Shown: positions 1 to 64,000 of the stretch, piece after piece
How the letters are laid out: the number at the start of each line of letters is the position of its first letter
Position numbering within the stretch: position 1 is the stretch's first letter
DNA from: Larkinella rosea
Lineage (GTDB): Bacteria; Bacteroidota; Bacteroidia; Cytophagales; Spirosomataceae
Direction of reading: 5' to 3'
Length of the DNA: 64,000 bases
Assembly (NCBI RefSeq): GCF_003858635.1
Contig: NZ_RQJO01000007.1
Location: 1,737,941-1,801,940 of the forward strand
Program-made: the position numbers and the translations under genes
Notes under the pieces: generated by a model
The model's input: only the letters and a program-made list of their open reading frames with translations
Told to the model about the DNA's origin: nothing
Database searches by the model: none

Positions 1-650
1 ATTTTTGGCAACAGGTAATACCCGTGATTGATGGCTTCCGTCAGCCCTTCATAATCCGTGCAGTCATCCAGGTAATCCGAGCGCATCGTCAGCACGACGA
101 ATACCGACTGATCCGGTTTTCGACTCAATTCCAGAATCAGGTTGATGAAGATGGCCACTTCCTCGTATCCGTCATCGGTGGATTGGTAACGAAATACATC
201 TTCGAACTGATCGATGACGATCAGGAAGTTGGCATTATCACACCAGTTTAGAATCAGCGTGGGCTCCGTCCGGAGTAATTTCTCAATTTCATCGGCAGAA
301 AACCGGTCGGCAAAGGAGCGGTTTTGTCGACCAAATGTCTGGTGAAGAGCCTGGGCAAAATTCCGGATTGGGGTAGCTTCGGGGCTGAAAGAAACGACCT
401 GCCAGGCACTGAACGGGGCGGATGGCAGGCTGTGGGTCAGCAACTGGGGAACCAGACCGGCTTTGACCAATGAGGATTTTCCGCTACCGGATGATCCGAC
501 AATTGCCAAAAAATGCGCATACGCAAGCCGTTCCTTCAGGTCATGAATCTGATTTTCACGCCCAAAGAACAAGGAAGAGTCCTCCGGTTCGAAATTCCGT
601 AAGCCCGGAAACGGATTTGCAAAAGCAGTTTTGGTATACGTTTCAGTCAT
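1..650 (-). CDS. nSTAND1-type P-loop NTPase, N-terminal part (runs off the left edge)
   Basis: Reading the minus strand from an ATG at 650 gives an open frame of about 216 codons that leaves the window without a stop. The protein begins MTETYTKTAFANPFPGLRNF and has the opening typical of the novel STAND 1 domain: NPFPGLRxFE, then FFGRE, then a Walker A loop GSSGSGKSS at about residues 52-60. A hydrophobic Walker B strand ending in LIVIDQFED follows near residues 145-153, and RSDYLDD lies near 190. STAND proteins are ATP-dependent signalling switches; nSTAND1 domains usually sit before WD40 or TPR sensor repeats. The C-terminal part that would identify the sensor or effector is outside the window, so the exact role is unknown. 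Only the family assignment is firm. Confidence 0.82.
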   Translation of the reverse strand, partial: MTETYTKTAFANPFPGLRNFEPEDSSLFFGRENQIHDLKERLAYAHFLAIVGSSGSGKSSLVKAGLVPQLLTHSLPSAPFSAWQVVSFSPEATPIRNFAQALHQTFGRQNRSFADRFSADEIEKLLRTEPTLILNWCDNANFLIVIDQFEDVFRYQSTDDGYEEVAIFINLILELSRKPDQSVFVVLTMRSDYLDDCTDYEGLTEAINHGYYLLPK

Positions 651-1326
651 TCCCAGTCACACACGGACCTCCGACAGCCCGATCATAATTACGATTCGGA
701 ATTCTTATCCCACTTCCGGTCGGTTTTATGGCCTTTATTCCCGAACACAAATCCGATTGGAATTTACCTGGTACAATACTAGTGCAGCCCGGTTCAATTG
801 ACTGTCACTATTATTCCAAAAACGATAACGTTTGTTCCAAATGGAAAACTAGAAATTCAGGAAAGCAATCTGACAGCCCGAACAAGACACTTTAACCTAT
901 TTTATATTCAAAAAATACAATTCTTTTTTTTCAACTTCGAAAAACGGATGGCTAAAACTGTTTTAAAAATACCTTGTTAATTCAGTTTTAACTCCTTTAT
1001 ATTTTTTGAAATTTATTCTTTCTGGTAGAATGATCGGTTTGTTAATAAAATGCTACCAATTCACCAAAAAATAGCCTTACTGGCCCAACCTCAAATTACT
1101 ACAAAAATTACCATCAAATTTACGTCCAGAAGGCATTTGTTACTAGAAAATTGTTTGTTTTTACTTATCTAATTGATTATTCGGAGAAAAATTGCAAAAT
1201 CATAAGTAAAAACCGCTACTCACTCAACGGGATACTGGGTTTAATAAAACCACCACAAGGCGGTAATTTACTGATTCATGGGACGTTAATCGCTCAACCC
1301 TGAATCCATTTGGATGGGACATGGCC
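651..1326. other. AT-rich gap without a convincing gene
   Basis: This stretch is clearly richer in A and T than its flanks and has stops in all frames at short intervals. The only frame of any length (798-980, plus) has no recognisable protein character. The stretch lies upstream of the nSTAND gene, so it probably carries that promoter, but I could not pick a convincing -33/-7 pair. It contains the inverted repeat listed at 1157-1213 and a short palindrome AAACG-ATAA-CGTTT near 820-833. Confidence 0.5.
1157..1213. repeat. Perfect 12-bp inverted repeat with 33-nt spacer
   Basis: GTTTTTACTTAT at 1157-1168 is matched exactly by its reverse complement ATAAGTAAAAAC at 1202-1213. It lies in the AT-rich gap between the nSTAND gene and the terminator of the SusCD operon. 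No T-run follows on either strand, so it is not an ordinary terminator. It could be a protein-binding site or a remnant of an excised element; neither can be shown here. Confidence 0.5.
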
Positions 1327-1395
1327 AAAAAAAAACGGCTCACGGCTGACAATGCCCCAAACCGTTTTACCGGTCAGACACGCTCAGCGTGAGCC
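1327..1395 (-). terminator. Predicted terminator of the sigma-FecR-SusCD operon
   Basis: Read on the minus strand, GGCTCACG (from 1395) pairs with CGTGAGCC (ending at 1337), with further pairing of CTGAC/GTCAG inside. A run of nine T follows at 1327-1335. It sits 24 nt past the stop of the DUF1080 gene, where the long minus-strand operon would be expected to end. Confidence 0.65.
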
Positions 1396-1419
1396 CACTT
1401 TGCTCAACAAACCTGAAAA

Positions 1420-2118
1420 TTACAATTCCCGAATTCGGATTCGACGGTACCAAACCCGGTCGCCGTGATCCTGCAACGCAAGGTGGCCCCGGGGAAATTT
1501 TCCCAGGCTCGTCCAGTTTTTGAACTTGCTGTCGCTGATTCGGCGGTCCCATTCCGGTCCGTCCAGCGCGTATTCGACAATCTTTCGGTTGTTCAGGTAA
1601 TGTTCGGCTTTCCGCTGTTTCACCACAATCCGGGCTTTGTTCCATTGACCCGCCGGACGACAGGCCAGTGAATCCGAAGGGGCATACAGGTCAAACAGCG
1701 AACCCGCCCTGCGGTCAGCACCCTGTTTGGCGTTCGGATGTCGTTCGTTATCCAGCACCTGCATTTCCAGCCCGGTGACATCGGCGGTTTTAAACTCCGG
1801 CGCTTCGTGGACGTGGTAAATAATGCCGCTGTTGCCGCCTTCCGAAATCTTCCATTCCAGTTCCAGCTCAAAATCTTCGTATTCTTTATCGGTCAGCAGG
1901 TCACCCGCGCCTTTTTCGGTCAGGACAATGCAATGGTCTTCCACCTTCCATTTCGGCGATGCTTCCGATTTGAGGTAACTGTGCCAGCCCGCCAGTGATT
2001 TTCCGTCAAACAGCGTGATCCACTTTGATCTTCCCAAATTCGCCGGTTTGCCGGAGCAACTGATCAATTGGATCAAAACAAGGACAAGTCCAGCGTGAAA
2101 TATTGATTTACAAGCCAT
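1420..2118 (-). CDS. DUF1080 (3-keto-disaccharide hydrolase domain) lipoprotein
   Basis: This 232-aa protein starts with a lipoprotein signal ending LISC, with the lipidated cysteine at residue 21, so it should be anchored in an outer or inner membrane facing outward. The rest matches the DUF1080/PF06439 fold: ITLFDGKSLAGW near residue 35, then WKVEDHCIVLTEKGAGDLLT, SGIIYHV, GLEMQVLDN, and a final strand ending RVWYRRIRIREL. Members have a concanavalin-like beta-sandwich; some hydrolyse 3-keto-glycosides made by Gfo/Idh-type oxidases. Length is normal for a single-domain member. It is the last gene of the run sigma-FecR-SusC-SusD-sialidase-like-DUF1080, 54 nt after the preceding stop, which supports a role in glycan breakdown. 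No Gfo/Idh oxidoreductase gene is nearby, so the 3-keto substrate idea is unproven. Confidence 0.9.
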   Translation of the reverse strand: MACKSIFHAGLVLVLIQLISCSGKPANLGRSKWITLFDGKSLAGWHSYLKSEASPKWKVEDHCIVLTEKGAGDLLTDKEYEDFELELEWKISEGGNSGIIYHVHEAPEFKTADVTGLEMQVLDNERHPNAKQGADRRAGSLFDLYAPSDSLACRPAGQWNKARIVVKQRKAEHYLNNRKIVEYALDGPEWDRRISDSKFKNWTSLGKFPRGHLALQDHGDRVWYRRIRIREL

Positions 2119-2172
2119 TGATCGATCGTATTTTAAAGATTGGAACGCGACCCGGCCGCGTTCCCATTCAAA

Positions 2173-3369
2173 TTAAGGATTAACCCGGGTGATGACCAAA
2201 TTTGGAGCGTTTCCTTTGACGACATCTTCCTCCCGAAACCGGGTGTACAGAATATCTTTGGCTCCACTCCGGTCGCGGTCGAAGGTCACGTGAATGGTCC
2301 CATCGCGGGTTTGGTCCATATCCGGATACGAAACCTTCTCGCGGCTGTCGAGCAGGAGTTTGTGCGGCCAGGTTTTTCCGCCGTCGGAAGACAGAAACGC
2401 CGTCATGTTGTTGCGGGTTTTGCTGTTGTTCAGGATCAGCAACAGCTTGCCCGACCGGAGTTTGCCAATGTAAAACCGGCTGGACGTCGTTGGCCCGGTT
2501 GCCGTGAACGGTTCGAGCGTGGACCAGGATTTGCCAAAATCGTTACTTTTTGAACTGTAGATACCTCTCTTGGTCCGAACGAGGCAAAGCAATTCCCCTT
2601 TGTCGGAGGTCTGAACAACCTGGTGTTCGTCGAAGGTCCGCATGCTGTCGGGCAAAACCGGGACAAAACCGTAGGGTTCGACGCTAGTAATCCGGCGGGC
2701 TTTTTTGCTGAAATCAAAGCGGTGAACGAAGGTTCCATCGGGGATATACCCGGGTTCCTGCGAATGATCCTTGCCGAGTTGCCAGACAGAAACCGGAAAC
2801 AGCGCCATGTCCTTTTGCGGAATGTAAACCGGTTTGTTCATCATTACGCCGTACGAAATCAGCCGGGGTTGTTCGTAAACCACCTTCGAACCGTTCCACG
2901 ACAGCGGGATGGCATTGACGCCTTCCTTCAGATCCCAGTGTTTGTTGTCCATCGAAACGGCATAGAACAGCCAGACCTGCTCGTTTTTGTCACGCCAGAG
3001 AACCGGGTCAAAAAACCGGGTGGTCGAATCTTTCGGGTAAATCACTAGCTGGTCGTTTTTCCAGGTTTTGCCATTGTCGAGACTCACCGCCAGCGTGACG
3101 TAATTGCCCGGCCCTTCACCCTTCCCGCCCGTATACCAGACAAGGTAAATCTGTTTCCCATCGGCCGAGGCCGCAATGGACGAAACCAGCTCGTGCTGCC
3201 GGTTTTTGATGCGCGGATCGTTGACGGGTTGTTCGAGAATAACGCCTGCCGTGGCCCGACGGGCGTCGGTTTTGGTTAAATCCGTTTGAGCCTGGGCTGC
3301 GGTCAGACCCAACGCCAAAACCGGCAAAAGTTTAGTGTAGATGGATCGAAAAAAGGAGAAGGATATCAT
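2173..3369 (-). CDS. Secreted sialidase-like (BNR/Asp-box) protein
   Basis: The 398-aa product has a signal peptide (cleavage likely after AQA near residue 27) and a six-bladed-propeller type sequence. Asp-box motifs S-x-D-x-G-x-T/S-W occur as SLDNGKTW, SNDFGKSW and SSDGGKTW. YPDMDQTRDGTIHVTFD near the C-terminus is typical of the BNR_2/exo-alpha-sialidase-like superfamily. Members hydrolyse terminal sialic acids or other sugars, and many in Bacteroidota act on unidentified glycans, so the substrate is not assigned. It follows the SusD gene by about 48 nt and precedes the DUF1080 gene, consistent with one transcript. A second, distantly similar Asp-box protein lies at 15181-16365. Confidence 0.88.
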   Translation of the reverse strand: MISFSFFRSIYTKLLPVLALGLTAAQAQTDLTKTDARRATAGVILEQPVNDPRIKNRQHELVSSIAASADGKQIYLVWYTGGKGEGPGNYVTLAVSLDNGKTWKNDQLVIYPKDSTTRFFDPVLWRDKNEQVWLFYAVSMDNKHWDLKEGVNAIPLSWNGSKVVYEQPRLISYGVMMNKPVYIPQKDMALFPVSVWQLGKDHSQEPGYIPDGTFVHRFDFSKKARRITSVEPYGFVPVLPDSMRTFDEHQVVQTSDKGELLCLVRTKRGIYSSKSNDFGKSWSTLEPFTATGPTTSSRFYIGKLRSGKLLLILNNSKTRNNMTAFLSSDGGKTWPHKLLLDSREKVSYPDMDQTRDGTIHVTFDRDRSGAKDILYTRFREEDVVKGNAPNLVITRVNP

Positions 3370-3417
3370 TCGGTTTGAGAATTCAATGTTGGAGTTGCGG
3401 TTTGTGTTTGCCCGGTT

Positions 3418-5085
3418 TTAGTACCCCGGATTTTGTTCGAGTTTGGCGCTGAAATTGGCATCGATCGCGGTTTGCGGAATCGGGAAGAACTCGTGGTAAT
3501 TCTGGATGCTGCTGCGGGTGTCTTCGCGCATGTTGTATTTGCGGGTTCGTTCCACCAGCTTGCCCATCCGAATCAACGTCCGGCGACGCGGTTCTTCGGC
3601 AATCAGTTCGCGCGCCCGCTCGTCGAGGATGTAATCAATCGTAACGCTGCTGGCCCCTACCGGTTTGGCATTGGCCCGCGCCCGAACCACGTTGATATCG
3701 GCGGCTGCTTTGGCCAGATCACCCTTCCGGAAATTGGCTTCGGCCCGCAGCAGGTAAGTATCTGCCAACCGGTACACCATGAAATCCGAGAAAGTCCTTC
3801 CTGTCGTGTTATTGCCCGATTTTCCGACTTTCCCTTCAATTTTGCGGAGGGTTGGAAACAGGTTCTGCATCGTATCGATCCGCGTGGTTTTGGCCTCAAC
3901 GGGTTTTCGGAAATAAGCCGATGCGGGATTGGTGTAATACATCGTCCGGCGGATGTTATGGGGCGAATTCCGCATGTCGTTGCTCCAGTTTCCTTCCCAG
4001 AGATTATACAGAAAATAGGTGGTTGGTCGGGTCAGGCCCACTCCGCGCCCCAGACTGTCTACGATGATCATCCCGGCTTTTCCGTCCGGATCACGCAGGT
4101 TGATGTACCACGGCCCCCAGCCGCGCAGGATGTTGTTCCCGGCCGTTCCACCCTGCCCGCCGGGCGTCTGATCCTCAAATTGCCAGACATAGATTGACTC
4201 CAGATTACCCGAACTCCGGTTTTGATTTCCGAGTTTGAACAGGTCCGAATACGGATCACCAGGCAGGTCTTTTTCACTGCCAAATCGGGCGTTCATGAGT
4301 TTATACAGGCCGGAATCGATTACGCGCGAGGCACTGGCAACCGCTTTGTCGTGTTCGCCCAAACTCATGTAAACCTCCGTCAGCAGGTGGTCGGCGGCTG
4401 CTTTCACAATCCGGCCTTCCTGGCTCTTCTCCACCGTTGCGGGCAACCACTGCGACGCAAACTCCAGGTCGGCCCGGGCCGATTCGTAGACCTGTTTCCG
4501 GCTGTTGCGGACAAAATCCGTCTTGGGACCCGTATAAATCGTGTCCACAATCGGCACCCCGCCGTAGAGATTCGCCAGCGCGTTGTGCGTGTAGGCCCGA
4601 AAAAACCGGGCTTCGGCAATGATGGCGTTCTTTTCGGCTTCACTGGTCCAGATGCCCTTCAACTCCGGTTTGTTGGCGTAAACGATGATTGTATTGGCCC
4701 GCACCAGCATCAGTTTGTACGCCCACATCCAGTATTTGGTCACGGTATTGGCCGCTGGCGTCAGGTACGTGACATAGTTGCGAAACGGGCGGGCGTCTTC
4801 CTGACCGGTGGTCGCAATGTCGGTTCCGCTGTGCAACGTAAAATAATAATCGTGATTGTCTTCATAGGACAGTTCTTCGCGAGCAGCCTGGTGCAGCGCC
4901 GTGAGGTAGTTGTCAAAACCGGCCTTGGACGTCAGAACGACGTCGGAACTGAGGGACGCCAGCGGTTTTTCATCCAGAAAATTATCCTTACAGGCCACCA
5001 GCCAGAGACTCAGGATCAGCAAACTTCCCAGGCCGAAAACCGCCTGGCAATAACGCGTGATGATTCGTTTCATCTTCGTATTCAT
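3418..5085 (-). CDS. SusD/RagB-family nutrient-binding outer-membrane lipoprotein
   Basis: With the start at 5085 (MNTKMKRII) the protein has 555 residues. An in-frame ATG at 5118 would overlap the end of the SusC gene and add an uncharged-looking leader before the signal, so I prefer 5085, 19 nt after the SusC stop. A lipobox ending LVAC puts the lipidated Cys at residue 32, followed by KDNFLDEKP, a usual SusD opening. The middle has the helical TPR-like signature AEARFFRAYTHNALANLYGGVP, and the end has the RagB region with LDERARELIAEEPRRRTLIR and the closing NPGY. SusD proteins sit on the cell surface as lids over SusC and bind the ligand. The partner is the SusC at 5105-8440. The ligand is unknown but likely a glycan, given the sialidase-like and DUF1080 neighbours. 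Confidence 0.95.
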   Translation of the reverse strand: MNTKMKRIITRYCQAVFGLGSLLILSLWLVACKDNFLDEKPLASLSSDVVLTSKAGFDNYLTALHQAAREELSYEDNHDYYFTLHSGTDIATTGQEDARPFRNYVTYLTPAANTVTKYWMWAYKLMLVRANTIIVYANKPELKGIWTSEAEKNAIIAEARFFRAYTHNALANLYGGVPIVDTIYTGPKTDFVRNSRKQVYESARADLEFASQWLPATVEKSQEGRIVKAAADHLLTEVYMSLGEHDKAVASASRVIDSGLYKLMNARFGSEKDLPGDPYSDLFKLGNQNRSSGNLESIYVWQFEDQTPGGQGGTAGNNILRGWGPWYINLRDPDGKAGMIIVDSLGRGVGLTRPTTYFLYNLWEGNWSNDMRNSPHNIRRTMYYTNPASAYFRKPVEAKTTRIDTMQNLFPTLRKIEGKVGKSGNNTTGRTFSDFMVYRLADTYLLRAEANFRKGDLAKAAADINVVRARANAKPVGASSVTIDYILDERARELIAEEPRRRTLIRMGKLVERTRKYNMREDTRSSIQNYHEFFPIPQTAIDANFSAKLEQNPGY

Positions 5086-5104
5086 GTTGGAAGGGTCAGG
5101 AGGG

Positions 5105-8100
5105 TTAAAAACCGGCATTGATGCCTAAGGTGATTGAGCGCGAAGTCGGGTAAAAATCACCCGGACTTGTATAGCCGCTTTCCGGATCGGGGCCAATCCA
5201 CTTGGTAAACGTGTGGAGGTTTTTGCCACTCAGGAATACCCGCAAATTCGACAGTTTAGCTTTGTTAGTCAGCGTTTTAGGCAAATCGTACGTCAGGGCT
5301 ATATCCTGAATCCGGACAAAACTCCGGCTGTAATAATACCCGTGGCCGTACGGATTGGGATAAACAATCGAGGGTCGTGTGTTCGATTTGTTCGCAGCAG
5401 TCCACCAACCGGCATCGATCATGTTCAGCGGACGGTGCGGGTAATTGCCCCCCGAAACGCTGTAATCCACGGAGTTGAAGCTCGAAATCCAGCCCTGCAT
5501 GGCGTTCAGGAAAACCGAAAGCGATAGGTTGCCGTAGCGAAACGTATTGGTAACACCCCAGCGGTATTTCGGCTGACCGGTCTGGCCGATGATGGTCCGG
5601 TCGCTGGCGTCAATTTTCTTGTCGCCGTTCCGATCTTGCAGTCGGACAAAACCGGGTTTGTAACCTGTTGGCAATTCGTCGCCTTCCTGGTAAATCCCGT
5701 CGAATACGTAATCGTAGGCCACGTTAACCGGCTGTCCGATAAACCAGCGGTTTCCCAGGTCGTCGTCCTCCTTGCCGTCGCCGTTGGTATCCGATTGATA
5801 GAGGTGAACAATCTTGTTTTTGTTGGTCGAAAAAACCAGATCGGTGCTCCACTCAAACTTTCCCTTCCGGAGATTGACCGAATTGAGGGTCAGTTCCAGC
5901 CCTTTGTTGCTGGTGGCACCCAGATTCGTCCAGACAAAATCATAACCGGTCATGGTAGGCAACGAACGCCGGACGAGCAGGTTGCGGGTGTTCATTTTGT
6001 ACAGCTCGATGGTGCCGCCCAGCCGCCTGCGAAACAGGTTGAAATCCAGCGCTGCATTTCCGGTGTACGTCGTCTCCCACTTCAGGTTCGCGTTCGCCAT
6101 GTTCGAAGGATAAATTCCCAGGGAAGATGAGCCGCCATCGCCGTAGACATAGCGTGTCGTGGTGGAAAGACTCAGTGATTGATACGCATTAATGGCCTGG
6201 TTCCCAACGGCTCCGTACGAAAGCCGGAGTTTCAACATATCAATAAAGGACAGTTTTTTCAGAAAGGACTCGTCGGACACTATCCAGGCCAGGGAGCCCG
6301 ACGGAAAAACCGCATACTTGTTATTGGCTGCAAAAACCGAGCTGCCGTCGCGCCGGGCCGTCAGTGTCAGGAGGTATTTGTTCTTGAATCGGTAGTTCAG
6401 CCGGGCCATCGACGAAACCCCATCCGCTGCACTCGCGGTCGAAGTGTTGGTCAGCAGGTCGCCCAGGCCGAGATCGTTCCAGCCAATGGCGTCCGACGAA
6501 AGCCGGGTCGAATTGGCGGTGGTCGATTCAAAACCGAGGTGATTCCGTCCGTAGAGCAGCGTCACATCAAACGCATGATTCGGATTGATCTGGTGGTTAT
6601 AAGTCAGGATATTTTCCAGCACCCAGTCGAAATCTTCCCGGTTAAACTTGCTGGCGCTGGTGTTATTAGTCGCCAGCATGTGCCGGTCCTGCCGGACAAA
6701 GTTGTAGTTGTGCTGCCAGCGGTAATTGGGCGAATAGTTCAGCCGGTACGAAAGTCCTTCCAGAAAAGGCGCATTCAGAAGCGCGTAGAAGTTGGTAAAC
6801 AGGTTGTTATAAATTTCCTCATTTTTGGTCAGCAACGCCATCCGGGTCGGGGTCAGCGGAATCTGGTCTTCGGCAATGACATACCAGGTCGGTTCGCCAT
6901 CGTCGTAATACCAGGTGCCGTAAGGCGTCGAGTAATAAGCCGCCGACAAATCCGCTTCCTTCCCGGACAAATCACGGCGGATGTAGGTCGAATTCAGGCC
7001 GACGGTCAGCCAGTTGGTCACCTGGTTTTCAATGTTGGCCCGCAACGAAAGACGCTTCTGGTTGTCGTTGAAAATCAGGCCCTGCTCGTTGGCCATCGAG
7101 GCCGAAAGGTAATAATTGGTCAGCCTGGTGCGCCCCGACAGGCTCAGGTCGTAGGAACTGATACGCCCCTGCTGCGACACCCCTTTCCACGGATCGACGA
7201 TCCGGCCCGCTTTGTAATTGACCAGTTCGGAGGTGGTCAGGTAATCGGTGATTTTGGCCGGATCAGCTTCCAGGCCATTCTGCGTCCGGACGTCCAGCGT
7301 TTTTTGCAAGTAGCGATCGGGCGTCAGGAGGTTGACTTTGTAACTCCAGTCCGATAGTCCGTAAAAGGCATTCACCCGAATGGTCGGTTTTTCTGTATTG
7401 CCTCGCTTAGACGTAATCAGAATGACGCCATTGGCCGCCCGCGCCCCGTAAATAGCCGCCGAACTGGCATCTTTCAACACTTCCATCGATTCGATGTCGT
7501 TCGGATTGAGGTCGGCCAGACTGCCATTGAAAAAAATCCCGTCCACCACAATCAGTGGATTGTTACCACCGCTCAGCGATCGGGGCCCCCGAATCAGGAT
7601 ATTCCCGTTCTGACCCGGTCGGCCATTGTCGGTGAACTGCACCCCGGCCACCCGCCCCCGCAGCGATTGTGCCACGTTGGTATTCGGGAGATTTTCGGTT
7701 TGCGTCATGTCTACCTTCGTAACCGAACCGGTTACATTTCGCCGGGATTGCGTTCCGTAGCCCACGACCACGATTTCTTCCAGTGCTTTGGTATCTACTT
7801 TCAGCGTGATGGCGATCGTCGACTGATTTCCAACCGCTACCTCCTGCGAGAGGTAACCTACAAAAGAGAAAACCAGGGTTGTGTTCCTGTCCGGAATCGT
7901 GATGCTGAACTTTCCATCGGAGTCCGTCGTAGTCCCCCGCGTGGTTCCTTTCAACAGGATACTGACACCAGGCAGCGTTGCACCGTTCTCATCCGAAACC
8001 GTCCCGCCCACACTCCGGTCGGCAACTTCAACGTTTGGGGTTCGTCGGGCGGATTCTTCGGGCGACGGTGGAGGGAAAGGCTGCTGACTTAACACAATCT

Positions 8101-8440
8101 GACTGCCAACCACCCGGTAATTGATGTTGAGCGGTTTTAAAACGGATTCCAATACTTCCCGAACGGACTGATTCTGAATGCGAACCGAGGTCCGGCGTTC
8201 GGCCTGAATCGCTTTGGGGCTATACATAAACTTCACATCGGCTTCGCTTTCGATTCGAGTCAAAACCGATTTCAGTGATTTATCTTCGATCCGAATCGTA
8301 ATCCGTTTTTCCAGCACATCCTGAGCCGGTGATTCGATCGCGTACGCCAAACTCACACAGAACACCGCCAGCAACAATTGGGTAAAAGATATTCTCATGA
8401 CTCTCCGAAGCAACTCATGTGGTTGTAAGGGTTTTTCCAT
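5105..8440 (-). CDS. SusC/RagA-family TonB-dependent receptor with STN signalling domain
   Basis: From the ATG at 8440 (MEKPLQPHELL) the protein has 1111 residues; an upstream ATG at 8500 would add 20 residues before the signal peptide and seems less likely. Order of domains: a signal sequence ending SLAYA, an STN (secretin/TonB short N-terminal) domain at about 45-118, a carboxypeptidase-D-regulatory-like domain at about 140-215, a TonB-box-like VVVGYGTQ near 222, the plug with VVDGIFFNGS and GARAANGVILITSKRG, then the 22-strand barrel. The STN domain marks it as a transducer that talks to the FecR anti-sigma encoded just upstream (8639-9715), which in turn controls the ECF sigma factor at 9712-10344. 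The 198-nt gap between fecR and this gene has an imperfect hairpin and may hold a separate promoter. Confidence 0.95.
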   Translation of the reverse strand: MEKPLQPHELLRRVMRISFTQLLLAVFCVSLAYAIESPAQDVLEKRITIRIEDKSLKSVLTRIESEADVKFMYSPKAIQAERRTSVRIQNQSVREVLESVLKPLNINYRVVGSQIVLSQQPFPPPSPEESARRTPNVEVADRSVGGTVSDENGATLPGVSILLKGTTRGTTTDSDGKFSITIPDRNTTLVFSFVGYLSQEVAVGNQSTIAITLKVDTKALEEIVVVGYGTQSRRNVTGSVTKVDMTQTENLPNTNVAQSLRGRVAGVQFTDNGRPGQNGNILIRGPRSLSGGNNPLIVVDGIFFNGSLADLNPNDIESMEVLKDASSAAIYGARAANGVILITSKRGNTEKPTIRVNAFYGLSDWSYKVNLLTPDRYLQKTLDVRTQNGLEADPAKITDYLTTSELVNYKAGRIVDPWKGVSQQGRISSYDLSLSGRTRLTNYYLSASMANEQGLIFNDNQKRLSLRANIENQVTNWLTVGLNSTYIRRDLSGKEADLSAAYYSTPYGTWYYDDGEPTWYVIAEDQIPLTPTRMALLTKNEEIYNNLFTNFYALLNAPFLEGLSYRLNYSPNYRWQHNYNFVRQDRHMLATNNTSASKFNREDFDWVLENILTYNHQINPNHAFDVTLLYGRNHLGFESTTANSTRLSSDAIGWNDLGLGDLLTNTSTASAADGVSSMARLNYRFKNKYLLTLTARRDGSSVFAANNKYAVFPSGSLAWIVSDESFLKKLSFIDMLKLRLSYGAVGNQAINAYQSLSLSTTTRYVYGDGGSSSLGIYPSNMANANLKWETTYTGNAALDFNLFRRRLGGTIELYKMNTRNLLVRRSLPTMTGYDFVWTNLGATSNKGLELTLNSVNLRKGKFEWSTDLVFSTNKNKIVHLYQSDTNGDGKEDDDLGNRWFIGQPVNVAYDYVFDGIYQEGDELPTGYKPGFVRLQDRNGDKKIDASDRTIIGQTGQPKYRWGVTNTFRYGNLSLSVFLNAMQGWISSFNSVDYSVSGGNYPHRPLNMIDAGWWTAANKSNTRPSIVYPNPYGHGYYYSRSFVRIQDIALTYDLPKTLTNKAKLSNLRVFLSGKNLHTFTKWIGPDPESGYTSPGDFYPTSRSITLGINAGF

Positions 8441-8638
8441 ACATTTGAAGGGCTTAAAAAGCTGTTTTTGAACAATTGTAGAAAGGTTGGGCAAAAGCAA
8501 TCCCGTTCACCTGATTGCAGGCGGTTCGCAGCCGTTTCGGGATCAATGGGGTCAGTGGTGTTCGCAGCACTACTGGCCTTTTTAGTAGAAGAGAAGAGAA
8601 ATTAAATCATAGGCAAGTCGTTGAAATAGAATATCTTG

Positions 8639-9715
8639 TCATTTACATCCCCTGCCGTAAATTACCACCTGGCCATCGACAACTTCGTATCGTGCCTGGA
8701 TGGTCTCGCAGACTAAGGTCAGTTTTTCGTAAAAAGAACCGTTCGTTAAAGTGCCGGTCAGGTTACAGTCTTTGAGTAAATCCGGGTCAAAAATCATTTT
8801 AACACCATACGATTTTTCGAGGGATGAAAAAACCGTCGGTATTGGGGTTTCCGAGAACTCCAGGGGCTGATTATCCGCGGGTTTGCTGAGCATGACCGGT
8901 TTTTCGACGAGTGTTTTGACCAATCGATCATCGGCCTTCACAAAAACGGCCTGTTGATTGGGGGTCAGAATGATTTCGTCGGAAAGCGTCGGACGGGTTG
9001 CCTGTCCGGCAGTTTGTTTGAAAACCGTCACCTTTCCCGTCCGAACGGCAACAGAAACATTCGCGTCTGCGTCGTAGGCCTTAATCCGAAAGCTGGTGCC
9101 CAGCACTTTGGTCACCACATTCCCGGTGTACACCAGAAACGGCTTTTCCGGATTTTTGGTCACCTGAAAAAATGCCTCGCCGGTCAATTGCACTTCGCGC
9201 TTCACGTTTCCAAAACCGGTTTTAATCAGCAATCGGCTGGCTGGTTCCAGAATGACCTCGCTCCCGTCGGAAAGCCGGATCGTTTTGGGGGAAGGCGTTG
9301 AATTGAACTCTTCCCGCTGTTGTTCAGAATCAACCCGATTGGAAAGGGTTTTCGGCCTGCCAGATGGGAAACCATTCCACCAAAAACCGTAACCAATTCC
9401 TGCCACTACCACCAGCATAGCGGCAAATTGAACCCAGCGGTTTTGGAAAAAAGGAGGTTTAAATACCGGCGTCTCGATGCCCGACAGAATCTGCGCGATA
9501 GCGGTTTCAACCTCAGCGGGATCAGTAGGGGCAGATTCGATGCGCAGGGCGACGACCAGCGATTTGGCCTGCTCCAGTGTGTCGTATTGCTCAGGATGTG
9601 TGGCCCGCCAGGTGGTCCAGAAGGTGTCGTCAGCGGGCAACTGGCCCAACGCCCACTTCCGGAAATAGGGGTCCTGCACGAAGTCATCGGGCTGGTAGTG
9701 CGAATAATTTTTCAT
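8639..9715 (-). CDS. FecR-family anti-sigma factor
   Basis: The 358-aa protein has an N-terminal cytoplasmic region, one membrane segment (about residues 90-110, FAAMLVVVAGIGYGFWW), a FecR domain (about 135-235, with TIRLSDGSEVILEPASRL, GEAFFQVTKNPEKPFLVYTG and VLGTSFRIKAY) and a C-terminal DUF4974 domain (about 285-355) that resembles an STN fold. Such proteins hold an ECF sigma factor at the membrane and release it when the cognate TonB-dependent receptor binds its ligand. The start codon overlaps the sigma-factor stop by 4 nt (ATGA), so translation is coupled. The matching receptor is the STN-bearing SusC just downstream. Confidence 0.95.
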   Translation of the reverse strand: MKNYSHYQPDDFVQDPYFRKWALGQLPADDTFWTTWRATHPEQYDTLEQAKSLVVALRIESAPTDPAEVETAIAQILSGIETPVFKPPFFQNRWVQFAAMLVVVAGIGYGFWWNGFPSGRPKTLSNRVDSEQQREEFNSTPSPKTIRLSDGSEVILEPASRLLIKTGFGNVKREVQLTGEAFFQVTKNPEKPFLVYTGNVVTKVLGTSFRIKAYDADANVSVAVRTGKVTVFKQTAGQATRPTLSDEIILTPNQQAVFVKADDRLVKTLVEKPVMLSKPADNQPLEFSETPIPTVFSSLEKSYGVKMIFDPDLLKDCNLTGTLTNGSFYEKLTLVCETIQARYEVVDGQVVIYGRGCK

Positions 9716-10344
9716 GGATTGAGGGCCGAAAAAACCGCCACGACAACCGTCATAAACCAGTTTTTTCGAAGTAGTTTGAGGGATTCATACACCAGATTGA
9801 CGGCCGAATGGTAATTGATGGCCATTACCCGGGCAATGTCGTCATACTCCATTTCCTGAAAAAACCGCAGGTAAATAGCTTCCCGCTGGCGTTTGGTCAG
9901 TTTGTCGAGATGAACCCGGAGCCGTTTCAGGTCTTCGTGCTGAACTTCGTTGTTGATCAGGTACGACTCGATGGTAAACTGAACTTCAAAGGCGTAGTCG
10001 TTGGTTACTTCATCGGCTTCCCGAAACCAGCGCAACCGTTTGGTTTCCCGCACCAATTTCCGGCGCAGCGACGTCAGCAGATACGGTTTCAGCATTCGCA
10101 CGTCGTCGAGTCCCTCCCGCTGGTTCCAGAGTTCGATGAACAAATCGTGCAAACAATCTTTAACAAACTCCCGATCGCGCTGAAAACGAACGCCATAATT
10201 GAGCAACAACGGGTAATAGAGATTCAGTAATTTGGCAAAAGCGTTCCGATCTCCCTGTTTGAAGGATTGCCAGAGCGCGTACTCTTGTCCACTTTCCGGC
10301 AAAAGGGACGAGTCCTGCCAGTTAAAAAGGTTGGGTTTAGGCAT
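9712..10344 (-). CDS. ECF-type RNA polymerase sigma factor (SusCD-linked)
   Basis: The 210-aa product has sigma region 2 (about residues 35-95, with FVKDCLHDLFIELWNQRE) and region 4 (about 145-195, with LTKRQREAIYLRFFQEMEYDDIARVM and the recognition helix following). It belongs to the Bacteroidetes FecI-like group. It opens the minus-strand series sigma-FecR-SusC-SusD-hydrolases and overlaps fecR by 4 nt. The last residues (WFMTVVVAVFSALNP) are hydrophobic, which is slightly unusual for a soluble sigma factor. It probably directs transcription of the SusC operon on substrate sensing (inference from this well-known arrangement). Confidence 0.95.
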   Translation of the reverse strand: MPKPNLFNWQDSSLLPESGQEYALWQSFKQGDRNAFAKLLNLYYPLLLNYGVRFQRDREFVKDCLHDLFIELWNQREGLDDVRMLKPYLLTSLRRKLVRETKRLRWFREADEVTNDYAFEVQFTIESYLINNEVQHEDLKRLRVHLDKLTKRQREAIYLRFFQEMEYDDIARVMAINYHSAVNLVYESLKLLRKNWFMTVVVAVFSALNP

Positions 10345-10478
10345 ATGAACAGGTGCGTTTCAGGCAACAGCCTGCTTTACAAGCAAAACATAACTTTCCT
10401 ACTTCATACTGGTAAGAGGCATGAAATAGGAATTTGTCCTGAAAAAAAATGAAAATAGTTCGGTGAAGGGAAAAAAAA

Positions 10479-10568
10479 GTTTCGCGGAGTTAAGCGGAGA
10501 GAAAAGGAGTTAAGCAGAGAAAAATAACTCTGCTTAACTCCTTTTCTCTCCGCTTAACTCCGCGAAAC
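10479..10568. repeat. Perfect 41-bp inverted repeat, copy 1 of a hairpin family
   Basis: Arm 10479-10519 is the exact reverse complement of arm 10528-10568, with an 8-nt loop AAAAATAA. Each arm itself contains a repeated module GGAGTTAAGC-(G/A)GAGA. The outer flanks also mirror each other loosely (CGGTGAA followed by an A-rich stretch on both sides). It starts 11 nt past the stop of the propeller-toroid gene at 10580-12799 and could terminate or protect that mRNA. Related copies lie at 12819-12899 and 17439-17525. Confidence 0.9.
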
Positions 10569-10579
10569 AACTTCTCTTT

Positions 10580-12799
10580 TTATTTCACCGGCGCAGAGAT
10601 TACTCCAAGATACCGTCCCATCCAGTAGGGTAACAGGAACGAATCACCGGCGCTGAGTTCGCTCATGCCGTTGTGGCCGGGCCGGTCGAGTTTGAAGAGG
10701 TTGCGGTTGTGCTTGAGTTCGGGCCGCTCGTCGGGTGGTAAAACAAGGGTGGTGGTTTGTTCCCGAAAGTTTTCCGGCACAAAATCGAGGTCTTTGCGGT
10801 GGCTGTTCATCACGCTCCACTCGATCATGTCGAGCGGAAATTCCTGCAAATGCCAGACGGTTTCGTCTAAATCGAAGGTCTTGGCACCGGTCATGGCGTA
10901 ACAGAGGTTCCAGAGGCTGTTTTTCTCCGGTCGTTCAAACTCCCAGTGTTCCCTGATCGTTGCTCCAAATTTGGCTTGCAGTTCCTTGTCGAACGCATAC
11001 GGATACAGGCACCAATAGGCCAGAAAATACATTTCGTCGTCAGAGTGGTTCCATTCTTTGGAGAGCATTTTGGCCCATTCAGTGGCGTTGGGCGGGGTTT
11101 TGCCAATTTCGCCCATCGGCCGCATCAGGTTTTCGAGGTAGCCGTGTTTTTCCATCAACTCATACGCCTTCTCTTTGTAAACCGGTTTTTTGGTGAAATG
11201 ATAAGCCGCCTGCAAAAACGCGATGATGTTGGATGAGTTGATTTTCCGATCGCCGACCATCGTTGGAAAACCGTTCACATAATCCGGGTGCCACTTGGCC
11301 CAAAGCGTCGGTTTGCCGTCAAAATCAATCAGATACCAGTTGTTGTTGATGATGTTGGTCATCAGTTTATCGATCAGGTCAATGGCCCGTTTCCGCGTTT
11401 CGCCTTCGGTCAGCCCGGCAATTTGGGTCAGGGCAAAAAACTGCCCAACGGTCTGGTCGCTGCTGGTGGTTCCGCGCCAGTCCCAGTTGCCCTCTTTGGC
11501 GTGGGTCCAACCGTTGGTCAAACCGCCGTCCCATTTTTCCGGTTTAAACTTAAAGTAACCTTTTCGTTCAAAACCGCGCGCAAAATAGCCGGGCATGCTC
11601 GTGATGGTAAAAAGCCGCTCCATCGCTTCAAACGATTCCAGCCAGTTCTGCAACGCTTCCGGATCGCCGGTTACTTTGTATCGATACAACTGGCTCACCA
11701 GGTACATGGCCGTCCAGAGGTTGTCGCTGTCGCGTTGTCCCATTTCAAAGGTGGACAAATCACCGTTTTTCAGCGTCGAAACATCGCAGTTAAAACCGTA
11801 GCGAATGTGCCGTTGCCGAACCTGTTTTTCGTACATCAGGGCTTTATCGTTCAACGTCATCTCCCGAAACTGGATTTCGCCCAAGCCTTTATTGGTCAGA
11901 ATCAGGACGGTTTTTCCTTCGCCTTCTGAAATATGAATAATCCGATTTCCCGGCACCCAGCGTTCGCCGTAATAATAATTGAACTTGCCATCCGGGCGAA
12001 GCATGAAAGCCCCCAGATTCGACCCAAACCAGATGTTGCCGTGAACGTATGCAATGGTGGTCAGATTCGTAACCGGGAGTCTTTTCTGAATGCTTCCGAC
12101 GGTCTTGTTCTGAACCGGATCGAAAACCAGATAGCCGTCGCGTGTTCCGAGGTAAAGTTCATTTTTCACGAGCGCAAAACACGTCAGCCCTGGTTGACGC
12201 AAGGCCATCCTTAATCTATTATCAGACAACGAAAGCAAGCTGAGTGACTGATCACCCAGAATCCAAAACTGGTTTTTGGCCTCATCGAACAGAATGTCTT
12301 TTACCTTGTCATTGGTCAGTTTACCAGTCCAGACAACGGTTGAATCCTGAAGCAATTTCAATGTACTTCCGTCCGAAACCAGGTACGCAAACCGGTCGGT
12401 TCCGGGGCAGAAAATACGGGCTTTCGGCAAACCGTGCCGGGCCAGCAGCTTCCCGGCCCAGGCATTACTGAGTACGGTTTGATCATCCAGGTAGACAAAT
12501 TGATTCTGGTGAATGCCCAGACTCGCCAGCTTTTTGTCGGCCATCGGTCGGTAGGCCCGAACGGGCTCCAGCGTCCCCGGATACTGAAACTGGCCGCCAG
12601 ATGGTTGCAGCAGCCCTTTCGACGACAGAATCTGAATGGCGCCATTGCGGTCGGCAACTACTTTAGACAAAACCGTTGTCGTGTCTTTCAGATAATGCTT
12701 GACGCTGTAGTCCTGAACGTATGGAACATCCTGATAAACTGAAGTTTGCGCATACAGCACTTCAGTTGACAAGGCTATGAGAAGTAAAAGTTTTTTCAT
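10580..12799 (-). CDS. Secreted beta-propeller plus predicted alpha/alpha-toroid protein, paralogue A
   Basis: I do not recognise a named function. The 739-aa protein has a signal peptide (cleavage near YAQ, residue 18). An N-terminal half (about 20-320) has repeats such as NQFWILGDQSLSLLSL, NIWFGSNLGAFMLRPDGKF and VLILTNKGLGEI, which look like two-component-regulator-type propeller blades. The helical C-terminal half (about 330-735) is rich in W, Y and F and resembles (alpha/alpha)6 glycoside hydrolases or lyases. Motifs shared with its neighbour at 12910-15135 include TTSSD, DGKPT, NSSNI, NHSDDEMYF, PLDxxxWxV, LPPDERP and the closing LLPYWMGRYLGVI. The acid pair in NHSDDE is a candidate active-site element. 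Position beside SusCD, sialidase-like and deacetylase genes argues for glycan processing (inference). Confidence 0.85.
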   Translation of the reverse strand: MKKLLLLIALSTEVLYAQTSVYQDVPYVQDYSVKHYLKDTTTVLSKVVADRNGAIQILSSKGLLQPSGGQFQYPGTLEPVRAYRPMADKKLASLGIHQNQFVYLDDQTVLSNAWAGKLLARHGLPKARIFCPGTDRFAYLVSDGSTLKLLQDSTVVWTGKLTNDKVKDILFDEAKNQFWILGDQSLSLLSLSDNRLRMALRQPGLTCFALVKNELYLGTRDGYLVFDPVQNKTVGSIQKRLPVTNLTTIAYVHGNIWFGSNLGAFMLRPDGKFNYYYGERWVPGNRIIHISEGEGKTVLILTNKGLGEIQFREMTLNDKALMYEKQVRQRHIRYGFNCDVSTLKNGDLSTFEMGQRDSDNLWTAMYLVSQLYRYKVTGDPEALQNWLESFEAMERLFTITSMPGYFARGFERKGYFKFKPEKWDGGLTNGWTHAKEGNWDWRGTTSSDQTVGQFFALTQIAGLTEGETRKRAIDLIDKLMTNIINNNWYLIDFDGKPTLWAKWHPDYVNGFPTMVGDRKINSSNIIAFLQAAYHFTKKPVYKEKAYELMEKHGYLENLMRPMGEIGKTPPNATEWAKMLSKEWNHSDDEMYFLAYWCLYPYAFDKELQAKFGATIREHWEFERPEKNSLWNLCYAMTGAKTFDLDETVWHLQEFPLDMIEWSVMNSHRKDLDFVPENFREQTTTLVLPPDERPELKHNRNLFKLDRPGHNGMSELSAGDSFLLPYWMGRYLGVISAPVK

Positions 12800-12818
12800 A
12801 TGTCCGGTTAAAAAGTTA

Positions 12819-12899
12819 TTTCGCAGCGTTAAGCGGAGTAGGTCAGAGTTAACAGAGAAATCTCCGCTTCACTCTTTTTCTCTGTTTAACTCTGCGAAA
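12819..12899. repeat. Imperfect inverted repeat, copy 2 of the hairpin family
   Basis: The outer ends TTTCGCAG (12819-12826) and CTGCGAAA (12892-12899) are exact complements. The inner parts carry GTTAAGCGGAG and CTCCGCTTCACTC blocks in opposite orientation, with several mismatches. The vocabulary (GCGGAG, GTTAA, CAGAG) is that of the perfect copy at 10479-10568. It lies 10 nt beyond the stop of paralogue B and just upstream of paralogue A. Confidence 0.8.
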
Positions 12900-12909
12900 C
12901 AATTTCTTT

Positions 12910-15135
12910 TTATTTGACCACAATCGGTGCCGAGATCACGCCCAGATACCGGCCCATCCAGTAGGGCAACAACCAGATGTCGCCCGCACTGTGTTCCGAG
13001 CCGCCACTGCGTCCTTGCCGATCCAGGGTAAACATGTTGCCATTATGCCGTTGAATGGGTCGCTCGTCGGGTGGGAGAACTTCTTTGGTCGTTTGCCGCC
13101 GGAAGTTTTCCGGTATCAATTCGATGTCCTTGCGGTGGCTGTTGTGCACTGACCAGTCGATGAGATCCAATGGATGTTCCTGCAAATACCAGACAGCTTC
13201 TTTCAAATCGAAGTCCTTTGTACCCGTCAAGGCCGTGAAAATGTTCCAGGCTCCTTCCTTCTCAGGGCGTTCGGCCTGCCAGTGATCGATGATCTGTTGT
13301 TTATATTTTGTTTTCAGCGTATCGTTAAAAGCATACCGGTATAATCCCCAGTACCCGACGAAATACATCTCATCGTCGGAGTGATTCCAGCCGTCCGACA
13401 TGTGTTTGGCGTGTTCATCTGCGTCCGCCGGTGCTTTCCCAATGGCCTGCATCGAGCCCATCATGTTGGTCAGGTAACCGTGTTTCTGCATCAGCTCAAA
13501 CGCCTTCTTTTTGTACTTTTCCTTTTTTGTAAAATGATAGGCGGTTTGAAGCATGGCCACAATGTTCGACGAATTCAGCTTCCGATCGCCCACATTTGGC
13601 GGAAACGAATTGACATAAGCCGGATTCCACTTGCCCCATTGCGTCGGTTTTCCGTCGAAGTCGATGAGGTACATGTCGTGCGTAATGATGTGGTTCATCA
13701 GGGTGTCGATGAGCGTAATGGCACGGCCTTTCAGGTCTTTGTCGGGTATCAATTCGGCCATCGCACCAAACGCAAAAATGTGACCGATGACCTCATCGCT
13801 GCTGGTCGTCGATTTCCAGTCCCACTCCTTGTCTTTGGCGTGTTGCCACCGTTCCGAGTCGGAAAGCTCCTTGATGTGACCGCTGCGTTCGAAGGACCGG
13901 GCCGGAAAACCGGGAACCGGCGTGATGGTATAAAGTCGCTCCATGGCGTCGAGCGACTCCCGGCAGTTTTGCAGCGCTTCGGGATCCTTCGTCACGGCGT
14001 AGCGGAAAATTTCACCGCCCAGATACATCGAGGTCCATAAACCGTCGTTGTCCGAGTCTTCCAGAAAACCGGTCGACAAATTGCCTTTTTCCATGCGGTC
14101 GAGCGTTGAATTGAATCCCACCCGAATGTGACGACTCCGCACTTGCTGATCAAAAAAAACGGCTTTATCGTGCAGGGTCATCTGCTTGAAAACAATCTGG
14201 CCCAAACCAGCCTGCGTCAGAATCAAGACCGAGTTTTTCGGGCCTTTCGAAATATTTGTAACCACGTCACCGGGCAACCAGCGTTCGCCAGCGTAATAAT
14301 CGAACTTTCCATCCCTGCGCAGCGCAAAAGCGCCTTTTGTCGACCCGAACCATAGCTTGCCGTCGACCTCCGAAACCGCCGTGATCTCGGTCCAGGGAAG
14401 TTTCTGGTGAATCGCTCCGACCTGCTTTTTAGTAGCCACATCGAATTCGACGTAGCCGTTGTTCGTTCCAATGATTGCCTTTTTGCCCTGAGCGGCTAAA
14501 TCAAAGGCCGTAAAACCGGTTCCGTCCAGCACTTTTGTCAGCCTGGGCGTCGCAACGGATAGCGTGTTCAACGACTTTTTGCCCAGAATCCAGAACAGAT
14601 TGGCACCCGGCTGATACCGAACCCCTACTACTTCATCGCCCGGCAAATCGCCTTTCCAGACGGTTTTGGAATCTTTGACCAAACTCGCCGACGATCCGTC
14701 GGAAACGAGAAACGTAAAGTCCGGACCCGCCTGGAAAAATTTGGCATTCGGCAGGTTGTGTTCCGAAAAAAGTTTACCTGCCCAGGCATTGCTGAAAACC
14801 ACCTTGTCGCTGAGGTAGACAAACTGCTGGTGGTATTCGCCCAAAGCCGCTAGCTTTTTATCCTTCATAAACCGGTATGTGTTGTCGGGCTGCAAGGTGC
14901 CGGGATACAAAAACTGGCCGTCGTGCGGGTGCAGGAGTTCTCCTTTGGAAGTCAGGATCTGAATGGCTCCGTTGCGGTCGGCATGGGCATGTAGCAGGTC
15001 GCCGGTGGATTTGTCGGAGTAATATTTGATGCTGTAATCCTGCCAATATGGTTTGTCCTGGTAAACCGGCTGCGACTGGGCGTAGCAGATGGCGGAAGTT
15101 AAGGCTAAGAAAATAATGAAAATTGAGGTTCGCAT
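12910..15135 (-). CDS. Secreted beta-propeller plus predicted alpha/alpha-toroid protein, paralogue B
   Basis: This 741-aa protein is a close homologue of paralogue A along the whole length and has the same layout: signal peptide ending CYAQ (about residue 20), propeller-like N-terminal half, helical C-terminal half. Conserved blocks include TTSSDEVIGHIFAFG, IDFDGKPTQWGKW, SSNIVAMLQTAYHFTKK, NHSDDEMYFVGYWGLYRYAF, NSHRKDIELIPENFR and the end LLPYWMGRYLGVISAP. The function is not established; a secreted glycan-active enzyme is the best guess. It lies 45 nt downstream of the sialidase-like gene at 15181-16365 on the same strand, so it may be cotranscribed with that gene and with the deacetylase. 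Confidence 0.85.
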   Translation of the reverse strand: MRTSIFIIFLALTSAICYAQSQPVYQDKPYWQDYSIKYYSDKSTGDLLHAHADRNGAIQILTSKGELLHPHDGQFLYPGTLQPDNTYRFMKDKKLAALGEYHQQFVYLSDKVVFSNAWAGKLFSEHNLPNAKFFQAGPDFTFLVSDGSSASLVKDSKTVWKGDLPGDEVVGVRYQPGANLFWILGKKSLNTLSVATPRLTKVLDGTGFTAFDLAAQGKKAIIGTNNGYVEFDVATKKQVGAIHQKLPWTEITAVSEVDGKLWFGSTKGAFALRRDGKFDYYAGERWLPGDVVTNISKGPKNSVLILTQAGLGQIVFKQMTLHDKAVFFDQQVRSRHIRVGFNSTLDRMEKGNLSTGFLEDSDNDGLWTSMYLGGEIFRYAVTKDPEALQNCRESLDAMERLYTITPVPGFPARSFERSGHIKELSDSERWQHAKDKEWDWKSTTSSDEVIGHIFAFGAMAELIPDKDLKGRAITLIDTLMNHIITHDMYLIDFDGKPTQWGKWNPAYVNSFPPNVGDRKLNSSNIVAMLQTAYHFTKKEKYKKKAFELMQKHGYLTNMMGSMQAIGKAPADADEHAKHMSDGWNHSDDEMYFVGYWGLYRYAFNDTLKTKYKQQIIDHWQAERPEKEGAWNIFTALTGTKDFDLKEAVWYLQEHPLDLIDWSVHNSHRKDIELIPENFRRQTTKEVLPPDERPIQRHNGNMFTLDRQGRSGGSEHSAGDIWLLPYWMGRYLGVISAPIVVK

Positions 15136-15180
15136 GAGAATTGGGGTTGTATATACTGAATGGGAAGCTGTGTGGACGGG

Positions 15181-16365
15181 TTACTGGCCAATTTTTGCGG
15201 GATCGACCACGACATATTTAATCGAATTCTGTCCTTTGCCGAGGTGATACGAATACGTCAGGTGAATGTGCCCGCCCGGCGCCTGAATCATCGACGGATA
15301 CGAAAAACCGCCTTCGCCCTTCTGTTTATCTTCAATGCGGTTTTTCCATTTCCAGGTTTTTCCCTCATCGTCGGAGAGAAACAGGCTCAGCCGGTAGCGG
15401 CCATCGTCGATATCATTCCCGAAAAAGGCCCACCGGCCATCCCGAAGACGAAGCAATTCGACACTGGCGGTATTCGGAATGTCCGATTTCACGGTTGCGG
15501 TCCAGCTTTCGCCCTGGTCTTTCGATTCGCTGATGTGAACGCGGCTGGGTTGGTCGCCACTGTCGCGCATGTAAGCCACAACGGTACCATCGTTCCGCCG
15601 GGCGAGTGCGGGCTGAATCGGGCCGCGACCCACAATCGGCAGGCTTGGTCGCCAGGTGGTTCCGTCGTCATCCGAAATCGCCACCATCGACAGATTCAAT
15701 CCGTCGGAATAGAGCGGCAACAGAATCCGGCCGTTGTCGAGTTGCAGCGGTTTGATGCGCGTCATCCAGCCAAAGCTGCGTTTCCGGAGATCACGACTGG
15801 CTTCGACAATCATATCGTCGTATTTGGGCGCGTATTCGGCCCAGCCCGCTGGATTTTCCGGTAACTGCTTCATTTTTAAAGCGACTTCCTTAGCAAACCG
15901 GTCATCGGGTTTGAGTAGCATATTGTCCTGCCAGTTCCAGACGGGCGCACCGGTTTTGGTATAATCGACAGCGGTTTTAAATCGCAGAATCGAGTTCTCC
16001 CAGCGATTGGCCTGGACGGCAATCCAGACCAGGAACAGCTTGTTTTGCCGGTTGAGAAAAAGAACGGGATTACAGTCCGGCAAACCGGGTGTGTCGGCCA
16101 TTAAAAACGGAGCGCTCCAGCTTTTCTGGCCTTTGACCAGCCGGGCGCCCATGATGCGCACATCGTCCGCCGAACGTTCCCCACTCCCCTGAAACCAGGC
16201 CGCCAGAAAATCGCCGTTCGGCAATGCCACGACGCTGCTGCCGTGAACATGTTCGTTCTGGTACGGAAAAATCAACTCTTCCCGAACCACCGTTGCAGTA
16301 GACTGTGCCAGCAATGCATTGGCTGACAGCATGATAAAACACAAAAACAGGCTCCGTTTTTTCAT
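15181..16365 (-). CDS. Secreted sialidase-like (BNR/Asp-box, PF13088-type) protein
   Basis: The 394-aa product has a signal peptide ending LLAQ (residue 21). Typical BNR_2 features follow: EHVHGSSVVALPNGDFLAAWFQG with a GSGERSADDV loop, DCNPVLF, ILLPLYSDG, and Asp boxes SDDDGTTW, SKDQGESW and SDDEGKTW. This family covers predicted neuraminidases and related propeller glycosidases, so sialic acid cannot be assumed to be the substrate. The start lies 1 nt after the stop of the deacetylase gene, suggesting coupled translation. Products of the two genes may act in sequence on an N-acetylated glycan (inference). Confidence 0.88.
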   Translation of the reverse strand: MKKRSLFLCFIMLSANALLAQSTATVVREELIFPYQNEHVHGSSVVALPNGDFLAAWFQGSGERSADDVRIMGARLVKGQKSWSAPFLMADTPGLPDCNPVLFLNRQNKLFLVWIAVQANRWENSILRFKTAVDYTKTGAPVWNWQDNMLLKPDDRFAKEVALKMKQLPENPAGWAEYAPKYDDMIVEASRDLRKRSFGWMTRIKPLQLDNGRILLPLYSDGLNLSMVAISDDDGTTWRPSLPIVGRGPIQPALARRNDGTVVAYMRDSGDQPSRVHISESKDQGESWTATVKSDIPNTASVELLRLRDGRWAFFGNDIDDGRYRLSLFLSDDEGKTWKWKNRIEDKQKGEGGFSYPSMIQAPGGHIHLTYSYHLGKGQNSIKYVVVDPAKIGQ

Positions 16366-16366
16366 G

Positions 16367-17422
16367 CTATTCTTTGACGGCCTTCCGACGCTGCATCAGT
16401 TCGCGCCAGGTGGTCAGCACAATGCCTTGTGATTCAATAAATGCTTTCAGATCCGGGTCCATCATCGACAGCATATCCGCGTAGCGCGAACCACCCGAAC
16501 CGCTGATGAATTTGAAGGTGTCGTTCTGCTCGTTGCTGTGGATAATGATCATGGCAACACCCGGTTTCATTTTGGTCAGGATTTCCTTAAATCGCTGGGT
16601 TTTGTATTTTCCCCAGGCCTCCGGCGTCGGGTTCGGCGTGTCTTTCGGTTTCCACTGACCGGTGTCGGCATACAGATCGTCGAGGACGGGCAAACCGGCT
16701 TTCCAGATTTTTGCGCCAATGGCCGGGGCCTGTTTCAGCGATTCCGGAATAGGCAAGTTCATGCCTTCCCTGTACTTGCCTTCCGCTTTCAGTTTGTCGA
16801 TCACCGGCTGAATTTCGCTGTCGACCAATAAAGTATTGTTGCCGCCGGGAAACATGACCGGAATGCCGTAATCAACGCCGACTTTGATGTATTTTTCCAG
16901 AAAAGCCGGGGTGGCAAACAGCGTTCCCATGTGCGAATCGAGGTGCGTCGGCTTCAGTCCCATTTTGATGGCCCGGTCGATCTGCGCCCGCATCTCCGTC
17001 TCCAGTTCGTCGGGTTTGCCGTTCTTCACCACATCGGCCACCTCCGGCCAGAGGGCACCTTCGTTGTCGGTCAGGCTGGGGACCTGCTTGATTCCGGCCA
17101 GGGGCGACCAGCGATAATCTTTCCACTCGGAGGTGAGCGTCAGGTGAATACCGGCGTCGATGGCTGGATTTTTCAGGACGTATTTGATAAAGCTGGCCGA
17201 CCAGGCGCAGGGCATCATGATGCTGGTGGAGGTGGCCACTCCCTGCTCGATGGATTTGATCGTTCCCTGATTGGCAGTCAGGTACATCCCGGCGTCGTCG
17301 ACGTGAAAAATGACGATTTTCTTGCCTTTCGGGTAGCCGAGCTTTTCGGCATACGTCGTCTGCGCCTGCGCGGATGCGGTAGTAAGCGTTGTGATCAGTA
17401 AAAGTGCTTTTAGCTTGTTCAT
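16367..17422 (-). CDS. Secreted ChbG/YdjC-family carbohydrate deacetylase
   Basis: The 351-aa protein has a signal peptide (cleavage near AQA-QT, residue 20) and the core of the YdjC/ChbG/HpnK family: HVDDAG at 40-45 supplies the metal-binding aspartates, GIHLTL at 91-96 and HLDSHMG at 160-166 supply further metal or catalytic histidines, and IIIHSNEQ lies near residue 300. Family members deacetylate N-acetylated oligosaccharides such as chitobiose. Most are cytoplasmic, so an export signal is notable and fits a periplasmic or surface step. It is 1 nt from the following sialidase-like gene. Length is somewhat larger than ChbG itself (about 250 aa). Confidence 0.88.
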   Translation of the reverse strand: MNKLKALLLITTLTTASAQAQTTYAEKLGYPKGKKIVIFHVDDAGMYLTANQGTIKSIEQGVATSTSIMMPCAWSASFIKYVLKNPAIDAGIHLTLTSEWKDYRWSPLAGIKQVPSLTDNEGALWPEVADVVKNGKPDELETEMRAQIDRAIKMGLKPTHLDSHMGTLFATPAFLEKYIKVGVDYGIPVMFPGGNNTLLVDSEIQPVIDKLKAEGKYREGMNLPIPESLKQAPAIGAKIWKAGLPVLDDLYADTGQWKPKDTPNPTPEAWGKYKTQRFKEILTKMKPGVAMIIIHSNEQNDTFKFISGSGGSRYADMLSMMDPDLKAFIESQGIVLTTWRELMQRRKAVKE

Positions 17423-17438
17423 AGATTTAAAGAAATTG

Positions 17439-17525
17439 TTTCGCGGAGTTCAGCGGAGAAAAGGGAGTTACGCAGAGATTTTTTTACTCCGCTTATCTCT
17501 TTTTTTACTCTGCTCGACTCCGCTA
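17439..17525. repeat. Imperfect inverted repeat, copy 3 of the hairpin family
   Basis: The left arm begins TTTCGCGGAGTTCAGCGGAG at 17439, and the right arm ends with GACTCCGCTAAAT, pairing with several mismatches. A T-rich centre separates them. The modules GCGGAGTT and ACGCAGAG match the perfect copy at 10479-10568. It lies directly after the stop of paralogue C (17539) and before the deacetylase gene. Confidence 0.75.
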
Positions 17526-17538
17526 AATAATTCAAAAC

Positions 17539-19785
17539 TTATTCGATCATTTTCAAATACCGCCCCATCCAGTAGGGCAGCAGCCAGAAAACCGGTTCGC
17601 GTTCGATGCCGGGGTCGCCGTTGATGGCTGCCCAGGGGTTTTTGTCCCAGCGCACAACGGTCCGGATGCTGGCGGGCGGCAATTCGTTCACCTGCAATTC
17701 ATCCAAAACCGGGTCGCGCGAAATTCGGACATCTTCCCGTTTGGTGTGATCAACCGTCCAGTTCACCAGATCGAGCGGGGTATCAACCAGAAAATCCACC
17801 GAAGCGGCCAAATCCGTTTTCCGGTTCCGGGCGTAACAGTAAAAGAAATTGACCAGCGGATTTTGGTCATTCCGCCGACGTTCCATCCACCCGTCCATGT
17901 GTTTTTCGTAAAATGCAACCAGTTTTGGGTCTTTTTCGCACCGGATCAGAATCGGATAGACGTATGCCTGCAACATGACGTCGAAATAGATAAACCAGGC
18001 CGGATTCTGCCGCGCAATCTGCGTCATGTTGTCGAGGTAATGCTCCCGGTCGATGAGTCGACGATATTCTTTCTCGTATTTTCCTGCCCCAGTCACATGG
18101 TAAGCCAGTTTCAGAAAGGCCAGCATTTCCATCGAATTCTGGCTGCGGTCGGGCATCCATTCCGGATCGTGATTCAACTGTTCCGGTGACCAAACCGCCC
18201 AGCGCGTCGGCTTGCCGTCGACATCCACCAGGTTGTAATTGTGCTTCATCAGGTAATCCACAATCCGGGCAATGTGCTGGCGTACAACGATTTTCTCGGC
18301 GGCATCGGCCACCAGTTCGTAATACAGGTAGTAGCCAATCATGTGGCCGCAAAGTTCATCGCTGCTGGTGTCGCCCTTCCAGAGCCACTGGCCGTCTTTC
18401 GATTTTCGCCACCGGACTTCGACCGGTTTGAAACGCGGCTCCTTCACCAGTTCATCGGCTTTTTCGCGTTCCGAAAAGGTGCGGTTTCCGTCATGAACCG
18501 TCGTCCAGTTGGCCGGAACAATCGTTCGGGCGAAAAAACCGTCGGTATCGGTCACTTCCTGAAGCAATTTCAAAAACCGGAAGGCTTTGGCGGCTTTTTC
18601 CTTCGCATCCGGATTCTTGGTGGCTGCGTACCGGAAGCATTCCATGGCCAGGTAATTCCCGGTGTATTCGCCGTCGTTGTCGTCGTCTTCCGGCTGAAAG
18701 GTGGCCGTATCGCCGGGCGTCGTGAGTTTGCACTGACCGGCAATCCAGGGAGCCCGAATGTGGCGTTTCATGAGCACATCATAAAAATAATCGTGCTTCT
18801 GTGCGAGCGTCATTTTTCGTTTTTTAATGGCACTCACTCCCCTGGGAGTCGCGATCCAGGCATTGCCACCGGCGTCGAACGCAATGTCGTTGACGTGATC
18901 GTCCAGCAGCCAGCGACGACTAAACCGCAACGAATGACTGCCGTCGGGGCGATACCGTACGAGGCCCACCTCCGAGCCAATCCACATCGAACTGTCGGGC
19001 GATTGTTTGACGCATGTGACGAAATTTGACGGGATACCGTTTTCCGGTCGGAACGTTTTTTCTTTTTTACGCTGATGCAAAACCGTTACCCCACCCAATC
19101 CTCCAACCCACAACTTTTGCTCGGCGTCGAGTGCGATTCCTTTCACATAAGCACTGACCAGGTGATCGGTTTTGTAAAAATGTTCGGTTGAATCCGGCTG
19201 GCTGTGGTACAAGCCCACATCCGTTGCTACCCATATACCCCCTTTTTGATCCGAAACTACGTCGCGGATGGAACGGGCGATGGGGTAGTTTTTAGCCTGC
19301 CAGCCCGAAGCCGTATGGAGCCAGCTCCCATTGGGTCCGAGGGCATAAACGCCCTCCTGGGTCGCGCAAAGGGCCGAAATGGGCGCAACCGGCCCGGTCA
19401 TGCGTTCCAGTTTATCCTTTTTAACCCGGTAAACATCGTTCCAGGTCCCCAGCCAGACCGCCGAATCCTGGTCGACCTCAACGGCGAAAGCCGGACCTTT
19501 GTCGGCTTCGGCCATAATGCTCTCCCACTTGCGCTGACCGGTTTTTTTCCGGAAAACGCCCGAAGCCGTAGCCGCCCAAACCGTCCCTTGCGGATCAATG
19601 GCGACGCTCCGAACCTGGTTTTCGTCCGGATCTGAGCTGATCGGGTGGGCTTCGTGGTACTCCTGCCAGAACGGTGCATCCTGATAAACCGCATCTTCTT
19701 CCACCTTCGAATCGGGTCGACACGATCCGATCAGGCCCAAAAGCAGCCAAACAGCAATACCGTAAACGGTTCGGTTCTGGTTCAT
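17539..19785 (-). CDS. Beta-propeller plus predicted alpha/alpha-toroid lipoprotein, paralogue C
   Basis: This third, more divergent family member has 748 residues from the ATG at 19785; an ATG at 19803 would add six residues. It carries a lipobox ending LIGSC instead of a plain signal peptide, so it is probably surface-anchored. The N-terminal half shows repeated blades such as GTVWAATASGVFRK, GGIWVATDVGLYHSQPD, KLWVGGLGGVTVL and SMWIGSEVGLVRYRPDG. The C-terminal half keeps DTSSDELCGHMIGY, VDVDGKPTRWAVW, a PLDLVNWTV block and the closing LLPYWMGRYLKMIE. The NHSDDEMYF motif of paralogues A and B is not evident, so its activity may differ. It is the furthest upstream gene of the minus-strand locus, divergent from the phosphatase at 20045. 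Confidence 0.85.
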   Translation of the reverse strand: MNQNRTVYGIAVWLLLGLIGSCRPDSKVEEDAVYQDAPFWQEYHEAHPISSDPDENQVRSVAIDPQGTVWAATASGVFRKKTGQRKWESIMAEADKGPAFAVEVDQDSAVWLGTWNDVYRVKKDKLERMTGPVAPISALCATQEGVYALGPNGSWLHTASGWQAKNYPIARSIRDVVSDQKGGIWVATDVGLYHSQPDSTEHFYKTDHLVSAYVKGIALDAEQKLWVGGLGGVTVLHQRKKEKTFRPENGIPSNFVTCVKQSPDSSMWIGSEVGLVRYRPDGSHSLRFSRRWLLDDHVNDIAFDAGGNAWIATPRGVSAIKKRKMTLAQKHDYFYDVLMKRHIRAPWIAGQCKLTTPGDTATFQPEDDDNDGEYTGNYLAMECFRYAATKNPDAKEKAAKAFRFLKLLQEVTDTDGFFARTIVPANWTTVHDGNRTFSEREKADELVKEPRFKPVEVRWRKSKDGQWLWKGDTSSDELCGHMIGYYLYYELVADAAEKIVVRQHIARIVDYLMKHNYNLVDVDGKPTRWAVWSPEQLNHDPEWMPDRSQNSMEMLAFLKLAYHVTGAGKYEKEYRRLIDREHYLDNMTQIARQNPAWFIYFDVMLQAYVYPILIRCEKDPKLVAFYEKHMDGWMERRRNDQNPLVNFFYCYARNRKTDLAASVDFLVDTPLDLVNWTVDHTKREDVRISRDPVLDELQVNELPPASIRTVVRWDKNPWAAINGDPGIEREPVFWLLPYWMGRYLKMIE

Positions 19786-20044
19786 GGAAATCGGGGAACG
19801 CATTCTGAAGTTTAGTCAGACCGGAGAAGAAGCGAATCGATCAATTAGCTAACAATCAATGGAGTACTCTTCCTTCTTTTCTCTTTGGTCTGAATGTCTT
19901 TTTTAGTATACTCAGCAAGCCGGATTCCGGGCTATCGGGGCACAGCGGCAAATTTCAGGTTTCCGGAAAACCAAAAGTTTAACATACCGGTAATAGTCCT
20001 TTTGGCAATTTTGGCCGTATATCCAGTGGTAAAATAGAGTCTAT

Positions 20045-21439
20045 ATGAAATTCCCCTTGTCAATTGCCTTTCCTTCCAGTCTGTTATTCCTGAGTTTCCT
20101 CACGTTCAATCCCGCGTGCGGGCAAGATCACAAGCCCTACCTGCCAACGGCTTATCCGGACCGGTTGACATTGGGCTGGCAGGAAAACCCGGCTACGTCG
20201 CAGGCCGTAAACTGGCGCACCGACTCGACCGTCACGCATGCTGTCGGCTCCATCGCCGAAGCAGACCCCTCGCCGGAGGTTGCTTCAAAAGCCACCACGG
20301 TTCCGGCGACGACGCAATCGGTCAAGCTCGACGGCTCGACGAAACTCTACCACACGGTTCATTTCAAAAACCTGAAACCGGCGACGAAGTACAACTACCG
20401 CGTGGGGAACGGAAAAGAATGGACCGAATGGTTTCAGTTTACTACCGCCAGCGATGGTCCGGCACCATTCTCCTTCATTTATTTTGGTGATGCGCAAAAC
20501 GACATTCGTTCGCTCTGGTCGCGAGCCATTCGGGGGGCCTATTCAACGATGCCCAAAACCGCTCTGATGGTTCACGCAGGCGATCTGATCACGACCTCCA
20601 ACGCAGACTGGCAATGGGGCGAATGGTTCGAAGCCGGGGGCTGGATCAACGGCATGGTGCCCACGCTGGCGACGCCCGGCAATCACGAATATTTCAAGGA
20701 TGACGACGAACAACGGAAGGTTTCGCGACACTGGCGTCCGTCGTTTGTCCTGCCCGAAAACGGTCCGGAAAAATTGAAGGAAACCGCTTATTACCTCGAC
20801 TACCAGGGCACCCGGTTTATCATGCTGGATTCGCAGGCGGCTCTGCTCGATTCGACGGTCTTGGATCAACAGGCCGACTGGCTCGTGAAAATCTTGACGA
20901 ATAACCCCAATCGTTGGACCATCGTGACGCACCATCACCCGATTTATTCAACCAAAAGCGGACGGGATAACGAAGAATGGCGGTCCAAAATGGAACCTAT
21001 TTACAAGAAATTCGGCGTCGACCTGGTTTTGCAGGGACACGACCACACGTACGGACGCGGCTTGAACATGCCGTTGGGCAAAAGCCGCAAATACCCCGAC
21101 GGCCCGGTTTACGTGGTGTCGGTCAGCGGGCCGAAAATGTACGACATCGGTCTCCAGGACTGGATGGATCGGGCGGGTTCGAATACGCAGTTGTACCAGA
21201 TCATTTCCATCGATGGCGTCAAGCTTTCTTACCAGTCGTATACCGTAACCGGCGAGGTCTACGACTCCTTTGAACTGACTCAGAATGCCAAAGGTCAGAA
21301 CCAGTTGACCGACCGATCGCCCGCGCTGAAGCCCGAGCGGCTGGATTTACCAACGGAATATCAGAAACGATTCAAACCCGAACAGCTTGAAGAATACAAT
21401 CGTAAATACAAAGAATATAAAGCACGGAAAAGCCAATAA
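20045..21439 (+). CDS. Purple-acid-phosphatase-like metallophosphoesterase with N-terminal Fn3-like domain
   Basis: The 464-aa protein has an export signal (cleavage near ACGQ, residue 27), a purple-acid-phosphatase N-terminal domain at about 38-135 (LTLGWQENPATSQAVNWRTD, YNYRVGNG) and a calcineurin-like core. Metal ligands are visible as FGD 147-149, AGD 178-180, GNHE 212-215, THHHP 295-299 and GHDHTYGRG 331-339. These enzymes hydrolyse phosphate mono- or diesters outside the cytoplasm. The C-terminal tail is lysine-rich. It is divergent from the minus-strand glycan locus, with a 240-nt shared upstream region, and lies before an ECF sigma gene. A second enzyme of this class is encoded at 37030-38814. 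Confidence 0.92.
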   Translation: MKFPLSIAFPSSLLFLSFLTFNPACGQDHKPYLPTAYPDRLTLGWQENPATSQAVNWRTDSTVTHAVGSIAEADPSPEVASKATTVPATTQSVKLDGSTKLYHTVHFKNLKPATKYNYRVGNGKEWTEWFQFTTASDGPAPFSFIYFGDAQNDIRSLWSRAIRGAYSTMPKTALMVHAGDLITTSNADWQWGEWFEAGGWINGMVPTLATPGNHEYFKDDDEQRKVSRHWRPSFVLPENGPEKLKETAYYLDYQGTRFIMLDSQAALLDSTVLDQQADWLVKILTNNPNRWTIVTHHHPIYSTKSGRDNEEWRSKMEPIYKKFGVDLVLQGHDHTYGRGLNMPLGKSRKYPDGPVYVVSVSGPKMYDIGLQDWMDRAGSNTQLYQIISIDGVKLSYQSYTVTGEVYDSFELTQNAKGQNQLTDRSPALKPERLDLPTEYQKRFKPEQLEEYNRKYKEYKARKSQ

Positions 21440-21620
21440 AATCACCCAATAAGCACATTTCGCAAATTGAGGATAGATTTACGCATTTTGCGACGCTTTT
21501 TTGAAAAATTTTGACCAATTTTAGCTTAACAACAGCCCAACAGCTGCTTGGTCAATACTCAAGAGGAATACTTATACCCAACCGCCCGTAATTTTAACTG
21601 ATTCCTAATCACCCACGACA

Positions 21621-22160
21621 ATGGATTGTCTAAATGAACGTATTCTCCGCAGAGTGATCCAGGGCGATCAGGCTGCCTTCGCGGAGTTATATAAGTACTA
21701 CCGGACACCGGCCCTTAAATTTGGCATTACCCTGCTTAAAGACGAGGAAGAAGCTGAGAACATGATCCACGAAGTATTCATCAAAATCTGGGATCGGCGC
21801 TCACAAATTAATCCTACCCTCAATTTTACCTCGTACCTGTTTACCTGTTTGCGCAACATGGCGTTTGATCATCTGAAGAAGGTGGAGAAGAATAACCAGC
21901 TCAAACTGCAGTACCTGGAGAAAATGACGGCTGCCCGCGATGAGGAGGTCGAAGACAAAGAAATGAAATTCCAGTTGCTGTATACAGCCGTTAATTTATT
22001 GTCGGAGAAACGGAAGCAAATTCTGTTCCTGAACATCGAGGAAGGCAAATCGTATCAGGAAATCGCCGAGATGCTGATGATATCTAAAAATACCGTCAAG
22101 AACCAGTTAGTGAAAGCCAAGCAGTTTCTACGTGAAAAGGTAGATTTGGCCGCTTTATAG
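21621..22160 (+). CDS. ECF-type RNA polymerase sigma factor (second cassette)
   Basis: The 179-aa product has region 2 (about residues 22-92, EEAENMIHEVFIKIWDRRSQINP and LRNMAFDHLKKVEKN) and region 4 (about 120-172, LLSEKRKQILFLNIEEGKSYQEIAEML with the helix MISKNTVKNQLVKAKQFLRE). It is a normal-length Bacteroidetes FecI-like factor. A predicted terminator lies between it and the FecR gene, and the gap is 181 nt, so unlike the first cassette (4-nt overlap) the two are probably not translationally coupled. It likely controls the downstream SusC/SusD genes. Confidence 0.95.
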   Translation: MDCLNERILRRVIQGDQAAFAELYKYYRTPALKFGITLLKDEEEAENMIHEVFIKIWDRRSQINPTLNFTSYLFTCLRNMAFDHLKKVEKNNQLKLQYLEKMTAARDEEVEDKEMKFQLLYTAVNLLSEKRKQILFLNIEEGKSYQEIAEMLMISKNTVKNQLVKAKQFLREKVDLAAL

Positions 22161-22196
22161 TTGCTGTATAACCCTCCCCTGATTTCGTTTCCAATG

Positions 22197-22232
22197 AGCC
22201 GTTCGGACCTGAGTTTGAGCGGCTTTTGCTTT
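22197..22232 (+). terminator. Predicted terminator after the ECF sigma gene
   Basis: AGCCGTTC pairs with GAGCGGCT (one G-U pair) around a 12-nt loop and is followed by TTTTGCTTTT. It lies 37 nt after the sigma-factor stop and 110 nt before the FecR start, which would separate or attenuate the two genes. Confidence 0.5.
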
Positions 22233-22341
22233 TGATCGAAAAATAGAAGACCCGTAGTTTTCATCAAAAAAAGTTCGCTTAGCAATAGTCTTTTACGTGA
22301 GCGTCACAGTATTATAGGCAACTTACCAAACTACCAATAGA

Positions 22342-23382
22342 ATGGTACGGTCCCGCGCCGAATATTTAATAAATAAACTCATCAGCAATTCGCTGACGGA
22401 GAAAGAATTGGATGAATTATTGGAAGGGTTAGGAAAAGATGAAATGCAGGAGCAATATTCATCGGTTCTGGAAAAGTATTTCAATGAACTGGTTGAAGAG
22501 GATCGAACCAATTATAAACCTGAACTGAACATAAACCGGGACGAAAATGCAGCGTCTGGTCAAACGAATTTTGCGACCCGGCCAACTCATCGATTCTATG
22601 CTGATTTTCGGTTACTGGCGGCATTGATTGCGCTGCTGTTTAGCATCGGAACGCTCTTTTATTTCAAGTCAAAAAAAGCTCCGCTTGAACGGGCCACGGC
22701 AAGTGAGAACGTTCAAATTGCCCGGACGGCCCAACCGCATACCAACGAAGAAAACGTACCGCGGGGGAAACGTAAAAGTGTTCGATTGAGCGACGGAAGT
22801 TTAATCAAGCTGAATTCTGATACCAAACTCCGTTTTCCAAAAACCTTCGATCAGGCCGTACGGACGGTTGCACTCGAGGGCGAAGCCTTTTTTAACATTG
22901 AACGGGATGAGTCAAAACCGTTCGTTATTTCGGTCGGTGACCTGCGGGTAAAAGTGCTTGGAACTTCTTTTAACGTCAAGAATTATGGCGATGAAAATGA
23001 GGTCGAAATAACCGTTCGTACGGGGAAAGTCAGCGTGAAATTAAACGCTCAGCATTCCAGTCCGATTATTCTTATAAAAGATCAAAAATTAATCTATAAT
23101 AAATCCACCGAAGCCTTCCGAATAACGGATGTAAATGCAGCACAGGAAGGCAATTGGGTGGACGGTTCGCTTCAGTTTAAAAATACGCCCATGGAAAGCG
23201 TCGAACGAACGATTGAAAAATGGTACGACGTCGATATAATTATTGAGAACAAAGCGCTTTACAACACTTCATTTACCGGTGTTCACCTGAATGAGAGTCT
23301 CGAATCCATGCTGGAGTCCATCACCTATGCCATTGATGCTCACTACCAAATAAATGGAAAAACCGTTGTGATCAGGAATTAA
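22342..23382 (+). CDS. FecR-family anti-sigma factor (second cassette)
   Basis: The 346-aa protein has a cytoplasmic N-terminus, a membrane segment at about 88-107 (LLAALIALLFSIGTLFYF), a FecR domain at about 140-235 (KSVRLSDGSLIKLNSDTKL, GEAFFNIERDESKPFVI, KVLGTSFNVKNY) and a C-terminal DUF4974 domain at about 270-345. It should keep the ECF sigma factor inactive until the STN-bearing SusC at 23509-27186 signals. It is 126 nt upstream of that receptor on the same strand. Confidence 0.95.
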   Translation: MVRSRAEYLINKLISNSLTEKELDELLEGLGKDEMQEQYSSVLEKYFNELVEEDRTNYKPELNINRDENAASGQTNFATRPTHRFYADFRLLAALIALLFSIGTLFYFKSKKAPLERATASENVQIARTAQPHTNEENVPRGKRKSVRLSDGSLIKLNSDTKLRFPKTFDQAVRTVALEGEAFFNIERDESKPFVISVGDLRVKVLGTSFNVKNYGDENEVEITVRTGKVSVKLNAQHSSPIILIKDQKLIYNKSTEAFRITDVNAAQEGNWVDGSLQFKNTPMESVERTIEKWYDVDIIIENKALYNTSFTGVHLNESLESMLESITYAIDAHYQINGKTVVIRN

Positions 23383-23508
23383 CAATATCTTAAAAAGAGA
23401 AAAGATGAATATGAACGAAAACACCTCTTAATTTGACTTACGAGTAGCGTAAGGGATTAAATTAAATCCAGTTTATCTACAGATAATTACTACCTAATCA
23501 ATACTTCT

Positions 23509-26500
23509 ATGAACTCGAACTCTATTATTTCACGAATGCTAAGGCATTTGTTTACAGTAGCGTTGCTGACGGGAATATGTTTCTCAGCAGCATGGGCCGA
23601 TCGACCCGAAATCGATCTGGAAAACGTTAAAATTACCCTGGTCCGGGAGGAAGGATCCATCAGCAAAATCATCGAAAAAATTACGAAAGCTACCGGGTAT
23701 GTTTTCCTGTACGAAGACAACCTGAAAGGTGATCTTGAAAAACGTGTTAAAATCGAGAATGGCACAAATTTACAAACCATTTTAGCCAGCATTTCACAAC
23801 AATCGTCGCTGGAATTCAAGGCGGTAAGCAAGAATATCATTATCCGGAAGAAAACCGGTGCAGCCGAACCAAACGATGCGAAACAAACCCGTAAAATCAG
23901 TGGTCGCGTAACGTCCAGCAAGGACGGCGCCGGTTTGCCGGGGGTTAACATCGTCCTGAAAGGTACGCAGACCGGTTCGAACACCGACGGAAATGGCCGG
24001 TACACCATCGACATCAGCGGGAACAATCCGACGCTGGTGTTTTCGTATATCGGTTTCGTGAGCCAGGAAATCGCCGTGGGAAACCGCAACACCGTTGATC
24101 TGGCGATGGAAGAAAGTGCCGAAACGTTGCAGGAAGCCGTCGTAACCGCCCTCGGTATCAAACGCGAGAAACGCTCGCTGGGTTACGCGGTGGGTGAAGT
24201 AGAAGGAAAAGAAGTAAGCCGGATCGCACCGGAAAACGTCCTGACCTCGATGGCCGGTAAAGTAGCCGGGGTGACGATCAGCCAGACGGGCGGAACCGGT
24301 TCGTCGGTGAGTATGATTATTCGCGGTGCCAAATCGTTGAGCAACGACAACCAGCCGTTGTTTGTGGTCGACGGTGTGCCCATCGCCAACACCCTCAACA
24401 ATGTCAGCCAGAGCGGTAATGACAACCGCGTCGATTACGGGAACGCCATTTCCAGTATCAACCCGGACGACGTAGAAAGCGTTTCGATTCTGAAAGGACC
24501 CAGTGCAGCCGCTTTGTATGGTTCACGCGCCGGAAACGGCGTTGTGTTGATCACGACCAAAAGTGGTAGCTCAGCGAAAAAGATGACGGTCAATATTACC
24601 TCCAATACGGTTTTTGACCGGCCCTACAAATTCCTGGATATGCACTCGAAATTCGCAACCGGAATTTTGCCGTTCACTCCTACCAACAACCCGTATCCGG
24701 GTGGAATCCTGATGATCGACGAAGCATCGGCGGGTGGTGTTGGTCCGGAGCTGGACAAAGGTTACAAAGCCATTCAGTGGAACAGCCCGAAAGACGCCAG
24801 TGGCAAATCCATTCCGACGGATTTGGTATCACACCCGAACAACATCCGGGATTTTGTCAGAACCGGCATTACGACCACCAATGGCGTGTCGATCTCGAAC
24901 AGCAATGACCTAGTGACCTACCGTTTATCGTACTCGAACATGACCAACCGGGGAATTATCCCGAACTCGGATCTGTTCCGGAATACCCTGAACCTGAGCT
25001 CATCGGTGAAGTTGAGCAACAAACTGCGGGTAAGCACGAATCTGGACTTTAGCCGCAACAACTCCAACAACCGGCCCGCCAGCGAACGCGGAACCAACCC
25101 GCTGCAATGGGCGTATGCGGTTTCTCCCCACATCGACATCAATGAACTGAAAGACTACTGGGTACCGGGTAAAGAAGGCCTGCAACAAAAATCACAGGCC
25201 ATCGGAAACTACAACAACCCGTACTTCCTGGCCAATGAAGTGAACAACGCCTTTACGCGCGACCGTCTTTTTGGAAACGTGAAAGCCGACTGGCAGATTA
25301 CCAAAGACCTGAACCTGATGCTCCGGTATGCACTGGATACGTATCAGGAAAGCCGGACCACCACCATGGCCAACAGCTACACCGGTGAACCACGCGGTTA
25401 TTACGGCATCCGGAATCTGGGACGCTACGAACGGAACGCGGACTTCCTGTTGACGTACAAAAAAGACATTAAAGATTTCAGTCTTTCCGTTTCAGGTGGT
25501 GGAAACTTGCGGTATCAGAAATATACCGATGTAAATAACGCCAGTAAGAACGGAACCGGTCTGGTTATTCCGGGTCTGTTTACCCTGCAGAACATCGCAA
25601 CGGCTAACATCCTGTACGAAAGCAGCTGGAACCAAAAAGGGGTAAATAGTTTGTATGCCCTGACGACAGTCGGTTACAAGGACATGATTTTCCTCGATGC
25701 CTCCGTTCGGAATGACTGGTCGAGTACCCTGCCGGTAGCCAACCGTTCCTACTTCTACCCTGCCGCTTCGCTGAGCTTCCTGATCAACGAAATGATTCCG
25801 ATGTCTAACAACGTCAACATGTTGAAAATCAGAGGAAACGTTGCAAAATCAGGTAACGATACAGGTCCATACAGTTTGATCAATACGTTGGGAAGTTACG
25901 AATCCTGGGAAGGCTTGACCCGTCTGACCAAATCCGGCTCGATTCTGTTGCCGGATTTGAAACCGGAGATCGCGACTTCGTACGAAGTCGGTGCCGATCT
26001 GACCATGTTCCGCAACCGTTTGCGGGTTTCCGGTTCGTATTATGTGATGGAAAACCGCAACCAGATCATCCCGACCAAACTGCCGCCTTCTTCGGGTTTT
26101 ACCTCTAAAAACATCAATGCCGGTTTGCTCGTCAGCAAAGGCTTTGAATTCAACGTCGGTGGAACACCGTTTGAGAAAAACGGCTGGAGAGTCGATCTGA
26201 ACGCCAATATCAGCCGGAACGTCACGACGATCAAAGAACTGACGCCAGGTCTGGATTTCTACACCTTGTGGACGGATGCCAAAGGGGGTGCGTGGACGTA
26301 CGTAGGCGAAAAAATTGGAGATATCTATGACTCGCAGATTGTTACGGTAACCGACCAGAATTCACCATATTTCGGTTATCCGATTCTGGACCAGGACGGC
26401 TCCTGGCAGAGCGTGAGTGCCAGTAACTCCAGAAACAAGATCGGTAACTTTAACCCGAATTTCATTCTCGGTTTACAATCGTCCATTTCGTATAAAAACT

Positions 26501-27186
26501 TCCATTTGAACATGACGTTCGACTGGCGGAATGGCGGTGATTTTGTTTCGCAGACTTACCGCTACAGCGAGTCGGATTTGAAATCGCAACGCTTCCTGGA
26601 TCAACTGATCAACCCGAACGGTTTGACGGGCGATGCGCTGGCGAACATGCTGAAATCGGATCCGGACAAATACATCAAAATTACGGGTAACCACTTTCCG
26701 ATCGTGGGTGGCCCAACGGCCGCCTACGGTGGCTTCCCCTTCGAATACGGTGGAAATACGTACGCGTACGGGGTGTTTAACCCCGGTGTGATTGCAACTT
26801 ACGATGCCGAAGGCAAGGTGACCGGTTACAAGGAAAACCTGGGCGGAACGGGAACGAAAATCATCCCCTACGGCGACAACTATCCCTGGGATTTCACCCG
26901 TGCGGCCCTTTTCGATGCCTCGTTTATCAAGCTGAGAGAAGTATCACTGTCGTATGATCTGCCCAATACCTTCACCAAGCGAATTGGTATTCAGAACGCG
27001 CAGATCGGTGTATACAGCCGGAACATCATCCTGTGGACGGCCGCCAAAATCGGTATCGATCCGGAGATGGCTTTCCAGCCCCAGGCGGGTGCTCAAGCCG
27101 GTACGCAGTTCAAACAAGGTATCGAACGTTACAACGTCATGCCGTGGGTGATGCCGGTCGGTTTCAAGCTTAACTTAACTTTTTAA
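23509..27186 (+). CDS. SusC/RagA-family TonB-dependent receptor with STN domain (tandem copy 1)
   Basis: The 1225-aa product has a signal peptide (cleavage near AWA, residue 30), an STN domain at about 38-117, a carboxypeptidase-D-regulatory-like domain at about 129-205 (GVNIVLKGTQTGSNTDGNG), a plug domain at about 225-350 (LFVVDGVPIANT, SILKGPSAAALYGSRAGNG) and a large barrel ending in VGFKLNLTF. It imports a bulky ligand across the outer membrane with its SusD partner at 27208-28848. The STN domain ties it to the FecR/sigma pair just upstream. The next SusC (29064-32474) is very similar from the regulatory-like domain onward but has no STN domain, so this copy is probably the sensor of the two. 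Confidence 0.96.
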   Translation: MNSNSIISRMLRHLFTVALLTGICFSAAWADRPEIDLENVKITLVREEGSISKIIEKITKATGYVFLYEDNLKGDLEKRVKIENGTNLQTILASISQQSSLEFKAVSKNIIIRKKTGAAEPNDAKQTRKISGRVTSSKDGAGLPGVNIVLKGTQTGSNTDGNGRYTIDISGNNPTLVFSYIGFVSQEIAVGNRNTVDLAMEESAETLQEAVVTALGIKREKRSLGYAVGEVEGKEVSRIAPENVLTSMAGKVAGVTISQTGGTGSSVSMIIRGAKSLSNDNQPLFVVDGVPIANTLNNVSQSGNDNRVDYGNAISSINPDDVESVSILKGPSAAALYGSRAGNGVVLITTKSGSSAKKMTVNITSNTVFDRPYKFLDMHSKFATGILPFTPTNNPYPGGILMIDEASAGGVGPELDKGYKAIQWNSPKDASGKSIPTDLVSHPNNIRDFVRTGITTTNGVSISNSNDLVTYRLSYSNMTNRGIIPNSDLFRNTLNLSSSVKLSNKLRVSTNLDFSRNNSNNRPASERGTNPLQWAYAVSPHIDINELKDYWVPGKEGLQQKSQAIGNYNNPYFLANEVNNAFTRDRLFGNVKADWQITKDLNLMLRYALDTYQESRTTTMANSYTGEPRGYYGIRNLGRYERNADFLLTYKKDIKDFSLSVSGGGNLRYQKYTDVNNASKNGTGLVIPGLFTLQNIATANILYESSWNQKGVNSLYALTTVGYKDMIFLDASVRNDWSSTLPVANRSYFYPAASLSFLINEMIPMSNNVNMLKIRGNVAKSGNDTGPYSLINTLGSYESWEGLTRLTKSGSILLPDLKPEIATSYEVGADLTMFRNRLRVSGSYYVMENRNQIIPTKLPPSSGFTSKNINAGLLVSKGFEFNVGGTPFEKNGWRVDLNANISRNVTTIKELTPGLDFYTLWTDAKGGAWTYVGEKIGDIYDSQIVTVTDQNSPYFGYPILDQDGSWQSVSASNSRNKIGNFNPNFILGLQSSISYKNFHLNMTFDWRNGGDFVSQTYRYSESDLKSQRFLDQLINPNGLTGDALANMLKSDPDKYIKITGNHFPIVGGPTAAYGGFPFEYGGNTYAYGVFNPGVIATYDAEGKVTGYKENLGGTGTKIIPYGDNYPWDFTRAALFDASFIKLREVSLSYDLPNTFTKRIGIQNAQIGVYSRNIILWTAAKIGIDPEMAFQPQAGAQAGTQFKQGIERYNVMPWVMPVGFKLNLTF

Positions 27187-27207
27187 GCCATTATAAACTT
27201 CATACCC

Positions 27208-28848
27208 ATGAAGATCTTATCTAAAAAATCCATCGTTTTCGTCGCTCTGTTAACTACCTTCTTTTCCTGTAAGGATTTAACCGAACTGAACGTAAACCCG
27301 AACGGTGTTGCGCCCGAAACGGTGAACCCCAACCTGCTGCTGCCGTCGGTGCTGACGGAATCCGGTAAAGCGTTTGTCAACTTAGGTTACATGGACATCG
27401 CCGGTGTGATGCAGCACACGCAGAAAGATGCGTGGTCGAGCAGCCACAACGACTATGACTGGACCGACGGACAAAGCTGGAGCGGTTATTACGACATTCT
27501 GCGGAACAACCAGTTGCTGTATGACCGGGCGGTTGAGCAGAAACTCGAATTCCATCAGGGGGTTTCGCTGGTCATGAAGTCAATGGTATTCGGATTGATC
27601 ACGGATCTGTATGGCGATGCGCCGTATACGACTGCCTTAAAAGGCGAATTGGGCGGAGTTGAAAACATTACGCCAGCCTACGATTCGCAGGAAGCCATTT
27701 ATACGGGTATTATTGCCGACCTGGAAAAAGCGAACACGCTGTTATCAAAAACCAAAGCCGAGTATACCAGCATTGTTGACGAAGCTGACGTGTATTACAA
27801 AGGTGATCCGACCAAATGGCGGAAACTGGCGAACTCACTCCTGCTGCGGTATTACATGCGGATTTCGAGCAAGAAAGCCGACGTAGCCAAAGCTGGTATC
27901 GAGAAAATTGTGGCGGGTGCGGCTCAATATCCGATCATTTCAGTCGAAACTGAAGACGCAACCATGAGTTTCCCCGGAACGAGCGACGGCACGTCATGGC
28001 CCGCCAACTCCGTTTATGACGTCAGTGGCAGCAACTACCGCCGGATCAAAATGAGCGCTCCTTTCGTAAAAGCCTTACAGGCGCTGAAAGATCCCCGTCT
28101 GGCGATCTGGGCGAACAAGGTTGAAATTCCGCTGGTTGTTGACGCAACGTTACCGGCAGGTACCGACAAAATCGTTAGCGGAAAGCGGTATTTGTCACCG
28201 GATAAAGTGGGAACGACCGTCATCGATACCGATCCGGATTATGTGGGTCTGCCACCGAGTGTTTCGGCGCTGCCGTCGGCTTATAACCTGAACCCAACGC
28301 CGGGTCAGACGTCCTACAATCCGCACGTATCGTTCCTGAACGATATCTACAAAGCGGCCAAAGGCCCACTGTTGAAGGCGCGACTGGTTTCGGCCGCTGA
28401 AGTTCACTTCATTCTGGCCGAAGCAGCGTTGAAAGGCTGGGCTGCTGGCGATGCCAAAACGCATTACGAAGCCGGAATCAAAGCGTCGCTCAATACCTGG
28501 ACGGTGGGTAGCGCATACGCTACGTACATCACCAATCCGGGGGTTGCTTTCGACAAAACGATCAAGCAGGTGATCCAGCAAAAATGGATTGCCAGCTGGA
28601 CAGCCGCTACCGAAGCCTGGTTTGACTACCGCCGGACCGGTTTTCCGGAATTGAAAGCGGGCCCCGCGGCCAAACGGGCGGTTTTGCCGGTTCGTTTCTA
28701 CTACATGAAAGACGAAATGAACATCAACGCCAAAAACGCGACGGCAGCTGCGGATAAGCTGGAAACCACATCCTACTCACAGGCACAGGGCAAAAACAGC
28801 CCCTGGTCGAAACCGTGGCTGATTCAGGGAACCGGCAAGCCGTGGTAA
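27208..28848 (+). CDS. SusD-like (PF12771-type) outer-membrane lipoprotein (tandem copy 1)
   Basis: The 546-aa lipoprotein has a lipobox ending FFSC, with Cys at residue 21, followed by KDLTELNVNPNG, the usual start of the SusD-like_2 group. Other hallmarks are VMQHTQKD, YYDILRNNQ, the long helix MKSMVFGLITDLYGDAPYT, WRKLANSLLLRYYMRIS, FILAEAALKGW, and near the end EAWFDYRRTGFPEL and the closing GKPW. It starts 21 nt after the SusC stop and should form the lid of that transporter. The paralogue at 32488-34128 has the same length (546 aa) and is highly similar, so the whole SusC-SusD pair has been duplicated. Confidence 0.95.
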   Translation: MKILSKKSIVFVALLTTFFSCKDLTELNVNPNGVAPETVNPNLLLPSVLTESGKAFVNLGYMDIAGVMQHTQKDAWSSSHNDYDWTDGQSWSGYYDILRNNQLLYDRAVEQKLEFHQGVSLVMKSMVFGLITDLYGDAPYTTALKGELGGVENITPAYDSQEAIYTGIIADLEKANTLLSKTKAEYTSIVDEADVYYKGDPTKWRKLANSLLLRYYMRISSKKADVAKAGIEKIVAGAAQYPIISVETEDATMSFPGTSDGTSWPANSVYDVSGSNYRRIKMSAPFVKALQALKDPRLAIWANKVEIPLVVDATLPAGTDKIVSGKRYLSPDKVGTTVIDTDPDYVGLPPSVSALPSAYNLNPTPGQTSYNPHVSFLNDIYKAAKGPLLKARLVSAAEVHFILAEAALKGWAAGDAKTHYEAGIKASLNTWTVGSAYATYITNPGVAFDKTIKQVIQQKWIASWTAATEAWFDYRRTGFPELKAGPAAKRAVLPVRFYYMKDEMNINAKNATAAADKLETTSYSQAQGKNSPWSKPWLIQGTGKPW

Positions 28849-28854
28849 GCTTTA

Positions 28855-28945
28855 CGGTTTTCGGTTTACAGTTGTCGGTTTCCGGTAGCTAATTCATTTA
28901 AGCAATCTCGCGTTAGTCTTGCAGGCAACCGTAAACTGAAAACCG
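28855..28945. repeat. Long imperfect inverted repeat after SusD copy 1
   Basis: Arm 28855-28876 (CGGTTTTCGGTTTACAGTTG and two more bases) pairs with arm 28924-28945 over 22 bp, with three G-U pairs and no other mismatch. The arms are built from CGGTTT(T/A)C modules. It begins 7 nt after the SusD stop and precedes the terminator hairpin at 28977. Confidence 0.75.
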
Positions 28946-28976
28946 CATACCGCATACTAAATGAAGCAATTATCAG

Positions 28977-29006
28977 AAAAAGGGTGGACGAAATTCCACC
29001 CTTTTT
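28977..29006 (+). terminator. Strong intrinsic terminator between the two SusCD pairs
   Basis: AAAAAGGGTGGA (28977-28988) pairs perfectly over 12 bp with TCCACCCTTTTT (28995-29006) around a 6-nt loop, giving a GC-rich core and a T tail. The A-run on the other side means it could act in both directions. It should separate the first SusCD operon from the second. Confidence 0.85.
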
Positions 29007-29063
29007 GCATTATAATAGTTATATTTCGGCTTCCTATCTTACTATTCAATTCAACCTATTTCT

Positions 29064-32000
29064 ATGAGAAAAACGTTTATTAATTCACTCAAATGGTTGT
29101 TTGTCACCACATGGTTGCTGGGGATTTGTCTCTCCCCGGTTTTGGCCCAATCCGGCCGAAAAATCAGTGGTAAGACCAGACTAGGCACGGACAATTCACC
29201 CCTTCCGGGCGTCAACGTACTGATCAAAGACACCCAGATCGGAACCACCAGCGACGACAACGGGCGGTTTTCACTCGACGTCAGCGGAACGAACCCCGTG
29301 TTGGTATTTTCATACATCGGGTACAAAACCGAGGAAGTTGTTGTCGGGAACCGCAGTACCGTTGATGTTACTCTAACAGAAAGTGCGGAAACCTTGCAGG
29401 AAGCCGTCGTAACCGCTCTCGGGATTAAACGCGAAGAACGCTCGCTGGGCTACTCGGTCGGCAAAGTTGATGGCAAAGACCTGACCCGCGTTGTTCAGGA
29501 AAACGTATTGAACAGCATGGCCGGGAAAGTGTCCGGTGTCACAATCAACCAAACCGGCGGAACCGGTTCGTCGGTCAGCATGGTGATCCGGGGTGCCAAA
29601 TCACTCAGTAACGACAACCAGCCGCTGTTCGTGGTCGACGGCGTTCCGCTGGCCAATACGCTCAACAACGTCAGCCAGATTGGAACCGACAACCGCGTGG
29701 ATTACGGCAACGCCATTTCGGGCCTCAATCCCGACGACATCGAAAGCATTTCGATCCTGAAAGGCCCCAGTGCCGCGGCTTTGTACGGCACCCGCGCCGG
29801 AAACGGAGTGGTGCTGATCACGACCAAAAACGGCTCGAAAGTCAAGAAAATGACGGTAACCATTTCGTCCAACACGGTTTTTGACCAACCGTATAAATTT
29901 CTGAAATGGCAGACCAGTTTTGGTCCGGGGCAGTATTCGGCCATTCCGGTGTCGGTCAGTAAAAACCCCCTGACCAATCCGTTTGGAAAACTGATTCAGG
30001 AGGAAATTGGCGCGACCTACGGCGCGGCTCTGGACAAGGGATACGAGGAAGTGCAGTGGAACAGCCCGCTCGACGCCAACGGGAAACCGATTCCGATGCC
30101 GCTGGTGTCGCACAAAAACAACGTCCGGAATTTTGTACAAACCGGTATTACTACCACCAACGGTATTTCAATTGCCAACAGCAACGACCAGATCACCTAC
30201 CGGCTTTCGTATTCGAACATGCAAAACCGGGGCATTATTCCAAATTCGGACCTGTTCAAAAACACGCTGAATCTGAACACATCGGTGAAACTCAGCAACC
30301 AGTTGCGTCTGAGCACGAACCTGGACATCAGCCGGAATAATTCGAACAACCGACCCGCCGGAAACCGGGGTGCGAACCCGTTGCAGGCTGCGTATAACAT
30401 TTCACCCCACATCGACATCCGGGACCTGCGCGATTACTGGATGCCGGGCCAGGTTGGCCTGCAGCAACGGACGCCGTACAACGGACTGTATAACAACCCC
30501 TATTTTCTGGCGAATGAAATCAACAACGGTTTTACCCGCGACCGGCTTTTCGGCAACATCAAAGCCGACTGGCAACTCACGAAGGACCTGAGCTTCATGG
30601 GCCGGTATTCACTCGATACGTATTCGGAAGAGCGCGAAACCAGGATCGCCAACAGCTACGTCAACGACCCGCGCGGAGCCTACGGGTTGATCAACATCAA
30701 ACCCTTTGAAAGCAACATCGATTTTCTGGGTACTTACAAAAAAGAGTTCAATAATTTCGGCGCAACGTTCTCCGTGGGTGGAAATTATCGGTACCAGAAA
30801 GGTTCGAATCTCACGACCGCCAGCCGACCCGGAACCGGTCTGATTGTGCCGGGTGTGTTCACGATTCAGAACATTGCCCCGGCCAACCTCGACTTCAACA
30901 GTACCCGGTATGAACGGGTTATTTACAGCCTGTATGCGCTGGCCAACCTGAGTTTCAAGGACATGGTTTACCTGGACCTGACCGCCCGAAACGACTGGTC
31001 GAGTACGCTTCCGGCTTCCAACCGTTCCTATTTTTACCCCTCGGCTTCGCTGAGTGTGTTGCTGAACGAAATGCTGCCGGTTTCCAACGCCATCAGTATG
31101 CTGAAACTCCGGGCCGGGGTTGCGCAGGTGGGGAACGACGCTAATCCGTATGCCCTGCTCAGCACCCTCGAAAACGCCGGAACCTGGGACGGCATTCCGC
31201 GCCTGAACGTACCGGGAATCTTGCTGAATTCGAGTCTAAAACCGGAAATTGCCACGTCAAAAGAATTTGGGCTGGACCTGAATCTGTTCCGAAACCGCCT
31301 GCGGGCCAGCGCCACGTATTACAATTCGGAAAACCGCAACCAGATTCTGAGCTCGCTTCTCCCACCTTCATCCGGTTTTACGTCCAAGAACATCAACGCC
31401 GGTTTGCTGGTCAGCAAAGGATTTGAATTTTCGCTGGGCGGCACCCCGCTCGAAAAAAATGGCTGGCGACTGGATGTGAATGCCAACCTGACGCGCAACC
31501 GCACAACCATCAAACGACTGGCCGACGACATTCCCTATTTCACCCTTTGGACCGATGCCAAAGGCGGGGCCTGGACGTATGTAGGCGATGAAATCGGCGA
31601 TATCTACGATTCCAAAGTCGTGACGGTCGAAGATAAGAATTCGCCCTATTACGGCTATCCGATTCTCGACCAGACCGGGAAATGGCAGGCCATCGATGCC
31701 ATCAATACGAAGAACAAAATCGGTAATTTCAACCCCCGGTTTATTCTGGGCGCCCAAACGTCGCTTACCTACCGCGGTTTCAGCCTGAACATGACCTTCG
31801 ACTGGCGGAACGGCGGGGATTTTGTCTCGCAAACCTACCGGTACGGCGAAGAAGACGGGCGTTCGCAGTTATTTCTGGATAAACTGATCAACCCCAACGG
31901 CCTGACCGGCGATGCGTTACGTAATTATTTAGTGGCCAATCAGGACAAGATGATCCTGATCAACGGAAACAATTTCCCCCTTGTGGGCGGACCAACCCCT

Positions 32001-32474
32001 GACTACGGCGGGTATCCGTTCAAATACGGTCCGTATACCTTGCCCCACGGCGGGGTCTTCATTCCGGGCGTGCTGGCAACGGGCTATGATGAAACCGGAA
32101 AGCCAACGGGTTACAAAGAGAATTTAGGTGGTCCGGGTACGTTGATCCTGCCTTTTGCGGGGGCTACTTCCTGGGGGTTCTCGCGGGCGGTCATGTTCGA
32201 TGCGTCGTTCCTGAAACTCCGCGAGGTGTCGTTTGGCTATGAGTTGCCGCAGGGCCTGGTGAAACGTATTGGGCTGCAAAATGCGAACGTTTCGGTGTAT
32301 AGCCGGAACATTATTCTGTGGACGGCCGCCAAAATCGGCATTGACCCGGAAATGGCTTTTCAGCCCGAAGCGGGGGTGCAGGCATCCGGGATTCAGTTTA
32401 AGCAAGGCATTGAACGAAACAATGTCACGCCCTGGGTCATTCCGGTTGGTTTCCGTCTTGGTTTAACATTTTAA
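29064..32474 (+). CDS. SusC/RagA-family TonB-dependent receptor without STN domain (tandem copy 2)
   Basis: The 1136-aa protein has a signal peptide ending PVLAQ (about residue 29) and goes directly into the carboxypeptidase-D-regulatory-like domain (about 33-110), the plug (about 130-260, LFVVDGVPLANT, SILKGPSAAALYGTRAGNG) and the barrel ending IPVGFRLGLTF. From the regulatory-like domain on it aligns with copy 1 with long identical runs, for example VVTALGIKRE, GFTSKNINAGLLVSKGFEF and NMTFDWRNGGDFVSQTYRY. Copy 1 has about 90 extra residues at the N-terminus, mostly the STN domain. This copy can therefore transport but probably cannot signal to FecR. It has its own upstream region after the terminator at 28977-29006. 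Confidence 0.96.
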   Translation: MRKTFINSLKWLFVTTWLLGICLSPVLAQSGRKISGKTRLGTDNSPLPGVNVLIKDTQIGTTSDDNGRFSLDVSGTNPVLVFSYIGYKTEEVVVGNRSTVDVTLTESAETLQEAVVTALGIKREERSLGYSVGKVDGKDLTRVVQENVLNSMAGKVSGVTINQTGGTGSSVSMVIRGAKSLSNDNQPLFVVDGVPLANTLNNVSQIGTDNRVDYGNAISGLNPDDIESISILKGPSAAALYGTRAGNGVVLITTKNGSKVKKMTVTISSNTVFDQPYKFLKWQTSFGPGQYSAIPVSVSKNPLTNPFGKLIQEEIGATYGAALDKGYEEVQWNSPLDANGKPIPMPLVSHKNNVRNFVQTGITTTNGISIANSNDQITYRLSYSNMQNRGIIPNSDLFKNTLNLNTSVKLSNQLRLSTNLDISRNNSNNRPAGNRGANPLQAAYNISPHIDIRDLRDYWMPGQVGLQQRTPYNGLYNNPYFLANEINNGFTRDRLFGNIKADWQLTKDLSFMGRYSLDTYSEERETRIANSYVNDPRGAYGLINIKPFESNIDFLGTYKKEFNNFGATFSVGGNYRYQKGSNLTTASRPGTGLIVPGVFTIQNIAPANLDFNSTRYERVIYSLYALANLSFKDMVYLDLTARNDWSSTLPASNRSYFYPSASLSVLLNEMLPVSNAISMLKLRAGVAQVGNDANPYALLSTLENAGTWDGIPRLNVPGILLNSSLKPEIATSKEFGLDLNLFRNRLRASATYYNSENRNQILSSLLPPSSGFTSKNINAGLLVSKGFEFSLGGTPLEKNGWRLDVNANLTRNRTTIKRLADDIPYFTLWTDAKGGAWTYVGDEIGDIYDSKVVTVEDKNSPYYGYPILDQTGKWQAIDAINTKNKIGNFNPRFILGAQTSLTYRGFSLNMTFDWRNGGDFVSQTYRYGEEDGRSQLFLDKLINPNGLTGDALRNYLVANQDKMILINGNNFPLVGGPTPDYGGYPFKYGPYTLPHGGVFIPGVLATGYDETGKPTGYKENLGGPGTLILPFAGATSWGFSRAVMFDASFLKLREVSFGYELPQGLVKRIGLQNANVSVYSRNIILWTAAKIGIDPEMAFQPEAGVQASGIQFKQGIERNNVTPWVIPVGFRLGLTF

Positions 32475-32487
32475 GTTACTCGATCCT

Positions 32488-34128
32488 ATGAAAATCGCAG
32501 CCATTAAATACATCTCCTTCGTTTGCCTCGTAGCCCTGACGGTTTTTTCCTGCCGGGATTTGACGGAGGTAAACCGAAATCCCAATGGCGTGGAGCCATC
32601 CACAGCCCACCCAAACCTGGTGTTATCGACGGTTCTGACCGAAACCGGAAAAGCGTTTGTCAATCTGGGGTACCAGGACATCGCCGGAGTCATGCAGCAC
32701 ACGCAGAAAGACGGCTGGGCCGGTTCACACAATGAATACGACTGGGGCGGTAGCCAGAGCTGGAGCAGCTATTACGACATTCTGCGGAACAACCAGTACG
32801 TCTACAACCGCTCGGTCGAGCTGAATTTTGAACTGCACCAGGGCATTGCGCTGGTCATGAAATCGATGGTGTTTGGGCTCATTACCGATCTCTGGGGTGA
32901 TGCGCCGTACAGCCAGGCGCTCAAGGGCGCGACTGGTGGGGCAGAAAATACCTTTCCGGTTTACGATACGCAGGAAGCCATTTACACCGGTATTCTGGCC
33001 GATCTCGAAAAAGCCAATACACTGCTGTCAAAAGCCAAAAGCGCCTATAACAGCACCGCCGAATCGGCCGACGTCTATTACAAAGGTGACCCCGCCAAAT
33101 GGCGAAAACTGGCCAATTCGCTGGCATTGCGGTATTACATGCGGCTGTCGCTGAAAAAACCGGATGTCGCTAAAGCCGGTATCGAGAAAATCGTCGCCAA
33201 TGCCGCCCAGTACCCGATCATTACCGCATCGGCCGATGACGCTGCCATGGCGTTTGCCGGTAACAGCAACAGCGATTCGTGGCCTGCCAACGCGACATAC
33301 GATGTAAGCGAAAGTAATTACCGGCGGCTGAAAATGAGCGATACATTTGTCAAGGCGTTGTTGGCAGTGAGTGATCCCCGTCTGCCCATTTGGGCCAATA
33401 AGGTGCAGATCCCGCTGATCGTGGATGCCACACTGCCCGCCGGAACCGACAAGATTGTCGATGGTAAACGCTACCTATCACCTGACAAAGTGGTGGGGAA
33501 AGAGGTCAACACGGACCCCAATTACGTCGGTTTGCCCACCGCCATCGTCGGTGGAGCCGCCTACAACCTGAGCCCTACGGCGGAGCAGGCCGCTAAAAAT
33601 CCGCACGTTTCGTGGCTGAACGACATTTACAAGGCGGCCAAAGGTCCGTTGCTGAAAGCCCGGCTGATGTCGGCATCGGAAGTGAATTTTATCCTGGCCG
33701 AAGCCGCGCAGAAAGGCTGGGCCGCGGGCGACGCCAAAGCCCGTTACGAAGCCGCCATCAAGGCATCGCTGGAAACCTGGGGTGTTTCCGGTTCTTATGC
33801 GACATACATCGCCCAGAAAGGCGTTGCCTACAACGGAACGCAGCAGCAAATCGTTGAACAAAAGTGGATGGCGAGCTGGACAGCTGCCACCGAAGCCTGG
33901 TTCGACTACCGCCGGACCGGTTTCCCGGTTTTGAAAACCGGCCCCAATTCGAAGCGGAAAGTACTGCCCGTCCGATTTTTTTACATGCTCGACGAACGCA
34001 ACCTGAATAAAGCCAATTCCGATGCCGCCCTGGGCCGCCTGGAACTGACGCCCAATTCAGAAGCTGATGGCAAAAACAGCCCCTGGTCGAAACCGTGGGT
34101 GTTGCAGGGAACCGGGAAACCGTGGTGA
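32488..34128 (+). CDS. SusD-like (PF12771-type) outer-membrane lipoprotein (tandem copy 2)
   Basis: This 546-aa lipoprotein has a lipobox ending VFSC (Cys at residue 22) followed by RDLTEVNRNPNG. It is a close paralogue of the SusD-like protein at 27208-28848: both share VMQHTQKD, YYDILRNNQ, KGDPxKWRKLANSL, LPAGTDKIV, FILAEAAxKGWAAGDAK and EAWFDYRRTGFP. It starts 13 nt after the SusC copy-2 stop and should form a complex with that receptor. Differences from copy 1 spread along the whole length, so the duplication is not very recent. Confidence 0.95.
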   Translation: MKIAAIKYISFVCLVALTVFSCRDLTEVNRNPNGVEPSTAHPNLVLSTVLTETGKAFVNLGYQDIAGVMQHTQKDGWAGSHNEYDWGGSQSWSSYYDILRNNQYVYNRSVELNFELHQGIALVMKSMVFGLITDLWGDAPYSQALKGATGGAENTFPVYDTQEAIYTGILADLEKANTLLSKAKSAYNSTAESADVYYKGDPAKWRKLANSLALRYYMRLSLKKPDVAKAGIEKIVANAAQYPIITASADDAAMAFAGNSNSDSWPANATYDVSESNYRRLKMSDTFVKALLAVSDPRLPIWANKVQIPLIVDATLPAGTDKIVDGKRYLSPDKVVGKEVNTDPNYVGLPTAIVGGAAYNLSPTAEQAAKNPHVSWLNDIYKAAKGPLLKARLMSASEVNFILAEAAQKGWAAGDAKARYEAAIKASLETWGVSGSYATYIAQKGVAYNGTQQQIVEQKWMASWTAATEAWFDYRRTGFPVLKTGPNSKRKVLPVRFFYMLDERNLNKANSDAALGRLELTPNSEADGKNSPWSKPWVLQGTGKPW

Positions 34129-34148
34129 TAGCCTGAATGGGAGAGAAA

Positions 34149-34225
34149 AGAGTATAGACAAGAGAGAAAAGATACGAACACCCTTGAGGATTGCTATTTG
34201 TTCTCTACTCTCTTGTCTATACTCT
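34149..34225. repeat. Inverted repeat after SusD copy 2
   Basis: AGAGTATAGACAAGAGAG at 34149-34166 is the exact reverse complement of the sequence at 34208-34225. The surrounding bases repeat the GAGAGAAAAGA / TCTTGTCTATACTCTC vocabulary in both orientations. It lies 20 nt after the SusD stop and ends 22 nt before the ceramidase-like start, so it could be a weak terminator or an mRNA-stabilising hairpin. Confidence 0.75.
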
Positions 34226-34247
34226 CTTGTCTTGTAGAAATACCTCC

Positions 34248-35498
34248 ATGAAAAAGGCCCTTTTCGTTGGTTTTGTTTTAACATTGTTTACGTATTGCGT
34301 TCACGCCCAGCAATTTCGGGCCGGAGCAGCACTTCGGGTTATTACCCCAAATCCACTACTACCCATTTCGGGCGGTATTGGAACTCCTAAAAAAGCCACG
34401 GAGAAAAAAGGCGATCTTTTCGTTCGGGCGTTCGTGCTGGAAAAGGGAGCAAACCGGGTGGCGATTGTCAGTGTTGATAACCTGGGCTGGCCATCAGTTT
34501 TGGGAAACAAATCGCGGGCATTGATCAAAAGCATTCCACCCGGCAATGTGTTGATTGGCGCCACACATACCCACAGCGGACCGGATGCGTACGGTTTTCC
34601 GGACCAGTCGGGAAAAGCCCTGGCCGATTTGCCGTACCTCGATCAATGCGTTAAAAAAATTGCCGAAGCGGTGGAAGAGGCCGTAGCTAAACTGCAACCA
34701 GCGACGCTGAAAATTGCAGTTGGCGAAGCCAAAGGGAAGATTGCTTTTAACTACTACGCCGACGAATTATACGACCCACGCTGTGGGGTCATTCAGGCCC
34801 TTTCGGCAACCGGAAAACCAATTGTTACGTTGGTCAATTACGCCATTCATCCCGAAGTCATCGGCTCGGGTCGGGGCATTCTAAGCCCGGATTTGTGCGG
34901 TCCGCTCTACGATAAAATCGAGTCAAAAACCGGTGGCATGGCTATTTTCATGAACGGAGCGCAGGGCGGTATGGTAACGGCGGACGTCCGGCGCGAAGGC
35001 GGCACCGAAGCTAACACCTGGGAAGAATGCATCCGGATTGGCGAACTGCTGGGCGAGGAAGCCCTGCGGATTGTTGGCCCGGCAAAGGTACTGGAAAACC
35101 CGTCGCTCTACTGCACGAGTCGGTCCATCGAGTTCCCAATCGAGTCGGACATGATGAAGTACATTCTCAAAAACTCGCCCCTGGGTTACAAGCTGAACAG
35201 TTCCGACAAAGTGACTGCCCAATTGAACCTGCTGAACATCGGTCCGGCGCAAATCCTGAGCATTCCGGGCGAAGCATTACCCAACATCGGTTTTTACGTC
35301 AAACGCCACATGAATACGAAATTTCCGTTTCTGTTCGGACTAACCAACGATGCGTTCGGCTACATGCTGACCAAAGTCGACTTCAACAGTTTCAAACGGT
35401 ACGATTACATCAGCCGAACCAGTTTAGGCGAAATGACCGGTGAAATTTACATGGAACAGGCTTTAAAAATGGTAGCAGAAAGTCCAAAACCAGAATAA
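34248..35498 (+). CDS. Secreted neutral-ceramidase-like hydrolase
   Basis: From the ATG at 34248 (MKKALFVG) the protein has 416 residues; a TTG-type start at 34191 would run through the inverted repeat and is unlikely. It has a signal peptide ending VHAQ (residue 21). The sequence FRAGAALRVITPNPLLPISGG, then VDNLGW, GATHTHSGPDAYG (zinc-site histidines), NYAIHPEVIG and FMNGAQGGMVTADV match the neutral/alkaline non-lysosomal ceramidase N-terminal domain family (PF04734-like). True neutral ceramidases are about 650 aa or more and have a C-terminal domain; this protein has only the catalytic-type domain, so its substrate may be another amide or ester lipid. It follows the second SusCD pair. Confidence 0.85.
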   Translation: MKKALFVGFVLTLFTYCVHAQQFRAGAALRVITPNPLLPISGGIGTPKKATEKKGDLFVRAFVLEKGANRVAIVSVDNLGWPSVLGNKSRALIKSIPPGNVLIGATHTHSGPDAYGFPDQSGKALADLPYLDQCVKKIAEAVEEAVAKLQPATLKIAVGEAKGKIAFNYYADELYDPRCGVIQALSATGKPIVTLVNYAIHPEVIGSGRGILSPDLCGPLYDKIESKTGGMAIFMNGAQGGMVTADVRREGGTEANTWEECIRIGELLGEEALRIVGPAKVLENPSLYCTSRSIEFPIESDMMKYILKNSPLGYKLNSSDKVTAQLNLLNIGPAQILSIPGEALPNIGFYVKRHMNTKFPFLFGLTNDAFGYMLTKVDFNSFKRYDYISRTSLGEMTGEIYMEQALKMVAESPKPE

Positions 35499-35565
35499 TA
35501 ACCAGTGAATACATTCATCAAAACCCTAAAAATTATCCCCTAACAACTAAAGACTAAAAACCACC

Positions 35566-36942
35566 ATGAAACGATTCGTAACTCCATTTATTTTTTTGTT
35601 AACCCTGACCTTTCTGTCGTTCGATTCACCCAAAAAGAAAGCCATAACTCCCGAAACGGCACTCCAGAGTTACCTGAATAACGACGACAAATCCTACAAA
35701 TGGGAATTGAAGGATTCCTTCGATATGGGTGATGTAAAAGCTTATAATTTGCTGCTGACGTCGCAGAAATGGCGGGAATTTACCTGGCGTCATCAATTGA
35801 CGGTTCTGGTTCCGAAAGAGAACAAGTACGACGGTGCGCTGCTGTTCATTACCGGTGGTTCCAACAAAGCCGAACAGCCAAACTGGAACGACAAAGGCAA
35901 AGATGACAAGGTGATTCAGGGGCTGGCTGGAATTGCCCTTAAAAACAAAGCGATCGTTACCTTGCTGCGCCAGACGCCCAATCAGCCGTTTTTTAATAAC
36001 CTGACGGAAGATGCGCTGATTTCGTATACGCTTCATAATTTCAAAAAAGACGGTGATTATACCTGGCCGCTGCTGTTTCCGATGGTGAAAAGTGCCGTCA
36101 AAGCGATGGATGCGGTGCAGGAATTTTCGAAGCAGACACTGAAACACGACATCACCCGGTTTGTGGTTTCGGGGGCTTCGAAACGTGGCTGGACCACCTG
36201 GTTAACCGGTGCAAATGACAAACGCGTAACGGCCATTGCGCCGATGGTTATCGATATTTTAAACATGCCGGTTAGTCTCGATTACCAGGTAAAAGTGTGG
36301 AAAGAGTACAGCGTTCAGATCGAAGATTATGTCAAATTGGGTATTCCGCAGGCGGCCCGTACTGAAAGTGGAAATGCGATCAATACGATGGTCGATCCGT
36401 ATTCGTACCGCAAGAATTTAACGATGCCCAAAATGATTATTATGGGTACCAACGATGAATATTGGGTGGTGGATAATATCAAAAATTATTACGACGATAT
36501 TCCGGGCGATAATATGATTCACTACGTACCCAATGCGGGGCATAGCCTGGGCGATGGTAAGTCGGCATTCGAAGGATTAGGCGCATTCTTTGGGATGACA
36601 ATGGCGAAAAAGTCGTACCCGATCTGCAAATGGAATGCAACCAGCACGAAAAAAGGCGTCGATGTTGCGATCAAGACCACCTCGGATGCGCTGGTTGATG
36701 TGATCGTTTGGTCGGCCAATTCAACCGATACGGATTTTCGGAACGAAACCTGGACCAGCAAAAGCCTGGGAATCAAAAACAAAGCAAAAGTGGACGTTTC
36801 AGAAGCTTTCCCGGCTTCTGGCTATCACGCATTTTATGTTGACCTGAAATATGCCGATCCGAACGGTGGAACCTACACCGAAAGCACCCGGATGTTCGTG
36901 TCCGACAATGACGAAGTATTTTTGAAACCGAGTTCGATTTAA
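35566..36942 (+). CDS. PhoPQ-activated pathogenicity-related family alpha/beta hydrolase
   Basis: The 458-aa protein belongs to the PhoPQ_related family (PF10142, PqaA-like). It has a signal peptide (about residues 1-19), TPETALQSYLNNDDKSYKWEL at the start of the domain, WRHQLTVLVP, LLFITGGSN, a nucleophile elbow GASKRGW with Ser at about 205, MIIMGTNDEYW with a likely catalytic Asp, and NAGHSLGD with the catalytic His. Family members are secreted alpha/beta hydrolases of uncertain substrate, named from PhoP/PhoQ-controlled Salmonella genes. It lies between the ceramidase-like gene and the metallophosphoesterase gene and is followed by a clear terminator. Confidence 0.92.
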   Translation: MKRFVTPFIFLLTLTFLSFDSPKKKAITPETALQSYLNNDDKSYKWELKDSFDMGDVKAYNLLLTSQKWREFTWRHQLTVLVPKENKYDGALLFITGGSNKAEQPNWNDKGKDDKVIQGLAGIALKNKAIVTLLRQTPNQPFFNNLTEDALISYTLHNFKKDGDYTWPLLFPMVKSAVKAMDAVQEFSKQTLKHDITRFVVSGASKRGWTTWLTGANDKRVTAIAPMVIDILNMPVSLDYQVKVWKEYSVQIEDYVKLGIPQAARTESGNAINTMVDPYSYRKNLTMPKMIIMGTNDEYWVVDNIKNYYDDIPGDNMIHYVPNAGHSLGDGKSAFEGLGAFFGMTMAKKSYPICKWNATSTKKGVDVAIKTTSDALVDVIVWSANSTDTDFRNETWTSKSLGIKNKAKVDVSEAFPASGYHAFYVDLKYADPNGGTYTESTRMFVSDNDEVFLKPSSI

Positions 36943-36958
36943 AAATTATCCTTTTGCT

Positions 36959-37009
36959 GCTGACAGGACCAAGCCGTCGATACGGTGTTTTTCCTGTCAG
37001 CGGTTTTTT
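36959..37009 (+). terminator. Intrinsic terminator after the PhoPQ-related gene
   Basis: GCTGACAGGA (36959-36968) pairs perfectly with TCCTGTCAGC (36992-37001), with a second small stem CCGT/ACGG inside the loop. GGTTTTTT follows. It lies 17 nt after the stop codon. Confidence 0.85.
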
Positions 37010-37029
37010 AAGTGCCTTATACAACCTCC

Positions 37030-38814
37030 ATGAAACGTTCATTTCTCCTCCTTTTTGGTTTGGGGTTCTTCCTGTTTCTGGCCTCCTGCCGAACCGATTC
37101 CAAGCCAGCCACTACCTCCGTTAAAACCGTCATGGATGATGCCGTAACCCGACTTTATCAGACACTTAAACCGGAACAGCTTGACACACTTAGCCAATCG
37201 TACGTCCTCAACTTTCTGACGGAAGACGAGAAAAAAGTGCTGGGCACGCAGTATCTCACCTTCGATGTCGATGTGCCGGTAACAGTTTCGCTGATGCGGC
37301 ATCAGGAACAGAAAGTGCTGCCATTCTGGCTGGAAAACGGCGGTTTCAAAAAAACCGATCTGGTCGTTAAAAACGAGGAATATACCTACGAAGTCTGGCA
37401 GAAAGCGTTCGATGCCGGCAAAATAGAACTGGGAATCAACGGTTTCGACAAGGACCGGCCAGTGTATTTCATCAGCGTCGGGCCGCAAAAACCGGGGGAT
37501 CACGTAACGATTTCCGACGTTTTTCCATCCTCCCAAACCCTGGACACCTTGCAGATCGGGGCATTCACTTACCACGACTGGAGCGACCTGACGTTGAACG
37601 AAGTACCGGAATCGTTGCGCGGGCAAACGCTCTTTCAAACCATTCGGGGTCGGGCGCGGGAAGCGCATCTGGTCGGAGCATTCCGAAAAACCGCTACGCC
37701 TTCATCCGACAAACCGGATCAGATGCTGCTGACCTGGAGCGGAGATCCGAAGAGTACGATGGACGTCCAATGGCGGACCGCTTCGACGGTTTCGGCTGGC
37801 GTGGTGCAGTATTGGATGAAGGGTTCTGCCGATACGTTGACGACTACGGCAACGGCGTTTCGGATGGAGGACCGATTGTTGCAGAATGATCGATTTGCAA
37901 ATCGGTTCACCGGGAACCTGACCGGACTAAAGTCGGGCGAGACGTATGGTTACCGGGTCGGTTCGAAGTCGGGCAATTGGTCCGAAGTGGGTTCATTCCA
38001 AACACAATCGGCATCGCCAGACGGTTTTTCATTCATCTGGTTTGGCGACACCCACAAATCGCCGGATTGGGGAGCCATGGCGCAAAAAACGCTCGTTCGA
38101 CACCCCGAAATCGCGTTTTATTCCATTGCGGGTGACCTGGTCAGTACTGGTTTGCACCGCAACGAATGGGACGAACTCTGGCAGTATTCCGGCGGGATTT
38201 TCCGGCAAAAACCGCTTATGCCCATTCCCGGCAACCACGACAGTCAGGACGGCCTGGGTGCCTGGATGTACCAGGAAATGTTCAGTTTACCGAAAAACGG
38301 ACCCAAATCGCAGGATGTTCCGTCCGAACAAACGTATGCGTTCACGTACCAAAACGCCCTCTTTCTGATGATCGATGCGACCTCGCCCATTGAAGCGCAA
38401 ACCGCCTGGATCAGAGAGCAACTGGCGAATTCGAAAGCTGACTGGAAGTTGGCGTTTTTCCACTTTCCACCCTACAATTTTGAGGAAGATTACAAAGACA
38501 TCCGCCGGGAATGGTGCAGCCTATTTGACAAATACCACGTCGATATGGTCATGAGCGGCCACGTGCATTATTACCAGCGCACCAAACCGATGTTTGCCGA
38601 AAAACCGGTCTCCTCCCCCGCTCAGGGCACGATTTATACGATTTCGATTGGTATTCCGAGTGAACACGAAGTATGGCCGGATGAAAAGTACGCCGTGATT
38701 CGACACAAGAACGGGCCCTTGTACCAGCACCTGAAAATCGACGGAAAGACGCTGGTTTACAAGAGCTTCGACAAGGATGGAAAGGTGAAAGATGAATTGA
38801 AGATTGTGAAATGA
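37030..38814 (+). CDS. Metallophosphoesterase lipoprotein with purple-acid-phosphatase-type N-terminal domain
   Basis: From the ATG at 37030 (MKRSFLL) the product has 594 residues; an ATG at 37012 would overlap the previous terminator region. The lipobox ends LASC, followed by RTDSK. About 200 N-terminal residues have no domain I recognise. A PAP-type Fn3-like domain follows (DQMLLTWSGDPKSTMDVQWRTAS, YGYRVGSKSGNW), then the calcineurin-like core with WFGDTH, AGDLVS, GNHDS, FFHFPPYN and SGHVHYYQR. It should cleave phosphate esters on the outer face of the cell. The stop overlaps a possible start of the glycerophosphodiesterase gene (ATGA), so the two enzymes are probably made together. Confidence 0.92.
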   Translation: MKRSFLLLFGLGFFLFLASCRTDSKPATTSVKTVMDDAVTRLYQTLKPEQLDTLSQSYVLNFLTEDEKKVLGTQYLTFDVDVPVTVSLMRHQEQKVLPFWLENGGFKKTDLVVKNEEYTYEVWQKAFDAGKIELGINGFDKDRPVYFISVGPQKPGDHVTISDVFPSSQTLDTLQIGAFTYHDWSDLTLNEVPESLRGQTLFQTIRGRAREAHLVGAFRKTATPSSDKPDQMLLTWSGDPKSTMDVQWRTASTVSAGVVQYWMKGSADTLTTTATAFRMEDRLLQNDRFANRFTGNLTGLKSGETYGYRVGSKSGNWSEVGSFQTQSASPDGFSFIWFGDTHKSPDWGAMAQKTLVRHPEIAFYSIAGDLVSTGLHRNEWDELWQYSGGIFRQKPLMPIPGNHDSQDGLGAWMYQEMFSLPKNGPKSQDVPSEQTYAFTYQNALFLMIDATSPIEAQTAWIREQLANSKADWKLAFFHFPPYNFEEDYKDIRREWCSLFDKYHVDMVMSGHVHYYQRTKPMFAEKPVSSPAQGTIYTISIGIPSEHEVWPDEKYAVIRHKNGPLYQHLKIDGKTLVYKSFDKDGKVKDELKIVK

Positions 38815-39617
38815 TTGCCATGAAAATCCACGTTAGCTGCCTGCTTTGGCTTTTATCAATCGGGACAATGTGTGCCCAACCCTTCATTTCCGCCCACCGG
38901 GGCACCACACCAACTGCGCCGGAAAATACAATAGCCACATTCAAGGCGGTTTTGGAAATGCCCGTCAAGTACATCGAAATCGACGTCCGAACGACCAAAG
39001 ACGGTCATTTGGTGATTCTCCACGACGGCAATCTCGACCGAACGACGAGCGGTTTTGGCCCCGTTCAAAATCTGACGCTGACCGAAGTGAAGCAACTTTC
39101 GGCCGGGAAGGGCTTCGGAGAGAAATTCAAAGACGAGCGGATTCCAACGCTCCGCGAGGTCTGCCAGCTACTCCGCGACTGGAATGCAAGTCATCCTGCC
39201 CGGGTAAATCTGTACGTCGATTGCAAAGCCGTGGCTCCGCAACTCCTGGTGGATGAACTCAATGAGTTCGACCTGTTGACCGATGCGGTTTTTTACGGTT
39301 CCGACGGTTTTCTGGCTTCGTTGAAACAGGTTGCACCACGGGCGAAACTGATGCCGTCGCTCAAAAATGCGGAAGAACTGGCGGGGAAGATCGAAAAACT
39401 GCATCCATATGCCTTCGATGTGCGCTGGCCGTCACTGACCCGCGAACTGATTCAGCAAATCCACGCGCAGGGCATTCAGGTTTTCTCGGATGCATTGGGC
39501 TTTTTCGAAAATGCGGATCAATACAAAAAAGCCGCCCAAATGGGCATCGATGTGATTCAGACGGATTATGCGCTGAAGGTCAGTCAGGCATTGACGGACT
39601 GGAAAGCGGGGAAGTAA
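38811..39617 (+). CDS. Secreted glycerophosphodiester phosphodiesterase
   Basis: The 268-aa protein has a signal peptide (cleavage near MCAQ, residue 23) and the GDPD catalytic barrel: SAHRGTTPTAPENT near 27-40 with the HRG motif and catalytic His, YIEIDVRTTKDGHLVILHDGN near 54-74 with the metal-binding E-x-D and the second catalytic His, and DVIQTDYAL at the end. It hydrolyses glycerophosphodiesters (deacylated phospholipids) to glycerol-3-phosphate and an alcohol. The first ATG overlaps the previous stop by 4 nt; a second ATG at 38820 (MKIHVSC) begins the signal peptide directly and is equally plausible. With the adjacent phosphatase it could strip phosphate from lipid headgroups. Confidence 0.93.
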   Translation: MIAMKIHVSCLLWLLSIGTMCAQPFISAHRGTTPTAPENTIATFKAVLEMPVKYIEIDVRTTKDGHLVILHDGNLDRTTSGFGPVQNLTLTEVKQLSAGKGFGEKFKDERIPTLREVCQLLRDWNASHPARVNLYVDCKAVAPQLLVDELNEFDLLTDAVFYGSDGFLASLKQVAPRAKLMPSLKNAEELAGKIEKLHPYAFDVRWPSLTRELIQQIHAQGIQVFSDALGFFENADQYKKAAQMGIDVIQTDYALKVSQALTDWKAGK

Positions 39618-39869
39618 AATGGGGCTTTATCCTCGTGTTGCTCCCTTTCCCGTTCTATTAGCACACTGACTTGCAAGTTTCACTGGGCGGTTTTTGACTT
39701 TTTACAGCGAAGTCCCTGCAATTCATACAATTCAAATAAGGTAAAAAAATTGCGGACGAAAGTTCATAAAGGACAGCGATTGCCTCTAAATTTGCTTACT
39801 TTCCAGTTGTAAAGTTTTGGTAACTTTACGAAACGGCCGATTTTCCTTTTTAACTTGCCAATTCGCTCA

Positions 39870-41663
39870 ATGACGCTTTTGCAGAAGCTTCAAAACGTTT
39901 TCGGTCTTAAAACGTGGAAGATCTTTTCCTGGATCAGTTGGCGCGCTTATCGTTTTCTGCTGCTTTTCACGCTGGTGGCGAAACTCCAGACCGGTCTGGC
40001 GCAAAAACCGCAGTACCTCAAACTCCAGCCCCACAAACTCCTGTATGCGGATACGGTATACCGGGAAGCCATCGCGAAGCACGATTCGTTACTGCTGGCG
40101 GAAGCCTACTACCTGTATGGAAAGACCTATTCCGGGTCCGGAGATAAAGTAGCCGCTCATCGCTGGTACCTGAAATCATTGAAAATCCTTGAAAAACGCG
40201 GAGATTCGTTTGAGCTGTGTCGATTATACGTTCGAATCTATGAATCACAGCATTCGTATGACGAGTCCCGCCGGTATATACTGCTGGCGCAGGGAATTGC
40301 CCAACGGCTGAATTCATACAAAGCCTGGGTGCGTGTGCTTGGCGCTTTTTCTAATTTTCACACAAAAGATTGGTCGGAAAATGGGAATAGACCCCATTTA
40401 CCCAAACCTCGATTGGACAGTGCCCTCTACTATTTAAAGAAACTTTCGCCCCTGCTTTCTAAACACAAAGACACCAATAGCATCGTCGAGAATATGATTG
40501 GCATTGGCTACTTGCTTAAAGTTTCGAAAAAGCCTGAAGCAGCAATTACCTATTTCTCCAATGCGCTGAGACTGGCAACGATACAAAAAGAAGAAGGGCA
40601 AAAAATGAAATTGCTGATGGAACTGGCAGATTGTTACCTGCTGGTCAGGCAACCCCAAAAAGCCTGGTCTTTTCTTACTCAGGCACAGCAAATCTACGAT
40701 CGCAGCCCATTCAACGATTATTTCGTCAGGACTTACTTTGAAAATCTTTATTACTCGTATTACCACTTAAAAGGGAATTGGAAAAAAGCGCTGGAATACA
40801 GTGAAAAACTTCGGGAAATCGAACGCAACAACTTCATCATCGAACGGAATGGGGCGGTTTCCCGGCTGAATATGGAGTTCAAGGCCGAACAGAAAGACGC
40901 GCTCCTGAAAGCCCAGAAGAACGATTTGGCGTTGCGCTCGGAAACGCTCCGTATCCAGCAACGCCTGATCTGGGCGGTTTCGGCCCTTTTATTGGTTTCC
41001 GCCATTATGAGTACCGTGTTTTTTATTCTTTACCGCAAAAACCGGCGCATCAGCCTCCGGAATGCCGAACTGGTGAAAGAACAGAATCACCGGGTAAAAA
41101 ACAACCTTCAGGTAGTGTCGAGTTTGCTCAACCTGCAATCGCGGCAACTCGTTGACGAAACCGCCCGGAAAGCCGTCGAAGAAAGTCAGTTTCGGGTGCA
41201 GGCGATGGCTATTCTCCACCGCCGACTGTACGACGGCGATGGTCTGGTGACGGTCAATCTAGATGAATTTATTCAGGAACTGATCACCAGCGTCATCCGA
41301 ACTTTTGGCTACTCCGAAATCCGTACGGTTTTTGATCTGGCCCCCATTGAATTACCGGCCAATGACGCGTTATCATTAGGCTTGATTGTGAACGAATTAA
41401 CGACCAATGCCTGCAAATACGCTTTCCCGGATCACCCGGATCCGGTTTTTCAAATAACCGGCGAGAAGCATAACGATTTGCTGAAACTGACCATCGCCGA
41501 CAACGGGCCGGGATTGCCGCCTTCCTTGATCGGTGACGACAGTCCAAACCTGCGAAAGACGTTTGGCATGCGGCTGATTCAGATTCAGGTCAACCAGCTG
41601 GACGCCGTCGGGCGATTCAGTTCCCGGGATGGTGTCCGGTTTGAAATGCAGTTTAAAATGTAA
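39870..41663 (+). CDS. TPR-containing membrane sensor histidine kinase (HisKA_2 type)
   Basis: I start it at the ATG at 39870 (MTLLQKLQN, 597 aa); a TTG five codons upstream is possible. A signal or membrane segment (LLLFTLVAKLQTGLAQ) is followed by TPR-like helices (about 50-320), a coiled coil, a membrane segment (about 363-388, LIWAVSALLLVSAIMSTVFFILY), a HisKA_2 dimerisation domain with EQNHRVKNNLQVVSSLLNLQ (His the likely phosphoacceptor), and a HATPase domain with LIVNELTTNACKYAF, DNGPGLPP and FGMRLIQIQV. The TPR region should be periplasmic and act as the sensor. The response regulator at 41663 overlaps its stop by 1 nt (TAATG), so they form a two-component pair. Confidence 0.92.
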   Translation: MTLLQKLQNVFGLKTWKIFSWISWRAYRFLLLFTLVAKLQTGLAQKPQYLKLQPHKLLYADTVYREAIAKHDSLLLAEAYYLYGKTYSGSGDKVAAHRWYLKSLKILEKRGDSFELCRLYVRIYESQHSYDESRRYILLAQGIAQRLNSYKAWVRVLGAFSNFHTKDWSENGNRPHLPKPRLDSALYYLKKLSPLLSKHKDTNSIVENMIGIGYLLKVSKKPEAAITYFSNALRLATIQKEEGQKMKLLMELADCYLLVRQPQKAWSFLTQAQQIYDRSPFNDYFVRTYFENLYYSYYHLKGNWKKALEYSEKLREIERNNFIIERNGAVSRLNMEFKAEQKDALLKAQKNDLALRSETLRIQQRLIWAVSALLLVSAIMSTVFFILYRKNRRISLRNAELVKEQNHRVKNNLQVVSSLLNLQSRQLVDETARKAVEESQFRVQAMAILHRRLYDGDGLVTVNLDEFIQELITSVIRTFGYSEIRTVFDLAPIELPANDALSLGLIVNELTTNACKYAFPDHPDPVFQITGEKHNDLLKLTIADNGPGLPPSLIGDDSPNLRKTFGMRLIQIQVNQLDAVGRFSSRDGVRFEMQFKM

Positions 41664-42409
41664 TGTTCATGGAATCCCTACAAATTCTGATTATAGAAGA
41701 CGATTTATTGACGGCAACCGATTTGAAAGATGCCCTGGAAAGCGCCGGTCACCGGGTCCCAACGATTGCCCGGAATTACCAGGAAGCAATGGCGGCCGTT
41801 CGGCGGCAAAAACCGGATATGGCGCTGATCGATATTAACCTCGAACGATCGACGGCGGATGGCATTACCACGGCCCGGGATATGCTGGCCATTCACCGGA
41901 TGCCGATCATTTACCTGACTGCGAATTCGGAAGTTCCCACCTTCCAGCGGGCGCGGGAAACCAATCCGGCGGCTTACCTGATCAAACCGTTTCACCAGAA
42001 CGAAATCGTCTTTCAGATTGAGCTGGCGTACTGCAATCGGGCAATGGGCGGGCGGCAAACGAATCACCAGGAATACGCCGAAAGTTTGTTTTTACCGATC
42101 AATAAGGGCTATGAACAGGTTGCAAAAAAAGATGTTCTTTACCTCCTGGCCGAAGGAGCTTACGTGAAGGTGTTCATGCTTGATGCGGAAAAACCGCATC
42201 TGTTGTCGATGAATCTGGGGTATCTGGCGCAGTATTTCCCGCTCTCCCATTTTTACCGGTTGTCGCGCTCGTTGCTGGTCAACCTGAACCATATTGAACG
42301 GATGGAGCAAAATCAATTGTTCATGCGCCACCACCCTACGCCCATTTCGGTTCCCAACAACAGCCGTGCGGATCTGCTGAAAAAACTGGGGGTGATTCGG
42401 ACGCGGTAA
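41663..42409 (+). CDS. LytTR-family response regulator
   Basis: The 248-aa protein has a receiver domain (about 6-120: LIIEDDLLTATDLKDAL, phosphoacceptor Asp in MALIDINLE near 55, YLTANSE, AYLIKPF) and a LytTR DNA-binding domain (about 145-245: LFLPINKGYEQVAKKDVLYL, HFYRLSRSLLVNLNHIERM). It starts by 1-nt overlap with the kinase stop; a second ATG two codons later (41669) is also possible. LytTR regulators bind direct repeats upstream of target promoters. A HisKA_2 kinase paired with a LytTR regulator, rather than a LytS/YehU-type kinase, is a combination found in Bacteroidota. Confidence 0.94.
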   Translation: MFMESLQILIIEDDLLTATDLKDALESAGHRVPTIARNYQEAMAAVRRQKPDMALIDINLERSTADGITTARDMLAIHRMPIIYLTANSEVPTFQRARETNPAAYLIKPFHQNEIVFQIELAYCNRAMGGRQTNHQEYAESLFLPINKGYEQVAKKDVLYLLAEGAYVKVFMLDAEKPHLLSMNLGYLAQYFPLSHFYRLSRSLLVNLNHIERMEQNQLFMRHHPTPISVPNNSRADLLKKLGVIRTR

Positions 42410-42419
42410 TCGATCTGGA

Positions 42420-42881
42420 ATGGCAACGAATCAAAATTTCGAACTAACAATAGTCCCCCTTTCCACAGCCTCGATCAGCCCGTTTACGGAACTCGTTCTG
42501 GAACTGTGGCCCGATTGTAATTTCGAGGAAGAATACGAAAACAGCCAAACGATCCTGGATTCAGCAACTGACATTTGCTATCTCGCCCAGGTAAACGATG
42601 CCTACGTTGCGTTTATTCACCTAACGATTCGACATGATTACGTGGAAGGAGCGGCCGATTCTCCTGTTGCCTACCTCGAAGCGCTGTACGTAAAACCGGC
42701 CTATCAAAACCACGGAATTGGTACAAAACTGGTCCAGCTCGGTGAAGAATGGGGACGGCAGAAAGGATGCCGGCAATTTGCTTCGGATACCGAGTTGACG
42801 AACTCGGCCAGCATTGATTTTCACCTGAAAACCGGTTTTGAAGAAGTAAACCGGATCGTTTGCTTCATTAAAAATCTGTGA
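42420..42881 (+). CDS. GNAT acetyltransferase resembling aminoglycoside 6'-N-acetyltransferases
   Basis: The 153-aa protein is a single GNAT domain. The acetyl-CoA loop reads QNHGIGTKLV near residue 100. The order of motifs ELWPDCNFEEE, HLTIRHDYVEGA, SPVAYLEALYVKP, GCRQFASDTEL and NSASIDFHLKTGFEE closely follows the AAC(6')-I enzymes, which acetylate the 6'-amine of aminoglycosides such as tobramycin. The family call is confident; activity on drugs is not proven, since chromosomal homologues may act on other amines. It begins 10 nt after the LytTR gene, on the same strand, and could be cotranscribed. No mobile element is visible nearby. Confidence 0.85.
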   Translation: MATNQNFELTIVPLSTASISPFTELVLELWPDCNFEEEYENSQTILDSATDICYLAQVNDAYVAFIHLTIRHDYVEGAADSPVAYLEALYVKPAYQNHGIGTKLVQLGEEWGRQKGCRQFASDTELTNSASIDFHLKTGFEEVNRIVCFIKNL

Positions 42882-42886
42882 CCTTC

Positions 42887-44167
42887 TTATAAAACCGGCA
42901 GCAACAAAAAGAAAGTCGTACCCATATCCGGACTGCTTTCCAGCCAGATTGTTCCGTGCTGGGCTTCGGTGTATTCTTTACACAGGAAAAGGCCCAGCCC
43001 AACGCCCCGCTCCTTGTTGGTGCCAAAAGTTGGTTGGGCTTTGAGCGAGAAAATGGCGGTGATTTGTTCCTTCTGAATCCCCCGACCGTTGTCTTTAACG
43101 GTAATCAGGCATTTTTTCCCTTCCAAAACCGCCCCAACTGTGACCACACCGCCGATGTTTGTAAACTTAATCGCATTGCCGACCAGATTCCGAACGATCA
43201 ACTGGAGCATGGCAGCATCCGCCAGAACCTCCTGAGCGGGATCAACCCGGAAATCCAGCTGAATTTCCTTTTTGGCCGCGAGCGGTTTATAAATTTCGAT
43301 CACCGGTTTCAAGCAGAGAAAGACGTTTACCGGAGCCAGCGAAACCATTGTACCTTTCAGCTGCGTACTCGACCACGACAACAGATTGAACAGCATGTCC
43401 TGGGTGTAATTGATACTGCTGAGCAGTTCCGATTCGATCTTTTTCCGCTCTTCGGACTCCAGATCTACTTCTTTCAGAATTTCGAAATATTGCTGAACCG
43501 ACGCCAGGGGCGATCGCAAATCGTGCGAAACGATGGAAAATAGCTTGTTTTTCTCCTCATTCAGCCGTTCCAGCACGACCGACCGCTCCTCGATCCGCTT
43601 TTGTTCTTTCTTATAGGCACTGGTAAAAAACCGCGTTCCCAAATACAGAAAAAGTCCGTTGGTGATGTAAGTCGATGCCAGATCGCTGGTTTGCGACAAC
43701 CGACTCGGGTATCTTTCCACCACAAGTTCCGGATAAAGGTACTCGACCGTTAAGAGCGTAACGACAACAATCAGGTTGAACGTAACCCAAAACAAGGCGT
43801 GTCGGGATGGCCCGGCAATCAGAAGCAAAAACAGCGTAATGGTGAAACTGAGCAGGGAGGCACCTACCATTCCCGAATTGAAAAAATAATTGACCGCAAA
43901 CAGAACGGTCACCACGATTCCGGAGATGGTGATGGCTGTTACAAACTTTTTCCGGATTCGGGAGAGGTAATAGACATATCCGCCGAACAAAAAAAGCAGC
44001 GTACAGATCCATCCGGTTTCGGGAATCCCGACAATGAAGCTGAACGGGATGTTGTAGCCCATGTTCAACACAACCAACATGCAGATGGCGTTGAAAATGC
44101 GCACTTCGAGTGTAAACTCGACCGGCCCCCCAATTAATTTATACAGTGTTTCCTTGATAACTTTCAA
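42887..44167 (-). CDS. Multi-pass membrane sensor histidine kinase
   Basis: The reading frame has no ATG near its N-terminus. I choose the TTG at 44167 (about 426 aa) because AAGGAG at 44177-44182 (read on minus) lies 9 nt upstream; another TTG at 44176 is too close to that site. Five or six membrane segments occupy about residues 25-185. After a coiled coil come HisKA (FSIVSHDLRSPLASVQQ, catalytic His) and HATPase (NLVGNAIKFT, DNGRGI, GVGLGLFLCKEY). No cytoplasmic PAS or receiver domain and no partner regulator is adjacent, so it is an orphan kinase here. It converges on the GNAT gene, with only 5 nt between stops. Confidence 0.92.
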   Translation of the reverse strand: MKVIKETLYKLIGGPVEFTLEVRIFNAICMLVVLNMGYNIPFSFIVGIPETGWICTLLFLFGGYVYYLSRIRKKFVTAITISGIVVTVLFAVNYFFNSGMVGASLLSFTITLFLLLIAGPSRHALFWVTFNLIVVVTLLTVEYLYPELVVERYPSRLSQTSDLASTYITNGLFLYLGTRFFTSAYKKEQKRIEERSVVLERLNEEKNKLFSIVSHDLRSPLASVQQYFEILKEVDLESEERKKIESELLSSINYTQDMLFNLLSWSSTQLKGTMVSLAPVNVFLCLKPVIEIYKPLAAKKEIQLDFRVDPAQEVLADAAMLQLIVRNLVGNAIKFTNIGGVVTVGAVLEGKKCLITVKDNGRGIQKEQITAIFSLKAQPTFGTNKERGVGLGLFLCKEYTEAQHGTIWLESSPDMGTTFFLLLPVL

Positions 44168-44793
44168 TCGGATCAACTCCTTATCAACCTATTTTCATCG
44201 GTAAATATACCACCAAAAAACAACCCGGAAACAGGAAATGTAGCGGATAAAATGCGGGAGGGCTTCGTCAAATATTCCTTCGTGTTTGTTGATGACACCG
44301 TACTACCAATTCGAAACCGCCACACCGCCATCGTCTTTCAGCGCTTTAGCGACAATCACGGGACCGTCGGCGTATTGCCGGGCGAGGGAAAGCTGGGTGC
44401 GGGTTTTGGCTAAATCCGGCGAAGCTGGTTGATTTTATTCGGCCCGTACGGCAACCCGGCCGAAACCGCCAGCACAATAAGGAGCCAGAGAAAAATCTCC
44501 ACGGCTCATTAACATAAACCGCTATTAATCAAAAAGTAAGAACTAGAGTGAGCGACTATTTAGCAACCGGTAATCAGTCGATAACCGCCAACATTATGAA
44601 TGAGAAATTGGTCTGGCACATTGCCAATGCCCGCCTATTGAATGAACTGCGATATGAACGAATCGATAAAATGAAGAAATACCAGACAAAATCAGGTCCT
44701 TGATGGGGAGTTTGCCGATTTTTACTCAACAGAAACGCTGTTTATGTTACTAACAAAAGAATATATTTACAAATTGTATTAGGGGATGTCTTG
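44168..44793. other. Gap with a coding remnant and an upstream region for the AraC-TPR gene
   Basis: Between divergent genes, this gap holds a probable frameshifted coding remnant on the minus strand (44303-44502) and nothing else I can support. A 35-codon open frame at 44596-44703 (plus) has no recognisable features. Just upstream of the AraC-TPR start the sequence is AT-rich and lacks the 12-bp units found before other genes of this region. Confidence 0.5.
44303..44502 (-). pseudogene. Possible degraded small gene (frameshifted)
   Basis: On the minus strand a GTG at 44502 opens a frame starting VEIFLWLLIVLAVSAGLPYG, a typical membrane or signal segment, that stops at 44410. A second frame overlapping it (44434-44303) continues with SPDLAKTRTQLSLARQY, then ADGPVIVAKALKDDGGVAVS, and ends NW-stop. 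Both read protein-like and would join with a single-base shift near 44415-44434, giving about 66 residues. I do not recognise the family. A sequencing error could also explain the shift. Confidence 0.3.
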
Positions 44794-46719
44794 ATGGTAA
44801 CTTCTGAAAAAGCATTTGTCGAAAAATTAAACCGGCTGATTGACGATAACCTCGACAACTCTTCGTTCACCGTTGAAACCATCTGCCAAAGTCTGGGCAT
44901 CAGCCGCTCCCAGTTGCACCGAACCCTCAAGGAACAAACCGATCTTTCGACCACTCTATACATCCGCAAACGGCGGCTACTGAAAGCCCGCCAGTTACTG
45001 ACTTCGTCCAGCCTGCGCATTGCTGAAATCGGCGATTTGGTCGGGATAACCAACCCGCAAAATTTCAGCAGTTACTTCATCGACGAGTTCAAGCTAAGCC
45101 CCACGGAATTTCGGAAACAGCGGTTGCAGTCGTCGGAAGACGAAGCGAACTCGGGTGCGGTTTCGGCCGAGCCGGAATTACCGGACCTGTCCGTTGAGGA
45201 TCAACCCGCTGAGGAAACCGCCGGTCAACCCCGGTTTAAAAACCGACGCCGGTTGGTGTTTGCCGGTCTGGCGGCTACTCTGGCAGTGATCATCGGCGCA
45301 GGCCTTTTTGTCTGGTATCAAACCCGTTCCCTTAGCCCGTCAGCCCAAACCGCCCGCCATTCGCTGGCGGTTTTGCCGTTTACGAACCTGGGAGCGGCCG
45401 ACAGCAGCCCGGCCTGCGACGGCATCATGGACGATGTGCACACCTCGATTTCGCTCATCCAAAACCTGAAGGTGATTGCCCGTTCGTCTTCGGATCAATA
45501 CAGAGACACTAAAAAAAGCATCTGGCAAATTGGCGACGAACTGCGCGTCACCAACATCCTGAAAGGCAGCGTATTGAAAACCGGCGAACAGATTCAGATC
45601 AAGGTCGAACTCATCAACACGCAGGAGGATATCCGCCTGTGGGGCAAAACCTACCGGGCAGCTTACAGCGAACTCTTTAGCTTAACGGACCAGGTTGTTC
45701 GGGACATCGCCCGGCAACTCACTCCCCGACTCAATCCAGGTCAGGCGGCCCCGCTCAAACGATTGCCTACTCACAATCTGGCAGCGTATCAGGAATACAT
45801 CAAAGGCAAACAGTTGGTGCTGGCCCGCACCGGCGACAAACTCCGCGCCAGTGTTACGCTGCTCAACCGGGCCATTGCGTTGGATTCCAGCTTTGCCGAT
45901 GCGTATGCCGCCCGGGCTTCGGCTTACCTGATTATGGGAGATTTCAAAGTACTGGATAAGAAAACCGGATTCAAACTGGCCGAAAATGATGCCCTGAACG
46001 CCATTCGGCTTGATGGTACCAATGGGACGGCCTACGGTGTATTGGCCAATCTGTACCGCTTGCAGTACAAGTGGGATCAGGCGCTGACTACGTTTCGGAT
46101 TGCCCTGAAATACAGCCCCAACGATGCACAGATCAATTTCTGGTACGGCATTACTCTGCGATCGATCGGGCGGTTCGACCAGGCCATTCAATATGAAGCC
46201 AAAGCGGTGGCACTCAACCCGCTTTACCCGGCCGCCCTGATCGGGCTGATCAGCACCTACGCCAACGCGGGGCGCTACGAGCTGGCCCGAAAGGCGATTC
46301 AGGATGGCGAACCCCTGTTTGATGATGCCTACATGTATCATTACGCCCGGTCTTTTTACCACCTGAACCGGCGCGAATATCCGCAGGCCGTAGCCGCAAT
46401 GCGGATTTCCGATTCCCTGAGTCATTCCGCCAAAACGTTAGATTATTACCGGTTGTACCTCCGGGCGCGGGTACTTCCGAAAAACCGCTTTGAAACCGAA
46501 CTGAAAACCGTTGCTCCCACGATCGATACCTATCACGATCTGGCGTATGCATATGCGGGTTTGGAAGACTCCGACAACTGCCTGAAATACCTGCAACTCT
46601 CAATTGACCACAAACTCGCGCCGGATTACCTGAAAGTCGCACCTTTCTTTGCGTTCCTCCACCGCGACCCCCGCTTTATCGAGATTCTCCGTCAATGCAA
46701 TCTGGCGGAATACCCGTAG
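44794..46719 (+). CDS. AraC-HTH / membrane / TolB-like / TPR regulator 1
   Basis: From the ATG at 44794 (one codon after a TTG) the product has about 641 residues. An AraC-type helix-turn-helix domain is at the N-terminus (about 10-110: VETICQSLGISRSQLHRTLKE, ITNPQNFSSYFIDEFKLSPTEFR). A membrane segment follows at about 150-172 (LVFAGLAATLAVIIGAGLFVWYQ), then a TolB/FlgO-like domain at about 190-310 (SLAVLPFTNLG, ICD replaced by PACDGIMDDVHTSIS, VTNILKGSVLKTGEQIQIKVELI) and TPR-like helices to the end. DNA binding in the cytoplasm and repeats in the periplasm would make it a one-protein transmembrane sensor-regulator. AraC domains are usually C-terminal in full-length regulators, so the N-terminal position is notable. 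It is followed after 139 nt by a paralogue. Confidence 0.88.
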   Translation: MVTSEKAFVEKLNRLIDDNLDNSSFTVETICQSLGISRSQLHRTLKEQTDLSTTLYIRKRRLLKARQLLTSSSLRIAEIGDLVGITNPQNFSSYFIDEFKLSPTEFRKQRLQSSEDEANSGAVSAEPELPDLSVEDQPAEETAGQPRFKNRRRLVFAGLAATLAVIIGAGLFVWYQTRSLSPSAQTARHSLAVLPFTNLGAADSSPACDGIMDDVHTSISLIQNLKVIARSSSDQYRDTKKSIWQIGDELRVTNILKGSVLKTGEQIQIKVELINTQEDIRLWGKTYRAAYSELFSLTDQVVRDIARQLTPRLNPGQAAPLKRLPTHNLAAYQEYIKGKQLVLARTGDKLRASVTLLNRAIALDSSFADAYAARASAYLIMGDFKVLDKKTGFKLAENDALNAIRLDGTNGTAYGVLANLYRLQYKWDQALTTFRIALKYSPNDAQINFWYGITLRSIGRFDQAIQYEAKAVALNPLYPAALIGLISTYANAGRYELARKAIQDGEPLFDDAYMYHYARSFYHLNRREYPQAVAAMRISDSLSHSAKTLDYYRLYLRARVLPKNRFETELKTVAPTIDTYHDLAYAYAGLEDSDNCLKYLQLSIDHKLAPDYLKVAPFFAFLHRDPRFIEILRQCNLAEYP

Positions 46720-46858
46720 TGCTTGTTTGGATTAATTTCCAATAAATTCTCCGAAATGAACCCGTAATGCAATTCTCAACCGAGTCTTATTTGTATTTTT
46801 ACCAACCGTAACCCTAAAATCACCGATCGGCCCCACCGATTGCTCGGCCTAACTCAAG

Positions 46859-48793
46859 ATGAATTCTGGCGATTCATTCCGTTCAAGACTGGACTCACTC
46901 ATTGAACGCAACCTGGCAGATCCGTCGCTTTCCATTGAAACCATTTGCCGGGAACTGGGCGTAAGTCGCTCCAGTTTGCACCGGCTAGTTAAAGAAGAAA
47001 CGAATTTGTCCGTTACGCTGTACATTCGCCAGTTTCGGCTGGAAAAAGCCCGGACCCTCCTCAAAACCAGTGAATTACGCAGTGTGGAAATTGGCGAATT
47101 GGTTGGAATTCCAAATCCCCAGAATTTCAGCAAGTATTTTACCGAATCCTTCGGGGCCAGTCCGTCCGAATTTCGGAAGCTCCCGGCAGAGACTACAACT
47201 GTGGCACCCGAACGGGTCGACATCGCCATGGAACCCGAGCTTGTTCCTCAACCACCCCGGCAATCCGCAACGGTTTTTAAAAACCGGTCCAGAAACCGTT
47301 ACCTCTTTATGGCGCTGGCCCCGGTGGCGTTAACAAGTCTGGGCCTGTACATTGGGGTACTATTCGGCCGGCAACCTGTTAAAAATCAAACTGAAACGGA
47401 ATTTAACAGTTCGATTGCCATTTTGCCCTTCCAGAATCTGGGAACACCCGAAACCCAGTACTTCAGCGAGGGGGTTCGGGAGGAAGTGCAGGCTGTTTTG
47501 GCTTATTTGCCCCGCATCAAAGTAATTTCCCGAACGTCCACGCGGGCGTACGAAGGAACGGCCAAAACCGTACCGCAGATTGCCCGTGAACTCGGCGTGG
47601 TGTACCTGCTCGAAGGCAGCGCACTCCAGTCGGGCAACCGCATCAAACTATCGGTCGAGCTGATTAAAGCGGAAGAAAACCAGACCGTCTGGATCAAAAC
47701 GTACGAAGGAGAAACGAAAGACCTGTGGACGTTTACCAGCACCGTTGCCAAAACCATTGCGGGGGAATTGGACCAGCAGCTCAGCAGTGCCATCCGGCAG
47801 AAAATGGATAAAGCTCCCTCCCGACAGCCAGCCGCGTATACCGAATACCTCAAAGGACAACACTTCCTGCGGGCCCGAACCAAAGAAGGGCTGGCCAATA
47901 GCCTGATCAGTCTGGACCGGGCCATTGCCCTGGATTCCGGTTTTGCGGAAGCTTACGCCAGCAAGGCGCAGGTGTATTTTCTAAACATCGAGGAAGGATA
48001 TACTGACGCCGACAGCAGCCTGAAACTGGCCGAAAAAAATGCCCTCACCGCCATCCGGCTCGATCCCGAAAATGCGAACGCCTTCGCCATGCTGGCCAAA
48101 TTTTATCAGCGCCAGAACAAGTGGGAACAAGCCCTCACCACCATGCGGATTGCGCTTCGCTATCAGCCCAACAATGCCCTGAACAATTACTGGTACAGCC
48201 TCATGCTTCGCTCCGTAGGCGAAACCGATCAGGCCATTCAGTACAGCACTAAAGCCCTGCACATCGATCCGCTGTTTCCGGTGATCATGATCGGTCATCT
48301 GGGTAACCTGACCTACGCCGGACGGTTTGAAGAAGCCCGACAGGTCATGCAGGAAGGGCAGCGGTTGCACGGTACGGTATATGCCTGGTACTGGAGCACC
48401 GCGTTTTATTATATCAATCAGAACCGGTTTCCCGAAGCCCTCCGTGAACTGGAAAAGGGGCAGCAGCTCAACCCCGATGCCAATCCATTTCTGGTTTATA
48501 TCGCGTATGTAAAAGCCCGCATGAAGCAACCCGCTGCGGCCCGGTCTCTGCTGACTTCCCTGCCGGACGATGAAAGCAATTATTCCAATCGGGCCGTTCT
48601 CTACGCCGGGCTGGGCGACGCAAACCACTGCCTGATTTTTCTCGAAAAAGGAGCCAATGGAGGCTCCCTTCCCAATTATCTGAAAGTATCGCCCTTATTC
48701 CGGTTTGTACAGAATACGCCCCGGTTTCGGGCCGTTCTGCACAAAGTGGGCCTGGATCAGTCCGTTTTGCCCTCTGCTGACACAATACACTAA
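46859..48793 (+). CDS. AraC-HTH / membrane / TolB-like / TPR regulator 2
   Basis: The 644-aa protein has the same layout as regulator 1: AraC HTH at about 5-110 (IETICRELGVSRSSLHRLVKE, IPNPQNFSKYFTESFGASPSEFR), membrane segment at about 150-170 (YLFMALAPVALTSLGLYIGVLFG), TolB-like domain at about 182-300 (SIAILPFQNLGTPETQYFSEGV, YLLEGSALQSGNRIKLSVELI) and TPRs to the end. The last codons and the stop overlap the first unit of array A (48783-48836). It directly precedes the lipoprotein and giant surface-protein genes and is their most likely local regulator (inference from position). Confidence 0.88.
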   Translation: MNSGDSFRSRLDSLIERNLADPSLSIETICRELGVSRSSLHRLVKEETNLSVTLYIRQFRLEKARTLLKTSELRSVEIGELVGIPNPQNFSKYFTESFGASPSEFRKLPAETTTVAPERVDIAMEPELVPQPPRQSATVFKNRSRNRYLFMALAPVALTSLGLYIGVLFGRQPVKNQTETEFNSSIAILPFQNLGTPETQYFSEGVREEVQAVLAYLPRIKVISRTSTRAYEGTAKTVPQIARELGVVYLLEGSALQSGNRIKLSVELIKAEENQTVWIKTYEGETKDLWTFTSTVAKTIAGELDQQLSSAIRQKMDKAPSRQPAAYTEYLKGQHFLRARTKEGLANSLISLDRAIALDSGFAEAYASKAQVYFLNIEEGYTDADSSLKLAEKNALTAIRLDPENANAFAMLAKFYQRQNKWEQALTTMRIALRYQPNNALNNYWYSLMLRSVGETDQAIQYSTKALHIDPLFPVIMIGHLGNLTYAGRFEEARQVMQEGQRLHGTVYAWYWSTAFYYINQNRFPEALRELEKGQQLNPDANPFLVYIAYVKARMKQPAAARSLLTSLPDDESNYSNRAVLYAGLGDANHCLIFLEKGANGGSLPNYLKVSPLFRFVQNTPRFRAVLHKVGLDQSVLPSADTIH

Positions 48794-48836
48794 CTTTTTG
48801 ACACAATACACTAACTTTTTGGGCTAATACACCAAC
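48783..48836 (+). promoter_or_regulatory. Array A: three direct 12-bp units, 21-bp spacing
   Basis: Units CAATACACTAAC (48783-48794), CAATACACTAAC (48804-48815) and TAATACACCAAC (48825-48836) are spaced 21 bp start to start, about two helical turns, so they lie on one face of the DNA. The linkers are TTTTTGACA and TTTTTGGGC. The array ends 46 nt before the lipoprotein start and includes the stop codon of regulator 2. Tandem direct repeats at about 21 bp are a usual pattern for AraC-family binding sites. A weak -7-like CAATTTTG lies at 48858-48865. Confidence 0.75.
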
Positions 48837-48882
48837 AGCCATTGCCGGGTAGGGTAGCAATTTTGTAACCAAAATCCGGTTT

Positions 48883-49428
48883 ATGAAACCTGTCCTCGTC
48901 CTGCTGCTAGTCCTGAATCTGGCCTGTGCGCCCCCTTCCTCCAATGGCCTTCCTGACGGCTACGAAACGGCGGCTCCGGCCTACCTCGTCCTTACCCAGA
49001 AAGCCCTTTCCTACCAGGCCGACTTCGATACCGAAGCCTGGGGGCAAATGCTGACCGACAGCGTTGAATTCATTACGCCCGACGGGCAAGTGGTCTGGCA
49101 CGGCAAACCGGCGGTGCTGGCGGGCTGGCAACAATGGCGGAAGCAGGTCGGGGCAGAGCGAATGTACCTGACGGATTTGACGAGCCTGCCGATTCAGATT
49201 ACGGAACCCGTCCCCCTTTGGGAGAAAACCGGGGTCTATGTCGTCTCCTACTGCACCGCCCACCTAATGCTGCGGAATGGCCGACAAACTGATTTACTGC
49301 TGAACCTGTGTTGCCACTTCGATGCCTCGGGTCATATTGACCGCTATCTGTTCCTGCACCAGCAACCCGCAAGCGATCTCATCACCCGAAAACCGGTACC
49401 GGTTTTGAAAACCGCCTTTCATTTCTAA
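48883..49428 (+). CDS. NTF2/SnoaL-like lipoprotein
   Basis: The 181-aa protein has a short lipoprotein signal ending NLAC (Cys at residue 15) followed by APPSSNG. The body (LSYQADFDTEAWGQMLTDSVEFITPDGQVVWHGKPAVLAGWQQW, YCTAHLMLRNGRQTDLLLNL, HFDASGHIDRY, seen in order) has the pattern of a SnoaL/NTF2-like cone fold, which can bind small ligands or act as a scaffold. No catalytic residues can be assigned. It lies between array A and the giant surface protein, 18 nt upstream of the latter, so they are probably cotranscribed and the lipoprotein may assist or accompany the surface protein. Confidence 0.8.
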   Translation: MKPVLVLLLVLNLACAPPSSNGLPDGYETAAPAYLVLTQKALSYQADFDTEAWGQMLTDSVEFITPDGQVVWHGKPAVLAGWQQWRKQVGAERMYLTDLTSLPIQITEPVPLWEKTGVYVVSYCTAHLMLRNGRQTDLLLNLCCHFDASGHIDRYLFLHQQPASDLITRKPVPVLKTAFHF

Positions 49429-49446
49429 CGTTCAATTCTTATTTGT

Positions 49447-52400
49447 ATGCCTCTGTCCTACCACCCTATTCATCTCCTTCCGGGTTTATGCCGGGCGACG
49501 GTCCTGCTTCTGTTGTGGGCCGTAGTAACCACCCAACCCGCCTTTTCCAACCCGCCGACGCCAACCCAAACCACCTGGACCGGCAGCACCAGTTCCGACT
49601 GGGCGACCGCCGGAAACTGGTCGGACGGGGTTCCTACAACGACGCTCGACGTGATCATTCCCAACGTCACCCGTTCACCCCAGATCGGAAACGGAACCCT
49701 GGCCGTGGCCAAATCGGTGGAGATTCAGAACGGGGCTTCGCTGACGATTGCCAGCGGAGGCAGCCTGACCATCAACAACTCAAGATTTCTGATCCTGGAG
49801 GGCGGGAGGTCCTACGTCATGGCTTTCTACAACGATGGAACGGTCCAGAACAATGGGCAACTAATCCTTGGGAATACCGCCAACGCGGGTATTTATGGGT
49901 TGGTCAACAGGGGTAGTTTCAACAATAATAGCGGGGCCTCCCTTCAGATCGATCGAATCGAAACCTATTCCTTCTACAACGAAGTCGGCACGGTGACCAA
50001 TGCTGGTACGGTTACCCTCGGATCTCTGGCTTCGACCAGCACGTTTGGTCTGTATAACAAAGCGACCTTCACCAATACGGGCCGCATCCAGATCGACCGA
50101 ATGGCAACGTATGGGTTGCTCAACGAAGCTGGCACCTTCACCAATACGGCGACAATCAGTATCGGTTCGTTGGCATCGACTGGCACATATGGCATTAGTA
50201 ATGAGAGTACGTTTAACAACAATACGGGGGGAATCATCCAGATTGACCGAGCAGGAACGTACGGTTTATATAATGAATCAGGAACGTTTACCAATGCGGC
50301 TGCCATCACGATTGGTGCCGCTGTCGAGGCCTCAGCCGGTGTAAATGGCATAGGCAATTTCCAGGGGACTTTCATCAATGATGCAGGGGGAAGTATTCAG
50401 ATCGATCGAACCGAATCGGTTGGCTTACAAAATATGTCCCCCGGAACGTTTACCAATGCCGCCACTATCACAATCGGATCGATTGCATCAAAGAACGCAT
50501 ACGGTCTTGACAATCAGAGCACATTCAACAATAACGCTGGAGGAATTATTCGGATTGACCGATCAAAAACGTACGGTTTAAACAACAACTCCGGTACATT
50601 CAACAATGCGGCCACCCTTATTATTGGTGGTTCGTTTGAAATAGGAAACTCGGGTTTATATAATAGTGCCATCTTCAACAACAATACCGGGGGAAGCATT
50701 CAGCTTGATCGCTCAACCTACAACGGAATAAAGAACAGCGGTGGGACATTTACGAACGTGGCCCTCATCAACATCGGAGCTTCGACGGGTTTTACGGGTA
50801 TTCGAAACGACGCTACGTTTGCCAACGGCTGCGGAGGGGCGATCACTACCCAAAACATCATTGAGAATGCACGCACCTTTACCAATAGTGGTGCGATCAT
50901 TGAAAAGGCCAGTGGCAACAGCTCCATTTCCACCAACACCGGTCTGGTGCAGAACTTAAACGGGGGTACTTTTACCATTACGACCAATACCGGCAGCCTC
51001 ATCACGACAGAGGGTGTATACTGGAGAGGTTGCTTTAACACCGACTGGGCGACGGCATCCAACTGGAGCAAAGGACTCGTCCCCACGGCCTCCGACGATG
51101 TGGTGATCCCGACCGGAACCACTTATCAGCCGATAATCGGTGCCAGCACGAACGCCGTCGTGAATTCGATTGAGGTTCAAACGGGGGCTACACTGACCCT
51201 GGCCAGTTCGAGCACCCTGACCGTCAACGGTTATAAGACCGTGCAGGATATCACCAGCCCTTTCTCAAACGCCGGAACCGTCACCAACAACGGATTGCTC
51301 CAACTTGGCAACTCCGTCTCCGTCGGTCTTTCCAATACTGGTACATTTACCAACAATTCCTGCGCCGAATTCCGCCTGCGGGCGGGTCTTTCCAATACCG
51401 GCACATTGACCAACGGTGATTTGATGACCGTGATAACGGTAGCGACGCACACCAATACCAGCGGTCTGGTTAACAATGGGATCATTGAGTATCCGCTGGG
51501 AAACCCCATTTCCAACGTAACCAACAACGACCTGATTGTCAAAAACTTTACCAGTTGCCGTTCGATATCACCCGCCCTGCAACTCGGGAGCAGCAACAGT
51601 TTCCAGGTCAGTTCGACCTGGTATAAGGATCAGAATATGACTCAAACCGGGGGAACCTACAATCAGGAAACCAACACCTTTACCGTTACCAGCCTGGACG
51701 AAGGGCGTACGCATACGCTGTATTTTACCGTCGTCGACAATGCCAACCAATGTACCCGGAACATGTCGGTTTCGGTCGAGATCAGCAACACGCCATCGGT
51801 TTCCATCAGCGGAAACCCCTCCCTGACTATTACACCGGGTACTAGTGTGACCCTGACCGCCAGCGGAGCCAACTCTTACACCTGGTCTACGGGTGAAATA
51901 ACCAGCAGCATCACCGTTTCCCCTCTTACTTCGACGGAGTACTCACTCACGGGTGTCAGCGGGCTTTGTTCAGGCATTGCCAGTCAAACTGTCACGGTGG
52001 CAAATCCCGCCAGCGCCACACTTTCGGGCAGCACCACCCTCTGCCCTGGTCAACCCGCCACGCTCAGCGTCGATCTGACCGGAACCGCCCCCTGGTCGCT
52101 GACCTACACCGACGGCTCCACCCCCGTCGTGCTTACCGACATCACCACGTCACCCCATACGTTCACGGTCAACCCCGGTACCACCACCACCTATTCCTTG
52201 CTGGGCGTTGCCACCGCCGAAGCGCCGACCAACGGAACCGTCAGCGGAACCGCCACCGTCACCCGAAACTCCGTCGCGTCAGCCCCCGTCCTGACGCCTT
52301 CCAGTACGAGCGTCGTCCAGAATACGCCTGACGTGACACTGACCATCAGCGGATGTTCCAGCGGGGTTACCTGGACGGGTCCGAACAATACCAGCGGAAC

Positions 52401-54246
52401 CCAAACCACCATCAATGCGCCTACCTCGGCCATTGCCACCCTGGTCTACTCCGCCACCTGCGTCAGCACCTGCCCGGCCCCACCCGGTTCGGCCACCATT
52501 ACCGTGACCGCTCTTCCCGCCAGCGCCACACTTTCGGGCAGCACCACGCTTTGCTCCGGTCAACCCGCCACGCTCAGCGTCGCCTTAACCGGAACCCAAC
52601 CCTGGTCACTGACCTACACCGACGGCACCACACCGGTTGTGCTGACGGGAATAACCGCGTCGCCCCATACGTTCACCGTCAACCCCGGCATAACAACCAC
52701 CTATTCCTTGCTGGGTGTTGCCACCGCCGAAGCCCCGGCCAACGGAACCGTCAGCGGAACCGCCACCGTCACCCGAAGTTCCGTCGCGCCCATGCCCGTT
52801 CTGACACTGTCCAATACGAGCGTGATTCAGAATACGCCTTTTGTCACCCTAACCATCAGCGGTTGTGCCAACGATCTCAACTGGTCGGCCAACAATAACA
52901 CCAGCGGGACCGGCACCACCATCAACGTGCCCACTTCCGCTGTCGCGACCCTCGTCTATTCGGCCACCTGCGTGAGCGCTTGCCCGGCCCCGCCCGGTTC
53001 GGCCACCATCACCATCACCGCGCCCACCGCCACGGGTAGCTTCGACGGTTTTGTCAACGGCGCCGACTGCGGTTCTTTCCGGGGCTGGGCCTGGGATCGC
53101 AGCAAACCCAACACTGCCTTTTCCGTCGATATTCTGGACGGGCCCAACGTGATTGGGACGCTGCTGGCGGGCGATTTTCGGCAGGATTTGCTCGATGCGG
53201 GCAAAGGCAACGGCAAACACAGTTTCCGATTCACGATTCCCGAATCGATCAAAGACGGCTTGCCCCACAACCTTTCGGCCCGCATTGCCGGGAGCAGTTT
53301 CATGCTAAAGGATTCCCCCAAAGCCTTGATCTGCCAGAGCAGCACCACCCCGGTGGGCAACAAACCGCCGGTTCCGCCCACGCCCACGGTCTTGATTGCC
53401 CCTCTGACTGCGCAGGTTGGGGTGGCCTTCTCGGGGACGCTGGTGGCTTTCACCGATCCCGAAGGACAACCGCTGACCTACAAACTCAGCGGTTTGCCCG
53501 GCGGTTTGTCGATCAGCGAAACCAGCCGTGTCATCAGTGGAACGCCCACCGCCGACGGAACTTTCGTCTTGACCTATTCGGCCACCGATTCCGACGGAGC
53601 GACCAACTCGGTCAGCTTCAATCTGATGGTGAATCCGGCGCAGACCACCACCGTAACGGGAAATTTTGAAGGGTATCTGGACAAAGTCGAATGCGGCACG
53701 ATTCGCGGCTGGGTCTGGGACCGCAACAAACCCAACACCCCGGTGACGGTCGAATTCTACACCGGCAGCACGGTTTGGGGCAGCACCATCGCCAACATTT
53801 ACCGGGACGATTTGAAGAATGCCGGCAAAGGCAACGGCGTTCATGCCTACAGTTTCGAGGTTCCGGCCAGTCTGAAAGACGGCACCACGCGGTTGATTTA
53901 CGGCCGGGTGCAGGGAAGCACCTTCGTGTTGAAGGATTCGGGCAAACCGCTGACTTGTGGCTCGCCCGCCCGGCTATCGGCGGAAACCGGTTCGGAACTG
54001 TCGGTGACGGTGTTAGGCAATCCGGTGACCGATCAGGTTGAATTGGAAATCCGGGGCGCAGCCGGTCAGTCGGTCAACCTGCACCTCAGTGATGCCAGTG
54101 GTCGATTGGCGAACCAGCATCGGATTGAACTGGCAAAACCGGTTGAGCGGTACTCGTTCGCGGTCGGGCAGCAACCGGCCGGGTTGTTGCTGCTGCGGGT
54201 GAATACGGCCTGGAAAACCGTAACCCTGAAAATGGTGAAAAATTAA
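49447..54246 (+). CDS. Giant repeat-containing surface protein with T9SS C-terminal domain, protein 1
   Basis: The 1599-aa protein has a signal peptide (cleavage near AFS, residue 35). A stretch of about 50-residue repeats follows (about 130-480, see 49945-50712), rich in N, G, T and I, likely a parallel beta-helix. A second copy of the opening motif TDWATASNWS is near 533. Then come an Ig-like region, two 170-residue units (about 853 and 1023), a GFVNGADCG...GWAWDR domain (about 1196-1300), a putative-Ig (He_PIG-like) domain (about 1312-1398), a second GYLDKVECG...GWVWDR domain (about 1401-1504) and a type IX sorting-type domain (about 1508-1599, VLGNPVTDQVELEIRG to the end). It should be exported through the outer membrane and displayed or released as an adhesin. 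It lies 18 nt after the lipoprotein gene. Confidence 0.88.
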   Translation: MPLSYHPIHLLPGLCRATVLLLLWAVVTTQPAFSNPPTPTQTTWTGSTSSDWATAGNWSDGVPTTTLDVIIPNVTRSPQIGNGTLAVAKSVEIQNGASLTIASGGSLTINNSRFLILEGGRSYVMAFYNDGTVQNNGQLILGNTANAGIYGLVNRGSFNNNSGASLQIDRIETYSFYNEVGTVTNAGTVTLGSLASTSTFGLYNKATFTNTGRIQIDRMATYGLLNEAGTFTNTATISIGSLASTGTYGISNESTFNNNTGGIIQIDRAGTYGLYNESGTFTNAAAITIGAAVEASAGVNGIGNFQGTFINDAGGSIQIDRTESVGLQNMSPGTFTNAATITIGSIASKNAYGLDNQSTFNNNAGGIIRIDRSKTYGLNNNSGTFNNAATLIIGGSFEIGNSGLYNSAIFNNNTGGSIQLDRSTYNGIKNSGGTFTNVALINIGASTGFTGIRNDATFANGCGGAITTQNIIENARTFTNSGAIIEKASGNSSISTNTGLVQNLNGGTFTITTNTGSLITTEGVYWRGCFNTDWATASNWSKGLVPTASDDVVIPTGTTYQPIIGASTNAVVNSIEVQTGATLTLASSSTLTVNGYKTVQDITSPFSNAGTVTNNGLLQLGNSVSVGLSNTGTFTNNSCAEFRLRAGLSNTGTLTNGDLMTVITVATHTNTSGLVNNGIIEYPLGNPISNVTNNDLIVKNFTSCRSISPALQLGSSNSFQVSSTWYKDQNMTQTGGTYNQETNTFTVTSLDEGRTHTLYFTVVDNANQCTRNMSVSVEISNTPSVSISGNPSLTITPGTSVTLTASGANSYTWSTGEITSSITVSPLTSTEYSLTGVSGLCSGIASQTVTVANPASATLSGSTTLCPGQPATLSVDLTGTAPWSLTYTDGSTPVVLTDITTSPHTFTVNPGTTTTYSLLGVATAEAPTNGTVSGTATVTRNSVASAPVLTPSSTSVVQNTPDVTLTISGCSSGVTWTGPNNTSGTQTTINAPTSAIATLVYSATCVSTCPAPPGSATITVTALPASATLSGSTTLCSGQPATLSVALTGTQPWSLTYTDGTTPVVLTGITASPHTFTVNPGITTTYSLLGVATAEAPANGTVSGTATVTRSSVAPMPVLTLSNTSVIQNTPFVTLTISGCANDLNWSANNNTSGTGTTINVPTSAVATLVYSATCVSACPAPPGSATITITAPTATGSFDGFVNGADCGSFRGWAWDRSKPNTAFSVDILDGPNVIGTLLAGDFRQDLLDAGKGNGKHSFRFTIPESIKDGLPHNLSARIAGSSFMLKDSPKALICQSSTTPVGNKPPVPPTPTVLIAPLTAQVGVAFSGTLVAFTDPEGQPLTYKLSGLPGGLSISETSRVISGTPTADGTFVLTYSATDSDGATNSVSFNLMVNPAQTTTVTGNFEGYLDKVECGTIRGWVWDRNKPNTPVTVEFYTGSTVWGSTIANIYRDDLKNAGKGNGVHAYSFEVPASLKDGTTRLIYGRVQGSTFVLKDSGKPLTCGSPARLSAETGSELSVTVLGNPVTDQVELEIRGAAGQSVNLHLSDASGRLANQHRIELAKPVERYSFAVGQQPAGLLLLRVNTAWKTVTLKMVKN
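49945..50712 (+). repeat. Six in-frame repeats of about 50 codons
   Basis: A conserved block encoding (Q/R)-(I/L)-D-R starts at 49945, 50089, 50239, 50398, 50551 and 50701, with spacings of 144, 150, 159, 153 and 150 nt, all multiples of three. Each unit reads roughly F-N-N-N-x-G-G-x-I-Q-I-D-R, then T-Y-G-L-x-N-x-S-G-T-F-T-N-A-A, then I-T-I-G. Such regular strand-turn repeats suit a parallel beta-helix. Less regular relatives occur in the protein at 58555-63141 (for example [12 protein letters not shown]). Confidence 0.85.
52006..53035 (+). repeat. Tandem duplication with 510-nt period inside giant protein 1
   Basis: The segment beginning CCCGCCAGCGCCACA at 52006 begins again at 52516, and the two following stretches stay closely similar to about 53030. 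Each unit encodes about 170 residues with [49 protein letters not shown] and CPAPPGSATIT. A third related copy is in the other giant gene from about 61405. The pattern points to recombination or gene conversion between units. Confidence 0.85.
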
Positions 54247-54263
54247 CGGAAGCGTGAAACGAG

Positions 54264-54300
54264 AAATCCCCGCCCGGCCGTTGCCGGGCGAGGGATTTTT
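54264..54300. terminator. Terminator between convergent genes
   Basis: CGCCCGGC (54271-54278) pairs with GCCGGGCG (54283-54290) around a CGTT loop. The stem continues with AAATCCC/GGGATTT past one bulged A, and a T-run follows on the plus strand. It ends 33 nt from the sigma-fusion stop and can serve the giant-protein gene, possibly both convergent genes. Confidence 0.85.
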
Positions 54301-54333
54301 ATATCAAACCGAAAAATCATGGTCGGGATGATT

Positions 54334-55785
54334 TTATTCCGCCAGCGTTATTTCAACGGCACCAATTTTCCCTTTATCGCCGTATTTTTCAATGGCTTCC
54401 TTTTCCTTCAATTTGACCAGCCGGTATTTTTTTTCGGACAGTTTAACGGTTTCGTTTAATTCCCGGGGCGTTCCGTCAACGATCAGACAACTTATTTTGC
54501 CGAACAAGGAAAATTTTCCACTGCCCGTAAACTTCTGGGTGTTCAGATTGACCTTCACGTTGTTTCCCCGAAAATACACCTGGTTATTATCGGCCGACCA
54601 AAATAATTCCGAGGCATAAAATGTACCGTGCATTTCCTCCGAATCCGTTTTGATCGTTGGTTTCAGTAGCTCAATGGGCCGCGTGGTCTCGAACGAAGCG
54701 GTTTTTGCAACCTCCTGACTTTTACTCGGAATGAGCTGAGGGGCCCTGGTCAAGTGGCTGGTCGAATCGAGCGCCAGCGCCGAGGTGGTCAGGAGCAGGG
54801 CACTAACTGTGTTTAACGATTTCATATTCTTGCTGTTTAACGTTTTTTCACTTGGTAAGATGCCATTCTTTGAAAAGGTGGCAGTGGAAGCAGCAAGATT
54901 TAAAAACTTTTTAGCAACCCTGTTTTCTAAATTGAAACCGGAAACGCTGCTCATCACAGGCACCGGTTTTTCGGATTTGATCGCTTTTTTCAATTCTGTC
55001 CCCGGCTTCCAATGCAGCCAGAAAACAACGGCCAGGTTCATGACCATTGCCAGCGAAGCAACATTCGTCAGCAGAAAACCGGGCGAAAAACCGCTGGTGG
55101 TTTTGAACATTGGCGCTGAAACCGTACCAAAACCGGTAGGGTTGATTGGCGATATATTCCGCGGTTGAAGCTCCAACCGCCTTAATTTTCCCGTCAAAAA
55201 ATGATCGATTTTCAAAAACCGGTCGGGCAGCAAAAGCAGGAGTAAAAACCGCTTTCTTTTTTTGCCCTCGTTTGCCTTATGAATAAGAATCTCCCGGATT
55301 TTCTTCCGGGCCCGCGCCAGATGCGACTTTGACGTTCCCTCGCTGATGCCCAATTCCGCCCCGATTTGGGCGTGCGTGAACTGGTCAAAGACATAGAGAT
55401 TAAACACGAGTTTATGGTGCTCAGGTAACCGTCCAACGGCGTCCAGCAACTCAGCTGCCGAGAAACCAGGTTCGTCGCCGGGCTGGTGTTCGTTCGGGAA
55501 ATCAATGAAGGCTGTCTCGCGGGCAATCCGGTCTTCGTGCGCTTTCCGTTTTTTCTGCTGCCGCAGGTATTGCAAAGCCATATTGACGACGATCCGGCGA
55601 AACCAGCCCTCGAACGATCCTTTGTTTTCAAAGCTCGACGCTTTATCGATGGCAACCAGAAAGGCATCATGCGCCAGGTCTTCGGCGGTTTGCCGGTTGC
55701 GGGTATACCGGTAACAAACGCCAATCATTTTAGCGATGTGCTGCCTGTACGTCGCTTCCCAAAAATGGCTGGTGACATCATTCAT
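54334..55785 (-). CDS. ECF sigma factor fused to a membrane segment and TonB-plug-like C-terminal domain
   Basis: One open frame of 483 residues. Sigma region 2 lies at about 12-80 (TRNRQTAEDLAHDAFLVAID, WFRRIVVNMALQYLRQQ) and region 4 at about 115-168 (LPEHHKLVFNLYVFDQFTHA then IGAELGISEGTSKSHLARAR). A basic linker is followed by a membrane segment at about 242-262 (LLTNVASLAMVMNLAVVFWL). The last 160 residues contain a signal-peptide-like stretch MKSLNTVSALLLTTSALA starting at residue 321 and end with VDGTPRELNE, YGDKGKIGAVEITLAE. That ending resembles the plug-type motif at the C-terminus of Bacteroidota TonB receptors and BlaR1-like proteins. An internal start at 54825 could make the tail as a separate exported protein. 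It may be a self-contained sigma/anti-sigma protein (inference). Confidence 0.82.
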   Translation of the reverse strand: MNDVTSHFWEATYRQHIAKMIGVCYRYTRNRQTAEDLAHDAFLVAIDKASSFENKGSFEGWFRRIVVNMALQYLRQQKKRKAHEDRIARETAFIDFPNEHQPGDEPGFSAAELLDAVGRLPEHHKLVFNLYVFDQFTHAQIGAELGISEGTSKSHLARARKKIREILIHKANEGKKRKRFLLLLLLPDRFLKIDHFLTGKLRRLELQPRNISPINPTGFGTVSAPMFKTTSGFSPGFLLTNVASLAMVMNLAVVFWLHWKPGTELKKAIKSEKPVPVMSSVSGFNLENRVAKKFLNLAASTATFSKNGILPSEKTLNSKNMKSLNTVSALLLTTSALALDSTSHLTRAPQLIPSKSQEVAKTASFETTRPIELLKPTIKTDSEEMHGTFYASELFWSADNNQVYFRGNNVKVNLNTQKFTGSGKFSLFGKISCLIVDGTPRELNETVKLSEKKYRLVKLKEKEAIEKYGDKGKIGAVEITLAE

Positions 55786-55939
55786 ACAGACAATGATGCT
55801 TTTTTTTCAGAAGGTGGCAGTTTTTGCGAATTAAATTAATCAATCTTTGAACAACTGAAGCAGCGGTTCTTCCGAAAAAAGAAAAGTACGTCAGGTGGGT
55901 ATCTGACGCACATCCGTTCCTAAAATACGGCATTTGCAA

Positions 55940-55992
55940 TAATATACGAAGCAATGCAACAATACACAAAGTTTTTGGCACAATACCAGAAG
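55940..55992 (+). promoter_or_regulatory. Array B: three direct 12-bp units, 20/21-bp spacing
   Basis: Units TAATATACGAAG (55940-55951), CAATACACAAAG (55960-55971) and CAATACCAGAAG (55981-55992) are spaced 20 and 21 bp. The linker after unit 2 is TTTTTGGCA, as in arrays A and C. The array lies in the 379-nt gap between the divergent sigma-fusion gene (start 55785) and AraC-TPR regulator 3 (start 56165), about 170 nt before the latter, so it may mediate autoregulation. A -7-like AAACTTG is at 56014-56020. Confidence 0.72.
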
Positions 55993-56164
55993 ACTTTTGG
56001 CGGCAAAAACCGGAAACTTGCAGGGATGAAATCCGTTCGCTGTCGCTTTAAGTTTTCACCAACCAAGCAGCCGCTGACGGAATAGCGATGCGGTTTTACA
56101 ACCAAAACGTATTACTTTTCATTCAAAAACCGTCCAACAATACCGTACTTGATCCAGGGAGTTT

Positions 56165-57913
56165 ATGACGCAGACCGGCAATGGAGTTCTGACTAAGTTA
56201 AATACTTTCTTAGATGAAAATCTAAGCCATCTGGCGCTGCCGTCGGATGCAATTTGCCGCAAGGTTGGGTTGAGCCGGTCGCATTTGTACCGGATTATCA
56301 AAGAACATACGGACTTATCGATTACACTCTACATCCGTCAAAAACGCCTGGAAAAATCCCGTGAGCTGCTGACCGAAACGGATTTGCGGGTTTCGGAAAT
56401 CGCTTACCTCGTCGGCATCGAAAGTCCCCAGAATTTCAGCAAATATTTCGCCAGCGCTTTTCATCTGAGCCCGACCGAGTACCGGAATCAGGCCCAGCTC
56501 GGAAAAACCGCTCCGGTTTCTCCCCCGGTCCCGAAAGCCTCCATTGCCGTTTTGCCGTTTTTGAACCTCAGCAACGATGCTGACCAGGAGTTTTTCAGCG
56601 ACGGTGTAACAGAAGAAATCATCAACGCCCTGAGCCACGTGCCCGACTTGCAGGTTGCGGGCCGAACCTCGTCGTTTGCGTTCAAAGGGAAAAATCAGGA
56701 TCTCCGGCAGATTGGCGAACAGCTCAATGTGACGCACATTCTGGAAGGAAGCGTCCGGAAAGCGGGCCAGAAACTTCGCATTACGGCGCAGTTGATCAAG
56801 GTCGCCGACGGTTATCACGTCTGGTCGGAGAAGTACGACCGGGAGTTGAACGATATTTTTGACATCCAGGACGAGATTGCGCTCGCCATTTTAAAGGAAG
56901 TTAAAGTGCAGTTGCTGGGCGTCAACCAGAACGCGGTGCTTAAACGATATACCCTAAACGCGGATGCGTACCTGCTGTATCTGCACGGGCGGTTTTATCA
57001 CAACAAGTTCGCAGGTTTCGACGAGTTCAACCGGGCGATTGGTTATTTTCAGTCGGCGATTGATCGGGAACCTACTTATGCCATTGCCTACGCCGGCATT
57101 GCTTCCTGCTACCTGAATATGTGGTTTTATCGGCACCTGCCGTCGGCGGTTTGCCTGCCGCTCATGAAACAGGCCACGGAACAGGCCATTCAACTGGACA
57201 ACACGGTTCCGGAAAGCTACCTGGCCCTGGCCCGGATGCAATTACTGTATCAGTGGGATTTTTCCAGTGCGGCTACATCCTTTAAAAAAGCGCTGGAACT
57301 CAACTGGAATACCGCCGAACTCTACGGTCAATATGCGCTCTATTGGGGTCTTATGGGCTACCACGCCAAGGCGGAGGAGCAAATCCGGCTGGCGCTAACG
57401 CTGGAACCGTTTTCGCTGATCAATAATTTTTACGCGGGGTATGGCTACTGGATGGCGGGAAAGTTTGAAAAAGCCATCGATCAGGGGAAACGGCTGGCCG
57501 CACTCGAACCCACCTTCTGGGGCGGACACCTGATTACAGGCCTGAATCTGATCACGTTACAAAACTACGCAGAAGCTCGTCCGGCACTGGAAACCGCCCT
57601 GCATCTTCATTACAACGGCATCACACTCAGCGCGCTCGGGGCGCTGTGGGGCCTGACCGGCGAAACCGAAAAAGCCCGGCAGGTGCTGGCCGAAATGGAA
57701 ATTCTGAACACAACCCAGGCGGTGGCGCAGTATGACCGGGGCATCGTCCATGCCTGTTTGGGCGAGGTTGAAACCGCCTGCGGTTATTTTCAATCGGCCA
57801 TCGACCAGCACGAACCGCCGATGTTGTTTTTCCGTTTCATTGTCCGGGACTGGCTGGCGGGAAGCCGGTACGACGCTCAATACGAACGACTCATTCGGCA
57901 ACTGGTTCACTGA
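56165..57913 (+). CDS. AraC-HTH / TolB-like / TPR regulator 3 (no membrane segment)
   Basis: The 582-aa protein has an N-terminal AraC HTH (about 8-110: SDAICRKVGLSRSHLYRIIKE, IESPQNFSKYFASAFHLSPTEYR), directly followed by a TolB-like domain (about 125-245: SIAVLPFLNLSNDADQEFFS, VTHILEGSVRKAGQKLRITA) and TPR helices (about 270-580). Unlike regulators 1 and 2 it lacks a membrane segment between HTH and TolB-like domain, so it should be wholly cytoplasmic. Array B lies upstream and array C lies between it and giant protein 2. I infer that it, or one of its paralogues, binds these arrays. Confidence 0.88.
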   Translation: MTQTGNGVLTKLNTFLDENLSHLALPSDAICRKVGLSRSHLYRIIKEHTDLSITLYIRQKRLEKSRELLTETDLRVSEIAYLVGIESPQNFSKYFASAFHLSPTEYRNQAQLGKTAPVSPPVPKASIAVLPFLNLSNDADQEFFSDGVTEEIINALSHVPDLQVAGRTSSFAFKGKNQDLRQIGEQLNVTHILEGSVRKAGQKLRITAQLIKVADGYHVWSEKYDRELNDIFDIQDEIALAILKEVKVQLLGVNQNAVLKRYTLNADAYLLYLHGRFYHNKFAGFDEFNRAIGYFQSAIDREPTYAIAYAGIASCYLNMWFYRHLPSAVCLPLMKQATEQAIQLDNTVPESYLALARMQLLYQWDFSSAATSFKKALELNWNTAELYGQYALYWGLMGYHAKAEEQIRLALTLEPFSLINNFYAGYGYWMAGKFEKAIDQGKRLAALEPTFWGGHLITGLNLITLQNYAEARPALETALHLHYNGITLSALGALWGLTGETEKARQVLAEMEILNTTQAVAQYDRGIVHACLGEVETACGYFQSAIDQHEPPMLFFRFIVRDWLAGSRYDAQYERLIRQLVH

Positions 57914-58428
57914 TTCTTCGGGGAGAATTCCCCTTGTAGCCGGAAAATAGCCTGTCCGGCTACGATGAAACCCCTCGATCCATTCCGCGATTGGCCAAAC
58001 ATCCGACGACCGATCAGCTTTTGGCTGTTCCGGCCGGCCTTGCCCCTAACCGGTTTTTGTGGACTTGCCACCCCGGCTCTTCCCTGGTTAGCCGTGGAGC
58101 CCAAAGCGTCAAAAGCCTGAAATAAATCGTTTTATAGTTCCTATTCGCTTTTTGGGGAAAAGCATCCGACGGCTCCCAAATGCCTTTTTGTAACGGGGGC
58201 CATGAAATCAGCTCTATTTCTCTCTTTAATGGCCCATCGTTTTTTAATTAATACTCCTCCGATAACTAAATCCCCGGTTTCGGACAGTTTTAATATGCGT
58301 TCATCCTTGAATGCCTGATCTTAAAAATCATTTTTGTCACTTTTGCCCGTAAAACGCCCGGTGACCATTTCCGAATCACCGAACAACGAGGCTATGAGAT
58401 TTTTTTGATAAAAACCGCCTTCCTGCAA
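57914..58428. other. Long leader region before giant protein 2
   Basis: No gene is convincing here. A 51-codon frame at 57965-58120 (plus) has no recognisable features. The part at about 58203-58318 is similar to 63325-63455 downstream of giant protein 2, sharing AAATCAGCTC, CCGATAACTAAA, a TTTC-GACA-TTTT block and CATCCTT in the same order. It may be a duplicated leader or the remains of one. Confidence 0.5.
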
Positions 58429-58481
58429 CAATAAACAAAGTGATGCAACAATACACGAAGTTTTTGACACAATAACAGAAG
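58429..58481 (+). promoter_or_regulatory. Array C: three direct 12-bp units, 20/21-bp spacing
   Basis: Units CAATAAACAAAG (58429-58440), CAATACACGAAG (58449-58460) and CAATAACAGAAG (58470-58481) are spaced 20 and 21 bp, with linkers TGATGCAA and TTTTTGACA. The array ends 73 nt before the start of giant protein 2. A -7-like TAGCTTG is at 58502-58508, about the same distance from unit 3 as the matching element in arrays A, B and D. Confidence 0.78.
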
Positions 58482-58554
58482 CCTCATCGACAGCCTACGG
58501 CTAGCTTGCCGTGTCTAAATTCACTTCATTCTGTTCACCCATAATTCTTACTTT

Positions 58555-61500
58555 ATGAATGCTTTTTACAATTTTGTCCATTCATTTTTCATCCGAAACC
58601 GGCTGCTGCTGGGCGTTATTCTGGCGTACTTTACTGCTCTGTCGGCGATGGCCCAGACAACCAACACCTGGACTGGTTCCAGCAGTTCTGATTGGAACAC
58701 GTCGGCCAACTGGTCAGCGAATCACGTTCCACTGGCTACCGAAAATGTAGTGATTCCCGACGTAAGCCCCTATCCCGTCCTCAGTTCGACCGCGGTGGTG
58801 AACTCGGTGGAGGTGTCGGCCGCATCGTCGTTTACGATCACCGCTGCCGCTAGCCTGACCATCAACGGGTCGATGGCTGCTAGTCCCTATTCCTATGCTT
58901 TCTTCAACTGGGGCACCGTCTCGAATAGTGGGCAGGTAGTCATTAGGATGACGGAAAGCGTCGGACAGGTTGGTTTGTTTAACCGCGGGGGCGGGGGAGG
59001 ACGCGGTTTTACCAATAACGCAGATGCCAGTGTTCAAATTAACGGTTCTTCCTACGCGGGTATCTATAATACGTCCACATTCAATAATGGGGGTGCCATC
59101 ACCATCGGAGCTTCGGCCAGCGTGGGGGAATATGGCGTCTATACCAGTGGGGGGTTTTACAACAATACCGGTGGAATTCTTTCCATCGACCGAGCAACCG
59201 AAGCAGGGTTTTATAATCCGGGCGGTATCTCACCCAACGATGGCACCATCCGGATCGGTTCTCTGGCCCCCATGGGACCGGTTGGTTATAATAACAGTGG
59301 ATTTAATTTGACAACCAATAGTGGAATCATCACAATTGACAATACAACTACAAATGCCTTTTTAAACAACAGCTCATTTAAGAACACTGGGTCCATCACC
59401 ATCGGGGCGCTGAGTCCGGTTGGTGCTGAAGCGATTCGGCTTACTAATACTTTCACCAACGACGGCTGTGGGGCGTTGGTCGACATCCGGGCTGATGCCG
59501 TGATCACGACAACCAATGCCAGTTCTAATCGGTTCAATAATAACGATGGTGCGACGATTATCGAGCGCGCCAGTGGCACCAGTACCATTTACAATAATTC
59601 GGGTTTGGTTCGAAATCTCAACGGGGGAACCTTCACGATCACTAATAGCAACACCGGAGTACTTACCACCGACGCTGGCATTACCGCCAATCCCTCACTG
59701 ACCATTACGCAGGGACAAAGCACCACCCTAACCGCGGAAGGAACCGCGCCCTACACCTGGTCATCGGGACAAAACACCCAATCCATTGAAGTGACCACCT
59801 CCGGCCCCTATTCGGTCACGAGTACCCTGGCGAGTTGTACCCGGGTTTCCAGTGTGACCGTTACTGTTAATGCTCTTCCCTGCGGAACTGTTGTGTATGT
59901 GACGCAGAACGGGGCCGGTTCGCAGGATGGTTCGAGTTGGGATAATGCCTATCCGGGAACGGCTCTCCAGACGGCCATCAACACGGCAGCTACGTGCGGA
60001 GCGCAGGTGTGGGTGGCCCAGGGCCTCTATAAACCCACCGCCGACAATAACCGTGAAATCAGTTTTTCGATGAAAAACGGCGTGGCCATCTACGGCGGTT
60101 TTGCGGGTAATGAAGCCGCCAATTACGACCTGTCGCAGCGGAATCTAGTCACCAACCAAACCATCCTCAGTGGCGATATCGACGACGGTGGGACGCTCGC
60201 CAACAATAGTTACCACGTTATTTTCAATGAAAGTGGGCTAACAACAACAGCTATTCTGGATGGTTTCGTCATCACCGGTGGCTATGCCAGTGAAACGGGT
60301 GGCCAAAATAAGGCTATTGGTGGCGGGATGTTAAATAATGGCGTATGCAGCCCCACGGTTCGCAACTGCTCCTTTGTGGGCAACTTTGCTGAAAATGGTG
60401 GTGCCATCAATAATAATGGGCGTGGTACAGGTAACAGTAGTCCGGTGTTGACCAATTGCTCCTTTCAAAGCAATACGGCTGTCAGGGGTGCGGCCATTTA
60501 CAACCTTGGTATTACTTCGGGTAACAGCAGTCCAACACTGACCAATTGCTCCTTTCAAAGCAATTCTGCCACCCAGGGCGGGGCTCTCTACAACTATGGG
60601 AGTGGCGGCAGCAGCAATCCGACGTTAACCAACTGTGTATTTTTCGGTAATGGAGGGAGTAATACGATCTTCAATGCAGATGCTAGCCCTACGGCATCGT
60701 ATAGTCTGTTCGAGACCGGAGCAAGCGGTTACTCGGGTAGTAATAACCAGACCGTTAGTGTTACACCCTTTGCCAGTTCCACCTCTCCCGAACTTGCTCC
60801 CAATTCACCGGCCATCGATGCGGGTGACCCCGCTACCACCTCTGCCACGATTGGAACCACGGATTTAGCCGGTAACCCACGTTTTGTGAGACAACTTGAC
60901 ATGGGCGCCCTGGAATTTCAGGGAAGTATCAGTCTGACGCTGGTCACCTCGGCCACTCCCAACCCGGTTTGCGCAGGCACTACCGTGGCGTTGTCGGTGA
61001 CGGCTTCGGGTGGTACCGCCCCCTACTCTTACACCTGGACGGCCCCGGCGGGCATTACCCTCTCGGCCACCTCCACCAGCGCCGTCTCGGCCAGCATCGG
61101 AGCGGCTATCAGTGGGGTACAAACCCTGACCATTACGGTTGCGGCATCGGGCGGTTCGCCTACCAGCACCAGTCTGGTGACTATTTCGGTTAATCCGGTG
61201 CCTTCGGTCAGCATTACCGCCAACCCTTCCCTGACCATTGTCCAGGGACAAAGCACCTCTTTAACGGCTTCCGGTGCCGATTCGTACCTCTGGTCCACTA
61301 CCGAAACCAGCTCCGGGATTTCTGTCAGCACTGCCGAACCCTATTCCGTCACCGGCACCACCTCGGGTTGTTCCAGCAGTACCACCGTGACGGTAACCGT
61401 CATCAATTCGGCCAGCGCCACGCTGTCGGGCAGCACCACCCTGTGTCCCGGCCAACCTGCCACCCTCAGCGTGGCGCTCACCGGAACCCAACCCTGGTCA

Positions 61501-63141
61501 CTCACCTATACCGACGGAACCACGCCCATCAACGTCAGCGGAATTACCTCCTCACCCTACACCTTTACGGTCAATCCCGCCGGAACGACAACGTATAGTT
61601 TAGTCGCGGTCGCTACCGCTGAAGCACCCGTCAACGGCGTCGTCAGCGGATCGGCCACCGTAACCCGAAGTACCGTCGCGTCGGCGCCCACGCTGACGCC
61701 GTCCAGCCAGAGCATAATTCAGAATACGCCTTTCGTCACCCTGACCATCAGCGGTTGTCCGGGGGCACTCAACTGGTCGGCCACTAACAGCACCAGTGGA
61801 ACCGGCACCACCATCAACGTACCCACGTCCGCCGTCGCGACCATCGTCTATTCGGCCACCTGCGTGAGTTCCTGCCCCACTCCACCCGGATCGGCCACCG
61901 TTACCATCACGGCCCCAACCACCACCGGCAACTTTGACGGGTTTGTCAATGGCGCCGATTGCGGCTCCTTCCGCGGCTGGGCCTGGGATCGGGGCAAACC
62001 CAATACGGTTTTCTCTGTCCAGATCCTCGATGGGCCCAACGTCATCGGGACCCTGGCTGCCGGGGATTTCCGTCAGGATTTGCTCGATGCGGGGAAAGGC
62101 AACGGCAAACACGCCTTCCGCTTCACCATTCCCGACAACCTCAAAGACGGGTTAGCCCACAACCTCTCGGCCCGGATTGCGGAGAGTAGCTTCATTCTGA
62201 AAGATTCGCCCAAAGCGCTCATCTGTCAGGGCGGCACCACCCCGCCCGCCAACAAACCGCCGGTTGCTCCTTCGCCCACGGTGTTGATTGCGCCTTTGGC
62301 CGCCCAGGTCGGTGTGCCGTTTTCGGGAACCCTGGCGGCTTTCACCGATCCCGAAGGAGGAGCGTTGACTTATGATCTGGTGGGTTTGCCCAATGGCTTA
62401 ATGATCAATACCACCAGCCGCGTTATCTCGGGAACGCCCACCGTTGCCGGCGACTTTGTCCTGACCTATACGGCCACCGATCCGCAGCTTGCCACCAACT
62501 CGGTCAGCTTTGTGCTGACCATCAGCGCTCCAATGACCACCACCGTGACCGGGAATTTTGAAGGGTATCTGGACAAGGTGGAATGCGGCACAATTCGCGG
62601 CTGGGTTTGGGATCGCAACAAACCCAACACCCCGGTGACCGTCGAATTCTACACCGGCAGCACGGTTTGGGGCAGCACCATCGCCAACATTTACCGGGAC
62701 GATCTGAAGAATGCGGGCAAGGGCAATGGCGCTCACGCCTACAGTTTTACGGTCCCCACTGACCTGAAAGACGGCAATACCCGATTGATTTACGGCCGGG
62801 TACAGGGCAGCACCTTTGTGTTGAAGGATTCGGGAAAACCGCTGACCTGCAACTTACCCACCCGCTTATCAGCCGAAACAACGTCGGACTGGCAGGTGAC
62901 GGTGTTGGGCAACCCGGTTTTAGGTCAGACCGTTGCAGTTGAAATCCGGGGGGCCGAAGGACAACCATTGCGGTTTTCGGTGACGGATGTACAAGGCCGG
63001 ATCGTAGGGGAACAGAACGTGGAGAATGCAAAATCCGTCGAACGGCAAACGTTGTCGATTGGTAAAACCGCTCCCGGTATTCTGCTGCTGCGGGTGAACA
63101 CGCCAACGATTTCCAAAACCGTGAAACTGGTCAAACCGTAA
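58555..63141 (+). CDS. Giant surface protein with beta-helix, polymorphic-repeat region and T9SS C-terminal domain, protein 2
   Basis: The 1528-aa protein has a signal peptide (cleavage near AMAQ, residue 34). An N-terminal region resembles giant protein 1 ([11 protein letters not shown], then N/G/T-rich repeats). A right-handed beta-helix region follows at about 450-785: [20 protein letters not shown] opens it, repeats LTNCSFQSN with GGA(I/L)YN are like polymorphic membrane proteins, and SPAIDAGD...DLAGNPRF...DMGALEFQ is a choice-of-anchor-Q-type end. Then come Ig-like units (from about 950), GFVNGADCG...GWAWDR (about 1128), a He_PIG-like domain, GYLDKVECG...GWVWDR (about 1335) and a type IX sorting-type domain (about 1439-1528). 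The C-terminal third is nearly the same as in giant protein 1. It should be displayed on or released from the cell surface. Confidence 0.88.
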
Positions 63142-63170
63142 AAACGGGTTTGAATAAATTGTTCCTGCTA

Positions 63171-63222
63171 CTGCCCAAATTCGGCAAACCGGCTCGAAAA
63201 CTGGTTTGCCGTGTTTGGGCAG
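63171..63222 (+). terminator. Strong hairpin terminator after giant protein 2
   Basis: CTGCCCAAA (63171) pairs with TTTGGGCAG (to 63222), and inside it CGGCAAACC pairs with GGTTTGCCG, with a 2-nt internal loop between the two stems. AAATTTTATT follows. It lies 29 nt after the stop codon. Confidence 0.8.
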
Positions 63223-63239
63223 AAATTTTATTCCTGCAA

Positions 63240-63292
63240 CAATACACGAAGGAATGCAACAATAAACTAACTAATTGATAAAATAAGAGAAG
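63240..63292 (+). promoter_or_regulatory. Array D: three direct 12-bp units, 20/21-bp spacing
   Basis: Units CAATACACGAAG (63240-63251), CAATAAACTAAC (63260-63271) and AAATAAGAGAAG (63281-63292) are spaced 20 and 21 bp, the same geometry as arrays B and C. Unit 3 and the second linker (TAATTGATA) are more degenerate. No obvious gene starts within 600 nt downstream, so the target is either outside the window or lost. Confidence 0.68.
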
Positions 63293-63953
63293 TCCATTTT
63301 AATGCAATTAACCACCTTGTGGTCATTAAATCAGCTCGATTGGATGACCACTTTTTGGCCTACCAGCGAAGTGTTCTGCCAACGCTAACTTATAAACCGA
63401 TAACTAAAACAGCCATTTCAGACACTTTTATGCAACAACCATCCTTAAGCCGATTCCCGAATCGTGTTTATCGACAATTTTAATGACCAGCCTGAACTCT
63501 GCCGCCCAGTCATCCGCTGGAAAATGAGGCAATGTCAGTACCCTGATTAAACTGTTTTTGCGAACCAAATAGCCAATGAATCCATGAAACTCACGCGTAA
63601 ATTATCCCACCCAATAATGTCCCAGGAGCCCGGAACCGGTCGGAAAACCGCCCGGCCAATGTAAATACGACCCGGCTGTTGTCCGATTTCCGTAAACCGG
63701 TCAAAGTCGGAATTGGACAAAATGGTCGATTCGGGACCAACTCATACCCCGTTCGCTTTCTCACGAACAGCCCGCTCTTCATTACGTGCTGATGAGCTTC
63801 TGATGGGATGATTCCTGTCGGCCAATGTGCCCACGAATAATTCAGAACACCGATGGATTGAGCCTTTTCTTCTGGTCTTAACCGTAAAACCGCTCGCATT
63901 GACGGTCGTATTTTACGCCATTTTCCAAACCGTACCTTTTTCCCATATCCATT
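63293..63953. other. Gene-poor stretch after array D
   Basis: I see no convincing gene. Plus-strand frames are broken by frequent stops. A minus-strand frame of 125 codons (63591-63968) has a composition unlike the real proteins of this window and no recognisable motif. The first 160 nt resemble the leader at 58203-58318. The stretch could be a decayed gene once controlled by array D. Confidence 0.4.
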
Positions 63954-64000
63954 ATGCAGCCTTCGCATTTGCTGTCACCGCATGTCCAGCCCGTTCAGAA
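63954..64000 (+). CDS. Possible start of a gene running off the right edge
   Basis: An ATG at 63954 opens a frame MQPSHLLSPHVQPVQ that is still open at the window end. Fifteen residues are not enough to identify a family, and no ribosome-binding site is visible. It is listed only because array D upstream needs a target and the frame is open. Confidence 0.18.
   Translation, partial: MQPSHLLSPHVQPVQ

Follow-up and report, generated by a model that had tools for sequence, protein, structure and literature searches.

What reads the short direct-repeat arrays that lie among AraC-TPR regulator genes and genes for giant secreted proteins in Larkinella rosea, and what do these arrays control? The window, that is the whole 64,000-nucleotide stretch of DNA analysed here, contains four of them on the forward strand, each made of three units: array A (48780..48836) with steps of 21/21 bp, and arrays B (55937..55992), C (58426..58481) and D (63237..63292) with steps of 20/21 bp. 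Their chain scores are 49.4, 54.4, 58.8 and 52.6, respectively, and no other chain in the window reaches 18. Among 100 dinucleotide-preserving shuffles of the 64-kb window no three-unit chain was found, the best being a two-unit chain at 21.3. The four three-unit arrays that the preliminary description had placed here are thus present with the spacing it gave. Two of its details, that the arrays are intergenic and that they share one unit sequence, do not hold for array A, which shares 14 bp with the 3' end of AraC gene 2 and whose units end in CTAAC/CTAAC/CCAAC in the window sequence (type II); B, C and D are of type I. Because the training of the weight matrix included window arrays, recurrence in other genomes is the independent test.

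The 8.17-Mb genome holds five arrays altogether, found with patterns allowing up to 3 mismatches and with a profile of 20 arrays (E 0.001): A to D and a fifth, array E (G000:C11:1012200-1012254), which is of the same type as B to D and lies outside the window. The strict pattern CAATAnnnnAAG, the form used in the preliminary description, matches the genome only once, and looser patterns were required. Array E is followed after 91 bp by a 256-aa secreted-type gene and then by a SnoaL-like gene; there is no regulator near it, nor near several other arrays. Random scatter, the outcome named as refuting the proposed regulatory role, was not observed: there are only five arrays genome-wide.

Behind array A come a 181-aa SnoaL/DUF4440-like gene (48883-49428, forward strand), whose DUF4440 match is weak (23.2 bits against a cut-off of 25.2), and the gene for giant secreted protein 1 (49447..54246, forward strand, 1599 aa). 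The giant gene does not therefore directly follow the AraC gene, as had been claimed, since the 181-aa gene intervenes. Array B lies upstream of AraC gene 3, and an ECF sigma factor gene with a long C-terminal extension (54334..55785, reverse strand), a putative member of the system only, is divergent from it. The gene for giant secreted protein 2 (58555..63141, forward strand, 1528 aa) begins 73 bp after array C and 641 bp past AraC gene 3. Both giant proteins have a He_PIG domain. Against TIGR04183, the T9SS type A sorting domain, which bears on their description as T9SS proteins, the borderline tail of giant 2 falls just under the cut-off (22.3 vs 23 bits), nothing in giant 1 matches at E 0.001, and a counterpart from Runella (L043:7412-13135) scores 39.3 bits, above the cut-off. 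Array D is followed by a C39-peptidase ABC exporter gene, which starts 661 bp further on at 63954 and runs past the window end (L002:395-2593), and by an HlyD-like gene. The same exporter comes after an AraC3-type gene plus array in Runella.

The three regulator genes of the window, all on the forward strand, are AraC1 (44791..46719), AraC2 (46859..48793) and AraC3 (56165..57913). All three proteins score above the Pfam cut-offs of both HTH_18 and HTH_AraC, and Pfam also gives TPRs. By hydropathy alone, a membrane helix follows the HTH in AraC1 (2.41) and AraC2 (1.94) and is lacking in AraC3 (0.98; threshold 1.6); at the same threshold (at least 1.6), 45 of 64 regulators have such a helix. The TolB domain that had been assigned to these proteins was not found by Pfam at E 0.001, and the fold of that part resembles the CadC periplasmic domain. 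In the AlphaFold model of AraC2 (pLDDT 83, pTM 0.67) the match to this domain (3ly7) has an E value of 2.5e-7, a TM-score of 0.66 by target length and an rmsd of 4.4, with several general TPR superhelices ranking above it. HisKA, HATPase_c and Response_reg were likewise absent from all three regulators (Pfam, E 0.001), no winged-helix domain of the OmpR/PhoB type was found, Pfam showing only an AraC-type HTH in the DNA-binding part, and the scores to HilA/EilA (NCBIfam PRK12370; 67.8, 48.9 and 62 bits) did not reach the curated cut-off of 589. The DNA-binding part is nearest in sequence to response-regulator or hybrid two-component proteins (6swi and 12aw, the latter a chain of a hybrid two-component protein, at E 2.3e-17). 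Taken together, the Pfam domains, the hydropathy, the CadC-fold match and the HTH kinship describe these proteins, as modelled, as one-component regulators in which an AraC domain is set on a CadC-like sensor.

We then asked where such arrays occur in other genomes. A profile search at E 0.001 gave 75 arrays in 35 of the 222 genomes of the GTDB-type family. Thirty-three of the 75 are located no more than 400 bp 3' of a listed AraC-TPR gene, and all 33 share its strand, although only about 1e-4 of a genome consists of such 400-bp flanks. Another 16 arrays are found within 20 kb of a regulator, again all on its strand (49/49 altogether), and the other 26 are further off or on contigs with no listed regulator. 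Arrays and regulators occur together in 29 genomes, arrays only in 6, regulators only in 7 and neither in 180 (Fisher p value = 5.9e-24), a comparison that favours close kin on both sides, as the alignment and the profile were built partly from array-found loci. The regulator list comprises the 61 of 90 matches with an open frame of at least 581 aa, the 29 shorter ones being excluded, and no more than five candidates per genome were scored; some nearby regulators were therefore missed. For example, L192 has a regulator right beside its array, though missing from the list. One genome (G002) has three arrays, yet no regulator at E 1e-60. The expectation that arrays would lie upstream of surface-protein genes beside AraC-TPR genes is consequently upheld for the neighbourhood, by the 33 of 75, and has to be widened for the targets, which are not giant proteins alone.

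Scanning 84,980 species with an exact pattern returned 21 stretches (the own genome possibly left out), which carry the names Runella, Jiulongibacter, Emticicia, Lacihabitans, Larkinella, Spirosoma, Rudanella, a Spirosomataceae and a Cytophagaceae bacterium. NCBI places the genera that were looked up in Spirosomataceae, Leadbetterellaceae and Cytophagaceae (order Cytophagales), and those that could be matched fall in one GTDB-type family. Pattern matches were found in 11 of 99 genomes, the own one counted, compared to 0 of 99 for a reversed control pattern. A class-wide scan for an array plus a -7 box gave 1 of 395 genomes and says little on absence elsewhere, because the pattern is so strict that the own genome escapes it. 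Candidates from other families were rejected: G069 and G078 have three-unit repeats on the upstream side of regulators, with scores (34 and 32) that lie inside the spread of the upstream null (95% quantile 33.7, 99% quantile 41), and a single match at 3 mismatches in G095 is probably due to chance.

The arrays also keep a fixed distance to a box that resembles a promoter element. In the accessible part of a study of Flavobacterium psychrophilum, the primary sigma factor has TAnnTTTG as its -7 consensus, located at -12 to -5, the position also given for the TAnnTTGY of the SM5 promoters, which are ascribed to alternative sigma factors (PMC9723704). A -7-like box, always on the forward strand, is found 21 bp past array A (CAATTTTG, 48858..48865, 5/6 to TAnnTTTG) and array B (AAACTTGC, 56014..56021, 5/6 to TAnnTTGY), and 20 bp past array C (TAGCTTGC, 58502..58509, 6/6 to TAnnTTGY) and array D (CACCTTGT, 63313..63320, 5/6 to TAnnTTGY). 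The box of array E has the TAnnTTGY-like form of B, C and D. Among 62 distinct arrays, which include related sequences so that the counts are not independent events, 38 have a TAnnTTTG-like box (at least 5/6 letters) that starts at +20 from the last unit; 5 have it at +21 and 4 at +41, with at most 2 at any other offset; in the +41 cases the third array unit was probably missed. Counting either form, 51 of the 62 have a box at +20/+21, whereas 200 shuffles gave 2.7 on average and never more than 7. Measured by the F. psychrophilum promoter scale, the last array unit would end near -33.

These results lead us to propose that the arrays are operator sites of the AraC-TPR regulators (the AraC-TolB-TPR proteins of the preliminary description), probably ones at which they act as activators. 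Three regulator DNA-binding domains would sit on one face of the helix, one per 21-bp unit, with the last unit ending 20-21 bp before the -7 box, at the place expected for the -33 element. A bound regulator would therefore make contact with RNA polymerase and activate the operon that follows, whether for giant surface proteins, SnoaL-like proteins or an exporter. The proposal builds on the geometry of the arrays, their recurrence, neighbourhood and orientation, the fixed distance to the -7-like box and the domain make-up of the regulators; from these we infer binding, the number of bound monomers and activation over repression.

The same regulators might instead repress at the arrays, or work with the ECF sigma factor encoded nearby instead of the housekeeping one. 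The boxes of arrays B, C, D and E, which match TAnnTTGY better than TAnnTTTG, speak for this, as do the assignment of SM5 promoters to alternative sigma factors in the accessible part of the F. psychrophilum study (PMC9723704) and the position of the ECF sigma gene divergent from array B. Nonetheless, the TAnnTTTG-like box at +20 in 38 of the 62 arrays points to the primary form, and a site that ends at -33 without a visible -33 box would fit activation. We consider repression or an ECF partner unlikely, though not negligible.

To look for arrays behind regulators without supplying a motif, we scored the region between -60 and +440 relative to the stop codon by its highest three-unit self-similarity, with steps of 20-22 bp. 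From 85 regulator ORFs, 64 were kept after dropping identical ones and those with less than 300 bp of 3' flank, and these form 42 clusters at 70% identity. Self-similarity of at least 31 is found at the 3' side in 20 of the 42 clusters compared to 11 of 229 other genes (Fisher p value = 1.8e-11, Mann-Whitney p value = 1.9e-7), even with the three highest null matches, themselves such arrays, left in the null. The 5' side reaches this score in only 3 of 42 clusters, and 22 of the 42 have no 3' array at score 31. Within the window, AraC1 has no array within 440 bp 3', and AraC3 has one only at 512 bp downstream. Such cases count against the proposal, as does G002 with its arrays and no regulator. 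The 29 regulators above 31 show steps of 20/21 in 16 cases, 21/21 in 12 and 20/20 in 1. Between regulator lineages the unit sequence diverges and the geometry stays constant: units as different as TGGTCAAATAAGGAAAG in L099, TGACCGTATTTTCTAAG in L125 and TGACCAACTATTACACA in L079 have the same spacing. Arrays with divergent units, the ends of which were set by eye, have a box at +20/+21 in 15 of 18 cases (L111 is common to both sets).

This divergence bears on a second alternative, in which the arrays are operators of another protein, such as a free AraC or a response regulator whose gene lies elsewhere, and the AraC-TPR genes only happen to sit beside the arrays as members of its regulon. Such a protein would account for the six genomes that have arrays and no listed regulator, and for array E and several others without a nearby regulator. 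It would not readily explain why units differ by regulator lineage while the geometry is kept, nor the co-occurrence across genomes (p value = 6e-24) and the strand agreement of 33/33, and 21-bp tandem sites are what AraC-type proteins would be expected to read, according to the available portion of an earlier analysis (PMC3878776). We therefore regard a different reader as improbable. That the arrays are remnants left by a mobile or self-copying repeat with no regulatory role is very hard to maintain: several near-identical arrays do lie inside 14.5 kb, adjoining paralogous giant genes, but there are only five copies in 8.17 Mb, Rfam gave no match at gathering scores over 44000-64000, and the strand agreement, the fixed distance to the -7-like box and the matching places in other genera all argue against it.

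If the AraC-TPR proteins are the readers, each lineage may have its own array type. Type II arrays follow kin of AraC2 (L038, L040) and type I arrays follow kin of AraC1 (L037, L044), which suggests AraC2 as the reader of array A and AraC1 as that of the other four, B to E. The HTH1 motif SR[ST]xLXR differs along with the arrays: where X is H, the array has AC before AATA in 31/31 classed regulators, and where X is another residue the dinucleotide is CA in 7 and AC in 2 (the exceptions L133 and L126). A residue-to-base code was not retained, because a phylogenetic control (tree of the TolB-TPR part, pairs taken on starred branches) leaves only 3 independent pairs, of which 1 is concordant and 2 have no array difference; with so few independent events the link is not independent of descent.

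Several known systems share part of this layout. The operators araI1-I2 of AraC and Pm of XylS likewise consist of direct repeats at a spacing of about 21 bp, the proximal one located at the -35 element; they have two sites and soluble regulators, compared to the three sites of the arrays. CadC and ToxR resemble the window regulators in their N-terminal DNA-binding domain, in the single membrane helix of AraC1 and AraC2 and in the predicted CadC-fold sensor (3ly7). However, CadC has a winged-helix domain where the window regulators have an AraC domain, and members of the AraC3 type lack a membrane helix. The available excerpt on the CadC sites Cad1 and Cad2 places them further upstream and describes no tandem 21-bp arrays (PMC5430869). 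For the AraC-type hybrid two-component systems (HTCS) of Bacteroides the accessible text predicts binding at two tandem sites, spaced 21 bp on average and read by monomers on the same DNA face (PMC3878776). The AraC-type DNA-binding domain and the tandem direct repeats of about 21 bp described there (PMC3878776) are the likeness to the present case, in which the geometry alone is seen. HTCS have a histidine kinase and a receiver, which are absent by Pfam from the window regulators; the HTH of the latter is N-terminal, unlike in HTCS, and the arrays have three sites where the accessible text gives two for HTCS motifs (PMC3878776). A literature search, with most subscription papers outside its coverage, found no account of the AraC-TPR regulator class or its sites, in agreement with the earlier remark that no system with this combination had been described.

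More broadly, these regulators could form a class of AraC activators that carry a sensor (two of the three in the window are membrane-tethered) and come as self-contained modules: a regulator gene, a three-site array at or after its 3' end, 20-21 bp, a -7 box and an operon for exported proteins. Operators would have diverged with the geometry kept, each regulator reading its own arrays. We see the chances of this wider scheme as evenly balanced. What the sequences provide is a complete and testable grammar of regulator, operator, promoter-box distance and target operon, which applies to a class of regulators whose binding sites had not been described, in hosts whose surface-protein regulation is little known; the layout recurs in related bacteria beside genes for giant surface and other exported proteins. 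If the scheme is true, the target genes of such regulators could be read from genomes, an AraC domain would be seen working on a CadC-like sensor, and diverged operator-regulator pairs would offer a natural set for the study of recognition change.

Finally, the genes behind the arrays are more varied than giant proteins. Of 65 distinct arrays, 64 are followed by a gene, and in 62 of these cases the first one is co-directional. Based on BLAST families, these first genes encode giant proteins (12), SnoaL-like proteins (10), E1-type proteins (8), the C39 ABC exporter (5), DUF418 (4), outer-membrane barrels (3), a regulator (1) and others (21), with none in 1 case; this tally is descriptive only, because the families came from array neighbourhoods. 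A regulator lies upstream of 35 of these 65 arrays, a figure inflated by regulator-fetched loci in the set, for which 33/75 is the fairer value. Four of the structure models have a pLDDT of 51-56, and that of the E1-type protein of L037 reaches 73; it shows two ferredoxin-like domains and matches the anthrone oxidase-like protein 5f9p (E 2.4e-10).

Arrays, the three-unit direct repeats with 20- or 21-bp steps that we regard as putative operators, are also found in other settings. In L039, a locus of genome G002 from the same genus as the window, arrays adjoin a giant-protein gene. A full AraC-TolB-TPR regulator was not found in G002 at an E value of 1e-60; the regulator may possibly have been lost from this genome. 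At L013:10347-11117, array E is distant from every regulator found and precedes a secreted-type gene, for which no Pfam match was obtained, together with a SnoaL-like gene.

In the window, the gene divergent from array B (55937..55992) encodes a 483-aa ECF sigma factor that is extended at length beyond its C-terminal end (54334-55785). An ECF sigma factor 79% identical to it also adjoins an array in a related genome (L040:7541-8992).

Many genomes of genus group g32 carry TolB-TPR homologues, with open frames of around 460-525 aa; the test for a full N-terminal HTH was negative for the three that were fetched (L141-L143). Four-unit arrays combining CAAATA-type and ACAATA-type units follow regulators at four g32 loci (L114, L115, L116 and L120, the last with two listed by the pattern test).

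Finally, two short ORFs, of 122 aa (L047:2545-2913) and 114 aa (L186:5361-5705), show similarity to the regulators that is confined to the HTH part, and both immediately precede an array and an E1-type gene.
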